NCBI GenBank assembly: GCA_021739645.1
Contig: JAIPBL010000049.1
Location: forward strand, 1 to 47,124
Origin: Saprospiraceae bacterium
Lineage (GTDB): Bacteria > Bacteroidota > Bacteroidia > Chitinophagales > Saprospiraceae
DNA length: 47,124 bases
Direction: 5' to 3'
The notes below the pieces were generated by a model that made no database searches, was not told the DNA's origin, and saw only the letters and a program-made list of their open reading frames with translations. This document shows positions 1-47,124 of this stretch, one piece after another; within the stretch, counting starts at the first letter, position 1; every line of letters begins with the position of its first letter. The position numbers and the translations under genes were made by a program.

Positions 1-54
1 ATTTATTGGGCTGGCCGTTTATCAGTATCGGTCTGCCCAATAAATTGGGCGGCC
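1..54. repeat. Inverted repeat downstream of the aldolase gene
   Basis: An 11-base arm at 1-11 (ATTTATTGGGC) is perfectly complementary to 35-45, with a 23-base loop. The motif ATTGGGC plus GGCC occurs again in direct orientation at 5-16 and 44-54. It lies just past the aldolase stop codon, so it may act as a transcript-end hairpin. The window edge prevents seeing the full element. Confidence 0.5.
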
Positions 55-58
55 ACAA

Positions 59-1144
59 TTAAGCATTCCGGTTGATGCAGTTCAAGTCCTCAAAGGCCGT
101 TTTAAGACGGCTGACAAAAGACTCTTCGCCTTTGCGCAGCCAAACCCTTGGGTCGTAGTATTTTTTGTTTGGCTTATCATCGCCTTCTGGATTTCCAATC
201 TGCCCTTGAAGGTAGCCTTTTTTGGCTTCGTAATAATCCTTGACACCTTCCCAGTAAGCCCACTGCATGTCAGTATCAATGTTCATTTTGATGGCACCGT
301 AGCTGATGGCTTCCCGGATATCTTCCCGGCTCGAGCCGCTGCCTCCATGGAAAACGAAGTTGATAGGCTGCTCCCGACTCGTTTTGAATTTCTCCCGAAC
401 ATAGTCCTGCGAGTTTTTCAAAATGATGGGTTGGAGTTTCACATTGCCGGGTTTGTACACGCCGTGGACGTTGCCGAAGGCAGCGGCAATGGTGAAACGA
501 GGGCTGACTTTGAGCAATTCCTCGTAAGCGTAGGACACCTCTGATGGCTGGGTGTAAAGTTTGGAGCTGTCAACATCGCTGTTGTCAACGCCATCTTCCT
601 CACCGCCGGTCACACCGAGTTCGATTTCGAGGGTCATGCCGATTTTGTCCATGCGTTTGAGGTACTCCACACAGATTTCAATGTTCTCTTCGATGGGTTC
701 TTCGCTCAAGTCGAGCATGTGCGAGCTGTAAAGCGGAAAGCCACGCTCGGCATGAAATTTTTCACCCGCAGTGAGCAGGCCGTCAATCCAAGGGAGCAGT
801 TTTTTAGCGCAGTGGTCGGTGTGCAACACCACTGGCACGCCGTAAGCCTTGGCCATGGTGTGTACGTGCATGGCGCCTGAGATACCGCCCATGATGGCAG
901 CGCTTTGGCCTTCGTTGCTGAGGCTTTTGCCTGCAAAAAATACAGCACCCCCGTTGGAATACTGAATCATGACTGGGGAATTCACCGCCTTGGCTGTTTC
1001 GAGCACGGCGTTGACGGAGTTGGTGCCGATGACGTTCACCGCCGGAAGGGCGTAGTTGTTGTCGTTGGCATGTTGGAGCAGTTCGGTCACTTCGTCGCCG
1101 TGCAGTACGCCGGAACGGAACCTTGTGTTGGATGAAATATTCAT
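59..1144 (-). CDS. fbaA: Class II fructose-bisphosphate aldolase
   Basis: Cytosolic enzyme of glycolysis and gluconeogenesis that reversibly cleaves fructose 1,6-bisphosphate into glyceraldehyde 3-phosphate and dihydroxyacetone phosphate. The 361 residues match the length of the zinc-dependent class IIA (E. coli FbaA-type) enzymes. Visible family features are the catalytic Asp and zinc His in VVLHTDHCAKK (D110, H111), the acidic loop ELGVTGGEEDGVDN (about 176-189), zinc ligands H227 (GNVHGVYKPGNVKL) and H266 (VFHGGSGSS), and the phosphate-binding NIDTDMQWA. The start gives a normal N-terminus (MNISSNTRFR). It is transcribed alone, with a terminator for the neighbouring DUF4252 genes just upstream at 1215-1248. 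The type is clear; it is the class II, metal-dependent form, not the Schiff-base class I form. Confidence 0.97.
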   Translation of the reverse strand: MNISSNTRFRSGVLHGDEVTELLQHANDNNYALPAVNVIGTNSVNAVLETAKAVNSPVMIQYSNGGAVFFAGKSLSNEGQSAAIMGGISGAMHVHTMAKAYGVPVVLHTDHCAKKLLPWIDGLLTAGEKFHAERGFPLYSSHMLDLSEEPIEENIEICVEYLKRMDKIGMTLEIELGVTGGEEDGVDNSDVDSSKLYTQPSEVSYAYEELLKVSPRFTIAAAFGNVHGVYKPGNVKLQPIILKNSQDYVREKFKTSREQPINFVFHGGSGSSREDIREAISYGAIKMNIDTDMQWAYWEGVKDYYEAKKGYLQGQIGNPEGDDKPNKKYYDPRVWLRKGEESFVSRLKTAFEDLNCINRNA

Positions 1145-1214
1145 AAATTCTATTGTTTTAAGTTAAGCGGCTAATGTAGGAAGATTCGCAGTATTCATGA
1201 AACCGACACCAACT

Positions 1215-1248
1215 AAAAAAGGCAGCGCCCGGGTGGACACTGCCTTTT
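1215..1248 (-). terminator. Rho-independent terminator after the DUF4252 pair
   Basis: On the minus strand a 9-bp stem (AAAAGGCAG with CTGCCTTTT; 1217-1225 and 1240-1248) ends in a run of six T. It sits 18 bases past the stop of the DUF4252 gene at 1267-1824, so it closes the sigma factor/DUF4252 operon before the aldolase gene. Confidence 0.8.
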
Positions 1249-1266
1249 GGCTATTATTTTTCAATT

Positions 1267-1824
1267 CTAAAGTACTACGTTAGCAGGTTCTTCTTCTTCC
1301 ACATCGAACAGCGGCGTCAGCTTATCGGGCATTTCTTTGTTCAGCAATTTGCTGAGTTCTTTCAAGCTAAGGTTTGCCTTGGCGGAAATAAAGAACATTT
1401 CGCCGCTCTCGGTGTCGTTGAACACCATCATGATGTTGTGGATGACATCGCCGTATTCTTGCACCATGATTTGCATGTTCATCCCCTCCGACTTTATCAT
1501 GATAAGGTCGTCGAAGCTGTTTTTCAGCAAATCTTGGCGCAGCTGGCTGACCTTTTCAGCAGGAATCGCAACGCCCTCTTCGGAGTACATGAACTTAACT
1601 TTTCCGAAGTGGCGCATCAATCCAAATGCCTCTTTTTCGGTATCTGACTCGGATTTGTTGCGGGCTATTTTGCTCCCCATCCGAATGACCCAACCAGGTA
1701 ATTTGGCGTTTTTGACCCCTTCTTGGTGCTTGTGCTGGCGGTAAAACTTGTTCAGCGGTTTGTTCTGACAAACGATGAACCCCGGCAGTAAAAAAAGCAG
1801 GAATATTAGCAGATTGTTTTTCAT
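1267..1824 (-). CDS. DUF4252 domain protein (distal copy)
   Basis: A secreted or lipid-anchored protein of 185 residues with no assigned biochemical role. The N-terminus is a hydrophobic export signal (LLIFLLFLLPGFIVC). The Cys at residue 19 could be a lipobox cysteine, though the preceding residues (IV) are not ideal. The rest fits the DUF4252 family common in Bacteroidota: an alpha/beta domain with MIMVQEYGDVIHNIMMVF-like strands and a C-terminal helix LKELSKLLNKE. It is the last gene of a four-gene minus-strand run: ECF sigma factor, anti-sigma-like membrane protein, DUF4252, DUF4252. The spacing to the upstream DUF4252 gene is 55 bases. In Bacteroidota this gene order recurs, which suggests an envelope-related output of the sigma factor; that link is inference. 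Confidence 0.8.
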   Translation of the reverse strand: MKNNLLIFLLFLLPGFIVCQNKPLNKFYRQHKHQEGVKNAKLPGWVIRMGSKIARNKSESDTEKEAFGLMRHFGKVKFMYSEEGVAIPAEKVSQLRQDLLKNSFDDLIMIKSEGMNMQIMVQEYGDVIHNIMMVFNDTESGEMFFISAKANLSLKELSKLLNKEMPDKLTPLFDVEEEEPANVVL

Positions 1825-1879
1825 GGCGTTCTGAATGTTTAATGAAAGATGCAGGCACTAAGACTTTACCCCAGTTTCA

Positions 1880-2431
1880 TTAATCTTTCTTTTGTTTGGC
1901 CCCCTTCGCCTCCTTCTTCTCGCCGTCTTCATTGAACGCCTTGGATAACTTGCCAACTTGGCTGATGTCAATGTTTCCGATAAAACTCAGTAGTACAAAG
2001 TCTTCGTCATCGCCACCAACGAGCAGTAGTAGTTCGTTGAGGGTACTGCCGCTGTTGCTATCTTTCACAAGGAATTTTACGTTTTGTTCATTGCCCTCTC
2101 GAACTTCGAGCAAGGTTTCGTAGCCCTTTGTGTTAATAGTAGCAAGGGCTTCCTTGTAAAATTTGGCACCATCCGTATCGGTTGTCAGGATGCGAAGACC
2201 TTTCAGGTCTTTGACCACCGACATGACTGCTTGGGCTTCCTCATCGTCGAGGTCAAGTTCCATTTTGTTAATCATCTGGAACATCTTTCCACTGACGTAA
2301 ACAACGGTAAAGCGCTCGTCATCCACATACTTGGAAAAATACTTCGAGATGGCGTCTTCCTGCGCTTGGGCAGTACTGGAAATTCCTGCGGTGAGGAACA
2401 ATGCGATGAAAAGGATTGACAGGTATTTCAT
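1880..2431 (-). CDS. DUF4252 domain protein (proximal copy)
   Basis: A 183-residue exported protein. A classical signal peptide is visible (MKYLSILFIALFLTAGISS, then AQAQ), without a lipobox cysteine, so it is probably periplasmic. The mature part matches DUF4252: an opening helix (AISKYFSKYVDDERFTVVYV), the strand pattern GLRILTTDTDGAKFYKEAL, and a C-terminal hydrophobic strand VLLSFIGNIDISQVGKLSKAF. The tail is lysine-rich (KKEAKGAKQKKD). It is a diverged paralogue of the next gene downstream. Function is unknown. Position in the operon behind a sigma factor and a presumed anti-sigma factor suggests it is made under the same envelope signal. Confidence 0.82.
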   Translation of the reverse strand: MKYLSILFIALFLTAGISSTAQAQEDAISKYFSKYVDDERFTVVYVSGKMFQMINKMELDLDDEEAQAVMSVVKDLKGLRILTTDTDGAKFYKEALATINTKGYETLLEVREGNEQNVKFLVKDSNSGSTLNELLLLVGGDDEDFVLLSFIGNIDISQVGKLSKAFNEDGEKKEAKGAKQKKD

Positions 2432-2547
2432 TTTTCAAAAATTAAATAGTTAAAAAATCGGGTGATTTCGATGATTTGTTGGATTGCTTAATTATTGGGT
2501 TGTTGCTTGTTTCTCGATAACATTGTAGCAACCCAACAATAAAACAA

Positions 2548-3042
2548 TCAATTAAAGTACTTCCCCACCTTTTCCAATTCCTTCATCTCTTCGCCAGCCC
2601 TTTTTGTGCCTTTGTTGAGTTTGTTGGAAAGGAGTTTGAGGGCTTTCACGGTTTCTTCGTAGGCTATTTTTTCGTCTTTGATTTCATATTTGCTCCAATC
2701 AATACTTGCTTGCTGTGCATGAGTCGAATTGTTTTTTTGTAAAAAAAACATGGCACCCACAAGCACTGCACCAACCGCTGCTATCCGAAGCAAGTGCCGA
2801 GGCCGAGTGTTCATTCGCACGACTTTCGTATCAGGCAAGTCCATTTTCTGGAACAAAGCCTCGTCAAAATCATCTGACAAACCCCTGTCCCGTTCTGTGG
2901 AAAAATGTTGGAACAACGGCTGGAATTCCCGCAGGTCTTCCGCCACGCCCTCCCCACTGTTGAAGTAATCCCGCAGCCGGGCCTCCTCTTCCAGCGAGGT
3001 TTCTCCTTCAAAATATTTTTCGATAAGCGCTTTCATGTTCAC
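2548..3042 (-). CDS. Single-pass membrane protein, probable anti-sigma factor
   Basis: 164 residues with a cytosolic N-terminal half, one membrane helix (about residues 86-102, LLRIAAVGAVLVGAMFFL) and a periplasmic tail of about 60 residues. The N-terminal part (MKALIEKYFEGETSLEEEAR, then LRDYFNSGEG) is a short acidic helical pattern frequent in small proteins next to ECF sigma genes in Bacteroidota, and it lacks a zinc-binding HXXXCXXC motif. It begins 61 bases after the sigma-factor stop, in the same direction, and precedes two DUF4252 genes. The anti-sigma role is inferred from topology and position; no binding residue proves it. The alternative start Met-3 is equally possible. Confidence 0.65.
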   Translation of the reverse strand: MNMKALIEKYFEGETSLEEEARLRDYFNSGEGVAEDLREFQPLFQHFSTERDRGLSDDFDEALFQKMDLPDTKVVRMNTRPRHLLRIAAVGAVLVGAMFFLQKNNSTHAQQASIDWSKYEIKDEKIAYEETVKALKLLSNKLNKGTKRAGEEMKELEKVGKYFN

Positions 3043-3103
3043 TAAATATTTATGTCAAGTACTTGATTATCCTTTTGTTGAAGATTCGGTGATTTGACAC
3101 ACC

Positions 3104-3601
3104 TCATACCTCATGCCTCATACCTTCCCTAACCGCCTTCCTCGCCCGGAACAAGTAAACCTTTACTTGGTCCATTGGCACATTGAGCGTTTCCGCAATT
3201 TCTTGGTAACTCAACCCCTCGATATCTCGAAGCTGCATGATGTCCCGTTGTTTTTCTGGCAGGCGCCCCATCAGGTTACGCACTTGGTCGAAAACATCGT
3301 GTGTTACGGTCTCCTCGTAGGGCGTTGCCGAGTGGTCATGCAGGTCGAACCCAGCTGCCATTGGCACCATCCGCTGGTGCTTGGAGCGCAGTTTGTCAAT
3401 CGAGAGGTTCTTCGTCGCCGTGATGCACCACGCCTCCACGTTGGAGATTTGGGCTATCTGCTGGCGGTTTTTCCAGAGCTTAATGAAGACCTCCTGCACC
3501 ACGTCCTCTGCCTCTGCCGTCTGTCCTACAATGCCAATCGCAAAGCGGAAAAGCCGATTTTTAAATGGCAGAATTAGCGTTTTAAATTCGTGGTGGTTCA
3601 T
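3104..3601 (-). CDS. RNA polymerase ECF-type sigma factor
   Basis: A 165-residue sigma-70 family member of the extracytoplasmic-function class, which directs RNA polymerase to a small regulon. Region 2 is visible at about residues 8-75 (FRFAIGIVGQTAEAEDVVQE, then VFIKLWKN and WCITATKNLSIDKLRS). Region 4 lies at about 110-160 with the helix-turn-helix LSYQEIAETLNVPMDQVKVY followed by LFRARKAVR. Regions 1 and 3 are absent, as expected for ECF factors. It is the first gene of the four-gene operon with a presumed anti-sigma factor and two DUF4252 proteins, which suggests regulation by sequestration and autoregulation. It is divergent from the AAA+ ATPase gene, with 245 bases between. Confidence 0.92.
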   Translation of the reverse strand: MNHHEFKTLILPFKNRLFRFAIGIVGQTAEAEDVVQEVFIKLWKNRQQIAQISNVEAWCITATKNLSIDKLRSKHQRMVPMAAGFDLHDHSATPYEETVTHDVFDQVRNLMGRLPEKQRDIMQLRDIEGLSYQEIAETLNVPMDQVKVYLFRARKAVREGMRHEV

Positions 3602-3846
3602 AAAAATTTCCGAGTTCCAAAGGTCAAGTTTCGAGTAGTTTTATGTTGCTCAAAACTGAATACAAAAGACAGACGATGGGCTTTTGTGGATTGTTACAGG
3701 TAGTATTATTTTTTTGATAAAAAGCTGTTTTGAACTGAAAACCAAATTTACAGCTAAATTAGCCGCAAATCGTTTACAACAGATGGTTCTACCTGTGCAG
3801 GACCACACAATCGTAAATCGTCAGTAATAATTCGTAAATCCTTTTC

Positions 3847-6800
3847 GTGCCGCAAAACATCACCCTGCCGTTTCAGACCATCAAGCTGCGCCTCAACACC
3901 GGCGAGGAACTTGCCTTTCCGCTCTCCGACCCCAACGCCTTTCACCTCGGCACTACGGCCACGCTTCTTTCAGAGAAATTTGCAGAACGGTTTCAAAAAA
4001 AACAGCTCGATAAAGGCAAAATCACCGGATTGCTCGATTTGCTAAAGGACGGCATTTTTGATACAAAAAAAATCACCGTCCCCTTCACCAAAGCTCCAGA
4101 CGGCATCAGCTACCCAGATTTTGTGCTGGAATTCGACTGCATTTTCCAAACTCAGGGAGCCTCGGTCTGGGGCATGATACCCGCCCTCGGCTTGGAGGCG
4201 CTCACCTCGTCGGAGGAGGAACTGGACGTGCACCTGATAGAAGTGGTGCGAATTGAATTTTCTTCGAAAAAAAGGCTGCAAAGCGTCTTCCAAATCATTG
4301 CCGCAAGCTGGTATGAGGGTACTGAGGTGGTCCAGTCCGAAATAAAATTGAAAACTTGGTCGCCAGCAGAATTGGTAGAAAATGAGCGGAACAAGCAGCT
4401 CGAACTTTTGCCGAAGGTGGCAGAAAAAATGGCCGAATCACACCCAGCGGCATTTGGAAGAGAAGAGGAACTGGCGCAAATGGAGCGTATCTTGAAGGGT
4501 CGTTTTAGTCGAAATCTATTACTGGTCGGAGCATCCGGCTCTGGCAAAACGGCACTGGTGCAAGAATTGGTACACCGAAAAAAACAGCTCGAAATCACCT
4601 CGGAAATCTGGGAAACCACTGCCTCAGTGCTCATCAAAGAACTCACGACAGAATCTGGCTGGCAGGACAACACCAGCCTTCTCATCAAGGAATTAACCCT
4701 GAAAGGCGATATCCTTTTCGTGCGAAACCTTTCCGAACTCTTCGAGGTGGGTCGCTACGAGGGCAATGCGGTGAGCATGGCCGAGTACCTCCGAAGTGCG
4801 GTGGGGAGGGGCGAGGTGACGCTGATTGGAGAGTGCACACCGGAGGAAGTATCCCGCATCGAGTTGCGCAGCCCCGGCTACTTGGCCTTCTTCCAAACAG
4901 TGCAGGTGACCGAGCCGAAAGAGGACGTAGAGGGCATTATTTTACAAAAAATAAAAAGCCTCGTCGGGCAGCGGAACGTGACTATAGAGCCAGCCGCCGT
5001 ACAGGAAATCGTGCGCCTGCACCGACGGTTCTCGCCATACAGCGGCATGCCCGGCAAGCCAATCCGCTTCCTCGAAAGCATCCTGCTGGGGCTTGTCGAA
5101 ACACCCATTTCGCCTAAAAAGAAAAAGGAAAAGCTAACCGAGACCACTTCCTCAGTCATCACCGTAGCAAATCCTAAAGCCGCAATTACCCGTGAACTGG
5201 TCTTGAAAGCGTATTGCGAAGAAACCGGCCTGCCTTTGTTTATGGTTGACCCAGCACTGCCAATGGACGTTCCAGCAATTCGTAAAACGTTCAGCAACAA
5301 CGTCTTCGGGCAAGAACGGGCAGTGGCGGCAGTCGTGGACATGCTCGCCACGGTGAAAACCGCCTTGAGCCGCACCGGCAAGCCCATCGCCTCGCTACTC
5401 TTCGCCGGGCCAACGGGCGTTGGCAAAACGGAACTGGCGAAGGTGCTTTCCATTACCATGTTCGGCAGCCGGGATCGGATGCTGCGCTTCGACATGAGCG
5501 AGTACAGCACCCCTTGGTCGGTGATGCGGCTGACTGGCGAAGGATTCTACTCAGAAGGACTACTCACGTCCGCCGTCCGCCGTGACCCATTTTGTGTGTT
5601 GCTTTTTGATGAAATCGAGAAGGCCGACCCCAAGTTCTTTGAGCTTCTGCTGCAAATGCTGAGTGAGGGCCGCCTCTCTGACAGCCGAGGTCGGGCAGTC
5701 AATTTTTGCAGTGCCATTATCATCATGACGACCAATATCGGGGCAGCCAACCTGCATCGGAACCGAATTTCATGGAAAAAAGAATTGGGGGAAAAGGACG
5801 TGACAGCACATTTTACCGCTGCCATTGAACAACATTTCCGGCCTGAATTGTACAACCGGATGGACGCTATCGTCGCCTTTGCACCGCTCGACCAGGCCGC
5901 CGTTCGCTTTGTGGTGGAGCGGGAAATTGATTTGTTCCGAAAGCGGGAGGGCATCCGGTTCCGACACATTGACCTGACCATTGACGAGGCTGTTTTTGAG
6001 TATTTGGCCGAAGTCGGCTATGATGTACGGTTCGGTGCCCGCTACCTCCAACGGACCATCCGGGAGCGGCTCGCCCTACCACTTGCCGAAGCGTTGAACG
6101 AGTACGCCTTCGACGAGCACCTTAGCGTGAAAGTGGCCCTGATGGAGGGCAAAATCAACTTGGAAGTGGATGCTGACCCGCTCGGGTTCGACCTGCTGAT
6201 GGAGCAGTGGGACAAGCTAACGCTGGCCGAAAAAACCTCCCATCAACGCCGCAAGGTGGCGCTGCTGCTCGAAAGCCCGCTTTACCTGCGCTTTGAGAGC
6301 GAAATGGATATGTTGGAGGCAGAAAAAAGTCGGAACGAGGCTGACTTTTTTAAGCACTCGGAGCAATCGAAGCGATACGCTTCGCTCGTCGGGGCGCATA
6401 CTTTTTCAAAAGAAATCTTTGATGAAATCCAAAATTTGGAGGTAGAAATTGCCTTGGCCTGCATGGGACATGGCGACTTTTTGACGGATTTTGGGAGTCG
6501 GCTGGAGGCTTGGGAAGCGTCGTTTTTCCAGTTGCAAGTCAAAATACACAGCTTGGTGTCACCGAAGCGAGACACTTGCTGGATTGGGCTTTATGGTCTC
6601 CACCTTGAAGAGGCCTTGCAGTTTTACCTCTCCCTTTTCAAAGCTAAGAATTTTGAAATCAAGGCCATGGAAACGGTCTGGTTTAGAGAAGGCTACACAG
6701 GTGAAGCGAGCGGCGGAAAGAAAAATGCCGCCAAAGCCAAGGAAAAAAATGCCGCCTATTTTTATCAATCCATCCAAAACCCTGAAGATTTCCGTTTGGC

Positions 6801-7176
6801 TTCCACACCTGCCAAGCCTGGGGATTTGTGCTGTGGTGTGGAAATTGCGGTAAATGGCCCATCGGCATGGCTTTATTTGAAGGAGGAGAAAGGTTTTCAG
6901 CTATGGTCAAATAAGGAGCTGTTGGAGCCATTTCAATTGTTTGTATTAACCGCTTTGGGAAAAATAAAGACACCTGCTGAAATTCATCGGCAAGCATTTT
7001 ATTTGAATGGCAAGGCAAGGCGACAGGTAACTCCGGTTGGGTTTTCCGATTCTAAACTGGAACTGGCCACAAATTTACCGCCAGTTGACAATGTTCCTTT
7101 GTTGGTGGAGAAACTGGATGCGGTTTATAAAAAAGTTCTAACAAGGGCTTTTTTGGACGATGGGCAAGAAGAATAA
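3847..7176 (+). CDS. Clp/Hsp100-like double AAA+ ATPase with PCRF-like C-terminal extension
   Basis: 1109 residues starting at GTG; an in-frame stop 12 bases upstream leaves no earlier start. An N-terminal domain (1-200) is not recognised and lacks Clp N-repeats. AAA module 1 has Walker A GASGSGKT (228-235), but its Walker B position reads ILFVRN (R293 N294 where ILFIDE is expected), and the usual RRF arginine finger is absent, so it probably binds but does not hydrolyse ATP. Module 2 is intact: Walker A GPTGVGKT (521-528), Walker B LLFDE (D588, E589), sensor-1 N630, arginine finger FRPELYNR (R671), sensor-2 GAR (730-732). There is no ClpB-type middle coiled coil. Residues about 800-1109 form an extension whose later part (909-1020) resembles the PCRF domain of class I release factors (GPSAWLYLKEEKG). 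Likely a protein remodeller; the target, perhaps the ribosome, is inferred. Confidence 0.82.
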   Translation: MPQNITLPFQTIKLRLNTGEELAFPLSDPNAFHLGTTATLLSEKFAERFQKKQLDKGKITGLLDLLKDGIFDTKKITVPFTKAPDGISYPDFVLEFDCIFQTQGASVWGMIPALGLEALTSSEEELDVHLIEVVRIEFSSKKRLQSVFQIIAASWYEGTEVVQSEIKLKTWSPAELVENERNKQLELLPKVAEKMAESHPAAFGREEELAQMERILKGRFSRNLLLVGASGSGKTALVQELVHRKKQLEITSEIWETTASVLIKELTTESGWQDNTSLLIKELTLKGDILFVRNLSELFEVGRYEGNAVSMAEYLRSAVGRGEVTLIGECTPEEVSRIELRSPGYLAFFQTVQVTEPKEDVEGIILQKIKSLVGQRNVTIEPAAVQEIVRLHRRFSPYSGMPGKPIRFLESILLGLVETPISPKKKKEKLTETTSSVITVANPKAAITRELVLKAYCEETGLPLFMVDPALPMDVPAIRKTFSNNVFGQERAVAAVVDMLATVKTALSRTGKPIASLLFAGPTGVGKTELAKVLSITMFGSRDRMLRFDMSEYSTPWSVMRLTGEGFYSEGLLTSAVRRDPFCVLLFDEIEKADPKFFELLLQMLSEGRLSDSRGRAVNFCSAIIIMTTNIGAANLHRNRISWKKELGEKDVTAHFTAAIEQHFRPELYNRMDAIVAFAPLDQAAVRFVVEREIDLFRKREGIRFRHIDLTIDEAVFEYLAEVGYDVRFGARYLQRTIRERLALPLAEALNEYAFDEHLSVKVALMEGKINLEVDADPLGFDLLMEQWDKLTLAEKTSHQRRKVALLLESPLYLRFESEMDMLEAEKSRNEADFFKHSEQSKRYASLVGAHTFSKEIFDEIQNLEVEIALACMGHGDFLTDFGSRLEAWEASFFQLQVKIHSLVSPKRDTCWIGLYGLHLEEALQFYLSLFKAKNFEIKAMETVWFREGYTGEASGGKKNAAKAKEKNAAYFYQSIQNPEDFRLASTPAKPGDLCCGVEIAVNGPSAWLYLKEEKGFQLWSNKELLEPFQLFVLTALGKIKTPAEIHRQAFYLNGKARRQVTPVGFSDSKLELATNLPPVDNVPLLVEKLDAVYKKVLTRAFLDDGQEE

Positions 7177-7485
7177 TTGGCTAAGCCAAAATCAAAAAAA
7201 ATATTAAGCCAAAATCAAAAAAAGGTAAACCGATAGTTGTTCATTTTTTTAAAAAGGATTACCTTTCCCGTATTAAAATAGCCAGAAAATTGGAGCAGCA
7301 AAATCCTTTTTTTAGGCTGTCAAAAAGTTCTTTTCTTACTGATTCCTTTCAACTAAAAACGACCCGATTGGGTATCGGTGCGGTGAAAAGGTTGTTCACA
7401 GTTCTACCTCACACTTTGAATTCCGCTGCTGTGAGCGACCAAAACCCAACGACAGTCAACCGGGCGTACATTAAAAAATTGATTT
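7177..7485. other. Gene-free spacer with a 23-bp tandem duplication
   Basis: No convincing gene lies here. A unit beginning TAAGCCAAAATCAAAAAAA is present twice in tandem (7182-7201 and 7205-7223) directly after the AAA+ ATPase stop codon. The rest is AT-rich. A 90-codon open frame at 7290-7562 overlaps the HTH gene in another frame and has no family resemblance. The stretch probably contains the promoter of the HTH gene, but no clear TAnnTTTG box was seen. Confidence 0.5.
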
Positions 7486-7752
7486 ATGAACCTAACTTTC
7501 AAAGAGTTGAGAGACTTAAAGCATTCACTGCCCACGGGCAGCATCTCCCGTATTGCTTCTGAATTGAATATTGACGAACAAACGGTTCGCAATTATTTTG
7601 GAGCGCAGAAGTACAATGAGGGTGAAATCGCAGACATCCAAGTCGAACCAGGGCCAGATGGCGGCATCGTTCATATTGAAGACACAAGAATTCTTGATTT
7701 GGCAAAACAAATCATTGAGGCTTCCAACCAACACCCAACTAGTTCAAACTAA
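7486..7752 (+). CDS. Small helix-turn-helix DNA-binding protein
   Basis: 88 residues. The N-terminal half is a compact helix-turn-helix: FKELRDLKHSLPTGSISRIA followed by SELNIDEQTVRNYFG, the pattern of a transposase- or Xre-like three-helix DNA reader. The C-terminal half is short: a beta-like stretch (IQVEPGPDGGIVHIED) and a helix (RILDLAKQIIEA). Proteins of this size and layout are widespread as uncharacterised DNA-binding proteins in Bacteroidota. The role is unknown; a transcriptional or nucleoid function is inferred. It stands alone, with a bidirectional terminator at 7781-7811 separating it from the convergent methyltransferase gene. Confidence 0.8.
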   Translation: MNLTFKELRDLKHSLPTGSISRIASELNIDEQTVRNYFGAQKYNEGEIADIQVEPGPDGGIVHIEDTRILDLAKQIIEASNQHPTSSN

Positions 7753-7780
7753 AAATCAGTCCTATTAAGTTAACCTTACA

Positions 7781-7811
7781 AAAAAGGGCGGAATGGTATT
7801 CCGCCCTTTTT
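7781..7811. terminator. Bidirectional terminator between convergent genes
   Basis: Perfect 14-bp stem: AAAAAGGGCGGAAT, loop GGT, then the exact complement ending TTTTT. The stem gives a U-tract in both directions, serving the HTH gene (plus strand, stop at 7752) and the methyltransferase gene (minus strand, stop at 7825). Confidence 0.92.
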
Positions 7812-7824
7812 CTGTTTATAGCTG

Positions 7825-8556
7825 TCACATTTTCAGGTAGTAACTTCCAGTCAATTGCCGAAAGGCATCCGTCCAATCATCGGGGCCATCGTCCACCCGA
7901 ATCACCAATTGCGATTGCTCCATTGGCTTGCGGTTCAATTCAAATTGGAGCAAAAGGCGCTCCACGGGCTTCCCAATTTTTGGAATCACCTCTGTCATTT
8001 TTGAGCAAAAAATCCCATAGTTGCCCGCAATTTCCCGGAAACGCAGTCCTTCCATTTGCGGAAGCACCATGCAGAACCTGCCTCCGGGCGCAAGGAGGGT
8101 GCGAATCGCTGAAAGCAGGTCGCCATGTGGCAACTTGATGGTGTGTCGAACCGAGTTCTTGTCTTGGCTGGATGAAAAAGTACCTCCGCTGAAAAAAGGC
8201 GGGTTGCTCACGATGAGGTCGTAATGTTGGCGGGTTTGCTTCGCAAAATCTTGGATGGATGTGTGAAAACAGGTAAGCTGTTCGGCCCAAGGTGAATTTT
8301 TCATGTTCTCTGATGCCTGCCCCGCAGCCTCCTCGTCAATTTCCACGGCGTGGATGGTGGCAGCATTCGCCCTTTGCGCCAGCATGATGGCAATAAGCCC
8401 CGTACCCGAACCAATATCGAGAATTTTACCTGCGCCCGTGGTGTCGGACCAAGCGCCGAGTAGCACGCCGTCCGTCCCCACCTTCATGGTGCAGCGGTCC
8501 TGCGCTATTTCGAATTGTTTGAACTGAAAAGGTTTCACCTCGGAAATGGTCTGCAT
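7825..8556 (-). CDS. trmN6: tRNA1(Val) (adenine(37)-N6)-methyltransferase
   Basis: 243 residues. It is predicted to transfer a methyl group from S-adenosylmethionine to N6 of adenine 37 in tRNA1(Val), as YfiC does in E. coli. Signs are the family-typical N-terminus (FQFKQFEIAQDRCTMKVGTD followed by GVLLGAW), SAM motif I (ILDIGSGTGLIAIMLAQR, about 45-62), the acidic residue of motif II (VEIDE, 71-75), and the amino-methyltransferase signature NPPF (118-121). The start at 8556 is fixed by the conserved N-terminal motif. That start lies inside the upstream VanZ-like gene, giving a 131-base overlap in a different frame. Its end meets a bidirectional terminator. Confidence 0.9.
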   Translation of the reverse strand: MQTISEVKPFQFKQFEIAQDRCTMKVGTDGVLLGAWSDTTGAGKILDIGSGTGLIAIMLAQRANAATIHAVEIDEEAAGQASENMKNSPWAEQLTCFHTSIQDFAKQTRQHYDLIVSNPPFFSGGTFSSSQDKNSVRHTIKLPHGDLLSAIRTLLAPGGRFCMVLPQMEGLRFREIAGNYGIFCSKMTEVIPKIGKPVERLLLQFELNRKPMEQSQLVIRVDDGPDDWTDAFRQLTGSYYLKM

Positions 8557-8938
8557 CGGACAAGTGTTTCAGGTTGAGCCACCCAGGAACTAGGCCGCCA
8601 ATGTAAATTCCTGCATAGTTACACACCATGTCCATGATTTCAAAATTTCTGGATGGTATGAACAGTTGGCTGAACTCTTCGAGCGTAATGCCAACTGCCA
8701 GCAACAGGCTGCTGATTAACAACCCGAACCCAAGGATGTTCAACCGTCGGTGTGGAACGGCCTGGTAAAGCATGAAGGAGAGTGTCACCATCAAGCCAAA
8801 ATGAACAGCCTTGTCGCCCAGCGGCACGGACGCAATAACTTCTTTAATCACCAAACCCGATGGGGTTTGGCAACCCACCATAACAATCGCAAAAAGAAAA
8901 ATGGAGATGGCCGTGGCCGTTAAGCATTTGAAAAGCAT
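8426..8938 (-). CDS. VanZ-family membrane protein
   Basis: 170 residues from the ATG at 8938; a TTG ten codons upstream (8968) is a weaker alternative. VanZ-like proteins are small integral membrane proteins; VanZ itself gives low-level teicoplanin resistance, but most relatives have no known role. Visible features are four hydrophobic helices and the family hallmarks GDKAVHFGLMVTLSF (conserved Asp-Lys-His at helix 2) and GITLEEFSQLFIPSRNFEIM with DMVCNYAGIYIGG. The last roughly 40 residues, polar and basic (RRATRRLVRHHGRR), are read through the start of trmN6 in another frame and do not resemble the family. The natural stop may have been lost, or the overlap couples translation of the two genes. 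Confidence 0.82.
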   Translation of the reverse strand: MLFKCLTATAISIFLFAIVMVGCQTPSGLVIKEVIASVPLGDKAVHFGLMVTLSFMLYQAVPHRRLNILGFGLLISSLLLAVGITLEEFSQLFIPSRNFEIMDMVCNYAGIYIGGLVPGWLNLKHLSDADHFRGETFSVQTIRNSAGPLHHEGGDGRRATRRLVRHHGRR

Positions 8939-9047
8939 GAACCTGAATTTTGTGGAAGGAACCACCAAAGTTCAAATACTTGACCAAAACCCAATTTTGA
9001 TGTGCTGGCAAAACGCAGAATGCGATAACTCGTTGATTCGCAATTGT

Positions 9048-11009
9048 TTATTTTTTCTCCCCTTTTTTCCGACGAGACTTTTCCTTAGTTTTTGATGGGC
9101 TTTTCTCCTTGTTTTCTTTGAAAATCGGCGCTGGCACGACTTGGGTTTCTTCACCAAACATGAGCATGAAATTTTTATTGGAATTCGGCGTCCTGCGGAG
9201 TTTGTCTGGATTGCCCACGTTGAAGGCAAAGGAGGCCGGGAACAGCAACTGGTTCCGTTGTTGGTCTAAGACGACTATTTTTTCAAAAAAAACACTGGTT
9301 TCGTTCTGCACGTTTTTGAGCGCATCGTGTACCGCCAAATCGCCGGTTCGGTAAGTGAAAAAACTCTTGGAATCTTGGTTTTTGCCAGCAACAATGACCT
9401 GAAAAGAGACAATATCCAGCGTATCGTCACCGACCAACAAGCGGGGTTCCTGCTCGATGGAAAGCAGAAAACTGTCCAAAGGATAATTTAAGTTGGATGG
9501 AGAAGCCACCATGTCACCCCAGACCATACGTACATCCTTGCCCTGATAGGTTTGGTATTCCGGCAAATAGAAAGCGTCTTTTTCCATAAAAGTCAGCGTT
9601 GAATTGGCTGCGGCCACTTTTGAGGCCAGCGACTCCGCCTCCGTGATGTAGTGCCGATTGGTGTGGAACCCGGGTATCCGCACGATTTCATACTGCCGGA
9701 TATCCCCGTAGAGTTGTACGATGCGGTCGGTGTTCGGGTCGTCGGGGTCTATTTTCACCAACGCCCGCTGGCCTTTCCGAGCCACGATTTGGTAGGGCAT
9801 CGACGCTTCCAAGTGGTTGATTTGTGGCACAAAAAACGATGGTTCGTAACCCGCATCGGGGTCTTTGATTTGGATTTCGACCCTCGAAAGGTAGATGTCT
9901 TCGGTGTCTCCGAACAACGTCAACTGATCGCCAAGGTCGAGACTGTCATTGAATACCAACCCATTTTTACGGTCGAGCAGCACGATTTTAGTTGGGTCAA
10001 TGCCGTTGATGTACGCTTGCATTCCAGTCCGGCTGCTTTTGTAAAAAATGCTGAGCGTACCTGGTTTCAATGGCTTGCCATCTTTGAAAACGGTGAATGG
10101 TTTGTTCACAATCTCCTGAAAATCAGCCAGTTCCAGTTCCATCCCAACAGCGTATCCATTCGGATTTGCAAATTTGGTGAGGGGCATCTTCAGCCCGCCC
10201 CAGTCCACGAAATACTCGTGTTCCTTTTTGATTTTGTTTTCACAAATGGTTGTTCCAAAAAAATTGGCTGCCATCGCTCCCATCCGATGGATTGACGAGA
10301 AGCTAGTTGGCACAAAGACAAAAAACAAGCTCAATCCCATTGCCAGTGCTGAAAACCCAAGGTTTTTTACCGTAAGAAACCCCGCCCGCTCCGGTGTTGA
10401 AGTTTGCCAACCAGCGTAAAGCTCCCCCCAGCTTTCCCGGTAGCGATAAGCCAGTGGATTGTACCAATTGAGCACCAGCAGCAGTTCGACCAGCAGCGCT
10501 TCCCAAGCGTACATCGGATGGAGGGGCAGCCAATGTTGGACCCAAGCCTCTTTTTCTTCCTCAGGCATCAAGTTCCAGTTGAGTACCAAACTGCTCATGG
10601 CTGCCGTGGGCATGGCCTGCCAGGGTATCAAACTTGTATGCTGATTGCCATTTTGTTCCAAAAATTGATGGACTGTCCAAAGCCGGTCCGTGAGTCGAAA
10701 GGAGGAAATTAGCACCCCAACAAAATAGACGACCAAAAACACCGAACCTATCGTCACGGTGAATTCTGGGAACTGAAAGTCAAGTAGTTTGGCAAAAATC
10801 ATGGCCACTTTTCCGGGGGAATGTTCCCCGATTGGCCGCTCGAAAACGGCGGGCAGGAGTGGTAGCAAACCAGCCAATACTGGAACGAGTCGGAGTTGCC
10901 ACCTTTTTGCCCGAAATGAATTTACGGGGGCATTCGTCAGGTGATAATACCCGAGCAGAAGCCAAAAGGCAAGCAACGATTCGAGTACAAACTGCGGAAA
11001 GGATGGCAT
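9048..11009 (-). CDS. BlaR1/M56-like membrane protein lacking the zinc-protease motif
   Basis: 653 residues from the ATG at 11009; the frame stays open to 11081 but those codons lack protein-like character. The first 240 residues have the membrane layout of the M56/BlaR1 sensor protease family: helices near 7-25, 40-56, 84-105 and 217-234, plus the landmark ALLVELLLVLNWYNPLAYRY. Where active M56 members have HEXXH just before this landmark, this protein has QHWLP, so the zinc site appears lost. The remaining 400 residues are extracytoplasmic, with no family I recognise (beta-rich, Asp/Gly-rich, e.g. DPDDPNTDRIVQLYGD), ending in a Lys-rich tail (KEKSRRKKGEKK). It may be a signalling or scaffold protein derived from a protease. 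No BlaI/MecI repressor gene is adjacent. Confidence 0.62.
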   Translation of the reverse strand: MPSFPQFVLESLLAFWLLLGYYHLTNAPVNSFRAKRWQLRLVPVLAGLLPLLPAVFERPIGEHSPGKVAMIFAKLLDFQFPEFTVTIGSVFLVVYFVGVLISSFRLTDRLWTVHQFLEQNGNQHTSLIPWQAMPTAAMSSLVLNWNLMPEEEKEAWVQHWLPLHPMYAWEALLVELLLVLNWYNPLAYRYRESWGELYAGWQTSTPERAGFLTVKNLGFSALAMGLSLFFVFVPTSFSSIHRMGAMAANFFGTTICENKIKKEHEYFVDWGGLKMPLTKFANPNGYAVGMELELADFQEIVNKPFTVFKDGKPLKPGTLSIFYKSSRTGMQAYINGIDPTKIVLLDRKNGLVFNDSLDLGDQLTLFGDTEDIYLSRVEIQIKDPDAGYEPSFFVPQINHLEASMPYQIVARKGQRALVKIDPDDPNTDRIVQLYGDIRQYEIVRIPGFHTNRHYITEAESLASKVAAANSTLTFMEKDAFYLPEYQTYQGKDVRMVWGDMVASPSNLNYPLDSFLLSIEQEPRLLVGDDTLDIVSFQVIVAGKNQDSKSFFTYRTGDLAVHDALKNVQNETSVFFEKIVVLDQQRNQLLFPASFAFNVGNPDKLRRTPNSNKNFMLMFGEETQVVPAPIFKENKEKSPSKTKEKSRRKKGEKK

Positions 11010-11101
11010 AGAAGGCGATTTTCTGGCTGAAAAATAAAGACTTAACGTCTTACTTTCAACCTGATACACCGATGTTAACATTTGGTTTTACTAATTCTGC
11101 C

Positions 11102-11893
11102 CTATCCTTTCCCGACGGCCACCATCTTATCCTCCACCTCATGAACCAGTTCGATGAAATGCTGGTTCCGTTTAATTTCCCGTTTTCGGTGGAAGGGCAG
11201 GTCCACATGAATCTGCTGCACAAACTGGCCGGGGTTGGCCCGCATGATGTAGATGTCGTCGCCGAGGTACACCGCCTCCGCAATATCGTGGGTGACGAAA
11301 ATGACAGTGGGGTGAAACTCCAACCAAAGTTCACTCAACAGCTCCTGCATCTGTAACCGGGTGTTGATGTCGAGCGCCCCGAAGGGTTCGTCCATGAGCA
11401 GGATTTCGGGGTTGGCGACCATGCTCCGGGCGATGGCCACTCGCTGCAACTGCCCGCCTGAGAGCGTTGGGTACTGGGCGAATTTTTGCTCATGCCCCTC
11501 CAGTCCCACTTTTTTGATGATGTCCATAGCCCGCTCATTTCGCTCCTTTTCAGCCACGCCCTTGTACTGAAGCGACAGCGCCACATTGTCGAGCACCGAA
11601 AGCCACGGCAGGCTGGAATATTGCTGAAATACCATGCTCACCCGTGGTGCTTCTTCGATGGGTTTGCCATGGATGAGCACCTGGCCTTCGGTCGGTTTTT
11701 GCAGACCCGCCACATAACGAAGGATGGTGGACTTTCCGCAGCCCGACATTCCGAGCAACACCACGAACTCGCCCTGTGCTGGCTTGTCGGGAATGACAAG
11801 GTTAGCATTTTTGATGACCCAGTTGTTGCCGCCATCGTATGATTGACCGATGTTGCGAAGCTCTATGATGGATGGAAGATTGGTTGCTGACAT
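11102..11893 (-). CDS. ABC transporter ATP-binding protein (nitrate/sulfonate/taurine type)
   Basis: 263-residue nucleotide-binding subunit that powers an importer of the SsuB/TauB/NrtD group. All motifs are intact: Walker A GMSGCGKST (48-56), Q-loop VFQQ (Q90), signature LSGGQ (144-148), Walker B LLMDEP (165-170), D-loop ALD, and H-loop VTHD near 200. The pattern SSLPWLSVLDNVALSL is typical of this subgroup. It follows the permease gene by 58 bases on the same strand, so the two form one transporter. No periplasmic substrate-binding gene is adjacent, which leaves the substrate unassigned; aliphatic sulfonates, taurine, nitrate and thiamine-precursor pyrimidines are all possible for this family. 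Confidence 0.93.
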   Translation of the reverse strand: MSATNLPSIIELRNIGQSYDGGNNWVIKNANLVIPDKPAQGEFVVLLGMSGCGKSTILRYVAGLQKPTEGQVLIHGKPIEEAPRVSMVFQQYSSLPWLSVLDNVALSLQYKGVAEKERNERAMDIIKKVGLEGHEQKFAQYPTLSGGQLQRVAIARSMVANPEILLMDEPFGALDINTRLQMQELLSELWLEFHPTVIFVTHDIAEAVYLGDDIYIMRANPGQFVQQIHVDLPFHRKREIKRNQHFIELVHEVEDKMVAVGKG

Positions 11894-11951
11894 GGTTTCA
11901 AGTAAAAAGTAAAAAGGATAAAGTAAAAAAGGAGCGCAGTGAATGGTGAAT

Positions 11952-13058
11952 TCAAGATTGCCGCCGCAATGCAGCCTGCAACTTTATTTCACCAAAAACA
12001 ATAAAAACTAGCCCCGCCAAAGCACCGATGAGCGCAATAGTGCCCACCATTTCCAGTTTGGCAAAAAAGACAGCCACGGCGAAAATCAGCAGCAAAAGGT
12101 AGATGCCGTAGCGCACCTCGTTGTTTCCGTTCAGCACGGTTTTGTAGTGCCGGTGCGGGAAAAGCCGTTTGCCGATGTACACGAAGATACGGTCTTGCAG
12201 AAAGCCGATGAGGACGATGACGAGGATAATGGCGAACATGTCAGGCACCTGCTGCAAGCGCCGCTTGATGTAGATGAGCGCACCGAGTCCGCCCCCGTCT
12301 TTGTTGATGTACTCCGCCACGATGATGTACGTCCAGGACACCGCCGTGAGCACCCGGATGTCGTCGAGGAGGCGGCTCATGACGGCAGGAAAATAGACGG
12401 TTTTGATGGTCTGCCAATTGGAAGCACCGAGGGTAAACACAGTGGAGAGATAGACCTCATCCACGTCGTCAATGCGGGAAATGACGGTGGGCAACAGGAA
12501 AACGATGATGCCGAAGGCCAAAAATGCCACCTTCATTTCATCGTAAATGCCGAACCAAATGATGAAAACCCCGATGAGCGCCGTCAGCGGCAGGTAGCGC
12601 ATGGCATCCACGGGCTTGCTGAACAGCCCCCGGAATATCGGAAACAACCCCACCAAAAACCCAATTGGAATGCATATCAGGATAGCCCAAAAATAACCTT
12701 GGAAGTTGAGCCAAATGGAGCGGAGTGCGTTGTGAAACAGGTGGTCATCTTTTATCAAATGTCCGTAACTCGCCGCCACCTCAGTCGGCAGAGGCACTAC
12801 CGGATAGATTTTTTTGAACTCCGTGGCATTGGTAAATTTGATGGAATCGGCCCGAAGGATGGAATCACGCAGCACCGTGTTTTGAAGGGAATCGGCGGTG
12901 AGGGAGGATGGCAGTTCGGTGTTAAAGCCTTCCACCACCGGTATTTTTCTGGAAAGTGCCTCTGCCAGTACCCACCAAACGGCGAGGAGGATGACGATGC
13001 CGAGGATGCCCAGCATCAGGCTTTGCGATTTGGTCAATTTGCCCCGTAGTTCAAACAT
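11952..13058 (-). CDS. ABC transporter permease with periplasmic insertion and extra C-terminal helices
   Basis: 368 residues from the ATG at 13058. The frame is open to 13133, but that part is a low-complexity repeat (FNNLTIQQSNN), so the later ATG is preferred. It is the membrane subunit (BPD_transp_1/SsuC-TauC-like) partnering the ATPase downstream. The coupling (EAA) loop is visible: FTLGASNWQTIKTVYFPAVM. Two oddities stand out against the usual 250-280 residues. About 85 residues lie between helix 1 and helix 2 (PVVEGFNTELPSSLTADS onward), probably periplasmic. Two extra hydrophobic helices sit at the C-terminus (IYLLLLIFAVAVFFA and MVGTIALIGALAGLVFIVFG). With no binding-protein gene in the window, the insertion could help substrate capture; that is speculation. 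Confidence 0.88.
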   Translation of the reverse strand: MFELRGKLTKSQSLMLGILGIVILLAVWWVLAEALSRKIPVVEGFNTELPSSLTADSLQNTVLRDSILRADSIKFTNATEFKKIYPVVPLPTEVAASYGHLIKDDHLFHNALRSIWLNFQGYFWAILICIPIGFLVGLFPIFRGLFSKPVDAMRYLPLTALIGVFIIWFGIYDEMKVAFLAFGIIVFLLPTVISRIDDVDEVYLSTVFTLGASNWQTIKTVYFPAVMSRLLDDIRVLTAVSWTYIIVAEYINKDGGGLGALIYIKRRLQQVPDMFAIILVIVLIGFLQDRIFVYIGKRLFPHRHYKTVLNGNNEVRYGIYLLLLIFAVAVFFAKLEMVGTIALIGALAGLVFIVFGEIKLQAALRRQS

Positions 13059-13155
13059 GGTTCCGTGATTTTGGGGGCAAGTTACGGGATTGTTTGATTG
13101 TTGAATTGTTAGATTATTGAATTGTTGGGGCAAACGACTTGATAGTTTACCCGGC

Positions 13156-14718
13156 TCATTTTTTCAACACAACAAATTTCTCCACAGCCATCACTTCACT
13201 GCCTTCCATGTACTGCAAGAAGTACATTCCAGCCGCCCAGTCCGAGACAGGCAGTGTAAATGAACTTTGCGTAACGGGCCTTACAATTATTTTCTGTAGC
13301 CTGCCATCAAGATTGATGATGCGTAACGTTGCTTCGGGTGATGAAGCTTGCCCAAGTAATTTGATATTCAAAAAGTCGCTGGTAGGGTTGGGGCCAACCG
13401 TGAGTTTCTGCGTGATGGTGGCTTCCTCCTTTGCATCTACTTCCAGCCCTGAAAGATAGCGGGCTACGATAAATTCTGTTCCCCAACCATTTGCACCATA
13501 ATCTTTTCCCGCATATCCGGTGACGATGATTTTGCCGTCTTCCTGCATGGCGACATCATTAAGCCGATCAGACTTTGGGCTCTGGTCAGTTATCACTAGA
13601 CCTCCGTCACCAAAGCTGTCATCCAACACGCCTTCCGTAATAAACCTTGCTAATAAAAGATCATCCACATTCTGGCCTGATGTGCCGACATAGCCTGCGA
13701 CCAATAGTTTTCCATCCGACTGGAGTGTTGAGGATGTTCCAACTAGCAATTTGCCAGTCAGTTCAACATGGGCTACACCGTCCATACCATAATCCATATC
13801 CAATTGGCCATTGCTTTTAAACTTTGCGACTGCGAGCTTGCCGCCACTTTGACCTATGGCTATTATATCGCCATTTAGCAACAATTCCAATGATTTAATA
13901 TTAGCAATACTGCTGGCTATGTCGGCTAATGCAACCCCATTCGTGCCAAATCCATTGTCCAATGTTCCATTGGAATTGGCCCGTGCCAAAGCAAAAGCAC
14001 CCATGGTGAAACCTGCTACCACAATTTTCCCATCTGGCAGCAAAATTACATTTGCACTGACTCCAAAACCTGGAAAGAATTTTCCGTTTGTAGCAAAAGC
14101 GGTATCAATATGTCCATTGGAAAGATACCCAACCACTGTGTTATTATCACCAACGAGAATTTTCCCATCCGGTTGAATGGCCACCGAACGGCCACTGCCA
14201 CCATAATTACTTCCTAAACTAAACCCATGTCCATGCTCACCGAAAGTAGGGTCGTAATCTCCATCGGCGTTTTGACGAAGGAGAATATAACGCTGTGCAG
14301 GCTCGTTAGTATTGACATATCCGACGGACACCATTTTCCCATCTGGTTGCAGCGCAATGTCATAAAAAAAAGCATCTTCAATCGGGATTTCTCCTGCATA
14401 AGAAGCACCGCCAAAAATAAGCACCCCTCCTTCGTGTGAAAACCAAAAAAGGGCTGGGCTGAGCGTATCAGTCGAACCATCGGTATTAAAACGGGCGACA
14501 AGGCCGTTATCACCACCTGAAATGCCCGCCGTCAGAATTTTGCCATCTGGTGTTTCCAAAATTGCTTGCCCTGAGTATGTTTTTGAAGATGGGTATTCAA
14601 AGGAACGGTGTACTATCCCGTTCTCGCCAAACCCAATATCAAGCGCCCCCGGTTGGGCAGTTCCAATATTGGCAAACAGATTGATTGAAAATAGCAAATA
14701 GAAGATTTTCGCTTTCAT
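13156..14718 (-). CDS. Secreted delta-60 repeat protein with T9SS C-terminal domain
   Basis: 520 residues from the ATG at 14718, which gives a signal peptide (MKAKIFYLLFSINLFANIGT then AQPG). The frame remains open upstream into the previous gene, but that segment is not protein-like. The body carries repeated units of about 60 residues with the pattern LQPDGKILVGG / FNTDGSLD..FG.NG, the delta-60 repeat expected to form a beta-propeller or similar disc. The C-terminus (about 440-520) is a type A T9SS sorting domain (VGPNPTSDFLNIKL, then GMYFLQYMEG and EKFVVLKK). It is therefore exported across the outer membrane and probably attached to the surface. It begins 14 bases after the next upstream gene, so the two are co-transcribed. 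Binding target unknown. Confidence 0.88.
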   Translation of the reverse strand: MKAKIFYLLFSINLFANIGTAQPGALDIGFGENGIVHRSFEYPSSKTYSGQAILETPDGKILTAGISGGDNGLVARFNTDGSTDTLSPALFWFSHEGGVLIFGGASYAGEIPIEDAFFYDIALQPDGKMVSVGYVNTNEPAQRYILLRQNADGDYDPTFGEHGHGFSLGSNYGGSGRSVAIQPDGKILVGDNNTVVGYLSNGHIDTAFATNGKFFPGFGVSANVILLPDGKIVVAGFTMGAFALARANSNGTLDNGFGTNGVALADIASSIANIKSLELLLNGDIIAIGQSGGKLAVAKFKSNGQLDMDYGMDGVAHVELTGKLLVGTSSTLQSDGKLLVAGYVGTSGQNVDDLLLARFITEGVLDDSFGDGGLVITDQSPKSDRLNDVAMQEDGKIIVTGYAGKDYGANGWGTEFIVARYLSGLEVDAKEEATITQKLTVGPNPTSDFLNIKLLGQASSPEATLRIINLDGRLQKIIVRPVTQSSFTLPVSDWAAGMYFLQYMEGSEVMAVEKFVVLKK

Positions 14719-14732
14719 AAGATTGTGTTTTA

Positions 14733-16265
14733 TCAGTGTGAAACAACGAATTTGGTGGTTGTTAGGAGCGTGTTTTCTTCCATATACTGCAAATAATACA
14801 CCCCCGCCTCCCAATCCCTAACAGGCAACGTAAATGTAGCATCGGGATGCGGTGTTTTCATAGCCTCCATCACTTTTCCCTCGGCATTGACGATGCGGAA
14901 CTCTGCTTTTGAGGTCATTGCTAATCCCCGTAGCTGAAAGTTCAGGTAGTCGGAGGTGGGATTGGGATAAATGGCGATGCTTGCCCCGGCCCGCCCCTCG
15001 GTCGTGGCGTTGGGGCCGTCGTTGGCGTTGCAGCCGGGGATGAGGCAGCCGAAGGAGTCGAGCTTCATCAGCCAGCCGAAAGTCTCTAACCCTTCTTCTG
15101 TATGGCCTGATACAATGTAACCACCGTCGGGGGTTGCTTTGAAATCAGCAGGTGTTGGACTTCTCAAGTTATCGTCAAAGACGGAGTAGTACCTCGCCCA
15201 AAGGCTGTCGCCTTGGTTGGATAGCTTAACTATCCAACTACCATAAACCTCACTGCCAGTGGAGATGTTTTCACCCACTCTACCGTATGTAACAAAGCCT
15301 GTCCCATCAGTTGCAGGAACTATTTTGGCGAAGGAAGGACTACCAGCATGACGAGTGCCTCTAAGTTCTCTGCCCCAAACAAATTGGTGACTAGCATTTA
15401 ATTTAAAAATATATCCTTGCCACCTCAATTGCCCTTGCTCTGCATTCACTGGATGTTCGATGCCCTTCCCACTAGCCACCACAAGTCCACCGTCGGAGGT
15501 CTTCACCATAGACTTGGCGAAGTCCCATAACTGTCCAGTTGGTGATTGGTACTCCCAAAGCACATTACCTAAACTATCCACACCGAAGATATATGCACGG
15601 TTAAAAAAGTTTTTCAACACATAATTATAGTTTGTCTTACAAGAACCAATTATTAAACCTCCATCTGACTCTACTAAGGTTGACCCAATTAGCTCTGTTG
15701 TATTATTGCCGTAGGTTTTCTCTTGCAAAACATTGCCAGATTCATCAAGTTTTAACACCACAATATCTGGCTGAACTATGGATTCAGAAAGAAGGAAAAT
15801 ACCTGTCAAATAATACCCATTTTCAAATTGTACTAGGTTATTTGCAGTTATAAAAGTCTCCATTGGAAAATTGGGGTTGATATATTCTTTTACAAACTGT
15901 GTGTCACCCTCTGGCGTGTATTTCATAAAGAAAATCTTATCCGGTGTCTCGCCCGCTGTTGCCAAGTTGCCATCTGGAGTGTTAAATAGTCCAGTGTTCC
16001 ATGTCAGGTAATGCTTGGAAGGAACTATCAAATTTTTAGTAAGAAGGGTGTCGCCAGTCAAACTAATTTTCAAGAAAAGACTGCCGATTTCAGCCTGCTG
16101 GTTAGTAGTGTCCGTTATTACACCGGTTATGTAGTAACAACTATCAGTTGGGAGGATATTGGTCAACTCCAAGTACTTGTAGCCAAAATTGGACTGTATG
16201 TTAAAAGTGATCTGGCTGGTCACTAGATTGGAGTACAAAAGAGTAAGTATAATGAGCTTTTTCAT
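14733..16265 (-). CDS. Secreted beta-propeller-like protein with T9SS C-terminal domain
   Basis: 510 residues from the ATG at 16265, which provides a signal peptide (MKKLIILTLLYSNLVTSQ). The body holds degenerate repeats of about 55-70 residues with motifs such as TPDGNLATAGETP, ESDGGLIIGSCKT, TSDGGLVVASGKG and TPDGGYIVSGHTE, each preceded by a statement-like strand; this resembles a beta-propeller. The C-terminal roughly 75 residues (IYPNPTSDYLNFQLRG to TTKFVVSH) are a type A T9SS sorting domain that is clearly a paralogue of that in the gene 14 bases downstream (FTLPVRDWEAGVYYLQYMEE against FTLPVSDWAAGMYFLQYMEG). Both are likely surface proteins expressed together. A terminator at 16275-16306 separates it from the metalloprotease gene. 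Confidence 0.85.
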   Translation of the reverse strand: MKKLIILTLLYSNLVTSQITFNIQSNFGYKYLELTNILPTDSCYYITGVITDTTNQQAEIGSLFLKISLTGDTLLTKNLIVPSKHYLTWNTGLFNTPDGNLATAGETPDKIFFMKYTPEGDTQFVKEYINPNFPMETFITANNLVQFENGYYLTGIFLLSESIVQPDIVVLKLDESGNVLQEKTYGNNTTELIGSTLVESDGGLIIGSCKTNYNYVLKNFFNRAYIFGVDSLGNVLWEYQSPTGQLWDFAKSMVKTSDGGLVVASGKGIEHPVNAEQGQLRWQGYIFKLNASHQFVWGRELRGTRHAGSPSFAKIVPATDGTGFVTYGRVGENISTGSEVYGSWIVKLSNQGDSLWARYYSVFDDNLRSPTPADFKATPDGGYIVSGHTEEGLETFGWLMKLDSFGCLIPGCNANDGPNATTEGRAGASIAIYPNPTSDYLNFQLRGLAMTSKAEFRIVNAEGKVMEAMKTPHPDATFTLPVRDWEAGVYYLQYMEENTLLTTTKFVVSH

Positions 16266-16274
16266 GTCAGAAAT

Positions 16275-16306
16275 AAAAAAAAGGAAAGTGCAGACATGCA
16301 CTTTCC
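16275..16306 (-). terminator. Terminator after the metalloprotease gene
   Basis: On the minus strand a perfect 10-bp stem (GGAAAGTGCA, loop, TGCACTTTCC; 16283-16306) is followed by eight T. It lies 12 bases after the stop of the gene at 16318-19392 and just before the next start codon at 16265. Confidence 0.9.
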
Positions 16307-16317
16307 CTAGGTAATTG

Positions 16318-19300
16318 TTATTTAATAAGCACCAATTTCTTAGGTACATCCGCACCTCCTATCTGGGTAGTTTTGTAATAATAGACCCCTGAAGCCAAGC
16401 CGTCGGTTTTCCATTCGACCGAATTGATAGCAGCTTGAAGTGGAAAACGTGCCACCATTCGACCATTTACATCGTAAATATCCAAGCTGGCTTTAGCAAA
16501 TTCTTCATTCAATTTGTAGCTGAAATTAACCAAACCCTTTGCCGGGTTAGGGTACGCCTCAATTTGAGCCCCTACCACCACTGCTTGCCCATTGGAAGGC
16601 GGAGTTGAAATAAACAACCCACCACCACCTGTAGTCGGCGACTTTGGCAAAATCCGGTAATCGGCGCCGTATAGCGCATTCAACAAGCCTTGTGTCTGCG
16701 CAGCAGCAAGACCACCGCCATTGTCGGCTATGGATTGCACCAATGCTATATCCGTACTATCAAGCGCATACATATCTTTTTCTTGGTTGGCCAATGAAAT
16801 CCACAAGTCCACCCAATCCTCATAGTCTTGATGCTGGGTCAGGGCGTGGCCAGTAATCTGGTGTCGGATGGGAATAGAGTCCAGCACTTGTTCGGCCATG
16901 CTAAAGTTCGCTTCCGATAGCCAAGTCTCCACGATGGCGTATTCCGATTCCTTACTGGCCTTGTTTCGAAGCCATGTGCGAATCTTGGGTAGGTCAAGGC
17001 TTACAGTGTCCAATAGCTCGCTTCGGATGATGACGTTGGCTATGCGATGCATAATGCTTTTCTTCGCTGCCAGTTCAGGCTCTAATGCCAAGGCCGCTGC
17101 ACTTCCGTTGGGCAAAGAATTATATTGTGCCAATTGGCTTTGATAAGCAGATTGGGTAGTGTTAAAGTCTGTAACAAGTGACCCTTCTTCATTCCCTGTC
17201 AAGACTCCTTCTTTATCGTCCTTGCCTGTATCAGTACATATAACTGGTATTGTTTTTACGATTGGTGTGATATTGAGGTAATTTAGGGGTATTTCATTGG
17301 TGGCATTCCGGTAATAATAATTGATTAGCCCCGAGCTTTCATTCTTGTAATCACCAGAAGAGCTGTTGATATAGGAAAAAACATTTTTGCTTGCTAAGCC
17401 TGTCCCTTGCTCTTTACCAATACCTTCATCAAAAATCGCAAAATCGTATTGTGTGCTAGAATTGGTATTGCACCAATACTGTAACCCATCAACAGGGAAT
17501 GAGCCCCTATTATCTAACTCCGCCTGATTCCCCACATTCAACCCACTAAACGTATTCCTCCGCAAGATATTCACGTCCGAGCCAGTGTCGTAAGCTAAGA
17601 TGCCGATGTCATTGGTAGCCGAGGAGCCAGTGAGGTTGTTGTCGTTGACGATAAAGCTGGTGCAGTTGCGCAGTTCGATGCCTGTGGGCTTTTCGCCTGA
17701 AACAGGGGTCGTCAGCGAGTAGTTGCCGATGCCCGTGAAGGTATTGGTTTTGAGGGTGGCGTTGTCCATGTTCCAGTTCTCGATGCCCTTGAAGTTGTCA
17801 GTGAAGTGAGCACCGTTCACGGAGTAGCCAAGGCTGGAACTGCCAATCTTGTAAGCACGGATAGCATTATAGTAGCCAGTGAAGGTGCCGCCGCTCACGG
17901 CAAAACGAGCATTGAGCGCCGATATGCCCCTTGGGGTGGTAGTGCCGACCTGCCCGCTCAGAAGTCCTGAAATGGAGAAAGTACAGTTGGTGAAACCGAC
18001 GTTTAGCACTTTCGTGAGCTGCACGTTGTTGATAAAAGGGAAAAAAGCCATGTCATCGTTGAGGAACTGGCAGTCGGTGAAGCGGCTGAGGTTGTTCTTT
18101 GCGTAGTTGTGGAAGATGACGGCACCGCAATTGCTGAACAAAGTGGCATCGGCTGTGACGAGGCCGCCGCCCCGAACCCGAAGCGGGGTTCTTGCATCTT
18201 CGATAGTAGAGTTGGGGTATAATCTTGCCCTGCCTTGGTTGGATGTGGGTATCTGGCCGAGGCTGGTGTTGCCTTCTACTTCAATGCCTTCCCATTCGTC
18301 ACCACAACCAGTGAGGGCCACACCTTTTACGTTGACCCGGCCCCCAGGCTTCACGAGTATTTTTCTGCCTACATTGAACTGTAAATTGGAGGCGAGGTTG
18401 AGTGTGGCATCTGGTTCGACGATGAAGCCGGGGAGGCAGGGATTGATGTTTGGAAATGGAAATGGAATATTACCGTTAATATCTATTGTGATATCCAATC
18501 CATTTGAAAACCGGATGGGGCCAACATTATTCACTACCTCTTGAAGCTTCGGGCAAGTAGTGAGATAGCGCTTCATTCTCCTTCGTTGGCCATCTGTAAA
18601 GTCCTCTCTGCAAGGAATAGGGTAATATGACATTATGTTGGTTAGTGGTATTCCAACTGTTACTGCATCTTCAATATCTGTTGTGCAATCTTCATCAAAA
18701 TAACCACCATTTCCTACTGGGTCAAAACTACTGTCACTTACGAAATCTCCACAATTGCAAGGAGTCGGAAATTGTAGGCAAGGGCTCCCAGGGTCATCTT
18801 CATTTGCACTGCAAAGGTTAAATGTGTGAAACAACCCAAATACATGACCTAATTCATGCATCAAAATTTCAGGATAGTTTATAAAAGGTTCTCCAAACCT
18901 GTCCACACCTCCACCAATAACAACTGCGGGTTTCCATTCTTCTTGGCTAGGTGCAGATGCAACTCCATTATCATAAATGCCTGGGCCGCAAAAGTAAATA
19001 TCAATTGCTCCAGGATGATTCTTTTCATTTATTAAATTACCGAATTGACCAGGTATGTAATCGTATCCAGCATAATCAAAAATGGTATTGTTGTTTACAA
19101 AGTCAAAACCTTCAATGGATAGAAAAATTCCCATCGGGATAAATTTGTTAATAGTTTCCGAAAGCATGGTATTTATATTGACGATGTCTTGTGCGCCTGA
19201 TAAGTCAGTCCTTCTGATTAGGTTAACCCATACCCGGACTACAATTAAATTATTGTTTTGTGGGTCACAATTATCGCCATCAATTGTGCCATGCATACCC

Positions 19301-19392
19301 ATCGTACATGATGGGAAATTCGTGTTTACCTCACAGCTTGGGTCAGGCCCTGGCACTAGTGGAGCAGGCGAACAAACCTGCGCATCAGCCAT
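16318..19392 (-). CDS. Secreted pappalysin-like (M43) metalloprotease with beta-helix and T9SS domain
   Basis: 1024 residues as read, starting MADAQVC. The catalytic domain (about 1-290) carries the metzincin site HELGHVFGLFH (H179, E180, H183, G186, H189), the Met-turn NIMSYY, and the M43-type cysteine pattern with CREDFTDGQRRRM. Residues about 300-720 are repetitive and Asn/Gly-rich (NCTFSISG, NNLTGSSATNDIGIL), like a right-handed parallel beta-helix. The C-terminus is a type A T9SS domain (EAYPNPAKGLVNFSYKL to PKKLVLIK). A signal peptide is missing from this start but is encoded upstream: in the same frame the bases before the ATG read as a hydrophobic IIRIAAFFAFLIFQ. An ATG for it exists at 19489, but in a frame that differs across a G9 tract (19449-19457). 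See findings. Confidence 0.87.
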   Translation of the reverse strand: MADAQVCSPAPLVPGPDPSCEVNTNFPSCTMGMHGTIDGDNCDPQNNNLIVVRVWVNLIRRTDLSGAQDIVNINTMLSETINKFIPMGIFLSIEGFDFVNNNTIFDYAGYDYIPGQFGNLINEKNHPGAIDIYFCGPGIYDNGVASAPSQEEWKPAVVIGGGVDRFGEPFINYPEILMHELGHVFGLFHTFNLCSANEDDPGSPCLQFPTPCNCGDFVSDSSFDPVGNGGYFDEDCTTDIEDAVTVGIPLTNIMSYYPIPCREDFTDGQRRRMKRYLTTCPKLQEVVNNVGPIRFSNGLDITIDINGNIPFPFPNINPCLPGFIVEPDATLNLASNLQFNVGRKILVKPGGRVNVKGVALTGCGDEWEGIEVEGNTSLGQIPTSNQGRARLYPNSTIEDARTPLRVRGGGLVTADATLFSNCGAVIFHNYAKNNLSRFTDCQFLNDDMAFFPFINNVQLTKVLNVGFTNCTFSISGLLSGQVGTTTPRGISALNARFAVSGGTFTGYYNAIRAYKIGSSSLGYSVNGAHFTDNFKGIENWNMDNATLKTNTFTGIGNYSLTTPVSGEKPTGIELRNCTSFIVNDNNLTGSSATNDIGILAYDTGSDVNILRRNTFSGLNVGNQAELDNRGSFPVDGLQYWCNTNSSTQYDFAIFDEGIGKEQGTGLASKNVFSYINSSSGDYKNESSGLINYYYRNATNEIPLNYLNITPIVKTIPVICTDTGKDDKEGVLTGNEEGSLVTDFNTTQSAYQSQLAQYNSLPNGSAAALALEPELAAKKSIMHRIANVIIRSELLDTVSLDLPKIRTWLRNKASKESEYAIVETWLSEANFSMAEQVLDSIPIRHQITGHALTQHQDYEDWVDLWISLANQEKDMYALDSTDIALVQSIADNGGGLAAAQTQGLLNALYGADYRILPKSPTTGGGGLFISTPPSNGQAVVVGAQIEAYPNPAKGLVNFSYKLNEEFAKASLDIYDVNGRMVARFPLQAAINSVEWKTDGLASGVYYYKTTQIGGADVPKKLVLIK

Positions 19393-19448
19393 TGCTTGAA
19401 AGATTAGAAACGCAAAAAAAGCAGCAATACGAATGATAGATTGAAAGC

Positions 19449-19457
19449 GGGGGGGGG
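19449..19457. repeat. G9 homopolymer in the signal-peptide region of the metalloprotease gene
   Basis: Nine consecutive G on the plus strand (C on the coding strand). Removing one base joins the ATG at 19487-19489 (MKSGIFNSILSPPR...) in frame to the hydrophobic stretch and to the metalloprotease, giving a complete export signal. With nine bases the frame is broken. It is either a sequencing or assembly slip or a phase-variable tract. Confidence 0.7.
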
Positions 19458-19489
19458 CTTAATATTGAATTGAAAATTCCTGATTTCAT

Positions 19490-19760
19490 GGTAAAAGGTT
19501 TGCGGCCCTGCACCCCAAAATATTTTGAAGCAGCAAAACCCGGTTATTAGGAATAAATATTAGCCTTTTTTTGGTACGCTTTTCAAGACAGGATAAAAGG
19601 GTTGCCGAAGCGATTTAGCCAAAGCTAATGGAACTTGGTTGTTCTGTCAAATATTTTTTCGTCATATAATCTATGGCCGACCAAAAGATACCCTTTGCAG
19701 GAGGGTTCCATTCCTCTTAAAATACACTTGGTCATTCTTAGCTATTTACCCTCGAAATCT
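19490..19760. other. Gene-free spacer between two secreted-protein genes
   Basis: AT-rich, with no open frame of convincing character; short open frames on the plus strand resemble nothing. It should contain the promoter of the metalloprotease gene on the minus strand. A near-match to the Bacteroidota -7 box (ATATTTTG on the minus strand) is present but imperfect. Confidence 0.4.
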
Positions 19761-19795
19761 AAAAAAGGGTACGCAGCTAGCTGTGTACCCTTTTT
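19761..19795. terminator. Bidirectional hairpin terminator
   Basis: Long, nearly perfect hairpin (GGGTACGCAGCTAGCTG with GTACCC pairing, 19767-19790) flanked by six A on one side and five T on the other. It sits 25 bases past the stop of the gliding-type secreted protein gene (minus strand). Confidence 0.85.
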
Positions 19796-19819
19796 GGAAT
19801 AAAGTGTCGCTCCACCCCC

Positions 19820-22210
19820 TCACCGCATCAGCAACACATCCCCCATAAAAAGCTCGGTGCGGCCATCGAAAAACTCCAGCTCGGTGCGGTAAATGAAAAC
19901 GGCGGGGTCTAGCGGGCGACCGTTCAGCATGCCGTCCCAGCCGAGCGACCCATTGTTGGGTTGGAAATCGTAGCGCTCGAAAAGCTGCTCGCCCCAGCGG
20001 TCGAAGATTTTCAGGGACTTGATGTTCGTTACTTTTCGGTCGGCATAAATGGTGAAAAAGTCGTTGGTATTGTCGAGGTTCGGCGAGAAAGAATTGGGGA
20101 TGTAAACGTTGTTCGATTTTTGAAGAATGACCCGAATCAGGTCTCCGGCCTTGCAGCCGTCCTTGTCTTTTATTTCAATATTGAAAGTGGTCGTGTTGGA
20201 GAGGTTCACCACCCACGGCTCCAGGCAGTCGGTGCAGGAGAGCCATTTCGGCTGCCCCCACTCGAAGGTAAAGGAATCCACGAGGTTGGTCAGGGCTTGG
20301 AGTTGTACGCTGTCGCCGTAATCGAGGTAGATGTCGGGGCCGAGTTCCAGCAGCACTTCTTCTTTTGCAGCGATGAAAAATGAAGTGTCCAGCCTGCAAC
20401 CATTGGTGTCCAGCACTTCGATATCGTAGTTGCCAGGGGCAAGTTTGAAATAACTGATGGAAGGTTCCCAAGCGCCACCGTTCATCGAAAACTGGAAAGG
20501 CGGGGCAATGCCGTCAATGGACTCCACGACAATAGCCGCATCATTTTTACCGAAACAAGAAATCTGATCAAGGTCGGCTTGGAGGTTATCGGGGCCGGGC
20601 ACGATGACGATGGTCACGGAGTCGCTCAACTCACAGCCATCGGGGTGCACGATGGTCACTTTTAGCTCAATCGTTGAATCGGGCGTTATGCTCCGCAATG
20701 GCCCAGTGGCTCCGTCATTCCAAAAATAGTTGCAGCCAAGGCATGGAGCGGGAGACGTTGCATCCAAGTTGATGACCTCATCTAGGCAGGTTTTGGGCTG
20801 GTCTTCCAACTCAGGGCCTGGGAAGGCGCAGCCGGTGCGGATGACGTAGAGGTCGTTGGTGCTGTTGCCCCTCGCATCCTCGGATTTGTAGGGGGAATAA
20901 ATGTCTGAGGAAGAAATTCCGGTAATTATCAAGCCATAGTCGTGGGCAGGGAATATATGCCTACCGTTCTCATTCGAGGTGCCGCCCAGGGTCTCGTCCC
21001 ACAACGCAGTTCCATCGTTTGTGGCAAAAACAAACCAATAATCTTTTCCGCCGAGCACGGGAGCGCTCTTCTGAACGCCATCGGGAGTAGAGGAGGATTC
21101 GCCAATCACCAACAGGTTTCCAAGGCCCGACTCCACCACGTCAAACCCTTGGTCGGAGGAAGTGCCGCCGTAGGCTTGGTCCCAAATCATGCTTGCACTT
21201 GCCCCGGTATCTTCAAATTTCACCAGCCAAATATCGTCACTGCCGTAGTGGTCGGCGGTCTTGTTGCCGGACATTTTATCGGAGGTGGATTGCCCAATTG
21301 CGAAGTAATTGCCATCTTTTGACTTTTTCAGGCGCTGGAGCACGTCCTCTTTGTTTCCACCAAAAGCAGCATCCCAAATTATGCTGCCGGATGGCGTACA
21401 CTTGACCACCCAGTTGTCATTCACGCCGTAAAACGGTGCTGTTTTATTGAAACTCGGCGCTGATTCGGTTGGGCCGCCCAGCAGAATATTACCGTCGTTG
21501 GTCAAAATAGCATCGAAAAGCCGGTCTTTCCCTTCGCCACCAAAAGTGTAGTCGCCAAGCGGGACGCCGTTTTCGTCAATCCTGACCGACCAGAAGTCGT
21601 AGGAGCCATTGAAGGCACCAGAGGATTTTTCAAAACTGGCAGGTGAATTGGAGAAGCCAGCCAACCAGAACTGGCCATTGGGCAACAGCAATATTTTGCG
21701 AAGTTCCTCGTCGCCTGTTCCGCCATAAGCCCTGTCCCACTGCTTGTTGCCGTTGGCGTCTATTTTCACCACCCAAAAATCACGTTGCCCCCTGTTCGTC
21801 CAAGTACGGTCGGCACCGATGCCGGAACGGGATTCGCCGCCTAGCAAATACCCGCCATCGAGCGTTGGGACGATGGACCAAAGCCTGTCTTCGTAATACC
21901 CGCCATACCGTTTATCCCAGACCACATTGCCATTGCCGTCCGTTTTTACTATCCAGTAATCTCCGGTCAATTCGGGGAAGTCAACCGTATCATTTGTGTT
22001 GTTGGAAACTTCAAAAGCGGGGGTGCGGGAAGTCGTGATTCCGCCAAATAAATAGCCGCCATCGTCGGTAAGCAGGCTTACGCCCATTTCCTCATAGCCT
22101 GTGCCGCCGTAGGTGTGGTTCCATTCCAGCGTTAACTGAGCAAATCCATTTTGGCAAAACACAAACAGCCCCAACAGACAAATGGCGCAGTTACGTAGTG
22201 GTTTGTTCAT
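19820..22210 (-). CDS. Secreted beta-propeller/SprB-repeat protein with gliding-type (type B) T9SS C-terminus
   Basis: 796 residues from the ATG at 22210, which starts a signal peptide (MNKPLRNCAICLLGLFVFCQ then NGFAQ). Residues about 27-450 contain seven repeats of about 60 residues with the signature W[DN]..[YF]GGT..E and DGGYLLGG.S.S (for example WDRAYGGTGDEELRKILLLP), fitting a seven-bladed beta-propeller. A SprB-like repeat follows (about 540-620, LDQISCFGKNDAAIVVESID). The last roughly 90 residues are the type B gliding-motility sorting domain (YIPNSFSPNLDNTNDFF, FDRWGEQLFERYDF, GWDGMLNGRPLDPAVFIYRT), so export uses T9SS with retention on the cell surface, as for SprB adhesin. A motility or adhesion role is inferred from the family, not shown. 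Confidence 0.9.
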   Translation of the reverse strand: MNKPLRNCAICLLGLFVFCQNGFAQLTLEWNHTYGGTGYEEMGVSLLTDDGGYLFGGITTSRTPAFEVSNNTNDTVDFPELTGDYWIVKTDGNGNVVWDKRYGGYYEDRLWSIVPTLDGGYLLGGESRSGIGADRTWTNRGQRDFWVVKIDANGNKQWDRAYGGTGDEELRKILLLPNGQFWLAGFSNSPASFEKSSGAFNGSYDFWSVRIDENGVPLGDYTFGGEGKDRLFDAILTNDGNILLGGPTESAPSFNKTAPFYGVNDNWVVKCTPSGSIIWDAAFGGNKEDVLQRLKKSKDGNYFAIGQSTSDKMSGNKTADHYGSDDIWLVKFEDTGASASMIWDQAYGGTSSDQGFDVVESGLGNLLVIGESSSTPDGVQKSAPVLGGKDYWFVFATNDGTALWDETLGGTSNENGRHIFPAHDYGLIITGISSSDIYSPYKSEDARGNSTNDLYVIRTGCAFPGPELEDQPKTCLDEVINLDATSPAPCLGCNYFWNDGATGPLRSITPDSTIELKVTIVHPDGCELSDSVTIVIVPGPDNLQADLDQISCFGKNDAAIVVESIDGIAPPFQFSMNGGAWEPSISYFKLAPGNYDIEVLDTNGCRLDTSFFIAAKEEVLLELGPDIYLDYGDSVQLQALTNLVDSFTFEWGQPKWLSCTDCLEPWVVNLSNTTTFNIEIKDKDGCKAGDLIRVILQKSNNVYIPNSFSPNLDNTNDFFTIYADRKVTNIKSLKIFDRWGEQLFERYDFQPNNGSLGWDGMLNGRPLDPAVFIYRTELEFFDGRTELFMGDVLLMR

Positions 22211-22685
22211 GGCGGCTGAAGTCATAATCATTGTTTGTTGATAGTCTTTCGGTAAACCTTTAAATTTTAGGTGTCATAAACAAGTGGAGGATATTCGAAT
22301 GGAGACCTATACAGTGGAGCCAGACCAGCGGCGAATTTAGGTTCGAGGGCATAAAGGTAGAATGAAATGACCATTTATCCAATTTGGGGAACAGGAAAAG
22401 TCTGTTTACGGCCCTCAAAAACCTTTTCGATATTCTACCAATTGCCGAAATACGTAGTCAACACAATTTATTTGACACTTTTTGTAAACACATAGCCACA
22501 GTAGCAGACATAGTTTTTGTCCGCCTACGGCGGACTTCCTTCTATGATTTCTTTGTGGCTATGTGTTTAATAATCAATGTGTTAGTTTGATTTTTTGTGT
22601 CGAATAATTGAGCAGAGATACTTACATTTAATTCAATGAAAATTGTCGCTTTAAATTTTATTTGGCGAAAGCAACTTCCTACTCA
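22211..22685. other. Gene-free spacer holding a nested palindrome
   Basis: Apart from the cruciform element at 22486-22568, no feature is supported. A 68-codon plus-strand open frame (22384-22590) runs through that palindrome and is not a credible gene. The minus-strand promoter of the gliding-type protein must lie at the left side but has no clear TAnnTTTG match. Confidence 0.45.
22486..22568. repeat. Nested inverted-repeat (cruciform) element
   Basis: Outer arms of 15 bases are perfect: AAACACATAGCCACA at 22486-22500 and its complement at 22554-22568. Within lie a 5-base pair of arms (CATAG 22509-22513, CTATG 22542-22546) and a central perfect hairpin GTCCGCC-TAC-GGCGGAC at 22519-22535. 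It encodes nothing and has no transposase nearby. The structure is that of a dispersed palindromic unit. Confidence 0.8.
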
Positions 22686-23894
22686 TCAATTGTCGGGTTG
22701 CGCCTGTTTCCCTGTTTCTTCAGCGGGTAGGCTGGTGACTGATTTAAAACGCACTTTCAGCTCGTAGCGGTTGCTCAAACCCTTGACAATGGGCGTCATC
22801 ATCGTATCCATCAGCTCAATGGCTCGTTTTTTTGCCTTGTCCATGACGTCGCTTTCGAGTGCCTCCCGACGGAATTCCCGCCGCAGCAGGTCCATGTTTT
22901 TGTTGAAATCAGTTTGGTCAATTTCCCGCATCCAGCCAATGTCCAGCTTGTCAATTCGGGGATAAACCTCGTGGCTCAGTATCTCCGGCTCGGGCAGTGT
23001 AACCGTCACAATGCCCGTTTTTGAATTCATGTTTATTTCAAAAAACTTGTCCAGCTTGAATCCCACTTTCAGGATGCTGATGGCCGACATTTCCATCTCC
23101 GTCGAGGATACGTCCATGCCCAGTACCTTGGTCTGTTTGGAGGTACCAATACCCTTCCTATCCCTGATTTCCATGGTGCCCAATTCGGCAATGGTTTTTT
23201 CGACCCGTTCTTGCAGGATGCCTTTTGACTTGGTGAAATCCTGCACGGTCGCCCGTTCCTTCAGCCGGGCTATCATCGGTTGCAGGCCCTCGGAGAGTGC
23301 CACGCCACAGGGGGTGTCCACGCTCTGGCCCTTCACGTAAATCTTGCCCTCCTCCGTGGGGATAAGCGTACCGAGGATTTGGTTTATCAAAAAACAGGTG
23401 TACTTCGACGCCACTTCGTTCAGCATCTCAACAGCCCCCGTCAATTCGTTTTGGTACCAGGTATTGTACAGCGACGAGGTGGAATCCCGCATCGCCACAA
23501 AATCGTTAAACATCAATTTTTCGATGTACGGATGGTGTTTTTCGTACTCCTGTCGCACCCTGATTTTAAGGCTGTCCGAGAGGTTCATGCGGTTGGCTAC
23601 GTGGTTCAGCAGCGAGAGGTTAAAGTCGTGGATGAGTTGGTCGAACTCCCGGCTGTACCGCACCGGATTGGCAAGAATGGGCAGGGCACTGTCGTAGTCA
23701 ATATCCGCCTTAAAGTCGGCGGGCACATACTTGATTTGGACTTCCTTCGGAATGTTGGTGTAGGTGCTGTCCGTAAAATAAAAGCGATACACAATGAACC
23801 CCAACAAGCCCACTGCTAATAGGAAAACCAACAACCTACCAACGTTGAAACTTTGGGCAGGGGGCCTTGGCCCGTTTTGAAAATTACCGCTCAT
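22686..23894 (-). CDS. DUF4230-like single-pass membrane protein
   Basis: 402 residues. A membrane helix at about 19-38 (GRLLVFLLAVGLLGFIVYRF) is followed by a large extracytoplasmic domain. The C-terminal half fits DUF4230: ILKVGFKLDKFFEINMNSKT, then VTVTLPEPEIL and a conserved amphipathic tail (LLRREFRREALESDVMDKAK, RAIELMDTMMTPI). The central part has long helices (RVRQEYEKHHPYIEKL). DUF4230 proteins are common in Bacteroidota and in Gram-positive bacteria and have no known function. The 402 residues exceed the usual roughly 200, because of an extra helical segment of about 190 residues before the family domain. It is a lone gene beside a palindromic element at 23916-24132, and looks translated from the ATG at 23894. 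Confidence 0.72.
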   Translation of the reverse strand: MSGNFQNGPRPPAQSFNVGRLLVFLLAVGLLGFIVYRFYFTDSTYTNIPKEVQIKYVPADFKADIDYDSALPILANPVRYSREFDQLIHDFNLSLLNHVANRMNLSDSLKIRVRQEYEKHHPYIEKLMFNDFVAMRDSTSSLYNTWYQNELTGAVEMLNEVASKYTCFLINQILGTLIPTEEGKIYVKGQSVDTPCGVALSEGLQPMIARLKERATVQDFTKSKGILQERVEKTIAELGTMEIRDRKGIGTSKQTKVLGMDVSSTEMEMSAISILKVGFKLDKFFEINMNSKTGIVTVTLPEPEILSHEVYPRIDKLDIGWMREIDQTDFNKNMDLLRREFRREALESDVMDKAKKRAIELMDTMMTPIVKGLSNRYELKVRFKSVTSLPAEETGKQAQPDN

Positions 23895-23915
23895 TTTACT
23901 TTTGATTTAAAAATC

Positions 23916-24132
23916 ATGCGAATTAGGGGTTAAAATGCGGCTAAACGTGCCGTTAGGCACGAAATATTGGTAGCAATATGCCCAAACATCGGTCTGCGTG
24001 CCGTTAGGTACGCTACTTCTCGTGGGAATTGTTGCGTACCTACGGCACACAGACCCATTTTTCAATCATTTACTACCGACATTTTGTCCCGACACCTATC
24101 GGGATACGGCACATTTCAACCCCTAATTCGCA
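23916..24132. repeat. Palindromic MITE-like element with nested hairpins
   Basis: Terminal inverted repeats of about 22 bases (ATGCGAATTAGGGGTTAAAA, 23916-23937, against 24112-24132) with one or two mismatches. Inside are a hairpin around GTGCCGTTAGGCAC (23946-23962), ATATTG-GTAG-CAATAT (23964-23979), a 22-23 base arm pair GGTCTGCGTGCCGTTAGGTA at 23991-24013 against 24034-24055, and TCCCGACACCTATCGGGA (24087-24104). The rest of 23895-24277 holds no credible gene. It resembles a non-autonomous or dispersed repeat; no transposase is present. Confidence 0.75.
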
Positions 24133-24277
24133 TAAATCATTTGTTCGTTTCCGACGATTGCTACCCGAAAAGTAACTCCAAAGCAGCAAATAGAAAGCCC
24201 AAATCGTTTTTCGGAAGTATTGTTCTCGAAATTGATTCTACAAAATTGAATCAACACTTGAATGAAGGTTAGTTAAC

Positions 24278-24305
24278 GGCCATGTCTTTGGGCATGGCCT
24301 TTTTT
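24278..24305 (+). terminator. Terminator-like hairpin
   Basis: GGCCATG (24278-24284) pairs with CATGGCC (24293-24299) and is followed by six T on the plus strand. It lies just past the end of the DinB gene (minus strand). No plus-strand gene precedes it, so it may also end transcription leaving the palindromic element or serve the minus strand as a bare hairpin. Confidence 0.6.
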
Positions 24306-24312
24306 ATTGGCC

Positions 24313-24801
24313 CTATTCCCGCAGGAAAAATGCATAATCAGTTGGTGGAAAATGCTGGATGCCCAGCTGCCTGCCCAATGTGATGAGCTGCCCCCTGTGG
24401 AAGGTCGAGTGGTTCATGCAGTGGTGAATCATTTCGAACGCCCGCTGGGTTTGCGGGCCATACGACAGGGTTGTAAAATCAAGTGCTTGTTCAAAAAAAT
24501 CGGCTGGTTGCATCTCCACGAACGACTGAAAATCTCCCGACACTTGCAGTAAATTATCCAAAACTTCGGTATTGTCACCCACGAAGTATTTACTTGGAAA
24601 AGTAGTTGGTGAATTCCCTTTCAACCTATCCAGCCACAGGGACTCCGCATCCCATATGTGCAGAAAAGTCAATCGAACGGAGGGGAAGCTGCTCACTATC
24701 GGCGCCTCAAACTGCTCAGTGGACAGCGGTGCAAATGTTTCCACCATGCGGCGGTTTGCCCAAAGGTTAAATTGAGTGTATTTGAGGTAGATTTCTTTCA
24801 T
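24313..24801 (-). CDS. DinB-family (DUF664) metal-binding protein
   Basis: 162-residue four-helix-bundle protein of the DinB/YfiT superfamily. The triad of metal ligands is clear: H48 (FLHIWDAESLW), H131 and H135 (NHSTFHRGQLITLGRQL, giving HxxxH). Length and start agree with family members; the first residues MKEIYLKYTQFNLWANRRM are the typical opening helix. Relatives include thiol transferases using mycothiol or bacillithiol and many uncharacterised stress proteins. The substrate here cannot be told. It is divergent from dihydropteroate synthase, with 91 bases between their starts. Confidence 0.9.
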   Translation of the reverse strand: MKEIYLKYTQFNLWANRRMVETFAPLSTEQFEAPIVSSFPSVRLTFLHIWDAESLWLDRLKGNSPTTFPSKYFVGDNTEVLDNLLQVSGDFQSFVEMQPADFFEQALDFTTLSYGPQTQRAFEMIHHCMNHSTFHRGQLITLGRQLGIQHFPPTDYAFFLRE

Positions 24802-24892
24802 TTTGCTAAAATTGGTGTGAAAATATGGCCGAAGGTATGAACTTGCGTCGTTTCAGCCACCCGCCGTTTTGGGTTGCTGCGCAATTTTTACC

Positions 24893-25747
24893 ATGATTTT
24901 CGAAAAACAAACCATCAACTGCCGCGGCCGATTGCTCGACCTCTCCTCCCCCATCGTCATGGGCATCCTCAACCTCACGCCCGATTCGTTCTTCGACGGC
25001 GGCCAGTACGAAACCCAATCTGCGATGCTCCATCAAGTCGAAAAGATGCTGAACGAGGGAGCTGCCATCCTCGACGTCGGGGGCATATCCAGCAAACCTG
25101 GGGCAGTGTTGATTTCCGAGGAGGAAGAACTTGCACGGGTGCTACCAGCCCTGCAGGTCATCCTTCGTGAATTTCCAGATGCAGTCATTTCGGTGGACAC
25201 TTTTCGGGCAAAGGTAGCCGTCGAAAGCGTTGCAGCCGGAGCCAGCATTGTCAACGATATTTATGCCGGGCGTTTTGAGGAGAATATGTTAGAGACCATT
25301 GCAAAACTTGGTGTGCCATACATCATCATGCACATGCAAGGCGAACCAGCCAACATGCAAAAGGCCCCCGATTACGAAGACGTAACCAAGGAAGTGCTTC
25401 ATTTTTTCATCAAAAAAATGGGTCAACTGAGAGCGTTGGGCGTGAAAGACATCATAATTGACCCCGGTTTTGGATTTGGTAAAACGGTAGCGCACAACTA
25501 TCAACTGTTGAACAACCTGCACGTTTTCCGAATGACGGATTTGCCAATATTGGCGGGCATTTCCCGCAAGTCCATGATTTGTCGGGTGCTGAACGTGCCA
25601 CCAGCCGCTGCCCTAAATGGCACAACGGCGCTTCACATGGTCGCCTTACAGCAGGGTGCTCGCTTGCTTCGGGCACATGACGTGAAGGAAGCGGTGGAGG
25701 TCATCCAGATTTGGAAGCAGTTGGAACAGGTAAAAAATGCAGGTTGA
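24893..25747 (+). CDS. folP: Dihydropteroate synthase
   Basis: 284 residues from the ATG at 24893 (a TTG eight codons earlier is less likely). It joins p-aminobenzoate to 6-hydroxymethyl-7,8-dihydropterin diphosphate, making dihydropteroate for folate synthesis; the enzyme is the target of sulfonamides. Motifs on the TIM barrel include MGILNLTPDSFFDGG, DVGGISSKPG (usual DIGGESTRPG, with K where R is most common), IVNDIYAG, IIDPGFGFGKT and the C-terminal GISRKS. Length is normal. It stands alone; the other folate genes are not in the window. The identification is secure. Confidence 0.96.
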   Translation: MIFEKQTINCRGRLLDLSSPIVMGILNLTPDSFFDGGQYETQSAMLHQVEKMLNEGAAILDVGGISSKPGAVLISEEEELARVLPALQVILREFPDAVISVDTFRAKVAVESVAAGASIVNDIYAGRFEENMLETIAKLGVPYIIMHMQGEPANMQKAPDYEDVTKEVLHFFIKKMGQLRALGVKDIIIDPGFGFGKTVAHNYQLLNNLHVFRMTDLPILAGISRKSMICRVLNVPPAAALNGTTALHMVALQQGARLLRAHDVKEAVEVIQIWKQLEQVKNAG

Positions 25748-25884
25748 ACCGACCTTGAAATGTATGCAAAAGCCTGATTTTCAATTTTTTATCCAAAAAT
25801 AATTTACCATGTTTTGCATAAGTTTAAAAAATAATCTTTGAAAAGTGGAACTTTGCACTCGTTTCAACAAATCAGTAACCAAAA

Positions 25885-27312
25885 TTGGAAGAACAACAAC
25901 TTACCGAGAATATCATCAAAAAGGTAGCGCTCCGTTTTTTTAGGCACTACTACAAGTTCCGGCTTCGGTACGAAGACCAACCCGTTGTTGCCAAGTACGA
26001 CTTGGAAGGCGTCGGTGGTATCGTCGCCGATGGATTTTATTCGTTCAAAAAGCCGGACGGGAAACCCTTCACCGCAACTTTTGAGGCTACCTCAAAAATT
26101 TCCAAGGACGAGGTAATCTTTAGGTCTGACAATCGCATCCTGCTTTGGGATGGATTGGCGGTTACTGGGTTTGTGATGGTACTGCTGGCATTTTTCAACT
26201 ACCAAAATCACTTTCACGCACTCGACAACACCAAGCTGGGAGAGCGAATTGCGCTCTTGGTAATGGCCGGAGCGTTGGTTCTTGGCATTTTTTACCTGAT
26301 TGCACGGAACTTCCGCCGCTATCGCTACATCTACGCAGTCGAGCAGTTCAAAAAATACCATGCCGATGAGCAGTGGGTTGCGCTCGGCTCCGATGTTTTT
26401 GAAGATAAAAACGACAAAAACCTGCGGGAACTCAAGAGCCAATGCGTGTTCAACGGCATTGGCCTGCTGACGGTCGATAAAAACCTTGACCCGAAAATTA
26501 TCATTACACCCAGCCGGCACGACATATTCGCAGGCAAGCGCCAAAGTGTGGATTTTTTATCCCAAAAACAGGTGAAGGACCTCGATAAGAAAGGCAAGAT
26601 TGAATTGTTTCCTAGTCTTTTTGGATTCAGCAAAAAGGACAATTCGGTGCTGCGCCACCAGAAAAATACCCACACCCAAGTAGCGATGGTGATTGGTAGC
26701 ATGGCATTGTTGGCCATCATTTTTACAAAAGAATTAGAAAACCCTGCCTTCCAACTTGTTGAAAAACAGGAGTTTACGGATAATATAGCAAAATCAAAAT
26801 CAAACACACTCAGTGAACCGGAGGCATACCTCCCCGACTCTTCTTCCATGCCCAAGCGTAAAAAGGGCAGGACGAACGAATCCTTTTGGACACTGCAAAA
26901 TGCAAAGGAAACTACGCCTGTACCAGCCGAATCAGCCATCGCTGAAAGTAGCCTTAGGTCGGCAGGTGGGGATGAACTTACGGCCAAAGGTGGAGGTGAA
27001 ATCGTTTACGATTGCTCCCGTTTTTACAATTTTGACGGCAAAAAATTCATCGTAGAGGTGGGAGAACTGAGTGATTACAAGGTCGCAACAGTCACCGTTA
27101 AAGCCATCCGAGGCAAGGGCATCTATGCCGCTGCGCTACTCAAATCTTGTTTTACGGAGGAGAAAAAGGGCTTTCTTGTCTATGCGGGTGAAATTTACAA
27201 TACTGCAGCCGAAGCCAGTAAAGAAATGGATGGCTGGGTAGCAAAAAACAAACTCACCAAAACGGAGGTTCGCAACTGGAAAATCAGGGCGATTGAACCC
27301 GTATTAAAATAA
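25885..27312 (+). CDS. Uncharacterised membrane protein with possible nuclease-like N-terminus and SPOR-like C-terminus
   Basis: 475 residues, read from a TTG codon at 25885; a stop 9 bases upstream and the lack of an in-frame ATG before residue 98 leave no other start. Three membrane helices are predicted at about 85-105, 121-141 and 264-281. I do not recognise the family. Two features can be seen. The N-terminal region has GGIVADG (D49) followed by FTATFEATS (E67), and after the two helices KSQCVFNGIGLLTVD; this order faintly recalls PD-(D/E)XK nucleases of the Mrr type with a membrane insert. Residues about 370-475 (FIVEVGELSDYKVATVTVKA, KGFLVYAGEIYNTAAEASKE) resemble a SPOR domain. Both are weak inferences. 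It is a single gene, ending in a hairpin. Confidence 0.6.
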   Translation: MEEQQLTENIIKKVALRFFRHYYKFRLRYEDQPVVAKYDLEGVGGIVADGFYSFKKPDGKPFTATFEATSKISKDEVIFRSDNRILLWDGLAVTGFVMVLLAFFNYQNHFHALDNTKLGERIALLVMAGALVLGIFYLIARNFRRYRYIYAVEQFKKYHADEQWVALGSDVFEDKNDKNLRELKSQCVFNGIGLLTVDKNLDPKIIITPSRHDIFAGKRQSVDFLSQKQVKDLDKKGKIELFPSLFGFSKKDNSVLRHQKNTHTQVAMVIGSMALLAIIFTKELENPAFQLVEKQEFTDNIAKSKSNTLSEPEAYLPDSSSMPKRKKGRTNESFWTLQNAKETTPVPAESAIAESSLRSAGGDELTAKGGGEIVYDCSRFYNFDGKKFIVEVGELSDYKVATVTVKAIRGKGIYAAALLKSCFTEEKKGFLVYAGEIYNTAAEASKEMDGWVAKNKLTKTEVRNWKIRAIEPVLK

Positions 27313-27339
27313 AAAAGCAAGGTGTATAAACACCTTGCT
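27311..27339. terminator. Hairpin after the membrane protein gene
   Basis: AGCAAGGTGT (27316-27325) and ACACCTTGCT (27330-27339) form a 10-bp stem with a 4-base loop, overlapping the gene's stop region. The plus strand has no U-tract, but the minus strand is followed by six T, so it is stronger as a stop for transcripts from the right. Confidence 0.6.
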
Positions 27340-28158
27340 GAAAAATGAAAAAAGGCTTAAGGTAAGTTCGTAAGCTTCCGCAAACCCAACATGCGGCATG
27401 GGGTCAATATATGTATTTAGGTTTCAAATTCAGTTTTATTCTGGTAAGAATTCATTGAGCGATGCAGTTTTTTGGAGAAAAAAAAGAAAGTTGTTGTTGA
27501 AAATTGCAGGCCGAATGCTTGTCGGGGGGGACTCGACAACCAGGGGTAGCTGCCAGGGGGCGAAGGGGGCAACATACGACCAGACGCAACTCGCAACGAA
27601 CAACTTCCGGGTTATGCATCTTTAACTCAAACTACTGGCCTCCGCCAATAGAACTATGAGGAGGCATCCTGAGGATGCCATTTTATTATGTCAAAGTAAG
27701 CCTAGTTGGCAACCAATTAAGTTACCGTTAAAGCACCTTTACCATCCCAATGAAGTTGTTGAATATATTGTCTCGCTTGCCTATTTATTGCGAGGATAGA
27801 AGTTGGAGAATTATCTCAGGCATTGTCCTTTAGCCTGTATTCTTTTTTGTGAAAGGTTATGTTCAGCAGGACGTATTAAGTAGTACAAAAATGTTACCAA
27901 ATTTTAAATTAAAGGCTTCAAACATGCCAGAATCATTGGGGTTTAGACCATTTGCACTTTTTTGTGTGACACTTAAAAACGACTTATTCTAAAGTCAATT
28001 TTTTTATAAAAAATGAAATCCTTATCTTTTATTGTTTTATGGATATAGCAACAACAAGCCTTATATTAATTCATGGCTATACGTAATAAAATAACAAACA
28101 ATCAACATATTCCTTGAATTCTGTGATTAATAATTTCCGAATCAAGCAGTAAATTTTT
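27340..28158. other. Long AT-rich gene-free region
   Basis: About 820 bases with no credible gene on either strand; a 75-codon frame (27398-27625) has a G7 run and no family character. It contains a hairpin (27663-27679) and a short CTCGC/GCGAG arm pair near 27771-27795. There is no sign of tRNA, rRNA or insertion-sequence ends. It may hold a small RNA or decayed DNA; neither can be shown from the sequence. Confidence 0.45.
27663..27684 (+). terminator. Short hairpin followed by T-rich stretch
   Basis: GGCATCC-TGA-GGATGCC, a perfect 7-bp stem (27663-27679), followed by ATTTT on the plus strand. No gene ends just before it, so it could be the 3' end of an unannotated small transcript. Confidence 0.4.
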
Positions 28159-28677
28159 TCATGTAAAAAACCTACGCAGATAAGCAGCAAGCACTTCCAC
28201 ACCATTTGTTTCGGCTTCCAATACGGTAAATCGAAGGTGGCTTTGCTCATAAAACGGCAATCTTGCGGCAAGTTTTGTCTTGATAAAATCTACCAATTCT
28301 TCATCCAGCAGGTTCGCTATCAATGGTCTTTGCTTCTTTTCCGAAGTTAAACGTTGTGCTAGCAGCGAAACAGAAGCATGGAGGTGGATAGTGATGCCGT
28401 TCTCATTCATCCATGCCATATTTTCAAAATAACAGGGTGCACCACCTCCCGTTGCCACCACGATTTCTACCCTATTGGCAAGGCTTCGGAGGCATTCCGC
28501 TTCGATTTGCCTAAAAGCTGGTTCGCCAAGTTTTTGGAAAATATCAGCAATAGACATTGCCGACCCAGTTTCAACAAGCTCGTCAAGGTCAATGAAAGAG
28601 AAGCCAAGCTGTTCGGCAAGCGCCCTGCCCAAATAGCTTTTCCCTGCCCCCATAAAGCCTATGATGAAAATACGCAT
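28159..28677 (-). CDS. aroK: Shikimate kinase
   Basis: 172 residues from the ATG at 28677; seven extra codons upstream (MFSNHFS) read into the promoter box. It phosphorylates shikimate to shikimate 3-phosphate with ATP, step five of aromatic amino acid synthesis. Visible are the P-loop GFMGAGKS (7-14), DLDELVE (a shikimate-binding Asp), PAFRQIEAECL, the GGGAPC phosphate-binding loop, and the lid arginine in KKQRPLI. Length is normal for the family. It is a single gene, divergent from the DUF1573 gene, with a TAnnTTTG box (28724-28731) on its own strand. Confidence 0.95.
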   Translation of the reverse strand: MRIFIIGFMGAGKSYLGRALAEQLGFSFIDLDELVETGSAMSIADIFQKLGEPAFRQIEAECLRSLANRVEIVVATGGGAPCYFENMAWMNENGITIHLHASVSLLAQRLTSEKKQRPLIANLLDEELVDFIKTKLAARLPFYEQSHLRFTVLEAETNGVEVLAAYLRRFFT

Positions 28678-28723
28678 GGAAAAATGGTTTGAAAACAACG
28701 CCCTCCATCTTGGCTGGCGAATG

Positions 28724-28731
28724 CAAATTTA
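28724..28731 (-). promoter_or_regulatory. Bacteroidota -7 box for the shikimate kinase gene
   Basis: TAAATTTG on the minus strand, a full match to TAnnTTTG. It lies 46 bases upstream of the start codon at 28677. No clear -33 TTG box is found at the expected distance. Confidence 0.5.
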
Positions 28732-28761
28732 GGTGGACTGGACTAAGTTTGACATTTTCTG

Positions 28762-28793
28762 TTGGTCGATTGATGGGGTTAACCGTACATTTG
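28762..28793 (+). promoter_or_regulatory. Bacteroidota promoter for the DUF1573-yajC operon
   Basis: TTG at 28762-28764, then 21 bases, then TACATTTG at 28786-28793, a full match to TAnnTTTG. Transcription would begin near 28800, about 15 bases before the ATG at 28815. This placement supports that ATG over the longer open frame starting at 28689. Confidence 0.6.
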
Positions 28794-28814
28794 CCCACTT
28801 ATTCAATTTTAGCT

Positions 28815-29312
28815 ATGAAAAAAATTATGAACAAAAACATCATCCTTGCTTCGGCGGCGATGGTGGTTACATTTATAGCCTGCCAAACTGAAAGCAGTGC
28901 ACCTGGAAAAAGCGTGGAGACCATACAAACCGAAGGTAAAATCAGTTCTATCATCAGAAGCCCGGTAAGCGCAGATGGCAAAGTGGACTCAACGAACGTG
29001 GCGAAGATGGATTTTGAGCAACCAATCTTTGAGTTTGGGGAAGTGGATGAAGGTGCAGTTGTCAAACACGAGTTTGTGTTTAAAAACAACGGCAAAGTAC
29101 CGCTCGTCATTCAAAATGCTCATTCCACCTGCGGCTGCACAATACCAGATTGGCCAAAGGAAATGATAGCACCTGGTGAAAGTGGTGTGATCAAGGTAGA
29201 ATTCAATACCAAGGGTAAATCTGAATTTCAGGAAAAGCCCGTCATCATCTCGGCCAACACCTACCCTTCCATTACAAAAGTTTTTGTGAGGGGAATCGTT
29301 CACAAACGCTGA
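28815..29312 (+). CDS. DUF1573 lipoprotein
   Basis: 165 residues from the ATG at 28815 (the next ATG, 28827, is also possible). The open frame to 28689 runs through the promoter, so the earlier start is rejected. A lipoprotein signal is visible: MNKNIILASAAMVVTFIAC with Cys-23 as the probable lipidated residue. The mature domain is DUF1573, an immunoglobulin-like fold: PIFEFGEVDEGAVVKHEFVF, the CGC-containing STCGCTIPDWPKEMIAPGES, and VKVEF-like strands (GVIKVEFNTKGKSEF). Its role is unknown; this family is frequent in Bacteroidota and is often found upstream of yajC. It is the first gene of the plus-strand run with YajC, a PAP2 phosphatase and a ZIP transporter. Confidence 0.87.
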   Translation: MKKIMNKNIILASAAMVVTFIACQTESSAPGKSVETIQTEGKISSIIRSPVSADGKVDSTNVAKMDFEQPIFEFGEVDEGAVVKHEFVFKNNGKVPLVIQNAHSTCGCTIPDWPKEMIAPGESGVIKVEFNTKGKSEFQEKPVIISANTYPSITKVFVRGIVHKR

Positions 29313-29387
29313 GCATCCACCATAAAAGGAAATGACGAGCAATTCAATAAAACTCAATAGCAACTAACACTAATCAAGTTCAATAAA

Positions 29388-29732
29388 ATGCAAACACTTA
29401 TTTTTCTGCAAGCACCGGGGGGCAATGCCGGCATGATTCAAATGCTGTTTTTTGCTGCCATCATTCTGGTTTTTTGGCTTTTCATCATCCGGCCACAAAC
29501 AAAGCGTCAGAAAGAACAGAACGCTTTTGGCAGTAGCCTCGAAAAAGGAATGGATGTGGTCACTGCCAGCGGCATTCTTGGCCGAATCAACAAGATTGAG
29601 GGAGAAATCGTGACACTTGAAGTTGGCTCAAAATCCTATATCCGCTTGACCAAGTCGGCCATTTCCAAGGATATTACCGAGCAGGTTTACGGAAAGGATG
29701 GCAAGAAAGGCCCCGTGGAAACGACCGATTAG
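29388..29732 (+). CDS. yajC: Preprotein translocase subunit YajC
   Basis: 114-residue inner-membrane protein that belongs to the SecDF-YajC complex and helps Sec-dependent export. A single membrane helix is at about 16-35 (MIQMLFFAAIILVFWLFIIR), followed by the conserved RPQTKRQKEQ, the loop LEKGMDVVTASGILGRINKIEG, and an acidic/Lys-rich tail. Size and topology are standard. It lies 75 bases after the DUF1573 gene and 23 bases before the PAP2 gene, so all are probably one transcript. No secD or secF is in the window. Confidence 0.94.
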   Translation: MQTLIFLQAPGGNAGMIQMLFFAAIILVFWLFIIRPQTKRQKEQNAFGSSLEKGMDVVTASGILGRINKIEGEIVTLEVGSKSYIRLTKSAISKDITEQVYGKDGKKGPVETTD

Positions 29733-29755
29733 TCACCCCGTAACTTAGGCTGGAG

Positions 29756-30331
29756 ATGACCGATCTGCTTCATTTCGACGAAACCCTATTCCATTTGGTC
29801 AACTCAGGTTGCCAAAACAGGTTTTTCGATTGGCTGATGCCCTTGCTTCGCGACAAGTACATGTGGGTGCCGCTTTACGTATTCATCGCAAGCTTTTTAC
29901 TCATCAACTTCAAGCAAAAAGGGCTCTTCATCCTCCTTGGCCTAGTGCTCACCGCTGGCATTGCCGACAGCACCAGCAGCCATTTGCTAAAAAAGAACAT
30001 GCAGCGGCTTCGCCCCTGCAAAGTTTTGGAGCCTAGCAAGGATATGCACCTACTAGTACCTTGTGGTAGTGGATTTAGTTTTCCTTCTTCTCATGCTACC
30101 AACCATTTCGCCATCGCCACTTTTCTGTTGTTGATTTTGGGTAAAATTTTCCGCTGGATAAAAATACCTTTGATACTTTGGGCAGGTTCAATTTCATTTG
30201 CACAAGTTTATGTGGGCGTGCATTACCCGCTCGATGTGGTAGCTGGGGCATTGCTAGGGGTGCTAGTTGGTTGGGGGGTATCCATTTTGCTGAGCCATTT
30301 GCCAATCAACTTGAGACTAGAAAGCACATAA
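29756..30331 (+). CDS. PAP2-family membrane phosphatase
   Basis: 191-residue integral membrane phosphatase of the type-2 phosphatidic acid phosphatase family; relatives dephosphorylate undecaprenyl diphosphate or lipid phosphates. All three motif regions are present: KKNMQRLRP (KX6RP), PSSHATNHF (PSGH-like, catalytic His) and QVYVGVHYPLD (SRX5HX3D-like, nucleophile His). The Arg of the third motif is replaced by Gln, a substitution I believe also occurs in relatives from this phylum. About five hydrophobic helices are seen. It sits 23 bases after yajC. A role in recycling undecaprenyl-PP carrier lipid is plausible but not shown. Confidence 0.86.
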   Translation: MTDLLHFDETLFHLVNSGCQNRFFDWLMPLLRDKYMWVPLYVFIASFLLINFKQKGLFILLGLVLTAGIADSTSSHLLKKNMQRLRPCKVLEPSKDMHLLVPCGSGFSFPSSHATNHFAIATFLLLILGKIFRWIKIPLILWAGSISFAQVYVGVHYPLDVVAGALLGVLVGWGVSILLSHLPINLRLEST

Positions 30332-30366
30332 CCAACTAAAAATCAAACGCTTACGCAAAATTATCA

Positions 30367-31104
30367 ATGCATTTTTGGGAATACATACTCTTGTTTGGTA
30401 GCGTCTTTCTAGGTGGAGGGGCAGGTTTCCTTTTTCCGAAGGAACGAAAGGGCTTGCTCCAAATCGTGCTGTCGTTCAGTGGCGCTTACATATTGGGCAT
30501 CGCTGTTCTGCACCTGATGCCTTGGGCTTTTGGCAGTGGGGACAGCCAAGCTGGGTTGTTTGTTTTGCTGGGTTTTTTCGTGCAGATTCTTTTGGAACAG
30601 CTTTCGGCAGGTGTTGAACACGGCCATATTCATGCACCACACCACCTCTCCGCAGGGTTTGTATTCTCGGTAATGTTCGGACTTTGCGTACATGCTTTTG
30701 TGGAAGGCATTCCGCTGAGCTATTACGGTGATATGCACGAAGTACAACACGGTGGGCATACGCACACCCAGAACCACTTGCTCTACGGCATCATCCTCCA
30801 CCATATCCCAGCAGCTTTCGCACTTGTTTTTCTACTGATAATCAGCAAGTTACGGCGGTCTTGGATTTGGCTCTGCCTGTTTTTGTTCTCAGCCATGTCG
30901 CCGTTTGGTGCTTGGCTAGCTGGCATGTTTACACTTCCAGAAGTGGTGCAGGTGAAAATAATTGCCTTCGTGATTGGTTCATTGCTTCACATCTCCACGG
31001 TGATTTTGTTCGAAATGGACAGTCAAAGCCACCATTTCATTTCTTGGCAAAAACTATTGGCTATCAGTGCTGGGCTTGGCATTGCGGTGCTTACTATTCT
31101 TTAG
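30367..31104 (+). CDS. ZIP-family metal transporter
   Basis: 245 residues with about eight hydrophobic helices. It is predicted to import divalent metals such as zinc across the inner membrane. The metal-site signatures are in place: HAFVEGIPLSYYG (helix 4, HxxxEG) and LYGIILHHIPAAFALVF (helix 5, HHxPAA). A His-rich loop between them (HEVQHGGHTHTQNH) is typical for metal gathering, and another is VEHGHIHAPHH. It follows the PAP2 gene by 35 bases and closes the plus-strand run. Substrate choice among Zn, Fe and Mn cannot be decided. Confidence in the family is high. Confidence 0.9.
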   Translation: MHFWEYILLFGSVFLGGGAGFLFPKERKGLLQIVLSFSGAYILGIAVLHLMPWAFGSGDSQAGLFVLLGFFVQILLEQLSAGVEHGHIHAPHHLSAGFVFSVMFGLCVHAFVEGIPLSYYGDMHEVQHGGHTHTQNHLLYGIILHHIPAAFALVFLLIISKLRRSWIWLCLFLFSAMSPFGAWLAGMFTLPEVVQVKIIAFVIGSLLHISTVILFEMDSQSHHFISWQKLLAISAGLGIAVLTIL

Positions 31105-31298
31105 TGCTTCTCTCCCAAATGTTACCCTAAAAATTCATTTATGACCTGTCGTACAGATTACATTCTAAACTGAGATGGTTTACTATCTTCGTTGCGCTTT
31201 ACATACAGATTAAATGAAACACAGCGATTCTTAAAAAATAGCTATTTTGGCGTCAGTTATTTACCGTGACACTAACAACTGCGCTCAAACTGTTTGGT

Positions 31299-34094
31299 AT
31301 GATAAACATTACACGAAACTTAATTTCACTAGTTTTCCTTTTCATTAGCATTTCTTTGTTTTCGCAAAGTGTGATAAAAGGAGAAGTCAAGGATGCAACC
31401 ACTGGAGAGGCACTGATTGGTGCTAGTATCTTCTACGCTGAAACCGGAGAGGGTACTGTTACGGATTTTGACGGCAGTTTTGAGTTGAAAATTAAAGGCG
31501 CACTCCCTGTGAAGGTGACCTTTTCTTACACGGGCTATGAAGATAAGGTAATTGAAATTACCGACGAGAAGCAGAAGTTGAACATAAAATTAGATGAGGT
31601 GGCCATTACAACCACTACCATAGAGGTGGTTGGCCAACGTATTTCTGAAAAGCAAAAAGCCTCGCCCCTGACAGTGGAGTCAATGGACCTGCTGGCCATA
31701 AAACAAACGTCATCCGACAATTTTTACGATGGCCTTGGCGCTTTGAAAGGTGTTGACTTGACCGCTGCCAGCCTTGGCTTCAAAATCATCAACACCCGTG
31801 GGTTCAATAGTACCAGCCCAGTGCGTTCCTTACAATTGATTGACGGTGTGGATAACCAAGCACCCGGCCTAAATTTCTCACTTGGCAATTTCCTAGGTTC
31901 CTCCGAACTAGACGTAATGAAAGTGGACATGGTGCAAGGGGCCAGCTCTGCGTTCTACGGTCCAAATGCCTTCAATGGCGTTATTAGCATGACCACCAAA
32001 AGCCCATTCTTTCATCAAGGACTCTCAGCGATGGTAAAGGCTGGGGAAAGGAACTTACTGGAAACAGCCGTTCGTTGGGCAGATGTTTTTCAAAACAAGA
32101 ATGGCAAAGATGTTTTTGGTTACAAAATCAACGTTTCCTACCTACGGGCCGACGACTGGGAGGCCGACAACTATGACCCTGTTTACAACACAAATACCGG
32201 GGTCGGAAACCCCGGTGGCTTCGATGCAGTGAATATTTATGGCGACGAATACAGCGGCAACATGGATCGTCGCAAAGCCAGCCCTTGGCTGGAACCCAAA
32301 GCGATGGGACAGTGGCATCGATCAGGATACCGAGAGGCCGACCTAGTTGATTATGATACCCGAAACCTCAAGACCAATGCTGTTCTGCATTATCGGTTAA
32401 GCCCGAGTTTGGCTGAGGCATCACCTGAAATTATCGTTGGTTCCAGCTATAGCCAAGGCACAACAGTATATCAAGGCGACAACCGATTCTCGCTCAAAGA
32501 CATCCGGTTTTATCAATCAAAAGCAGAGATTCGGAAAACGGACAAGTACTTCCTGCGGGCTTATTACACAAGAGACGATGCTGGAAACTCCTACGACCCA
32601 TATTTTACAGCACTTCGATTACAGTCAAATGCAAAGTCAAACATAGAATGGTCAAAGGATTATGTCAATTATTGGCGGAACAACATTGACCCAAGGATTA
32701 ATGAATTAGGTTACCCAAAACTTTTAATCGTAAATGGTGTGGTACAGCCATACGACTATGAAGCTGCTGCTGCCTGGCTATTGCAATATTCCGATTCGTT
32801 GACGGTGTGGCACAACATGGCGGAGGTCGCAGCAAACTCAAGTGGAACGGGTGGTTCGCTTCCATTTTATGAACCGGGCACCGACCGATTCAACGAAGAG
32901 TTCAAGCGTTTGACCACTGCCAAATCGAATTTTGAGGAACAAGGAACTCGTTTTTATGACAAATCCGCACTGTCTCACGTGCAAGGGGAATACACCTTCA
33001 ATCCTAGCTTTTTTGAATACATCAAAGTAGGTGGCAGCGCAAGGCGCTATACTCCAAATTCCGAAGGCACTATCTTTTACGACACTGCCGATGTTAAAAT
33101 TACTAATTCTGAAATTGGCTTTTACACGGGCGTCGAAAAGAAATTTGGGGGTGATTTCTTAACCACAAACGCTACCCTCCGGCTTGACAAAAACAAGAAC
33201 TTTGAATGGCTGCCCTCTCCCGCACTTTCCATTGTTTTAAAACCCAAGGCAAACAATTACCTCCGGCTTTCCTTTTCTTCAGCCATCCGAAACCCGACAT
33301 TGACCGACCAGTACCTTTTCTTAAACGTAGGTCGGGCTATTTTAGCAGGAAACTTAGATGGCGTAGAAGGACTTTACACAGCAGAATCTTTTGTTGATTA
33401 CATCAACACACTAAACATTGACACTTTGTCCACCTTCGACATCGCAGGAGTAAAACCAGAAAAGGTCAAAACTTTTGAGGTTGGCTACCGAACGACGCTG
33501 TGGAACAGTCTTTACGTTGATGCGGGTTATTATTACAGTATCTACAATGACTTTTTGGGTTACAATGTCGGGGTGGACGCTGAATTTGGTGCAGCAGGCT
33601 TGCCGTCAAAAATCCAAATCTACCGATATGCTGCCAACTCTATCAACACGGTCACCACACAGGGCTTGTCCGTTGGCTTAAGCTACTATTTTGCCAGTTA
33701 CTTTCAGTTTTCAAGCAACTACTCTTGGAACAAGCTGAACAAAGAATTTTCTGACGACCCAATTGTGCCTGCATTCAACACACCAGAGCACAAATTCAAC
33801 TTGGGTATTTCAGGACGAAATATCCCGATTGGTCGCCTGAAAAACTTCGGCTTCAACGTGAACTATAAATGGATACAAGGTTTCCTTTTCGAAGGGTCAC
33901 CCCAGTTCACTGGTTTTATCCCAACCTATGACCTCGTAGATGCGCAAGTGAATTACAATTTCAAGAAACCGAACATCACCTTGAAACTAGGTGCGTCAAA
34001 CATTTTGAACAACAAACAATTCCAAGCATACGGCGGGCCGAGAATAGGCAGGCTTGCATACATCTCTATCGTTTATGAAATGGAAAGCAAATAA
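31299..34094 (+). CDS. TonB-dependent outer-membrane receptor (paired with pseudo-esterase)
   Basis: 931 residues from the ATG at 31299, which begins a signal peptide (NLISLVFLFISISLFSQS); eleven codons from an upstream GTG are less likely. A carboxypeptidase-regulatory-like N-terminal domain (about 25-100, VIKGEVKDATTGEALIGASI) is followed by the plug (about 110-230, with RGFNSTSPVRSLQLIDGVD and GASSAFYGPNAFNGVISM) and a beta-barrel. These receptors import large substrates using TonB energy. The substrate is unknown. The barrel ends IVYEMESK rather than with an aromatic residue. It is followed after 83 bases by a secreted alpha/beta-hydrolase-fold gene on the same strand, suggesting a two-gene uptake or surface unit. 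Confidence 0.92.
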   Translation: MINITRNLISLVFLFISISLFSQSVIKGEVKDATTGEALIGASIFYAETGEGTVTDFDGSFELKIKGALPVKVTFSYTGYEDKVIEITDEKQKLNIKLDEVAITTTTIEVVGQRISEKQKASPLTVESMDLLAIKQTSSDNFYDGLGALKGVDLTAASLGFKIINTRGFNSTSPVRSLQLIDGVDNQAPGLNFSLGNFLGSSELDVMKVDMVQGASSAFYGPNAFNGVISMTTKSPFFHQGLSAMVKAGERNLLETAVRWADVFQNKNGKDVFGYKINVSYLRADDWEADNYDPVYNTNTGVGNPGGFDAVNIYGDEYSGNMDRRKASPWLEPKAMGQWHRSGYREADLVDYDTRNLKTNAVLHYRLSPSLAEASPEIIVGSSYSQGTTVYQGDNRFSLKDIRFYQSKAEIRKTDKYFLRAYYTRDDAGNSYDPYFTALRLQSNAKSNIEWSKDYVNYWRNNIDPRINELGYPKLLIVNGVVQPYDYEAAAAWLLQYSDSLTVWHNMAEVAANSSGTGGSLPFYEPGTDRFNEEFKRLTTAKSNFEEQGTRFYDKSALSHVQGEYTFNPSFFEYIKVGGSARRYTPNSEGTIFYDTADVKITNSEIGFYTGVEKKFGGDFLTTNATLRLDKNKNFEWLPSPALSIVLKPKANNYLRLSFSSAIRNPTLTDQYLFLNVGRAILAGNLDGVEGLYTAESFVDYINTLNIDTLSTFDIAGVKPEKVKTFEVGYRTTLWNSLYVDAGYYYSIYNDFLGYNVGVDAEFGAAGLPSKIQIYRYAANSINTVTTQGLSVGLSYYFASYFQFSSNYSWNKLNKEFSDDPIVPAFNTPEHKFNLGISGRNIPIGRLKNFGFNVNYKWIQGFLFEGSPQFTGFIPTYDLVDAQVNYNFKKPNITLKLGASNILNNKQFQAYGGPRIGRLAYISIVYEMESK

Positions 34095-34177
34095 TTAAAT
34101 TCAAAAACTATAACTACTTACTACGCCATTTTTAATTCGAAATGGTTCATCTCATTTAATTTTTCAAATTTTCAATT

Positions 34178-35791
34178 ATGAAAAAACTCCTTACTATCGT
34201 TTTATTGGCTTGTTTGGCTTTCAGCGCCGAAAGAGCCAATGCCCAACGCTACCTGACACCGCAATTCACGAATGTGGATGTGCAACCGAACGTACCTTAT
34301 GGTCAAAACTGGACAGTACTATCCATGCCAGTAACCGGCCATACAACGAAGCAACCACTCGTGATGGACATTTATTCTCCAACAGGCGACACCGAGACCA
34401 ACAGGCCATTGATTTTGTATTTCCGCACTGGTAATTTCCTGCCTAACCCGAATAACGGCGGTACAACCGGTACCCGGAATGATTCCATCGCAGTTGAGCT
34501 TTGCACCCGCCTAGCAAAATTAGGTTATGTAGTTGCCAATGTGGACTACCGCCTCGGTTGGAACCCATTAAGCACTGAAATCGACGTGCGTATCAGCACA
34601 CTTATCAACGCTGCCTACCGTGGTGTTCAAGACGCTCGGTCCTGTATCCGTTTCTTCCGCAAATCCGTGGTTGAAAACAGTAATCCTTATGGCATTTGCC
34701 CAAGCAAAATCACCGTCTTCGGTGAAGGTACGGGTGGTTATATTTCACTTGCAACTGCCACCTTGGATCAGTACTCAGACATCGTACTTCCAAAGTTTAT
34801 CGGCGCGGACATCAATGGGGACGGTATTCCAGACCCATTCGTCATCGAACAAATCCATGGTGACCTGAACGGCGAAACCCTCACTACGCTCAGCCCAGCG
34901 AACGGTGACACATTAGCCGTTCCGAACAACCCTGGATATAACTCTCATGCACAACTTTGCGTGAACCTTGGTGGTGCCTTAGGAGATATTTCTTGGCTAG
35001 ACGCCTCTGACCCTCCAGCCATTTCTTTCCACGTTCCTGATGATCCAAATGCTCCTTACACTTCTGGCATCCTCATCGTGCCTACTACAGGCGACCAAAT
35101 TGTTGAGGTGCAAGGTTCTTACGAAGTGGCAAAAAAATCGAACCAATTGGGTGTCAACCAAGTATTCGTTGACGCTAACATCCAAGATGGGTTTACCACA
35201 GCTGCCAACAATTTCAACGATGGCTACGAAGGGCTTTTCCCTTTCAACCGCCCAACCTGGACGAACCCGTTGAACCCAGCAGGACCTCCACTCCATGAAG
35301 GCGCTCCTTGGCAATGGTGGAATGTAGCGTATTGGTCTGCAATCCCACACCCGAGCTGCCCGGCTGGTCTGCCTGTCACTGTGTGCAATTTCCACGTTCT
35401 CAATTGGATGAGCCAGCAAGACATGAGCGCCACCAAAGGCCGTACTTATGCTGATTCCATCATTGGCTATTTCGCACCAAGGGCTTATGTTGCACTTGAC
35501 CTTGCCAGCAACACCTGTGTGTCTAGCGTAAAAGACAAGTACAATACGGCAAACATCAACCTGACGGTGTTCCCGAACCCAGCCAATGAGGAGGTGAACT
35601 TCATCAGTGAATCCAAAGAGAAAATTCTTGGTTTTGAGCTGTACGACATGTCAGGCAGGCTGTTGAAAAGCCAAAGCGACATCAACAGTAACTACTACAC
35701 CATGAAGCGTGAAAAATTGCCAACTGGCATTTTTATCGCCAAATTGCGATTCAAAGAAGGCTTGCTTTCAAGGAAAATTGTGTTGCAATAA
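34178..35791 (+). CDS. T9SS-secreted alpha/beta-hydrolase-fold protein lacking the serine nucleophile
   Basis: 537 residues. A signal peptide (MKKLLTIVLLACLAFSAERA then NAQ) precedes a fold typical of carboxylesterases: PLVMDIYSPTGD, VVANVDYRLGWNP, and YRGVQDARSCIRFFRKS. The nucleophile elbow reads VFGEGTGGYIS: G182-E-G184-T-G186, where family members have FGESAGG, so the serine is Gly. The oxyanion-hole HGGGF is also absent (YFRTGNFLPN). Hydrolysis is therefore unlikely; ligand binding or a structural role is inferred. The C-terminus is a type A T9SS domain (VFPNPANEEVNFISES to LLSRKIVLQ). It is co-oriented with the TonB receptor upstream (83-base gap) and ends in a terminator at 35811-35851. 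Confidence 0.8.
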   Translation: MKKLLTIVLLACLAFSAERANAQRYLTPQFTNVDVQPNVPYGQNWTVLSMPVTGHTTKQPLVMDIYSPTGDTETNRPLILYFRTGNFLPNPNNGGTTGTRNDSIAVELCTRLAKLGYVVANVDYRLGWNPLSTEIDVRISTLINAAYRGVQDARSCIRFFRKSVVENSNPYGICPSKITVFGEGTGGYISLATATLDQYSDIVLPKFIGADINGDGIPDPFVIEQIHGDLNGETLTTLSPANGDTLAVPNNPGYNSHAQLCVNLGGALGDISWLDASDPPAISFHVPDDPNAPYTSGILIVPTTGDQIVEVQGSYEVAKKSNQLGVNQVFVDANIQDGFTTAANNFNDGYEGLFPFNRPTWTNPLNPAGPPLHEGAPWQWWNVAYWSAIPHPSCPAGLPVTVCNFHVLNWMSQQDMSATKGRTYADSIIGYFAPRAYVALDLASNTCVSSVKDKYNTANINLTVFPNPANEEVNFISESKEKILGFELYDMSGRLLKSQSDINSNYYTMKREKLPTGIFIAKLRFKEGLLSRKIVLQ

Positions 35792-35810
35792 CTCTTTCAC
35801 CTTTTTCTTT

Positions 35811-35851
35811 AAAACTGGCGGTTGGGCTTACTCTCAATCGCCAGTTTTTTT
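35811..35851 (+). terminator. Terminator of the TonB receptor/pseudo-esterase unit
   Basis: AAACTGGCG (35812-35820) pairs with CGCCAGTTT, extended by GTTG/CAAT, and is followed by a run of seven T. It is 20 bases past the stop codon at 35791. Confidence 0.9.
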
Positions 35852-35854
35852 CAT

Positions 35855-35895
35855 AAAAAATGCAGCCAGGCATGATGCATGGCTGCATTTTTTTT
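35855..35895. terminator. Second hairpin, terminator of the convergent TlpA-like gene
   Basis: Perfect 14-bp stem: AAAAAATGCAGCCA (35855-35868) with its complement beginning at 35880, giving U-tracts in both directions. It lies 18 bases past the stop of the minus-strand gene at 35913. Confidence 0.92.
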
Positions 35896-35912
35896 GCTTG
35901 CAAATAAGAATT

Positions 35913-37406
35913 CTATTTCAAAAACGCTCCCAATTGGTCAAACAGCAGCTTCCCATGGCTCGGCTGCTTAGCCCCCTTCACAGCCAGTTTTCCTTTTTTG
36001 TCAAAAATCAAATACATGGGAAGTGCCAAGTTCTGCCCGTCACCAAATTGCTGGATTAGCTCGTCCCGAAGTGGAATGTTTACCATCAAGTGGTAGCCCG
36101 TCAAATGTTTGTCCTCGATAACTTTTTGCCATTTGGCCGTCCGTTGGTCTGTATCCACCGATACGTAAAGCAACACAATGTCCTTGCCCTTGGCGAAATC
36201 GTCCAGCGGCTCATGATGGGTGAACTCGAACATGCACGGCGTACACCAGGTTGCCCAAATGTCCATGTAAACCACTTTTCCTTTAAAGGGAGCAATCAGT
36301 TCTTTCAAGCTGTTGATAGCACCATCCGTACCGAGCAGGTGAATGTCTGGGGGAAATTCATGAAGCGATTCGCCGCTGCCTCGGACAGGTTGGGCGGTAG
36401 CTGCCCCAAGCAAGGAAGCAAGTCTGGGGTTGTAGCGACTCTTCGGGAAGTCCGCTCTGAATTTGTCTTTCATTTCCACCAAGATAGGCTCCACCACCCC
36501 ATCCAACGCAGCGGCGGCGTAAATGCCCGCTGATGCGTACTCCTGCACGTTCGGCTTGAAGTATTTCCAAATCAGTCGGTCGTACTCCAAAAACTGCTCA
36601 CCCCGCAGCGTGTCCGCATCTGCAAATTCGCCCTCTTGCAAAAAATCCAGCCGATATTCCCGGATGTACTGGTCCAGGAAGGTCAAGTACCACTCGCTCA
36701 CTGCTGCGGGCAGATTGTCAAGGCAGTCTTGGCTCGTCATTTTCTTCCAATAATTACCCCACCCGTCATCGAAAACGAACGGGGTTCGCTTCCTCGCAGC
36801 CACCCTTTGCCGATAGGCAACACTGCTGAAAATACTGGAATAGTACATCTGAATGTCGTCCTCTACCGCAGCTTTGAACTCCTTGGAAAAATCCTTTCTT
36901 GACGCCTTTTTGAGCATTTTCTTCTCAACCTCCCGGTAGTCTGTCACTTCCAAATACGTGTCCTTTGGAGAGGCACCCTGTTTGAAAAACGAGTTGGGAA
37001 CCTCCGTTAGCCGCTTCCCGATTGGTACGTCAACACGGGGCAACTCCTGCAAAAATTCGTTTTGGGCAGCATGTGGCCCCGAAAACCGGAGGGAGCCAGC
37101 AAGGTTTTTCATGTCGGCAGCCAAGGCATCGGGGGTTTTGCCGGGTTGAACGAATACCCGCAGTTTTTGGCCATCAATTCGCAGCAGCAGGAAGCCCGGC
37201 AAGTTGTCAGAGAGTTTTATTGCAAACTTGCCGTCACTGCTGAGTTTCACCTGCTCAGGCTTATTCGGCAGGTACTTGCCGTCGAATGGCTTTTCAACCA
37301 AAACAACCTCCGATTTCGCATTCTTGAACTGCCCGTTGAAGGTCATCTGCGCCGACAAAACAACGGAAAACAGGCAAAGCCACAAGGCCAGTATTTGCTT
37401 TTTCAT
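35913..37406 (-). CDS. Periplasmic thioredoxin-like (TlpA-type) protein
   Basis: 497 residues from the ATG at 37406, giving a signal peptide (MKKQILALWLCLFSVVLSAQ); 16 upstream codons of the same frame are dropped. The N-terminal 330 residues are an uncharacterised extracytoplasmic region: a beta-rich start (20-110, like the DUF4369 region of such proteins) then long helices. Residues about 350-497 are a TlpA/ResA-like thioredoxin domain with the redox-active motif DIWATWCTPC (C388, C391), followed by the family-typical cis-Pro region. It would reduce or rearrange thiols in the periplasm. It is a single gene between two terminators. The substrate is unknown. Confidence 0.88.
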   Translation of the reverse strand: MKKQILALWLCLFSVVLSAQMTFNGQFKNAKSEVVLVEKPFDGKYLPNKPEQVKLSSDGKFAIKLSDNLPGFLLLRIDGQKLRVFVQPGKTPDALAADMKNLAGSLRFSGPHAAQNEFLQELPRVDVPIGKRLTEVPNSFFKQGASPKDTYLEVTDYREVEKKMLKKASRKDFSKEFKAAVEDDIQMYYSSIFSSVAYRQRVAARKRTPFVFDDGWGNYWKKMTSQDCLDNLPAAVSEWYLTFLDQYIREYRLDFLQEGEFADADTLRGEQFLEYDRLIWKYFKPNVQEYASAGIYAAAALDGVVEPILVEMKDKFRADFPKSRYNPRLASLLGAATAQPVRGSGESLHEFPPDIHLLGTDGAINSLKELIAPFKGKVVYMDIWATWCTPCMFEFTHHEPLDDFAKGKDIVLLYVSVDTDQRTAKWQKVIEDKHLTGYHLMVNIPLRDELIQQFGDGQNLALPMYLIFDKKGKLAVKGAKQPSHGKLLFDQLGAFLK

Positions 37407-37629
37407 GGTAAAATATAAATGATTCAGTTCGAGCAAGTTGTCCGAAAACGTCAACGGAACATGAAAACGATTGTTCTTGTGAAAAAGATACGAGAAGGGT
37501 CGGGTTGTTCAAAAACTTGTGTTGGGGAGTCGAGCAGGCGCTTCGTTTTTTATTTGCCCATATTGCAGCCAAAACCCAAACTTAATCCGAGAACATTGCC
37601 ATTTTGGCGCTTTCAATATTTTCAAATAC

Positions 37630-38871
37630 ATGGCTGAAAAAATATTTTGTGATTTCTTGGTCATCGGCGGGGGTGCTGCCGGGTTCTTCGCTGCCATCCG
37701 TGCCGCCGAGTGCAGCCCCGGTGCGAGGGTCATTATTTTGGAAAAAGGGCGGGAAGTTTTGCAAAAAGTAAAGGTATCCGGCGGCGGCAGGTGCAATGTC
37801 ACCCATGCCTGCTTCGACCCACGGGAATTGGTAAAACACTACCCCCGAGGCAGCAAAGCACTACTCGGCCCGTTCAGCCGCTTCCAACCGGGCGATACCG
37901 TGGCCTGGTTCGAGCAACGGGGCGTCCGCCTCAAGGCCGAGGAGGATGGCCGCATGTTCCCCGTCACCGATAGCTCGCAGACCATCATCAACTGCCTCCA
38001 GCAATCGGCCAACAAAACAGGGGTGCAAGTGCTCACCGGTGAAAACGTCCAGCAGATTACCCCACCAAAAACAGCCGGTGGATTATGGTCAGTCGCTTCG
38101 CAAAGCGGCACCATTTTTCAAACCAAAAAACTGATGGTCGCCACCGGCAGCAGTGCCCGCATCTGGCAACTGTTGGGAGAACTTGGCCACAGCATCGTCC
38201 CAGCCGTCCCCTCGCTGTTCACCTTCAACGTAAAAGGCCCAAGGCTGACTGGATTGATGGGCTTGTCCGTCCCTTCAGCAACTGTGCGGGTTTTAGGTGA
38301 AAAACTAACGGCCACCGGGCCGCTACTCATCACCCATTGGGGCATGAGCGGCCCCGGCATCCTGCGCCTATCTGCTTGGGGCGCTCGTATTTTGGCTGAA
38401 AAAAAATACAATTTCGACATCGAAGTGAGCTGGCTGAACTACTCGGCAGACGAAATGGCGGAGGAACTTGGCGAGGCAAAATTGACTTTTTCGAAAAAAC
38501 TGGTCGCTTCGCAAAACCCCTTTCCCACCCTGCCCCGTCGGCTCTGGGAAAGCCTCGTTGCCGCATCCGGCATCGCTTCTGACCTTCGCTGGGCAGACCT
38601 CCCCAAGGAAAAATTGCGCAAGCTGGCCATCGAACTCGGTGCTGGACAATACCATGTCAGCGGCAAAAGCACCTTCAAAGAGGAGTTCGTGACGGCAGGT
38701 GGCATTGCCCTGGACGAGGTGAACTTCAAGACATTCGAGAGCAAAATCCATCCTGGCCTTCACTTCGCCGGCGAGGTGCTCGACATTGACGCCATCACAG
38801 GTGGTTTCAATTTTCAGGCAGCTTGGACGGGTGGATGGTTGGTGGGGTCGGCAGTCGGGAAAAATGCTTAA
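37630..38871 (+). CDS. NAD(P)/FAD-dependent oxidoreductase of the HI0933/YhiN family
   Basis: 413 residues from the ATG at 37630 (the frame is open to 37519 but those codons lack family character). The FAD-binding motif is FLVIGGGAAGFFAAI, followed by the family marks SGGGRCNVTHA, FPVTDSSQT and MVATGSSARIWQLLGELGHS. The second dinucleotide region and the C-terminal FAGEVLDIDAITGGFNFQAA close the fold. These flavoproteins include BaiN-like reductases and the aminoacetone oxidase family; the substrate is unknown. It starts after a non-coding gap of 223 bases and ends with an inverted repeat that includes its stop codon. The product is probably soluble; no signal peptide. Confidence 0.9.
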   Translation: MAEKIFCDFLVIGGGAAGFFAAIRAAECSPGARVIILEKGREVLQKVKVSGGGRCNVTHACFDPRELVKHYPRGSKALLGPFSRFQPGDTVAWFEQRGVRLKAEEDGRMFPVTDSSQTIINCLQQSANKTGVQVLTGENVQQITPPKTAGGLWSVASQSGTIFQTKKLMVATGSSARIWQLLGELGHSIVPAVPSLFTFNVKGPRLTGLMGLSVPSATVRVLGEKLTATGPLLITHWGMSGPGILRLSAWGARILAEKKYNFDIEVSWLNYSADEMAEELGEAKLTFSKKLVASQNPFPTLPRRLWESLVAASGIASDLRWADLPKEKLRKLAIELGAGQYHVSGKSTFKEEFVTAGGIALDEVNFKTFESKIHPGLHFAGEVLDIDAITGGFNFQAAWTGGWLVGSAVGKNA

Positions 38872-38910
38872 TATCGGCAAAGGACAAAAAATAGGCTATC
38901 CGATATTAAG
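38867..38910. repeat. Inverted repeat spanning the stop of the flavoprotein and the Fic promoter
   Basis: CTTAATATCGG (38867-38877) is perfectly complementary to CCGATATTAAG (38900-38910), with a 22-base spacer. The left arm contains the upstream gene's stop codon; the right arm ends just before the TACATTTG box of the Fic gene. It could be an operator for autoregulation of the Fic gene or a weak terminator. Confidence 0.65.
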
Positions 38911-38912
38911 GC

Positions 38913-38920
38913 TACATTTG
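38913..38920 (+). promoter_or_regulatory. Bacteroidota -7 box before the Fic gene
   Basis: TACATTTG, a full match to TAnnTTTG, ends 4 bases before the ATG at 38925. Transcription starting about 5 bases past the box would begin at the start codon, so a leaderless mRNA is suggested. Confidence 0.5.
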
Positions 38921-38924
38921 CAAC

Positions 38925-39878
38925 ATGATTTCGCCAATAAATATTGACTTCACCAGCATAGAAGAGCGGTTGCTCGCTTTGGAGGCTAAAAAAATTCAAC
39001 TGGACGCATTACGTCCTTTGCCTGCCATTGCGTTGAAAAATATCAGGGAAAGTCTTAACCTGGAATGGACGTATCATTCCAACAGTATCGAAGGCAATAC
39101 GTTGAGCCTTCATGAGACCAGAATGGTAATTGAAGAAGGGTTTACGATAAAAGGAATTTCGCTCCGGGAGCATTTTGAGGCAGTTAACCACCATGAGGCC
39201 ATACATTTCTTGGAAGCAATGGCGGAAAAGTCCAATAATTTGGATGCCTCAGACATCTTGGAAATTCACGCATTGGTCATGCAGAAAATTGAGCAAGATT
39301 TTGCTGGAAGGTACCGGAACGCTGGTGTGCGCATCGCAGGGGCGAACTTTGTGCCACCCAATGCGCTCAAAGTCAACGACCTCATGGATGAACTTTTGGA
39401 ATGGGTCAATGACGCTGGAAACATCTACCATCCGATTGTAAAAGCTACCATATTTCATCACCGATTAGTTTGGATTCATCCCTTTTTTGATGGGAACGGG
39501 CGTACAGCAAGACTTGTCTATAATTTGTTGTTGATGCGAGAGGGTTACCCACCTGCAATCATTTTGAAAAATGACCGTAAGAAATATTACGACGCTTTGA
39601 ATTTCGCAAACAAAGGCGATTTTAATAAGCTGTTGACATTGGTCATGCAGGCGGTTGAACGTTCTTTGGAGATATATTTGGGAAACATGACCAACACATA
39701 CGAAGAATTCCAGCCTATTTCCATAATAGCCCAAGACCCTGAAATACCTTTCGATAATGAATATTTAAGCCTATTGGCTAGGCAAGGTAAAATTGGTGCT
39801 CACAAAGAAGGCCGAATTTGGCTGGTTTCAAAAAAGGCAATTCTGAGTTATCTTGAAAACAGAAAAAGGCAACGATGA
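38925..39878 (+). CDS. Fic-family protein with excisionase-like C-terminal helix-turn-helix
   Basis: 317 residues. Fic enzymes transfer AMP or related groups from nucleotides to proteins, changing the target's activity. The catalytic motif HPFFDGNGRTAR (H185-R196) matches HPFX(D/E)GNGRXXR. The N-terminal inhibitory helix SNSIEGN (S52 to E56-G57) matches the (S/T)XXXE(G/N) rule, so this is a class II, self-inhibited type. The last roughly 60 residues (EYLSLLARQGKIGAHKEGRI then WLVSKKAILSYL) resemble an excisionase/MerR-type winged helix that binds DNA. It stands alone without an antitoxin gene. It is expected to be autoregulated, based on the palindrome just upstream. Target unknown. Confidence 0.88.
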   Translation: MISPINIDFTSIEERLLALEAKKIQLDALRPLPAIALKNIRESLNLEWTYHSNSIEGNTLSLHETRMVIEEGFTIKGISLREHFEAVNHHEAIHFLEAMAEKSNNLDASDILEIHALVMQKIEQDFAGRYRNAGVRIAGANFVPPNALKVNDLMDELLEWVNDAGNIYHPIVKATIFHHRLVWIHPFFDGNGRTARLVYNLLLMREGYPPAIILKNDRKKYYDALNFANKGDFNKLLTLVMQAVERSLEIYLGNMTNTYEEFQPISIIAQDPEIPFDNEYLSLLARQGKIGAHKEGRIWLVSKKAILSYLENRKRQR

Positions 39879-39928
39879 GGTTTTTTTCCTAACACCATGA
39901 ACCAAAAGAGGCTGCATCACAAGTCAAC

Positions 39929-40015
39929 CTCCCGCAGATTACGCAGATTTATCCAGATTTTTTCCTGGGTAGATCATCGGATTTCATCTGTGTAAATCTG
40001 CGTAATCTGCGGGAG
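39929..40015. repeat. Perfect 23-bp inverted repeat
   Basis: CTCCCGCAGATTACGCAGAT continues to TTA at 39929-39951, and its exact complement is at 39993-40015 around a 41-base loop. The sequence lies in a gene-free gap between the Fic gene and the convergent DUF5689 gene. I recall this motif as a dispersed repeat in some environmental Bacteroidota genomes, but I cannot check copy number from one window. Confidence 0.7.
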
Positions 40016-40072
40016 ACAGAATTCTTATTGGTATTTATTTTTCAACGAGGTCTTTTGACACAGCCTCTACAC

Positions 40073-40124
40073 GTATCCCAGAAATCTTTTCAGGGCGCTT
40101 TCTCGGAAAAGATTTCCGAGATAC
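40073..40124. terminator. Hairpin after the DUF5689 gene
   Basis: GTATCCCAGAAATCTTTT (40073-40090) pairs with AAAAGATTTCCGAGATAC (40107-40124) with two mismatches tolerable as G-U pairs. It sits 4 bases past the end of the DUF5689 gene, a typical place for a minus-strand terminator, although there is no long U-tract on that strand. Confidence 0.5.
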
Positions 40125-40127
40125 ATT

Positions 40128-42020
40128 TTACTGCAAAACCACATTGTCCACCCGATAGGTTGTCGTCTGGCCGCCAGGCCCACTGCCCTCGTACTTGAAT
40201 CCGATGGCTACCTTCTGTCCGATGTAACTTGACAGGTCAATATCGTCGGAAAAAATCCACTCGTTGTCCACGTTTGGAGCGCCAGCAATCGTTGCGCCAG
40301 CAAGCGGCGACCAGGTGGCTGCAGTCGGGTCGCAGTTGAAGTCGGTAGAAATCCAGACCGTAAGTCCAGCTTGCACATAAAACGATTTAGCAGTCTCAAA
40401 AGATAGTGTTTTTGGAGCGTTGATATCGAGCAGTGGTGTTACCAGCCAAGCGGTCATGTTGGCCTCTGTATCATTGAAGGCGGTTGCTTGAGCATAGGTA
40501 TTGTTGTCGGCCGCAAAATATTTGTAAATCCAGGAGCGGGTTCCCACGGTCGCTTTGTTTACCCAACCTGTCAGTGCAATGGAGGCATTGTTTGCCCCAC
40601 TGGTGAAGGCTTCATTCAAATCGCCTACCACAAGTGGCGGATTGCCGTTTTCGCAGGGGTTGTTGCCGCCAGTGCCACCGCCCATACCGAGCTTAATGTT
40701 GTCCACCCGGAAGGTACCGGTTTGACCAGTGCCACTGCCACCCACGTAGTGGAAGCCGATGGCGATTTTTTGACCAACATAAGCTGTCAAATCTATGTCG
40801 CCTGAAGGCACCCATAGATTGTCTGTACTTTGCTCTGCACCAGTGGCCAATGTTGGATTCAAAGCCTGCCAAGTAGCAGTAGTTGGGTCGCACTGGAAAT
40901 CAGTTGAAATCCAAACAGAGAGGCCATCGTGTGTGAAGTATGCTTTAGCCGTTTCAAAAGTAAGCACCTGCGCCTGGGTCAAGTCAATCCGTGGAGAAAC
41001 CAGCCAAGTGTCCATCTCTGGGGAAGCGTCATTGTAGGCCGTTGCTTGGGCGTAAATATTGCCAGAAAACGCTTTCGCTTGCCAAACCCGAGTGCCTTTC
41101 AGCGCAATATTGGTCCAGCCAGTCAGGTTCACCGGGTCAAAATCAGCCAAGGATTCGAAACCCTCGTCCACGCCAGCCACTACTGGAACCGGGCCGTTGG
41201 CACAGGGGTCAGGTCCGACCGGGCCGCTGCAACGAGGGCCGCTCATGTCCACATCGTTCATATCACGCACGACGAACTGGAGGTCATTCCTGTAAATTTG
41301 GAGAATTCCTGTCAAAGTGCCGCCGTCGTTTGGAAGGCTTACGCCCGCAAAATCTGCGTAACCACTGGTTCGGACGAGGAGCGTCACCCCGTCGCAGTCC
41401 TCCAAATCACGGTTGTAAGTGGTGCGGGTCACCGGGTCGGCGAAGGTAAGTGCCGTATCTGCCAGGACAAATTGAACATCTGTGACCGTCACCAGCGTAT
41501 TCACGTCATCGAAAGTCAGCTCACTGATTTTCCTGACTTTGGGCACTGGTGGTGTTGCTGATTTTATACCCCGAATCAGGTGGTCGCTCACTTTGATGAT
41601 ATTGCCAAGTTGGCCATCGTCGGTGATGAACCCGCCCAATTGGAAAAGGTTGTTGTAATCGCCAATCACAAGCCCCTTGCATTTGATATATACCTCACGG
41701 CCTACCGGGTAAAGCGTGTAGCTGTCGGTCGTTTCGATTTTCACCATGATGCCGCCCGTTTCATCTTGAATGACGAACGATTGGTACAGGTTGCCGCTGG
41801 CATCGTCGCCCACAACCGTACCTTTCACTATCCAATCTTCGGCAATGGTCTCCAGCTCCCCAATCGTGTGGAGGGCTTTTACTTGCGCAATGGTCGCATT
41901 GGCGGTCAGTCCGGGGTCAGTTCCGTCGGTTGGCGGCTGGTCGAAATCTTCTTTGAGGCAGGCGTTGAAAAGGACGCCAAGGAATAATGCAGGAAGGAAA
42001 AATTTGATTAAGTTCTTCAT
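40128..42020 (-). CDS. DUF5689 lipoprotein with two choice-of-anchor-J modules
   Basis: 630 residues. A lipoprotein signal is visible (FFLPALFLGVLFNAC, Cys-21). Residues about 45-270 fit DUF5689 (OB-like: DWIVKGTVVGDDASGNLY with SFVIQDETGGIMVKI). Two repeated modules of about 160 residues follow (about 285-450 and 470-630), each like choice-of-anchor-J domains: YAQATAYNDASPEMDTWLVS, VWISTDFQCDPTTATW and IAIGFHYVGGSG; the second copy has the same landmarks (YAQATAFNDTEANM). It begins 100 bases after the TonB receptor stop, on the same strand, so it is probably its surface-exposed partner lipoprotein, in the position SusD takes beside SusC, although the fold is different. The ligand is unknown. 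Confidence 0.85.
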   Translation of the reverse strand: MKNLIKFFLPALFLGVLFNACLKEDFDQPPTDGTDPGLTANATIAQVKALHTIGELETIAEDWIVKGTVVGDDASGNLYQSFVIQDETGGIMVKIETTDSYTLYPVGREVYIKCKGLVIGDYNNLFQLGGFITDDGQLGNIIKVSDHLIRGIKSATPPVPKVRKISELTFDDVNTLVTVTDVQFVLADTALTFADPVTRTTYNRDLEDCDGVTLLVRTSGYADFAGVSLPNDGGTLTGILQIYRNDLQFVVRDMNDVDMSGPRCSGPVGPDPCANGPVPVVAGVDEGFESLADFDPVNLTGWTNIALKGTRVWQAKAFSGNIYAQATAYNDASPEMDTWLVSPRIDLTQAQVLTFETAKAYFTHDGLSVWISTDFQCDPTTATWQALNPTLATGAEQSTDNLWVPSGDIDLTAYVGQKIAIGFHYVGGSGTGQTGTFRVDNIKLGMGGGTGGNNPCENGNPPLVVGDLNEAFTSGANNASIALTGWVNKATVGTRSWIYKYFAADNNTYAQATAFNDTEANMTAWLVTPLLDINAPKTLSFETAKSFYVQAGLTVWISTDFNCDPTAATWSPLAGATIAGAPNVDNEWIFSDDIDLSSYIGQKVAIGFKYEGSGPGGQTTTYRVDNVVLQ

Positions 42021-42120
42021 TATAAAAAAGGATTGAAGGATTGGTGGATTGAAGGATTGAAGAGGTTTAGTGTCTTGGGTTTCACGACTAGCTTCCCGTG
42101 AAACCTGAAACCTGAAACCA

Positions 42121-44871
42121 TCAGAACCGTAGCGCCCCCATCAGAAAGAAGTTGGTGCCGTAGGCGTAAAAATATTTTGGAGCAAAAACGTTTGTGCCGT
42201 TGTCAAAATCTGCCCTATCAAAGCGGAGCTGTTCGAAGCCTCCCGTTCTGAAACTGGCGTTCAGCAAGTTGGTAACGCCAAGTGTCAAATTGAAAAACAC
42301 ACCATCGCTGATTTTGTAAGATTTATTGGCAAAAAGGTCAAAAGTGTAAGCACTTGGAAGGCGCTCCTGGTCAATCTTTCTGTCGTAATTGGCATCGCCC
42401 ACCTGGTCGCCGAATACCGCATCAGTGGTGCGGCGGTAAGGGTTCACGTCGATGTAATTCCTGTCAAAATAATTGACGGTAACGCTGGCAGACCAGAAAT
42501 TTGGAGAACGATATTCCAGTGACCCACTGTATGCCGTTTGAGGTGTGCTTGGGATGTAAAAGTTCTTTAGGTAAGATGTGCCCCGGTTTTGAATCACCCC
42601 GTCATCGTCAATTACGAAGATGGCATTTGGTCGGGAGGTGTAAATATATTCCCCCACAGACGCCACCCCAGTAAAAGAAATCGTGGGTGTAATCTTGTAT
42701 TGCGCAGCAAACTCAACGCCAGCGTGGCGTTTGTCCGTACCAACGAGGATGCTGGTACCGAAGCCCCTCAAATCATCATCCAAGAAAAAACGGTTCACCT
42801 TTAACCCGTTCTTAAACTCCGTCAAAAAGAAGGTAGCACGAGCCTTCAACCGTGGCGAACGAATCTGGTAACCGGCCTCACCGCTGTAAATTTCCTCACT
42901 CGTTAAGCCCGGCACAAGTTGGTCACGGTTCCGGGCTGACACGTAGGCATTTCGAATGTCTGGTGCCCGGCTGATGTATGCGCCATTGGCGTAGAGGTAG
43001 TTCCGGCCATTTATTTTATAGGTTATTCCAGTCTTCCCGGCGTAGTTGAAGAAATTTTGCTTTTCTGAATCCCCGAATGAGCTGTTCGGATAGCGGCCGC
43101 TGCGGAAATTCCCAGTGCGCCAAAACGAAGTGCTCGTTGCTTCGCCAGCTACGAAAAAATCAATTTTGTTAAAGGTGAACTGGCCCTGAAGCCACGGGCC
43201 AAACCGGCGGCCCGTAATGTCATAGTCCCACTTGTAGTGGTCTCCTTTGCGCACGATTGGATCGGGATTGTTCAGGTCAAATTCTGGGGATTGACCTGGC
43301 AGTGGTGTGTCCAAGGCGAACCTGTCCACATTGACGTAATAGTCTCCACCAAGTAAGTCCTCCACCTGAGAAAAATAGTGCGTTTTTTCCTGCTGGAACT
43401 GCACCCCAAAATTGAGGGTCAAATGGTCGCTGATGATATTTTGATAAATAGTGTTCCCGCTCAGTCGGGTAAGGTCGGAGCGTTGGTCGCCGATGATGAC
43501 CTGCGACATGTTGCCCGGCGTGTTGTTGTACGACTGGCCGTTTAAGCGGTTTCCTTCGTAAATTTCATCCCACTGCACTTGCAGCAGGTCGGGGTTGTTG
43601 CGGTAAATTTCAGCTACCTGATTAGCGATGGCCTGTCCACCATTCCCAGGCAATGTATAGTAGCTGGGCAGTTTCCGGTAATAATCGGGGCGGGGGTCGG
43701 GGGAATTGAACCAATCCAGTTGGGTGCGGCCATAATGCCCTGTCAGGTAGCCTACGGCTGTTGTCAGGGTTGCTTTTTTGCTCATCGTCCAGTCATGGCG
43801 CAGCACACCGAAAGGCTGGTGGGCGTTCACCACCCTGGAGTCGCGCTTTCGACCATTTTGCCAACCCCAATTGGGATTGTAAAAATTGGTTCCAGCCAGG
43901 TCGTTCATTTCCTGTACGGATGGGCTTTGAGCCCCCCTGCGCACTGGTGAACCTATCACGGTCAAATTGAGCATGTGCCTATTGTTCAGCTTTTTGTCAA
44001 TTGAACCAAAATAAGACCATGCGTCATAAAAAGTACCTGGAACGTAGCCCTCCTCCGCCCAGCGGCGGCTGCCGGAAAATGAAAATGCCCAACCATTTGC
44101 CAGCATTCCCGTGTTCCAAGTGGCCATGATTCGACCAGTGTAGGAGCGATTTCCGTACATGTAAGATACCCGTTTGCCCGTGCGCTGCTCGCTTGCTCGG
44201 GTATCAATTGCGGCAGCACCACCAATACCACCGAAGCTGTAGGTCGATGGGCTTAGGTCAATCGTGCTTTCCCGGTTGCGGGTCACGTCGTTGAGTCCGC
44301 CCCAAGTGCTCCAATAGACCGAGCCAGTTTCGAGGTTGTTCACCAAAATGCCGTTGAAAAGCGTTGGCGTCTCGGCGTCGTATCCCCTGATTTCGAAGCC
44401 GCCAGTGCTCAAGTTGAACGAAGCTGCATTTACAAAGGGGTCACGGGAGGCCGAAAGGATGCCGGAAATATTCTGCTCGCCCCTCGCACCTTCATCATCA
44501 CCGGAAAGTGAGATGATGGGGATGCGGTCTTCGTCCGTGACAAAATCCTTGGCACTGGGTTCTTGGGAAATTGTTACTGTCCCGATGTCCACCTTGGTCT
44601 GGTGGCTTTTAAGTTCTACCGTTTTATCGAAAGCCAAAAAACCGGCTTTGTAAAATGAGACAACTAACCCGCCGCCCCGGAGCCGAGGTTTTAGTGTAAA
44701 ATTGCCAGCGGCATCTGTCAAAGTTTCGGTGCCAGCGGCGGTGACTGTCACACCTTCCATGGGCTGGTTGGTGTTTTCGTCAGCAACCTGCCCTGTTATT
44801 TCGACCACTTGAGCGAAGGAAAAAACCGAAAAAAGGCAAGAAAATAGAAGGAGTAGAAAGGTTTGTTTCAT
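42121..44871 (-). CDS. TonB-dependent outer-membrane receptor (paired with DUF5689 lipoprotein)
   Basis: 916 residues from the ATG at 44871, giving a signal peptide (MKQTFLLLLFSCLFSVFSFA). The N-terminal carboxypeptidase-regulatory-like domain (about 22-95, VEITGQVADENTNQPMEGVT) leads to the plug (about 120-230, with GFEIRGYDAETPTLFNGI). The barrel ends in a phenylalanine (FFLMGALRF), the usual outer-membrane assembly signal. It would import an unknown large substrate. It is the first gene of a two-gene unit with the DUF5689 lipoprotein 100 bases downstream. A TACCTTTG promoter box lies 18 bases upstream of the start on the same strand. Confidence 0.93.
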   Translation of the reverse strand: MKQTFLLLLFSCLFSVFSFAQVVEITGQVADENTNQPMEGVTVTAAGTETLTDAAGNFTLKPRLRGGGLVVSFYKAGFLAFDKTVELKSHQTKVDIGTVTISQEPSAKDFVTDEDRIPIISLSGDDEGARGEQNISGILSASRDPFVNAASFNLSTGGFEIRGYDAETPTLFNGILVNNLETGSVYWSTWGGLNDVTRNRESTIDLSPSTYSFGGIGGAAAIDTRASEQRTGKRVSYMYGNRSYTGRIMATWNTGMLANGWAFSFSGSRRWAEEGYVPGTFYDAWSYFGSIDKKLNNRHMLNLTVIGSPVRRGAQSPSVQEMNDLAGTNFYNPNWGWQNGRKRDSRVVNAHQPFGVLRHDWTMSKKATLTTAVGYLTGHYGRTQLDWFNSPDPRPDYYRKLPSYYTLPGNGGQAIANQVAEIYRNNPDLLQVQWDEIYEGNRLNGQSYNNTPGNMSQVIIGDQRSDLTRLSGNTIYQNIISDHLTLNFGVQFQQEKTHYFSQVEDLLGGDYYVNVDRFALDTPLPGQSPEFDLNNPDPIVRKGDHYKWDYDITGRRFGPWLQGQFTFNKIDFFVAGEATSTSFWRTGNFRSGRYPNSSFGDSEKQNFFNYAGKTGITYKINGRNYLYANGAYISRAPDIRNAYVSARNRDQLVPGLTSEEIYSGEAGYQIRSPRLKARATFFLTEFKNGLKVNRFFLDDDLRGFGTSILVGTDKRHAGVEFAAQYKITPTISFTGVASVGEYIYTSRPNAIFVIDDDGVIQNRGTSYLKNFYIPSTPQTAYSGSLEYRSPNFWSASVTVNYFDRNYIDVNPYRRTTDAVFGDQVGDANYDRKIDQERLPSAYTFDLFANKSYKISDGVFFNLTLGVTNLLNASFRTGGFEQLRFDRADFDNGTNVFAPKYFYAYGTNFFLMGALRF

Positions 44872-44889
44872 ACAATGTATTTGTTGGTG

Positions 44890-44897
44890 CAAAGGTA
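44890..44897 (-). promoter_or_regulatory. Bacteroidota -7 box for the TonB receptor/DUF5689 unit
   Basis: TACCTTTG on the minus strand, a full match to TAnnTTTG, 18 bases before the start codon at 44871. No clear -33 TTG at the usual distance. Confidence 0.5.
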
Positions 44898-45039
44898 ACA
44901 AGCTCGTTCAGGTAAATTTATAACAGCCAAAATTTATCAAGCTTTAATCCTCAAAATAACAGGAAAACTATAAGTTGGCAGGTAGAGGGTGATTGCGACA
45001 TTGATTCCACAGCTTGAAACCTGCCATTTTTCCACACAC

Positions 45040-45074
45040 AAAAAAAACGGGTGCTGCGTTGGCAGCCCCGTTTT
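45040..45074 (-). terminator. Terminator after the PLP enzyme gene
   Basis: On the minus strand AAAACGGGGCTGC pairs with GCAGC-A-CCCGTTTT (one bulged base) and is followed by eight T. It is about 113 bases past the stop of the gene at 45188-46471 and before the TonB receptor start region. Confidence 0.85.
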
Positions 45075-45187
45075 CTTTTGGTGAAATATTTTTCTTTTGG
45101 AAAAAAAGCTTTCTTGGATTTCTTATAAAAATGGCCCTATTGCCATAAGGCACAAATAATGGGACGCCAAGTCGCCATCCGTGGTTT

Positions 45188-46471
45188 CTATAAGAAAGCC
45201 CTCTCTGGGTTGGTGGAACCTACCTTTTCCAGTGCTTGTCCCAAGTCATAAATCAAATCCTTTGCATGCTCAACACCCACGGAGAGCCTCACAAGGTTTG
45301 GGTTGATGCCCAGTTTCAGCTTTTCTTCGGGATCCATGCCAGCATGCGTCATGGAGGCGGGGTGCTGTGCCAGCGACTCTGTACTTCCCAAGCTGACGGC
45401 CAGTTTCACCAAATGAAGATTGTTCAAAAAAGCAAACGCTTCCGCTTCGCCGCCTCTCACTTCAAAGGAAATCATGGCGCCCGGCGATGAGCACTGTTTT
45501 TTGTAAAGTAGAAATTCGTCACCATCCTCGGGCGTGAGTAGGCCCAGGTAGAGTACCCGCTCGATTTTCGGGTGGGATTGTAGCCAAAGAGCCACTTTTT
45601 GGGCATTTTTTGCTTGCTTTTGCATCCTGATTTTCAGCGTTTCGAGGCTTCGCAACAGCAGCCACCCCGTCCAGGGGCCGGCCATGTTTCCGAGAAAAGT
45701 ACGCAGGGCTTTTACCCGCTGCATCAGCACCGAAGAACCGAGGCAAGCGCCTGCAATCACGTCACTGTGACCACCAATGTACTTGGTAGCGGAGTAGAGA
45801 ACGAGGTCGGCGCCGTGCTTCAAGGGATGCTGCCAGAGCGGCCCCATGTAGGTGTTGTCCACGGCCACCATCGGTTGGTGCTCTGGCGTGGCAAAATGGT
45901 CGGCCAAGCGTTTGCACATGGAAATGTCGAACAATGCGTTGGTCGGATTGGCGGGGGATTCAATGAAGACCATTCCCAGATTGGCGCCCTTCCCCGTTTT
46001 TTCAACCAGCTCGACCACCTCTTCGAAATTCATTCCCGGTGTGAACTCCACGGCTGAGATACCGAATTTCGACAAAACATGGGTGATAAAATGCCCTGTT
46101 CCACCGTAAATCGGGCCGCTATGCAGTAGTAAGTCGCCAGGTTTCAGGAACTCAAACATGGCCGTCGTGATGGCCGACATGCCGCTTTCGAACACGGCAC
46201 AATCCTCCGCCCCGTCCCAGAGGGTGAGCCTGTTTTCGAGGATTTCGAGGTCGGGGTTGTTGAGGCGGCTGTAAATCAAGCCAAGCTTTTCTTTTTCACC
46301 CTGCTCTCGCAGACCGTAGGCTACTTCGAAGAAGGCTTTGCCCTCCTCGGCAGTTTTAAAAACGAAAGTGGAAGTTTGGAAAATCGGGCATTTGATGGCA
46401 CCCTCCGACCACTCAGGACGGTAGCCGTATGACATCATCAAACTCTCTGGTTGGAACTTGTGCATTTTCAT
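45188..46471 (-). CDS. Cys/Met-metabolism PLP enzyme (cystathionine gamma-synthase/lyase family)
   Basis: 427-residue pyridoxal-phosphate enzyme of the trans-sulfuration group. The PLP lysine is K230 (LYSATKYIGGHSD), with the cofactor-binding region SGMSAITTAMF, YSRLNNPDLEILE and the Asp of VAVDNTYMGPL (D205). Family members make cystathionine, cleave it, or split methionine. The active-site cysteine typical of methionine gamma-lyases (in YGCT) is Gly here (IYGGTGHF), which argues against a strict methionine gamma-lyase but does not decide between synthase and lyase. It is divergent from an Lrp/AsnC regulator gene 159 bases away, which likely controls it. Length is slightly above the usual 390-400. 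Confidence 0.88.
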   Translation of the reverse strand: MKMHKFQPESLMMSYGYRPEWSEGAIKCPIFQTSTFVFKTAEEGKAFFEVAYGLREQGEKEKLGLIYSRLNNPDLEILENRLTLWDGAEDCAVFESGMSAITTAMFEFLKPGDLLLHSGPIYGGTGHFITHVLSKFGISAVEFTPGMNFEEVVELVEKTGKGANLGMVFIESPANPTNALFDISMCKRLADHFATPEHQPMVAVDNTYMGPLWQHPLKHGADLVLYSATKYIGGHSDVIAGACLGSSVLMQRVKALRTFLGNMAGPWTGWLLLRSLETLKIRMQKQAKNAQKVALWLQSHPKIERVLYLGLLTPEDGDEFLLYKKQCSSPGAMISFEVRGGEAEAFAFLNNLHLVKLAVSLGSTESLAQHPASMTHAGMDPEEKLKLGINPNLVRLSVGVEHAKDLIYDLGQALEKVGSTNPERAFL

Positions 46472-46493
46472 GATATTGAATTATTATTCGATG

Positions 46494-46524
46494 CAAAGTT
46501 GCGGGCTTTGGCAAATTGTTCCAA
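46494..46524 (-). promoter_or_regulatory. Probable promoter of the PLP enzyme gene
   Basis: On the minus strand TTG (46522-46524), 20 bases, then CAACTTTG (46494-46501), which differs from TAnnTTTG at one place. Its position, 23 bases before the start codon, and the divergent Lrp-type gene support a regulated promoter. Confidence 0.4.
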
Positions 46525-46562
46525 TGATTTACGTTAATGAAGAAAATGATTCTTTTTAAAGG

Positions 46563-46570
46563 TAATTTTG
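46563..46570 (+). promoter_or_regulatory. -7 box of the Lrp-type regulator gene
   Basis: TAATTTTG, a full match to TAnnTTTG on the plus strand, 60 bases before the ATG at 46631. The AT-rich, partly palindromic run at about 46530-46560 between the two promoters could be the regulator's binding site. Confidence 0.45.
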
Positions 46571-46630
46571 TGAAAAATAAATCTAAAAGCGGTTTTAAAA
46601 TTGTCTAATTTTGGAAAAATATTCCAAGCC

Positions 46631-47095
46631 ATGATTAAGTTTGATGCCCTCGACCTTCGAATCCTCGACCTCTTGCAGGAGGATGCCTATGCCACGCACA
46701 AGGAAATTGCTTCCAAATTGAACATGACCACCACGCCCATTTTTGAGCGGATTAAACGGTTGGAGCGGGATGGAATCATCCGAAAATATACGGCAGTGCT
46801 CGACCGGCAAAAGTTGGGTTTGAAACTCGCCGCCTTCTGCGACGTTCAGCTCAAGGTACACTCCACGCCTTTTCTCGAAAAGTTTGAACTCGAAATACAA
46901 TCCATCGAGGAAGTGCAGGAGGTTTACCATATCGCTGGCATGTACGACTACCTGCTCAAGGTGGTGGTAAAAGACATGGAAAGCTACCAGGCGTTTGTCT
47001 CTAAAAAATTGGCGGCGCTCGATAATATTGGCCGGGTGCAGAGTTCCTTTGTAATGAAGGAAATCAGCCATACCACCCGTTTTAAACTTGACTAA
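46631..47095 (+). CDS. Lrp/AsnC-family transcriptional regulator
   Basis: 154 residues from the ATG at 46631; a TTG ten codons earlier is weaker. The winged helix-turn-helix (about 1-60) reads LDLRILDLLQEDAYATHKEI then ASKLNMTTTPIFERIKRLER and DGIIRKYTAVLD. The C-terminal RAM ligand-binding domain (about 65-150) follows with FCDVQLKVHSTPFLEKFELE and VYHIAGMYDYLLKVVVKDME. Such proteins sense amino acids and form octamers or other oligomers that control amino acid genes. The divergent neighbour is a sulfur amino acid PLP enzyme, which is the most likely target. Size is normal and the start is after a TAnnTTTG box. Confidence 0.93.
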   Translation: MIKFDALDLRILDLLQEDAYATHKEIASKLNMTTTPIFERIKRLERDGIIRKYTAVLDRQKLGLKLAAFCDVQLKVHSTPFLEKFELEIQSIEEVQEVYHIAGMYDYLLKVVVKDMESYQAFVSKKLAALDNIGRVQSSFVMKEISHTTRFKLD

Positions 47096-47124
47096 ACGTC
47101 CCGTTTTTAACATACTCTAAGGAT

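Follow-up and report, generated by a model that had tools for sequence, protein, structure and literature searches.

The gene described here suggests an ATP-driven unfoldase with a release-factor body for a tail which, with two sister unfoldases, would form a machine that we have not found described and that may act on ribosomes. The gene lies in the window, i.e., the whole stretch of 47,124 nucleotides of Saprospiraceae DNA that was analysed, and is one of three paralogues (A, B and C). Positions 3847-7176 of the forward strand were confirmed as an open frame, which begins with GTG and encodes the 1109 amino acids of subunit A. A and B are both Hsp100 proteins with two modules, and their C-terminal tails are homologous; C, also an Hsp100 protein, is shorter and has no tail. 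The preferred reading is that a mixed Hsp100 ring docks at the ribosomal A site via release-factor bodies that lack the GGQ domain, and removes what is stuck there; we consider the chance that this is correct to be a little short of even. The parts of subunit A are listed in the table.

Parts of protein A, with positions in the window and the character or basis of each part
Part	Positions	Strand	Character or basis
N-terminal domain, residues 1-200	3847..4446	+	AlphaFold model: strands and four helices of at least 10 residues
AAA+ module 1, about residues 197-430	4435..5136	+	Walker A kept, Walker B R293-N294, without arginine finger, without canonical pore-loop tyrosine
AAA+ module 2 and small domain, about residues 480-762	5284..6132	+	Walker A, Walker B DE and arginine finger intact; shortened pore loop without GYVG
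Long helices resembling release-factor domain 1, about residues 778-904	6178..6558	+	hhalign; profile match to RF2 domain 1 (PDB sequences); model
PCRF / release-factor domain-2-like part, about residues 910-1036	6574..6954	+	hhalign, AlphaFold model, Foldseek
C-terminal part resembling release-factor domain 4, about residues 1050-1103	6994..7155	+	better match with domain 3 excised

AlphaFold models were made of the tail and of the N-terminal domain of A. The latter has a mean pLDDT of 81.2, and Foldseek returned no PDB match with E <= 0.001 for it. The two Clp/Hsp100-type modules described in an earlier note on this DNA are confirmed. The match of A to ClpA covers residues 202-764 in one stretch, and in the region of module 2 Pfam gives AAA_2 (E 2e-43) and ClpB_D2-small (E 7.2e-12). 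A resembles ClpA, ClpC and ClpB in the order of its two AAA+ modules and in the catalytic residues of module 2, but differs from them in having a module 1 without catalytic residues, no GYVG, a tail like a release factor and three co-occurring paralogues. There is no Clp N-domain among the Pfam families listed for A (25 of 51), and A scores far below the NCBIfam cut-offs for ClpB (301.1 vs 1232.1 bits) and ClpA (294.6 vs 993.2).

All three paralogues have a motif-complete module 2 and a module 1 that has lost canonical catalytic residues, A having lost the most. Module 1 of A keeps its Walker A motif (GASGSGKT, residues 228-235), carries R293-N294 in place of the Walker B D-E and has lost the arginine finger, exactly as had been claimed. 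A sequencing error at RN is ruled out by the homologues, none of which has a normal Walker B: the A family comprises 56 rows, of which 54 include module 1, and not one of these 54 has an acid at either Walker B position (RN in 38, GN in 6, QN in 3 and seven other pairs once each). Arginine at either finger position of module 1 is found in 0/54 A, 0/30 B and 1/30 C rows; four of five ordinary Hsp100 control rows have ERRF there. The canonical D-E pair is likewise absent from module 1 of all 29 B rows (D at the first position in 26 and at the second in 5, E in none), and in 4/29 of these Walker A, too, is altered, with GR in place of GK. It is absent from all 30 C rows too, 18 of which keep an acid at the second position (17 D, 1 E), so module 1 of C may not be dead, which counts against the preferred reading. 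The second module had been called complete, and its Walker A, Walker B DE and arginine finger are present in 56/56 A and 30/30 B rows and, each, in 29/30 C rows, the remaining row differing or being gapped. The view of a single gene with a dead module 1 and a motif-complete module 2 holds for A but was incomplete, as the gene belongs to a set of three.

The pore loops are divided among the paralogues in another way. An aromatic pore loop in module 1 is present in 29/30 C, 6/29 B and 0/54 A rows. This division of parts, with C having the aromatic loop and A and B having the tails, counts in favour of a mixed machine. In the module-2 pore loop, GYVG is found in none of the 56 A, 30 B and 30 C rows; three of five control rows show it, the pattern failing on the other two. 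An aromatic residue is still present in the short module-2 loop of 38/56 A, 21/30 B and 2/30 C rows. Ordinary threading by A, B and C is uncertain because of the missing GYVG, even with the aromatic residue partly kept, and this counts against the preferred reading.

It is well supported that the tail of A derives from the body of a class-I release factor (domains 1, 2 and 4) from which the peptidyl-hydrolysis domain has been cut out. The extension begins at about residue 755-778, not near 800 as first proposed, and a PCRF-like segment placed by eye at 909-1020 was borne out by the model, where it spans the slightly longer part given in the table. A profile of 42 A tails (the window plus 41 of 47 A rows, with L037, L045, L054, L056, L060 and L077 omitted) was compared with 30 Bacteroidota RF1/RF2 rows, seven of which are under 300 residues, their frames having been trimmed to the first M. 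The hhalign probability was 94.7% with E 5.9e-8; here and below, hhalign E-values are those of single comparisons, not of a database search. The best of 100 block shuffles reached 28.8%, the best of 100 column shuffles 1.3%, and the reversed profile 0.3%. The match extends over domains 1, 2 and 4, and is best when the GGQ domain 3, which in release factors lies between domains 2 and 4 and which is absent from the A tail, is excised: a global comparison then gave 98.0% and E 1.3e-12, and another comparison gave 96.2%, against 55.1% for the best of 60 block shuffles. The proposal of class-I homology without a GGQ domain has thus stood, although it did not recognize the preceding helices as domain 1 or the C-terminus as domain 4. 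Of the two stretches by which it had been anchored, VEIAVNGPSAWLYLKEEKG has the same register as in hhalign; EEALQFYLSLF was about 7 residues out, pairing with GDLFRMYIKYF of release factors, and the DEA-LF stretch lies opposite a gap.

The structural search of the extension, which the earlier note had called for, gave release factors at all of ranks 1-44 (Foldseek against the PDB with the tail model, pLDDT 89; identity checked by chain or entry), 27 of the matches having E <= 0.001. Over whole chains, the 44 rows have low TM-scores, from 0.18 to 0.41 when scaled by query length, and rmsd values of 9.5-26.5, which indicates that the domains in the A tail are placed differently from those in release factors and counts against the preferred reading. 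A search of PDB sequences with the tail profile (hmmsearch) placed RF2 first (E 5.7e-4), and an open six-frame scan of 149 genomes gave five matches, one of which was a canonical RF2 (E 4.1e-6 within its one genome). Nearly all genomes have release factors. The tail profile found one at E <= 1e-4 in just 1 of 490 scanned genomes, which is a point against the preferred reading, as is the absence of Pfam PCRF from the families listed (25 of 34) for the 42 A tails. Taken together with the low identity (just about 9-13%) of the fold matches at E <= 0.001, the last observation is what could be said for convergence or chance resemblance in an extension of helical plus alpha/beta structure. Against it, four tests agree (hhalign, Foldseek, the hmmsearch of PDB sequences and the genome scan), neither shuffling nor reversal reproduces the match, and four conserved positions of A fall on residues that are invariant or nearly so in release factors: Y927, E1014 and G1016 coincide with invariant Y, E and G, and D1068 coincides with the aspartate of VTD. 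Convergence or chance is therefore extremely improbable, and was rejected.

In both profile and predicted fold, A resembles RF1/RF2 (and PrfH) over domains 1, 2 and 4, and it is distinguished from them by the fusion of its tail behind an AAA+ motor, by the missing GGQ domain and by the missing stop-codon motifs. P-x-T or SPF occurs in none of 41 A tails (one of the 42 lacks the segment), compared with 21/21 release-factor segments under the same pattern (30 rows); a narrower pattern caught only 10 of the 21. The body of A need thus not bind a decoding centre, which is a point against the preferred reading. The letters GGQ appear in 3/42 A tails (L066, L068 and L069), at three different places and never in the GAGGQ-VN setting of release factors. 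In B, one of 24 tails with the segment (of 29) has P-x-T or SPF, and none of 29 has GGQ.

The tail of B, too, comes from a class-I release-factor body, though less surely than that of A. It matches the A tail at 97.3% (E 5.4e-11, a single hhalign comparison) and full-length release factors weakly (35-42%, local), the latter being a point against the preferred reading; with domain 3 removed from the release factors the value is 82.9%, the best of 60 block shuffles reaching 67.3%. In a sliding-excision control, for which the release-factor columns were reduced to those of one row, the B score peaks when the cut falls at the GGQ domain.

Nearly every one of the 60 related genomes searched has either all of A, B and C (20 genomes) or none of them (38). 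The A-type family spans several phyla, and the A, B and C families split alike in the tree. Outside the Bacteroidota, 13 A loci have space enough for the three genes, and in 10 of these A-B-C stand in a row. The A gene of locus L051 belongs to Phaeodactylibacter luteus and the A-B-C set of L066 to Hahella sp. HN01. Two further loci (L074 and L075) have the tail by profile (E 1e-11 and 9e-18), are not assigned to A, B or C by the cut and are outside the 13; with them the count is 10/15. For the A protein of L078, which is just under the BLAST family cut, the assignment comes from the tree and the tail profile.

The neighbours in the window (an aldolase, a DUF4252 pair, an ECF sigma factor and TrmN) recur together only in near relatives, and 19 neighbour proteins scanned elsewhere share no common theme; assigning a function from neighbours was dropped for these reasons. 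In the neighbourhoods examined, no translation gene is linked to A except the tRNA-modifying TrmN beside the window gene and in a few near relatives; the lack of a shared translation neighbour is a point against the preferred reading. A defence system was also considered and rejected, as the PADLOC matches are confined to the module-2 region or its lead-in.

It is reasonable to infer that A may be a remodeller acting on ribosomes. In the preferred reading, for which we infer both the mixing of the ring and its action on ribosomes, A, B and C would assemble into one ring, with module 1 serving as a nucleotide-binding scaffold and module 2 carrying out hydrolysis. The release-factor bodies would dock at the A site and the factor-binding centre, without reading stop codons or cutting peptidyl-tRNA, and the ring would pull off or unfold a protein lodged on the ribosome, e.g., a stuck factor, a dormancy factor or an inhibitor. 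The extracted protein might be passed to ClpP through hydrophobic-G-F loops, which most B and C keep. A fuller version is put forward tentatively, as somewhat less likely than not. In it, several catalytically gutted release factors would be the docking arms of a heteromeric A-B-C ring, which, whatever the codon, would enter the A site of ribosomes that are stalled or blocked and would extract or unfold the occupant by ATP hydrolysis in module 2.

Rather unlikely, in our estimate, is that the release-factor bodies of A and B were repurposed off the ribosome, so that a mixed Hsp100 chaperone without any part in translation would use them for hetero-oligomerisation or as a substrate adaptor. In favour of this, both the stop-codon motifs and the GGQ domain have been lost, the tails belong to two members of one set, as expected of a pairing module, and no translation neighbour is common to the loci; however, the structural core positions of release factors (Y, E, G and D) are kept, and in a family of several phyla the match follows the order of domains 1, 2 and 4, which is more than pairing would need. 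Net charge is uninformative on this question, since the averages for A tails, B tails and release-factor domains all lie on the mildly acidic side.

A degradation machine like ClpAP or ClpCP, i.e., a mixed Hsp100 ring on ClpP with tails solely for substrate choice, seems less probable again. A loose pattern for the ClpP loop, hydrophobic-G-[FYWL] at the corresponding position, fits 28/30 B, 25 of 29 parsed C (of 30) and 31/56 A rows, but is thus missing in 25/56 A; by eye it is present in 13 Bacillota rows listed and not in two Bacteroidota ClpB-like rows. ClpP occurs in 58/60 genomes regardless of the trio, and two trio genomes (G018 and G035) have no ClpP match, which counts against the preferred reading as well. 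Within the family of the window, a second ClpP match is found in 6/20 trio genomes and in 0/15 without any paralogue, the trio genomes also being larger; over the whole set the figures are 6/20 with and 8/38 without the trio. A ClpP dedicated to the trio left no clear sign in the 60 genomes.

The likeness to Pex1/Pex6 of peroxisomes, which are eukaryotic, is one of analogy and not of kinship, and it is on this analogy that A, B and C may co-assemble. Module 1 of Pex1/Pex6 is inactive, and to our knowledge they have no release-factor part. They are described as paralogues with two AAA+ modules each that assemble into a mixed hexamer (PMC10518020, PMC5762779, PMC9265785). MoxR-vWA ternary conflict systems, as far as the text of PMC7159879 covers them, are set apart by their other components. 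A literature search, in which sources were available in part, returned no unfoldase carrying a release-factor body of its own; in the portion of a release-factor survey so available (PMC6514570), the word 'Clp' is absent and there is no description of a body without GGQ that is joined to an AAA+ motor.

If the tails bind ribosomes, the proteins would constitute a dedicated bacterial ribosome-clearing motor with a built-in address. The three-gene set also illustrates how a mixed Hsp100 ring could arise from a homomeric one. If the fuller version of the preferred reading is true, A-B-C would be the bacterial, self-targeted counterpart of the Cdc48-based motor of eukaryotic ribosome quality control.

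The gene of interest encodes a protein of family A, one of three Hsp100 paralogues (A, B and C, here called the trio), of which A and B carry a C-terminal tail. By Pfam and PDB matches, the window's A protein has two Hsp100-class AAA+ modules, and its NCBIfam scores are far below the cut-offs for ClpA, ClpB and ClpV. Its near-full-length homologues in named records are mostly from Saprospiraceae MAGs, joined by an isolate, Phaeodactylibacter luteus; the window's genome is thus probably a member of this family. The Walker B motif of module 1 is LFVRNL, compared with LFIDEL in the ClpB of 1qvr. Module 1 is present in 54 of the 56 A-family proteins (the other two are fragments without it), and none of the 54 has an acid at either Walker B position or an arginine at either finger position; Walker A has GK in all 54. 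Thus, the dead first module claimed in an earlier note is borne out and is a trait of the A family. Module 2 is motif-complete in 56/56. Two changes had been missed in that note: the module-1 pore loop has the pattern aromatic-x-G-x-aromatic in 0/54, and the pore loop of module 2 is shortened by about five residues, with GYVG in 0/56 and an aromatic residue still present in 38/56.

The tail of the window's protein (residues 755–1109) gave no Pfam match at E <= 1 on its own, and Pfam PCRF was absent from the best 25 of 34 families for an alignment of 42 A tails. In profile comparison with 30 Bacteroidota release factors, the A-tail profile matched at 94.7% (E 5.9e-8) over release-factor columns 4–206, i.e., domains 1 and 2 in order; the controls reached 0.3% (reversed), 1.3% (best of 100 column shuffles) and 28.8% (best of 100 block shuffles). 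In release factors, the GGQ domain 3 sits between domains 2 and 4. With domain 3 excised, the global match rose to 98.0% (E 1.3e-12), compared with 94.3% for uncut release factors (reduced columns) and 20.7% when only five release factors were used. When the cut was slid along the release factors (reduced columns), the gain for A was small (global match 97.3% at the true position, 97.6% at the best nearby, 94.3% uncut). For B, the local score was 62.4 for the cut at 212–303, which corresponds to the GGQ domain, against 36.7 uncut, 49.8–55.0 for cuts starting at 180–206 and 37.1 for a cut six residues further on. Because of the excision gain and this sliding-cut control, a release factor that lacks domain 3 and keeps domain 4 is the best fit as judged from sequence. 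Nine tail positions are fully or nearly invariant (tail numbering), and four of these match release-factor residues: Y173 (Y in 30/30), E260 (E in 30/30), G262 (G in 30/30) and D314 (D in 29/30). Positions 47, 111, 163, 243 and 305 have no invariant release-factor residue opposite.

Profile comparison also shows homology between the B and A tails (97.3%, E 5.4e-11; based on 29 of the 30 B proteins). The B tail matched domain-3-less release factors at 82.9% (local) and 91.5% (global), whereas the local match to full-length release factors was 35.3%; the best of 60 block shuffles against the domain-3-less set reached 67.3% for B and 55.1% for A. The motif D-[LI]-R-[TS]-G, present in 23/29 B tails, resembles RF2 domain 4.

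The likeness to class-I release factors proposed in the earlier note is upheld by an AlphaFold model of the A tail (mean pLDDT 89.1). Foldseek comparison of the model with 350,542 PDB chains gave 411 matches at E <= 10, and among the best 50 of these, ranks 1–44 are all class-I release factors (RF1, RF2, mitochondrial RF1 and RF1-like, PrfH). As some titles mention only the ribosome, these entries were checked by sequence search with an RF1 as query, and a release-factor chain was matched in every one. There were 27 matches at E <= 0.001, and the best protein other than a release factor had E 0.39. The TM-scores were low (0.18–0.41 by query length), as expected if the placement of the domains differs and domain 3 is missing. 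In hmmsearch of 177,635 PDB sequences, the tail profile placed RF2 at the top (E 5.7e-4 and 9e-4), followed by RF1 (0.19) and then a coiled coil (0.67). In a six-frame scan of the Acanthopleuribacter phylum, it matched a canonical RF2 with SPF and GGQ (E 4.1e-6 for its genome), which has IRSYVLHPYQMIKDHRTG at the place of D-[LI]-R-[TS]-G. This was the sole plain release factor among 490 scanned genomes at E <= 1e-4; thus, direct sequence matching gives a weak signal, and the case rests on the profile and fold comparisons.

C (about 750–800 aa; B about 1100 aa) has no release-factor-like tail. The canonical D-E of the module-1 Walker B is found in 0/29 B and 0/30 C proteins. The first-position D is kept in 26/29 B proteins, and the second position in C is D in 17/30 and E in 1/30; since this acid is kept in 18/30, module 1 of C is, from its motifs, altered and not plainly dead. 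The aromatic pore loop of module 1 is kept in 29/30 C and 6/29 B proteins, and GYVG occurs in neither A, B nor C. A mixed ring, if the three form one, would permit such a split of parts among A, B and C.

A is followed by two further Hsp100 genes in Hahella, two other gammaproteobacterial MAGs, Acanthopleuribacter, Holophagae, Sericytochromatia and Verrucomicrobia, and the frames mostly overlap by a few bases on mechanical reading. Separate searches gave 14 A loci outside Bacteroidota (10 and 4), one of them (L067) too short to judge; in 10 of the 13 judged, A, B and C lie in a row. The window's own genome has A on contig C45, while C11 carries the other two genes, about 17 kb from each other. 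Presence in 60 related genomes was scored at E <= 1e-100 (at 1e-30, other Hsp100 genes match in 59/60): 21 genomes have A, 22 have B and 20 have C. The full trio occurs in 20/60 and none of its members in 38/60, figures which, as the genomes share kinship, do not count independent events. The two exceptions are 85% complete without C (G011) and 78% complete with B only (G013); A is cut before the tail in G021 and spread over two contigs in G005. Presence is patchy even inside the genus. Genome size is 3.8–11.2 Mb for the 20 with the trio and 1.9–6.1 Mb for the 38 without any. In a quick tree, A, B and C show the same split of gammaproteobacteria and Bacteroidota from Acidobacteriota, Verrucomicrobiota and Sericytochromatia, requiring four changes for A and two each for B and C; these counts stem from locus L078 and from identical rows that carry the label 'other'.

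Features of the window and of homologous loci in other genomes
Feature	Source	Coordinates	Strand	Remarks
A-family gene	window	3847-7176	+	1109 residues
GFO_1088-type ECF sigma factor, candidate anti-sigma gene (weak match), two DUF4252 genes	window	1267-3601	-	
677-residue protein	window	9048-11081	-	adjoins ABC transporter ATPase and permease
Four successive proteins with type IX secretion sorting domains (Por_Secre_tail or CHU_C)	window	13156-22231	-	one with peptidase M43 domain
A-B-C in a row	L066, L068, L070, L073, L076, L077, L078, L087, L194, L197			L070 and L077: identical copies within one genome; L194: gaps of ~140 and 750 bases
A-B-C order, with gap and broken B	L086			
B gene split into frames of 844 and 262 aa	L086, Acidobacteria MAG	7613-10960		may be assembly error
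A and B	L196			
A alone in 17 kb	L195			
Hsp100-like, matching A-tail profile (E 1e-11)	L074, proteobacterial MAG	1613-4981		
Hsp100-like, matching A-tail profile (E 9e-18)	L075, proteobacterial MAG	7269-10757		

The family cut places the L074 and L075 proteins in none of A, B and C. Long Hsp100-like genes form tandem arrays at three Myxococcota loci (L079, L089 and L090; e.g., 1109 + 863 aa in L079 and 1647 + 1142 aa in L090); in the tree they sit on long branches of their own, apart from A, B and C, and may represent another multi-Hsp100 system. A separate, well-supported clade comprises Hsp100-like proteins from L081, L082, L084 and L092 (Acidobacteriota, Aminicenantes), which are about 1,000 aa in length and have a long region at the N-terminus. 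Within the window, the sigma factor/DUF4252 group is divergent from the AAA+ gene and recurs only in near relatives. The 677-residue protein has no Pfam match at E <= 1 and no NCBIfam match at E <= 0.1; its block with the transporter genes is conserved in two other loci (L033 and L058).

At E <= 1e-4, the tail profile matched 1 of 198 evenly drawn Bacteroidota genomes, the window's own; within the Bacteroidota sampled, the tail seems confined to Saprospiraceae and close relatives. Matches were found in 5/149 genomes of the Acanthopleuribacter phylum (six-frame scan; including the centre and the one plain RF2), 3/143 of the Hahella class (two previously known) and 9/10 genomes with loci of interest, the exception being the Thermoguttaceae genome of L095. 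Apart from the RF2, the matches listed lie in Hsp100-sized frames, and no stand-alone tail was found in these scans. The literature searched, largely open-access and without bioRxiv preprints, gave no description of an unfoldase–release-factor fusion or of the three-gene set.

ClpA and ClpC dock to ClpP by a loop, and at that position a hydrophobic-G-F pattern is retained in most B and C proteins; degradation through ClpP is therefore possible. A second ClpP match occurs in 6/20 trio genomes versus 8/38 others in the whole set, and in 6/20 with versus 0/15 without the trio inside the family; two trio genomes have no ClpP match. These counts do not settle the relation of the trio to ClpP either way.

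When a class-I release factor occupies the A site, its domain 1 lies at the factor-binding centre and its domains 2/4 lie in the decoding centre. A body lacking GGQ could fill this place without release of the peptide, and without P-x-T/SPF it would not recognise a stop codon by the known mechanism. With the Hsp100 ring joined ahead of domain 1, the ring would in that case lie at the factor entrance, in a position to remove a stuck factor, a dormancy factor or an inhibitor.
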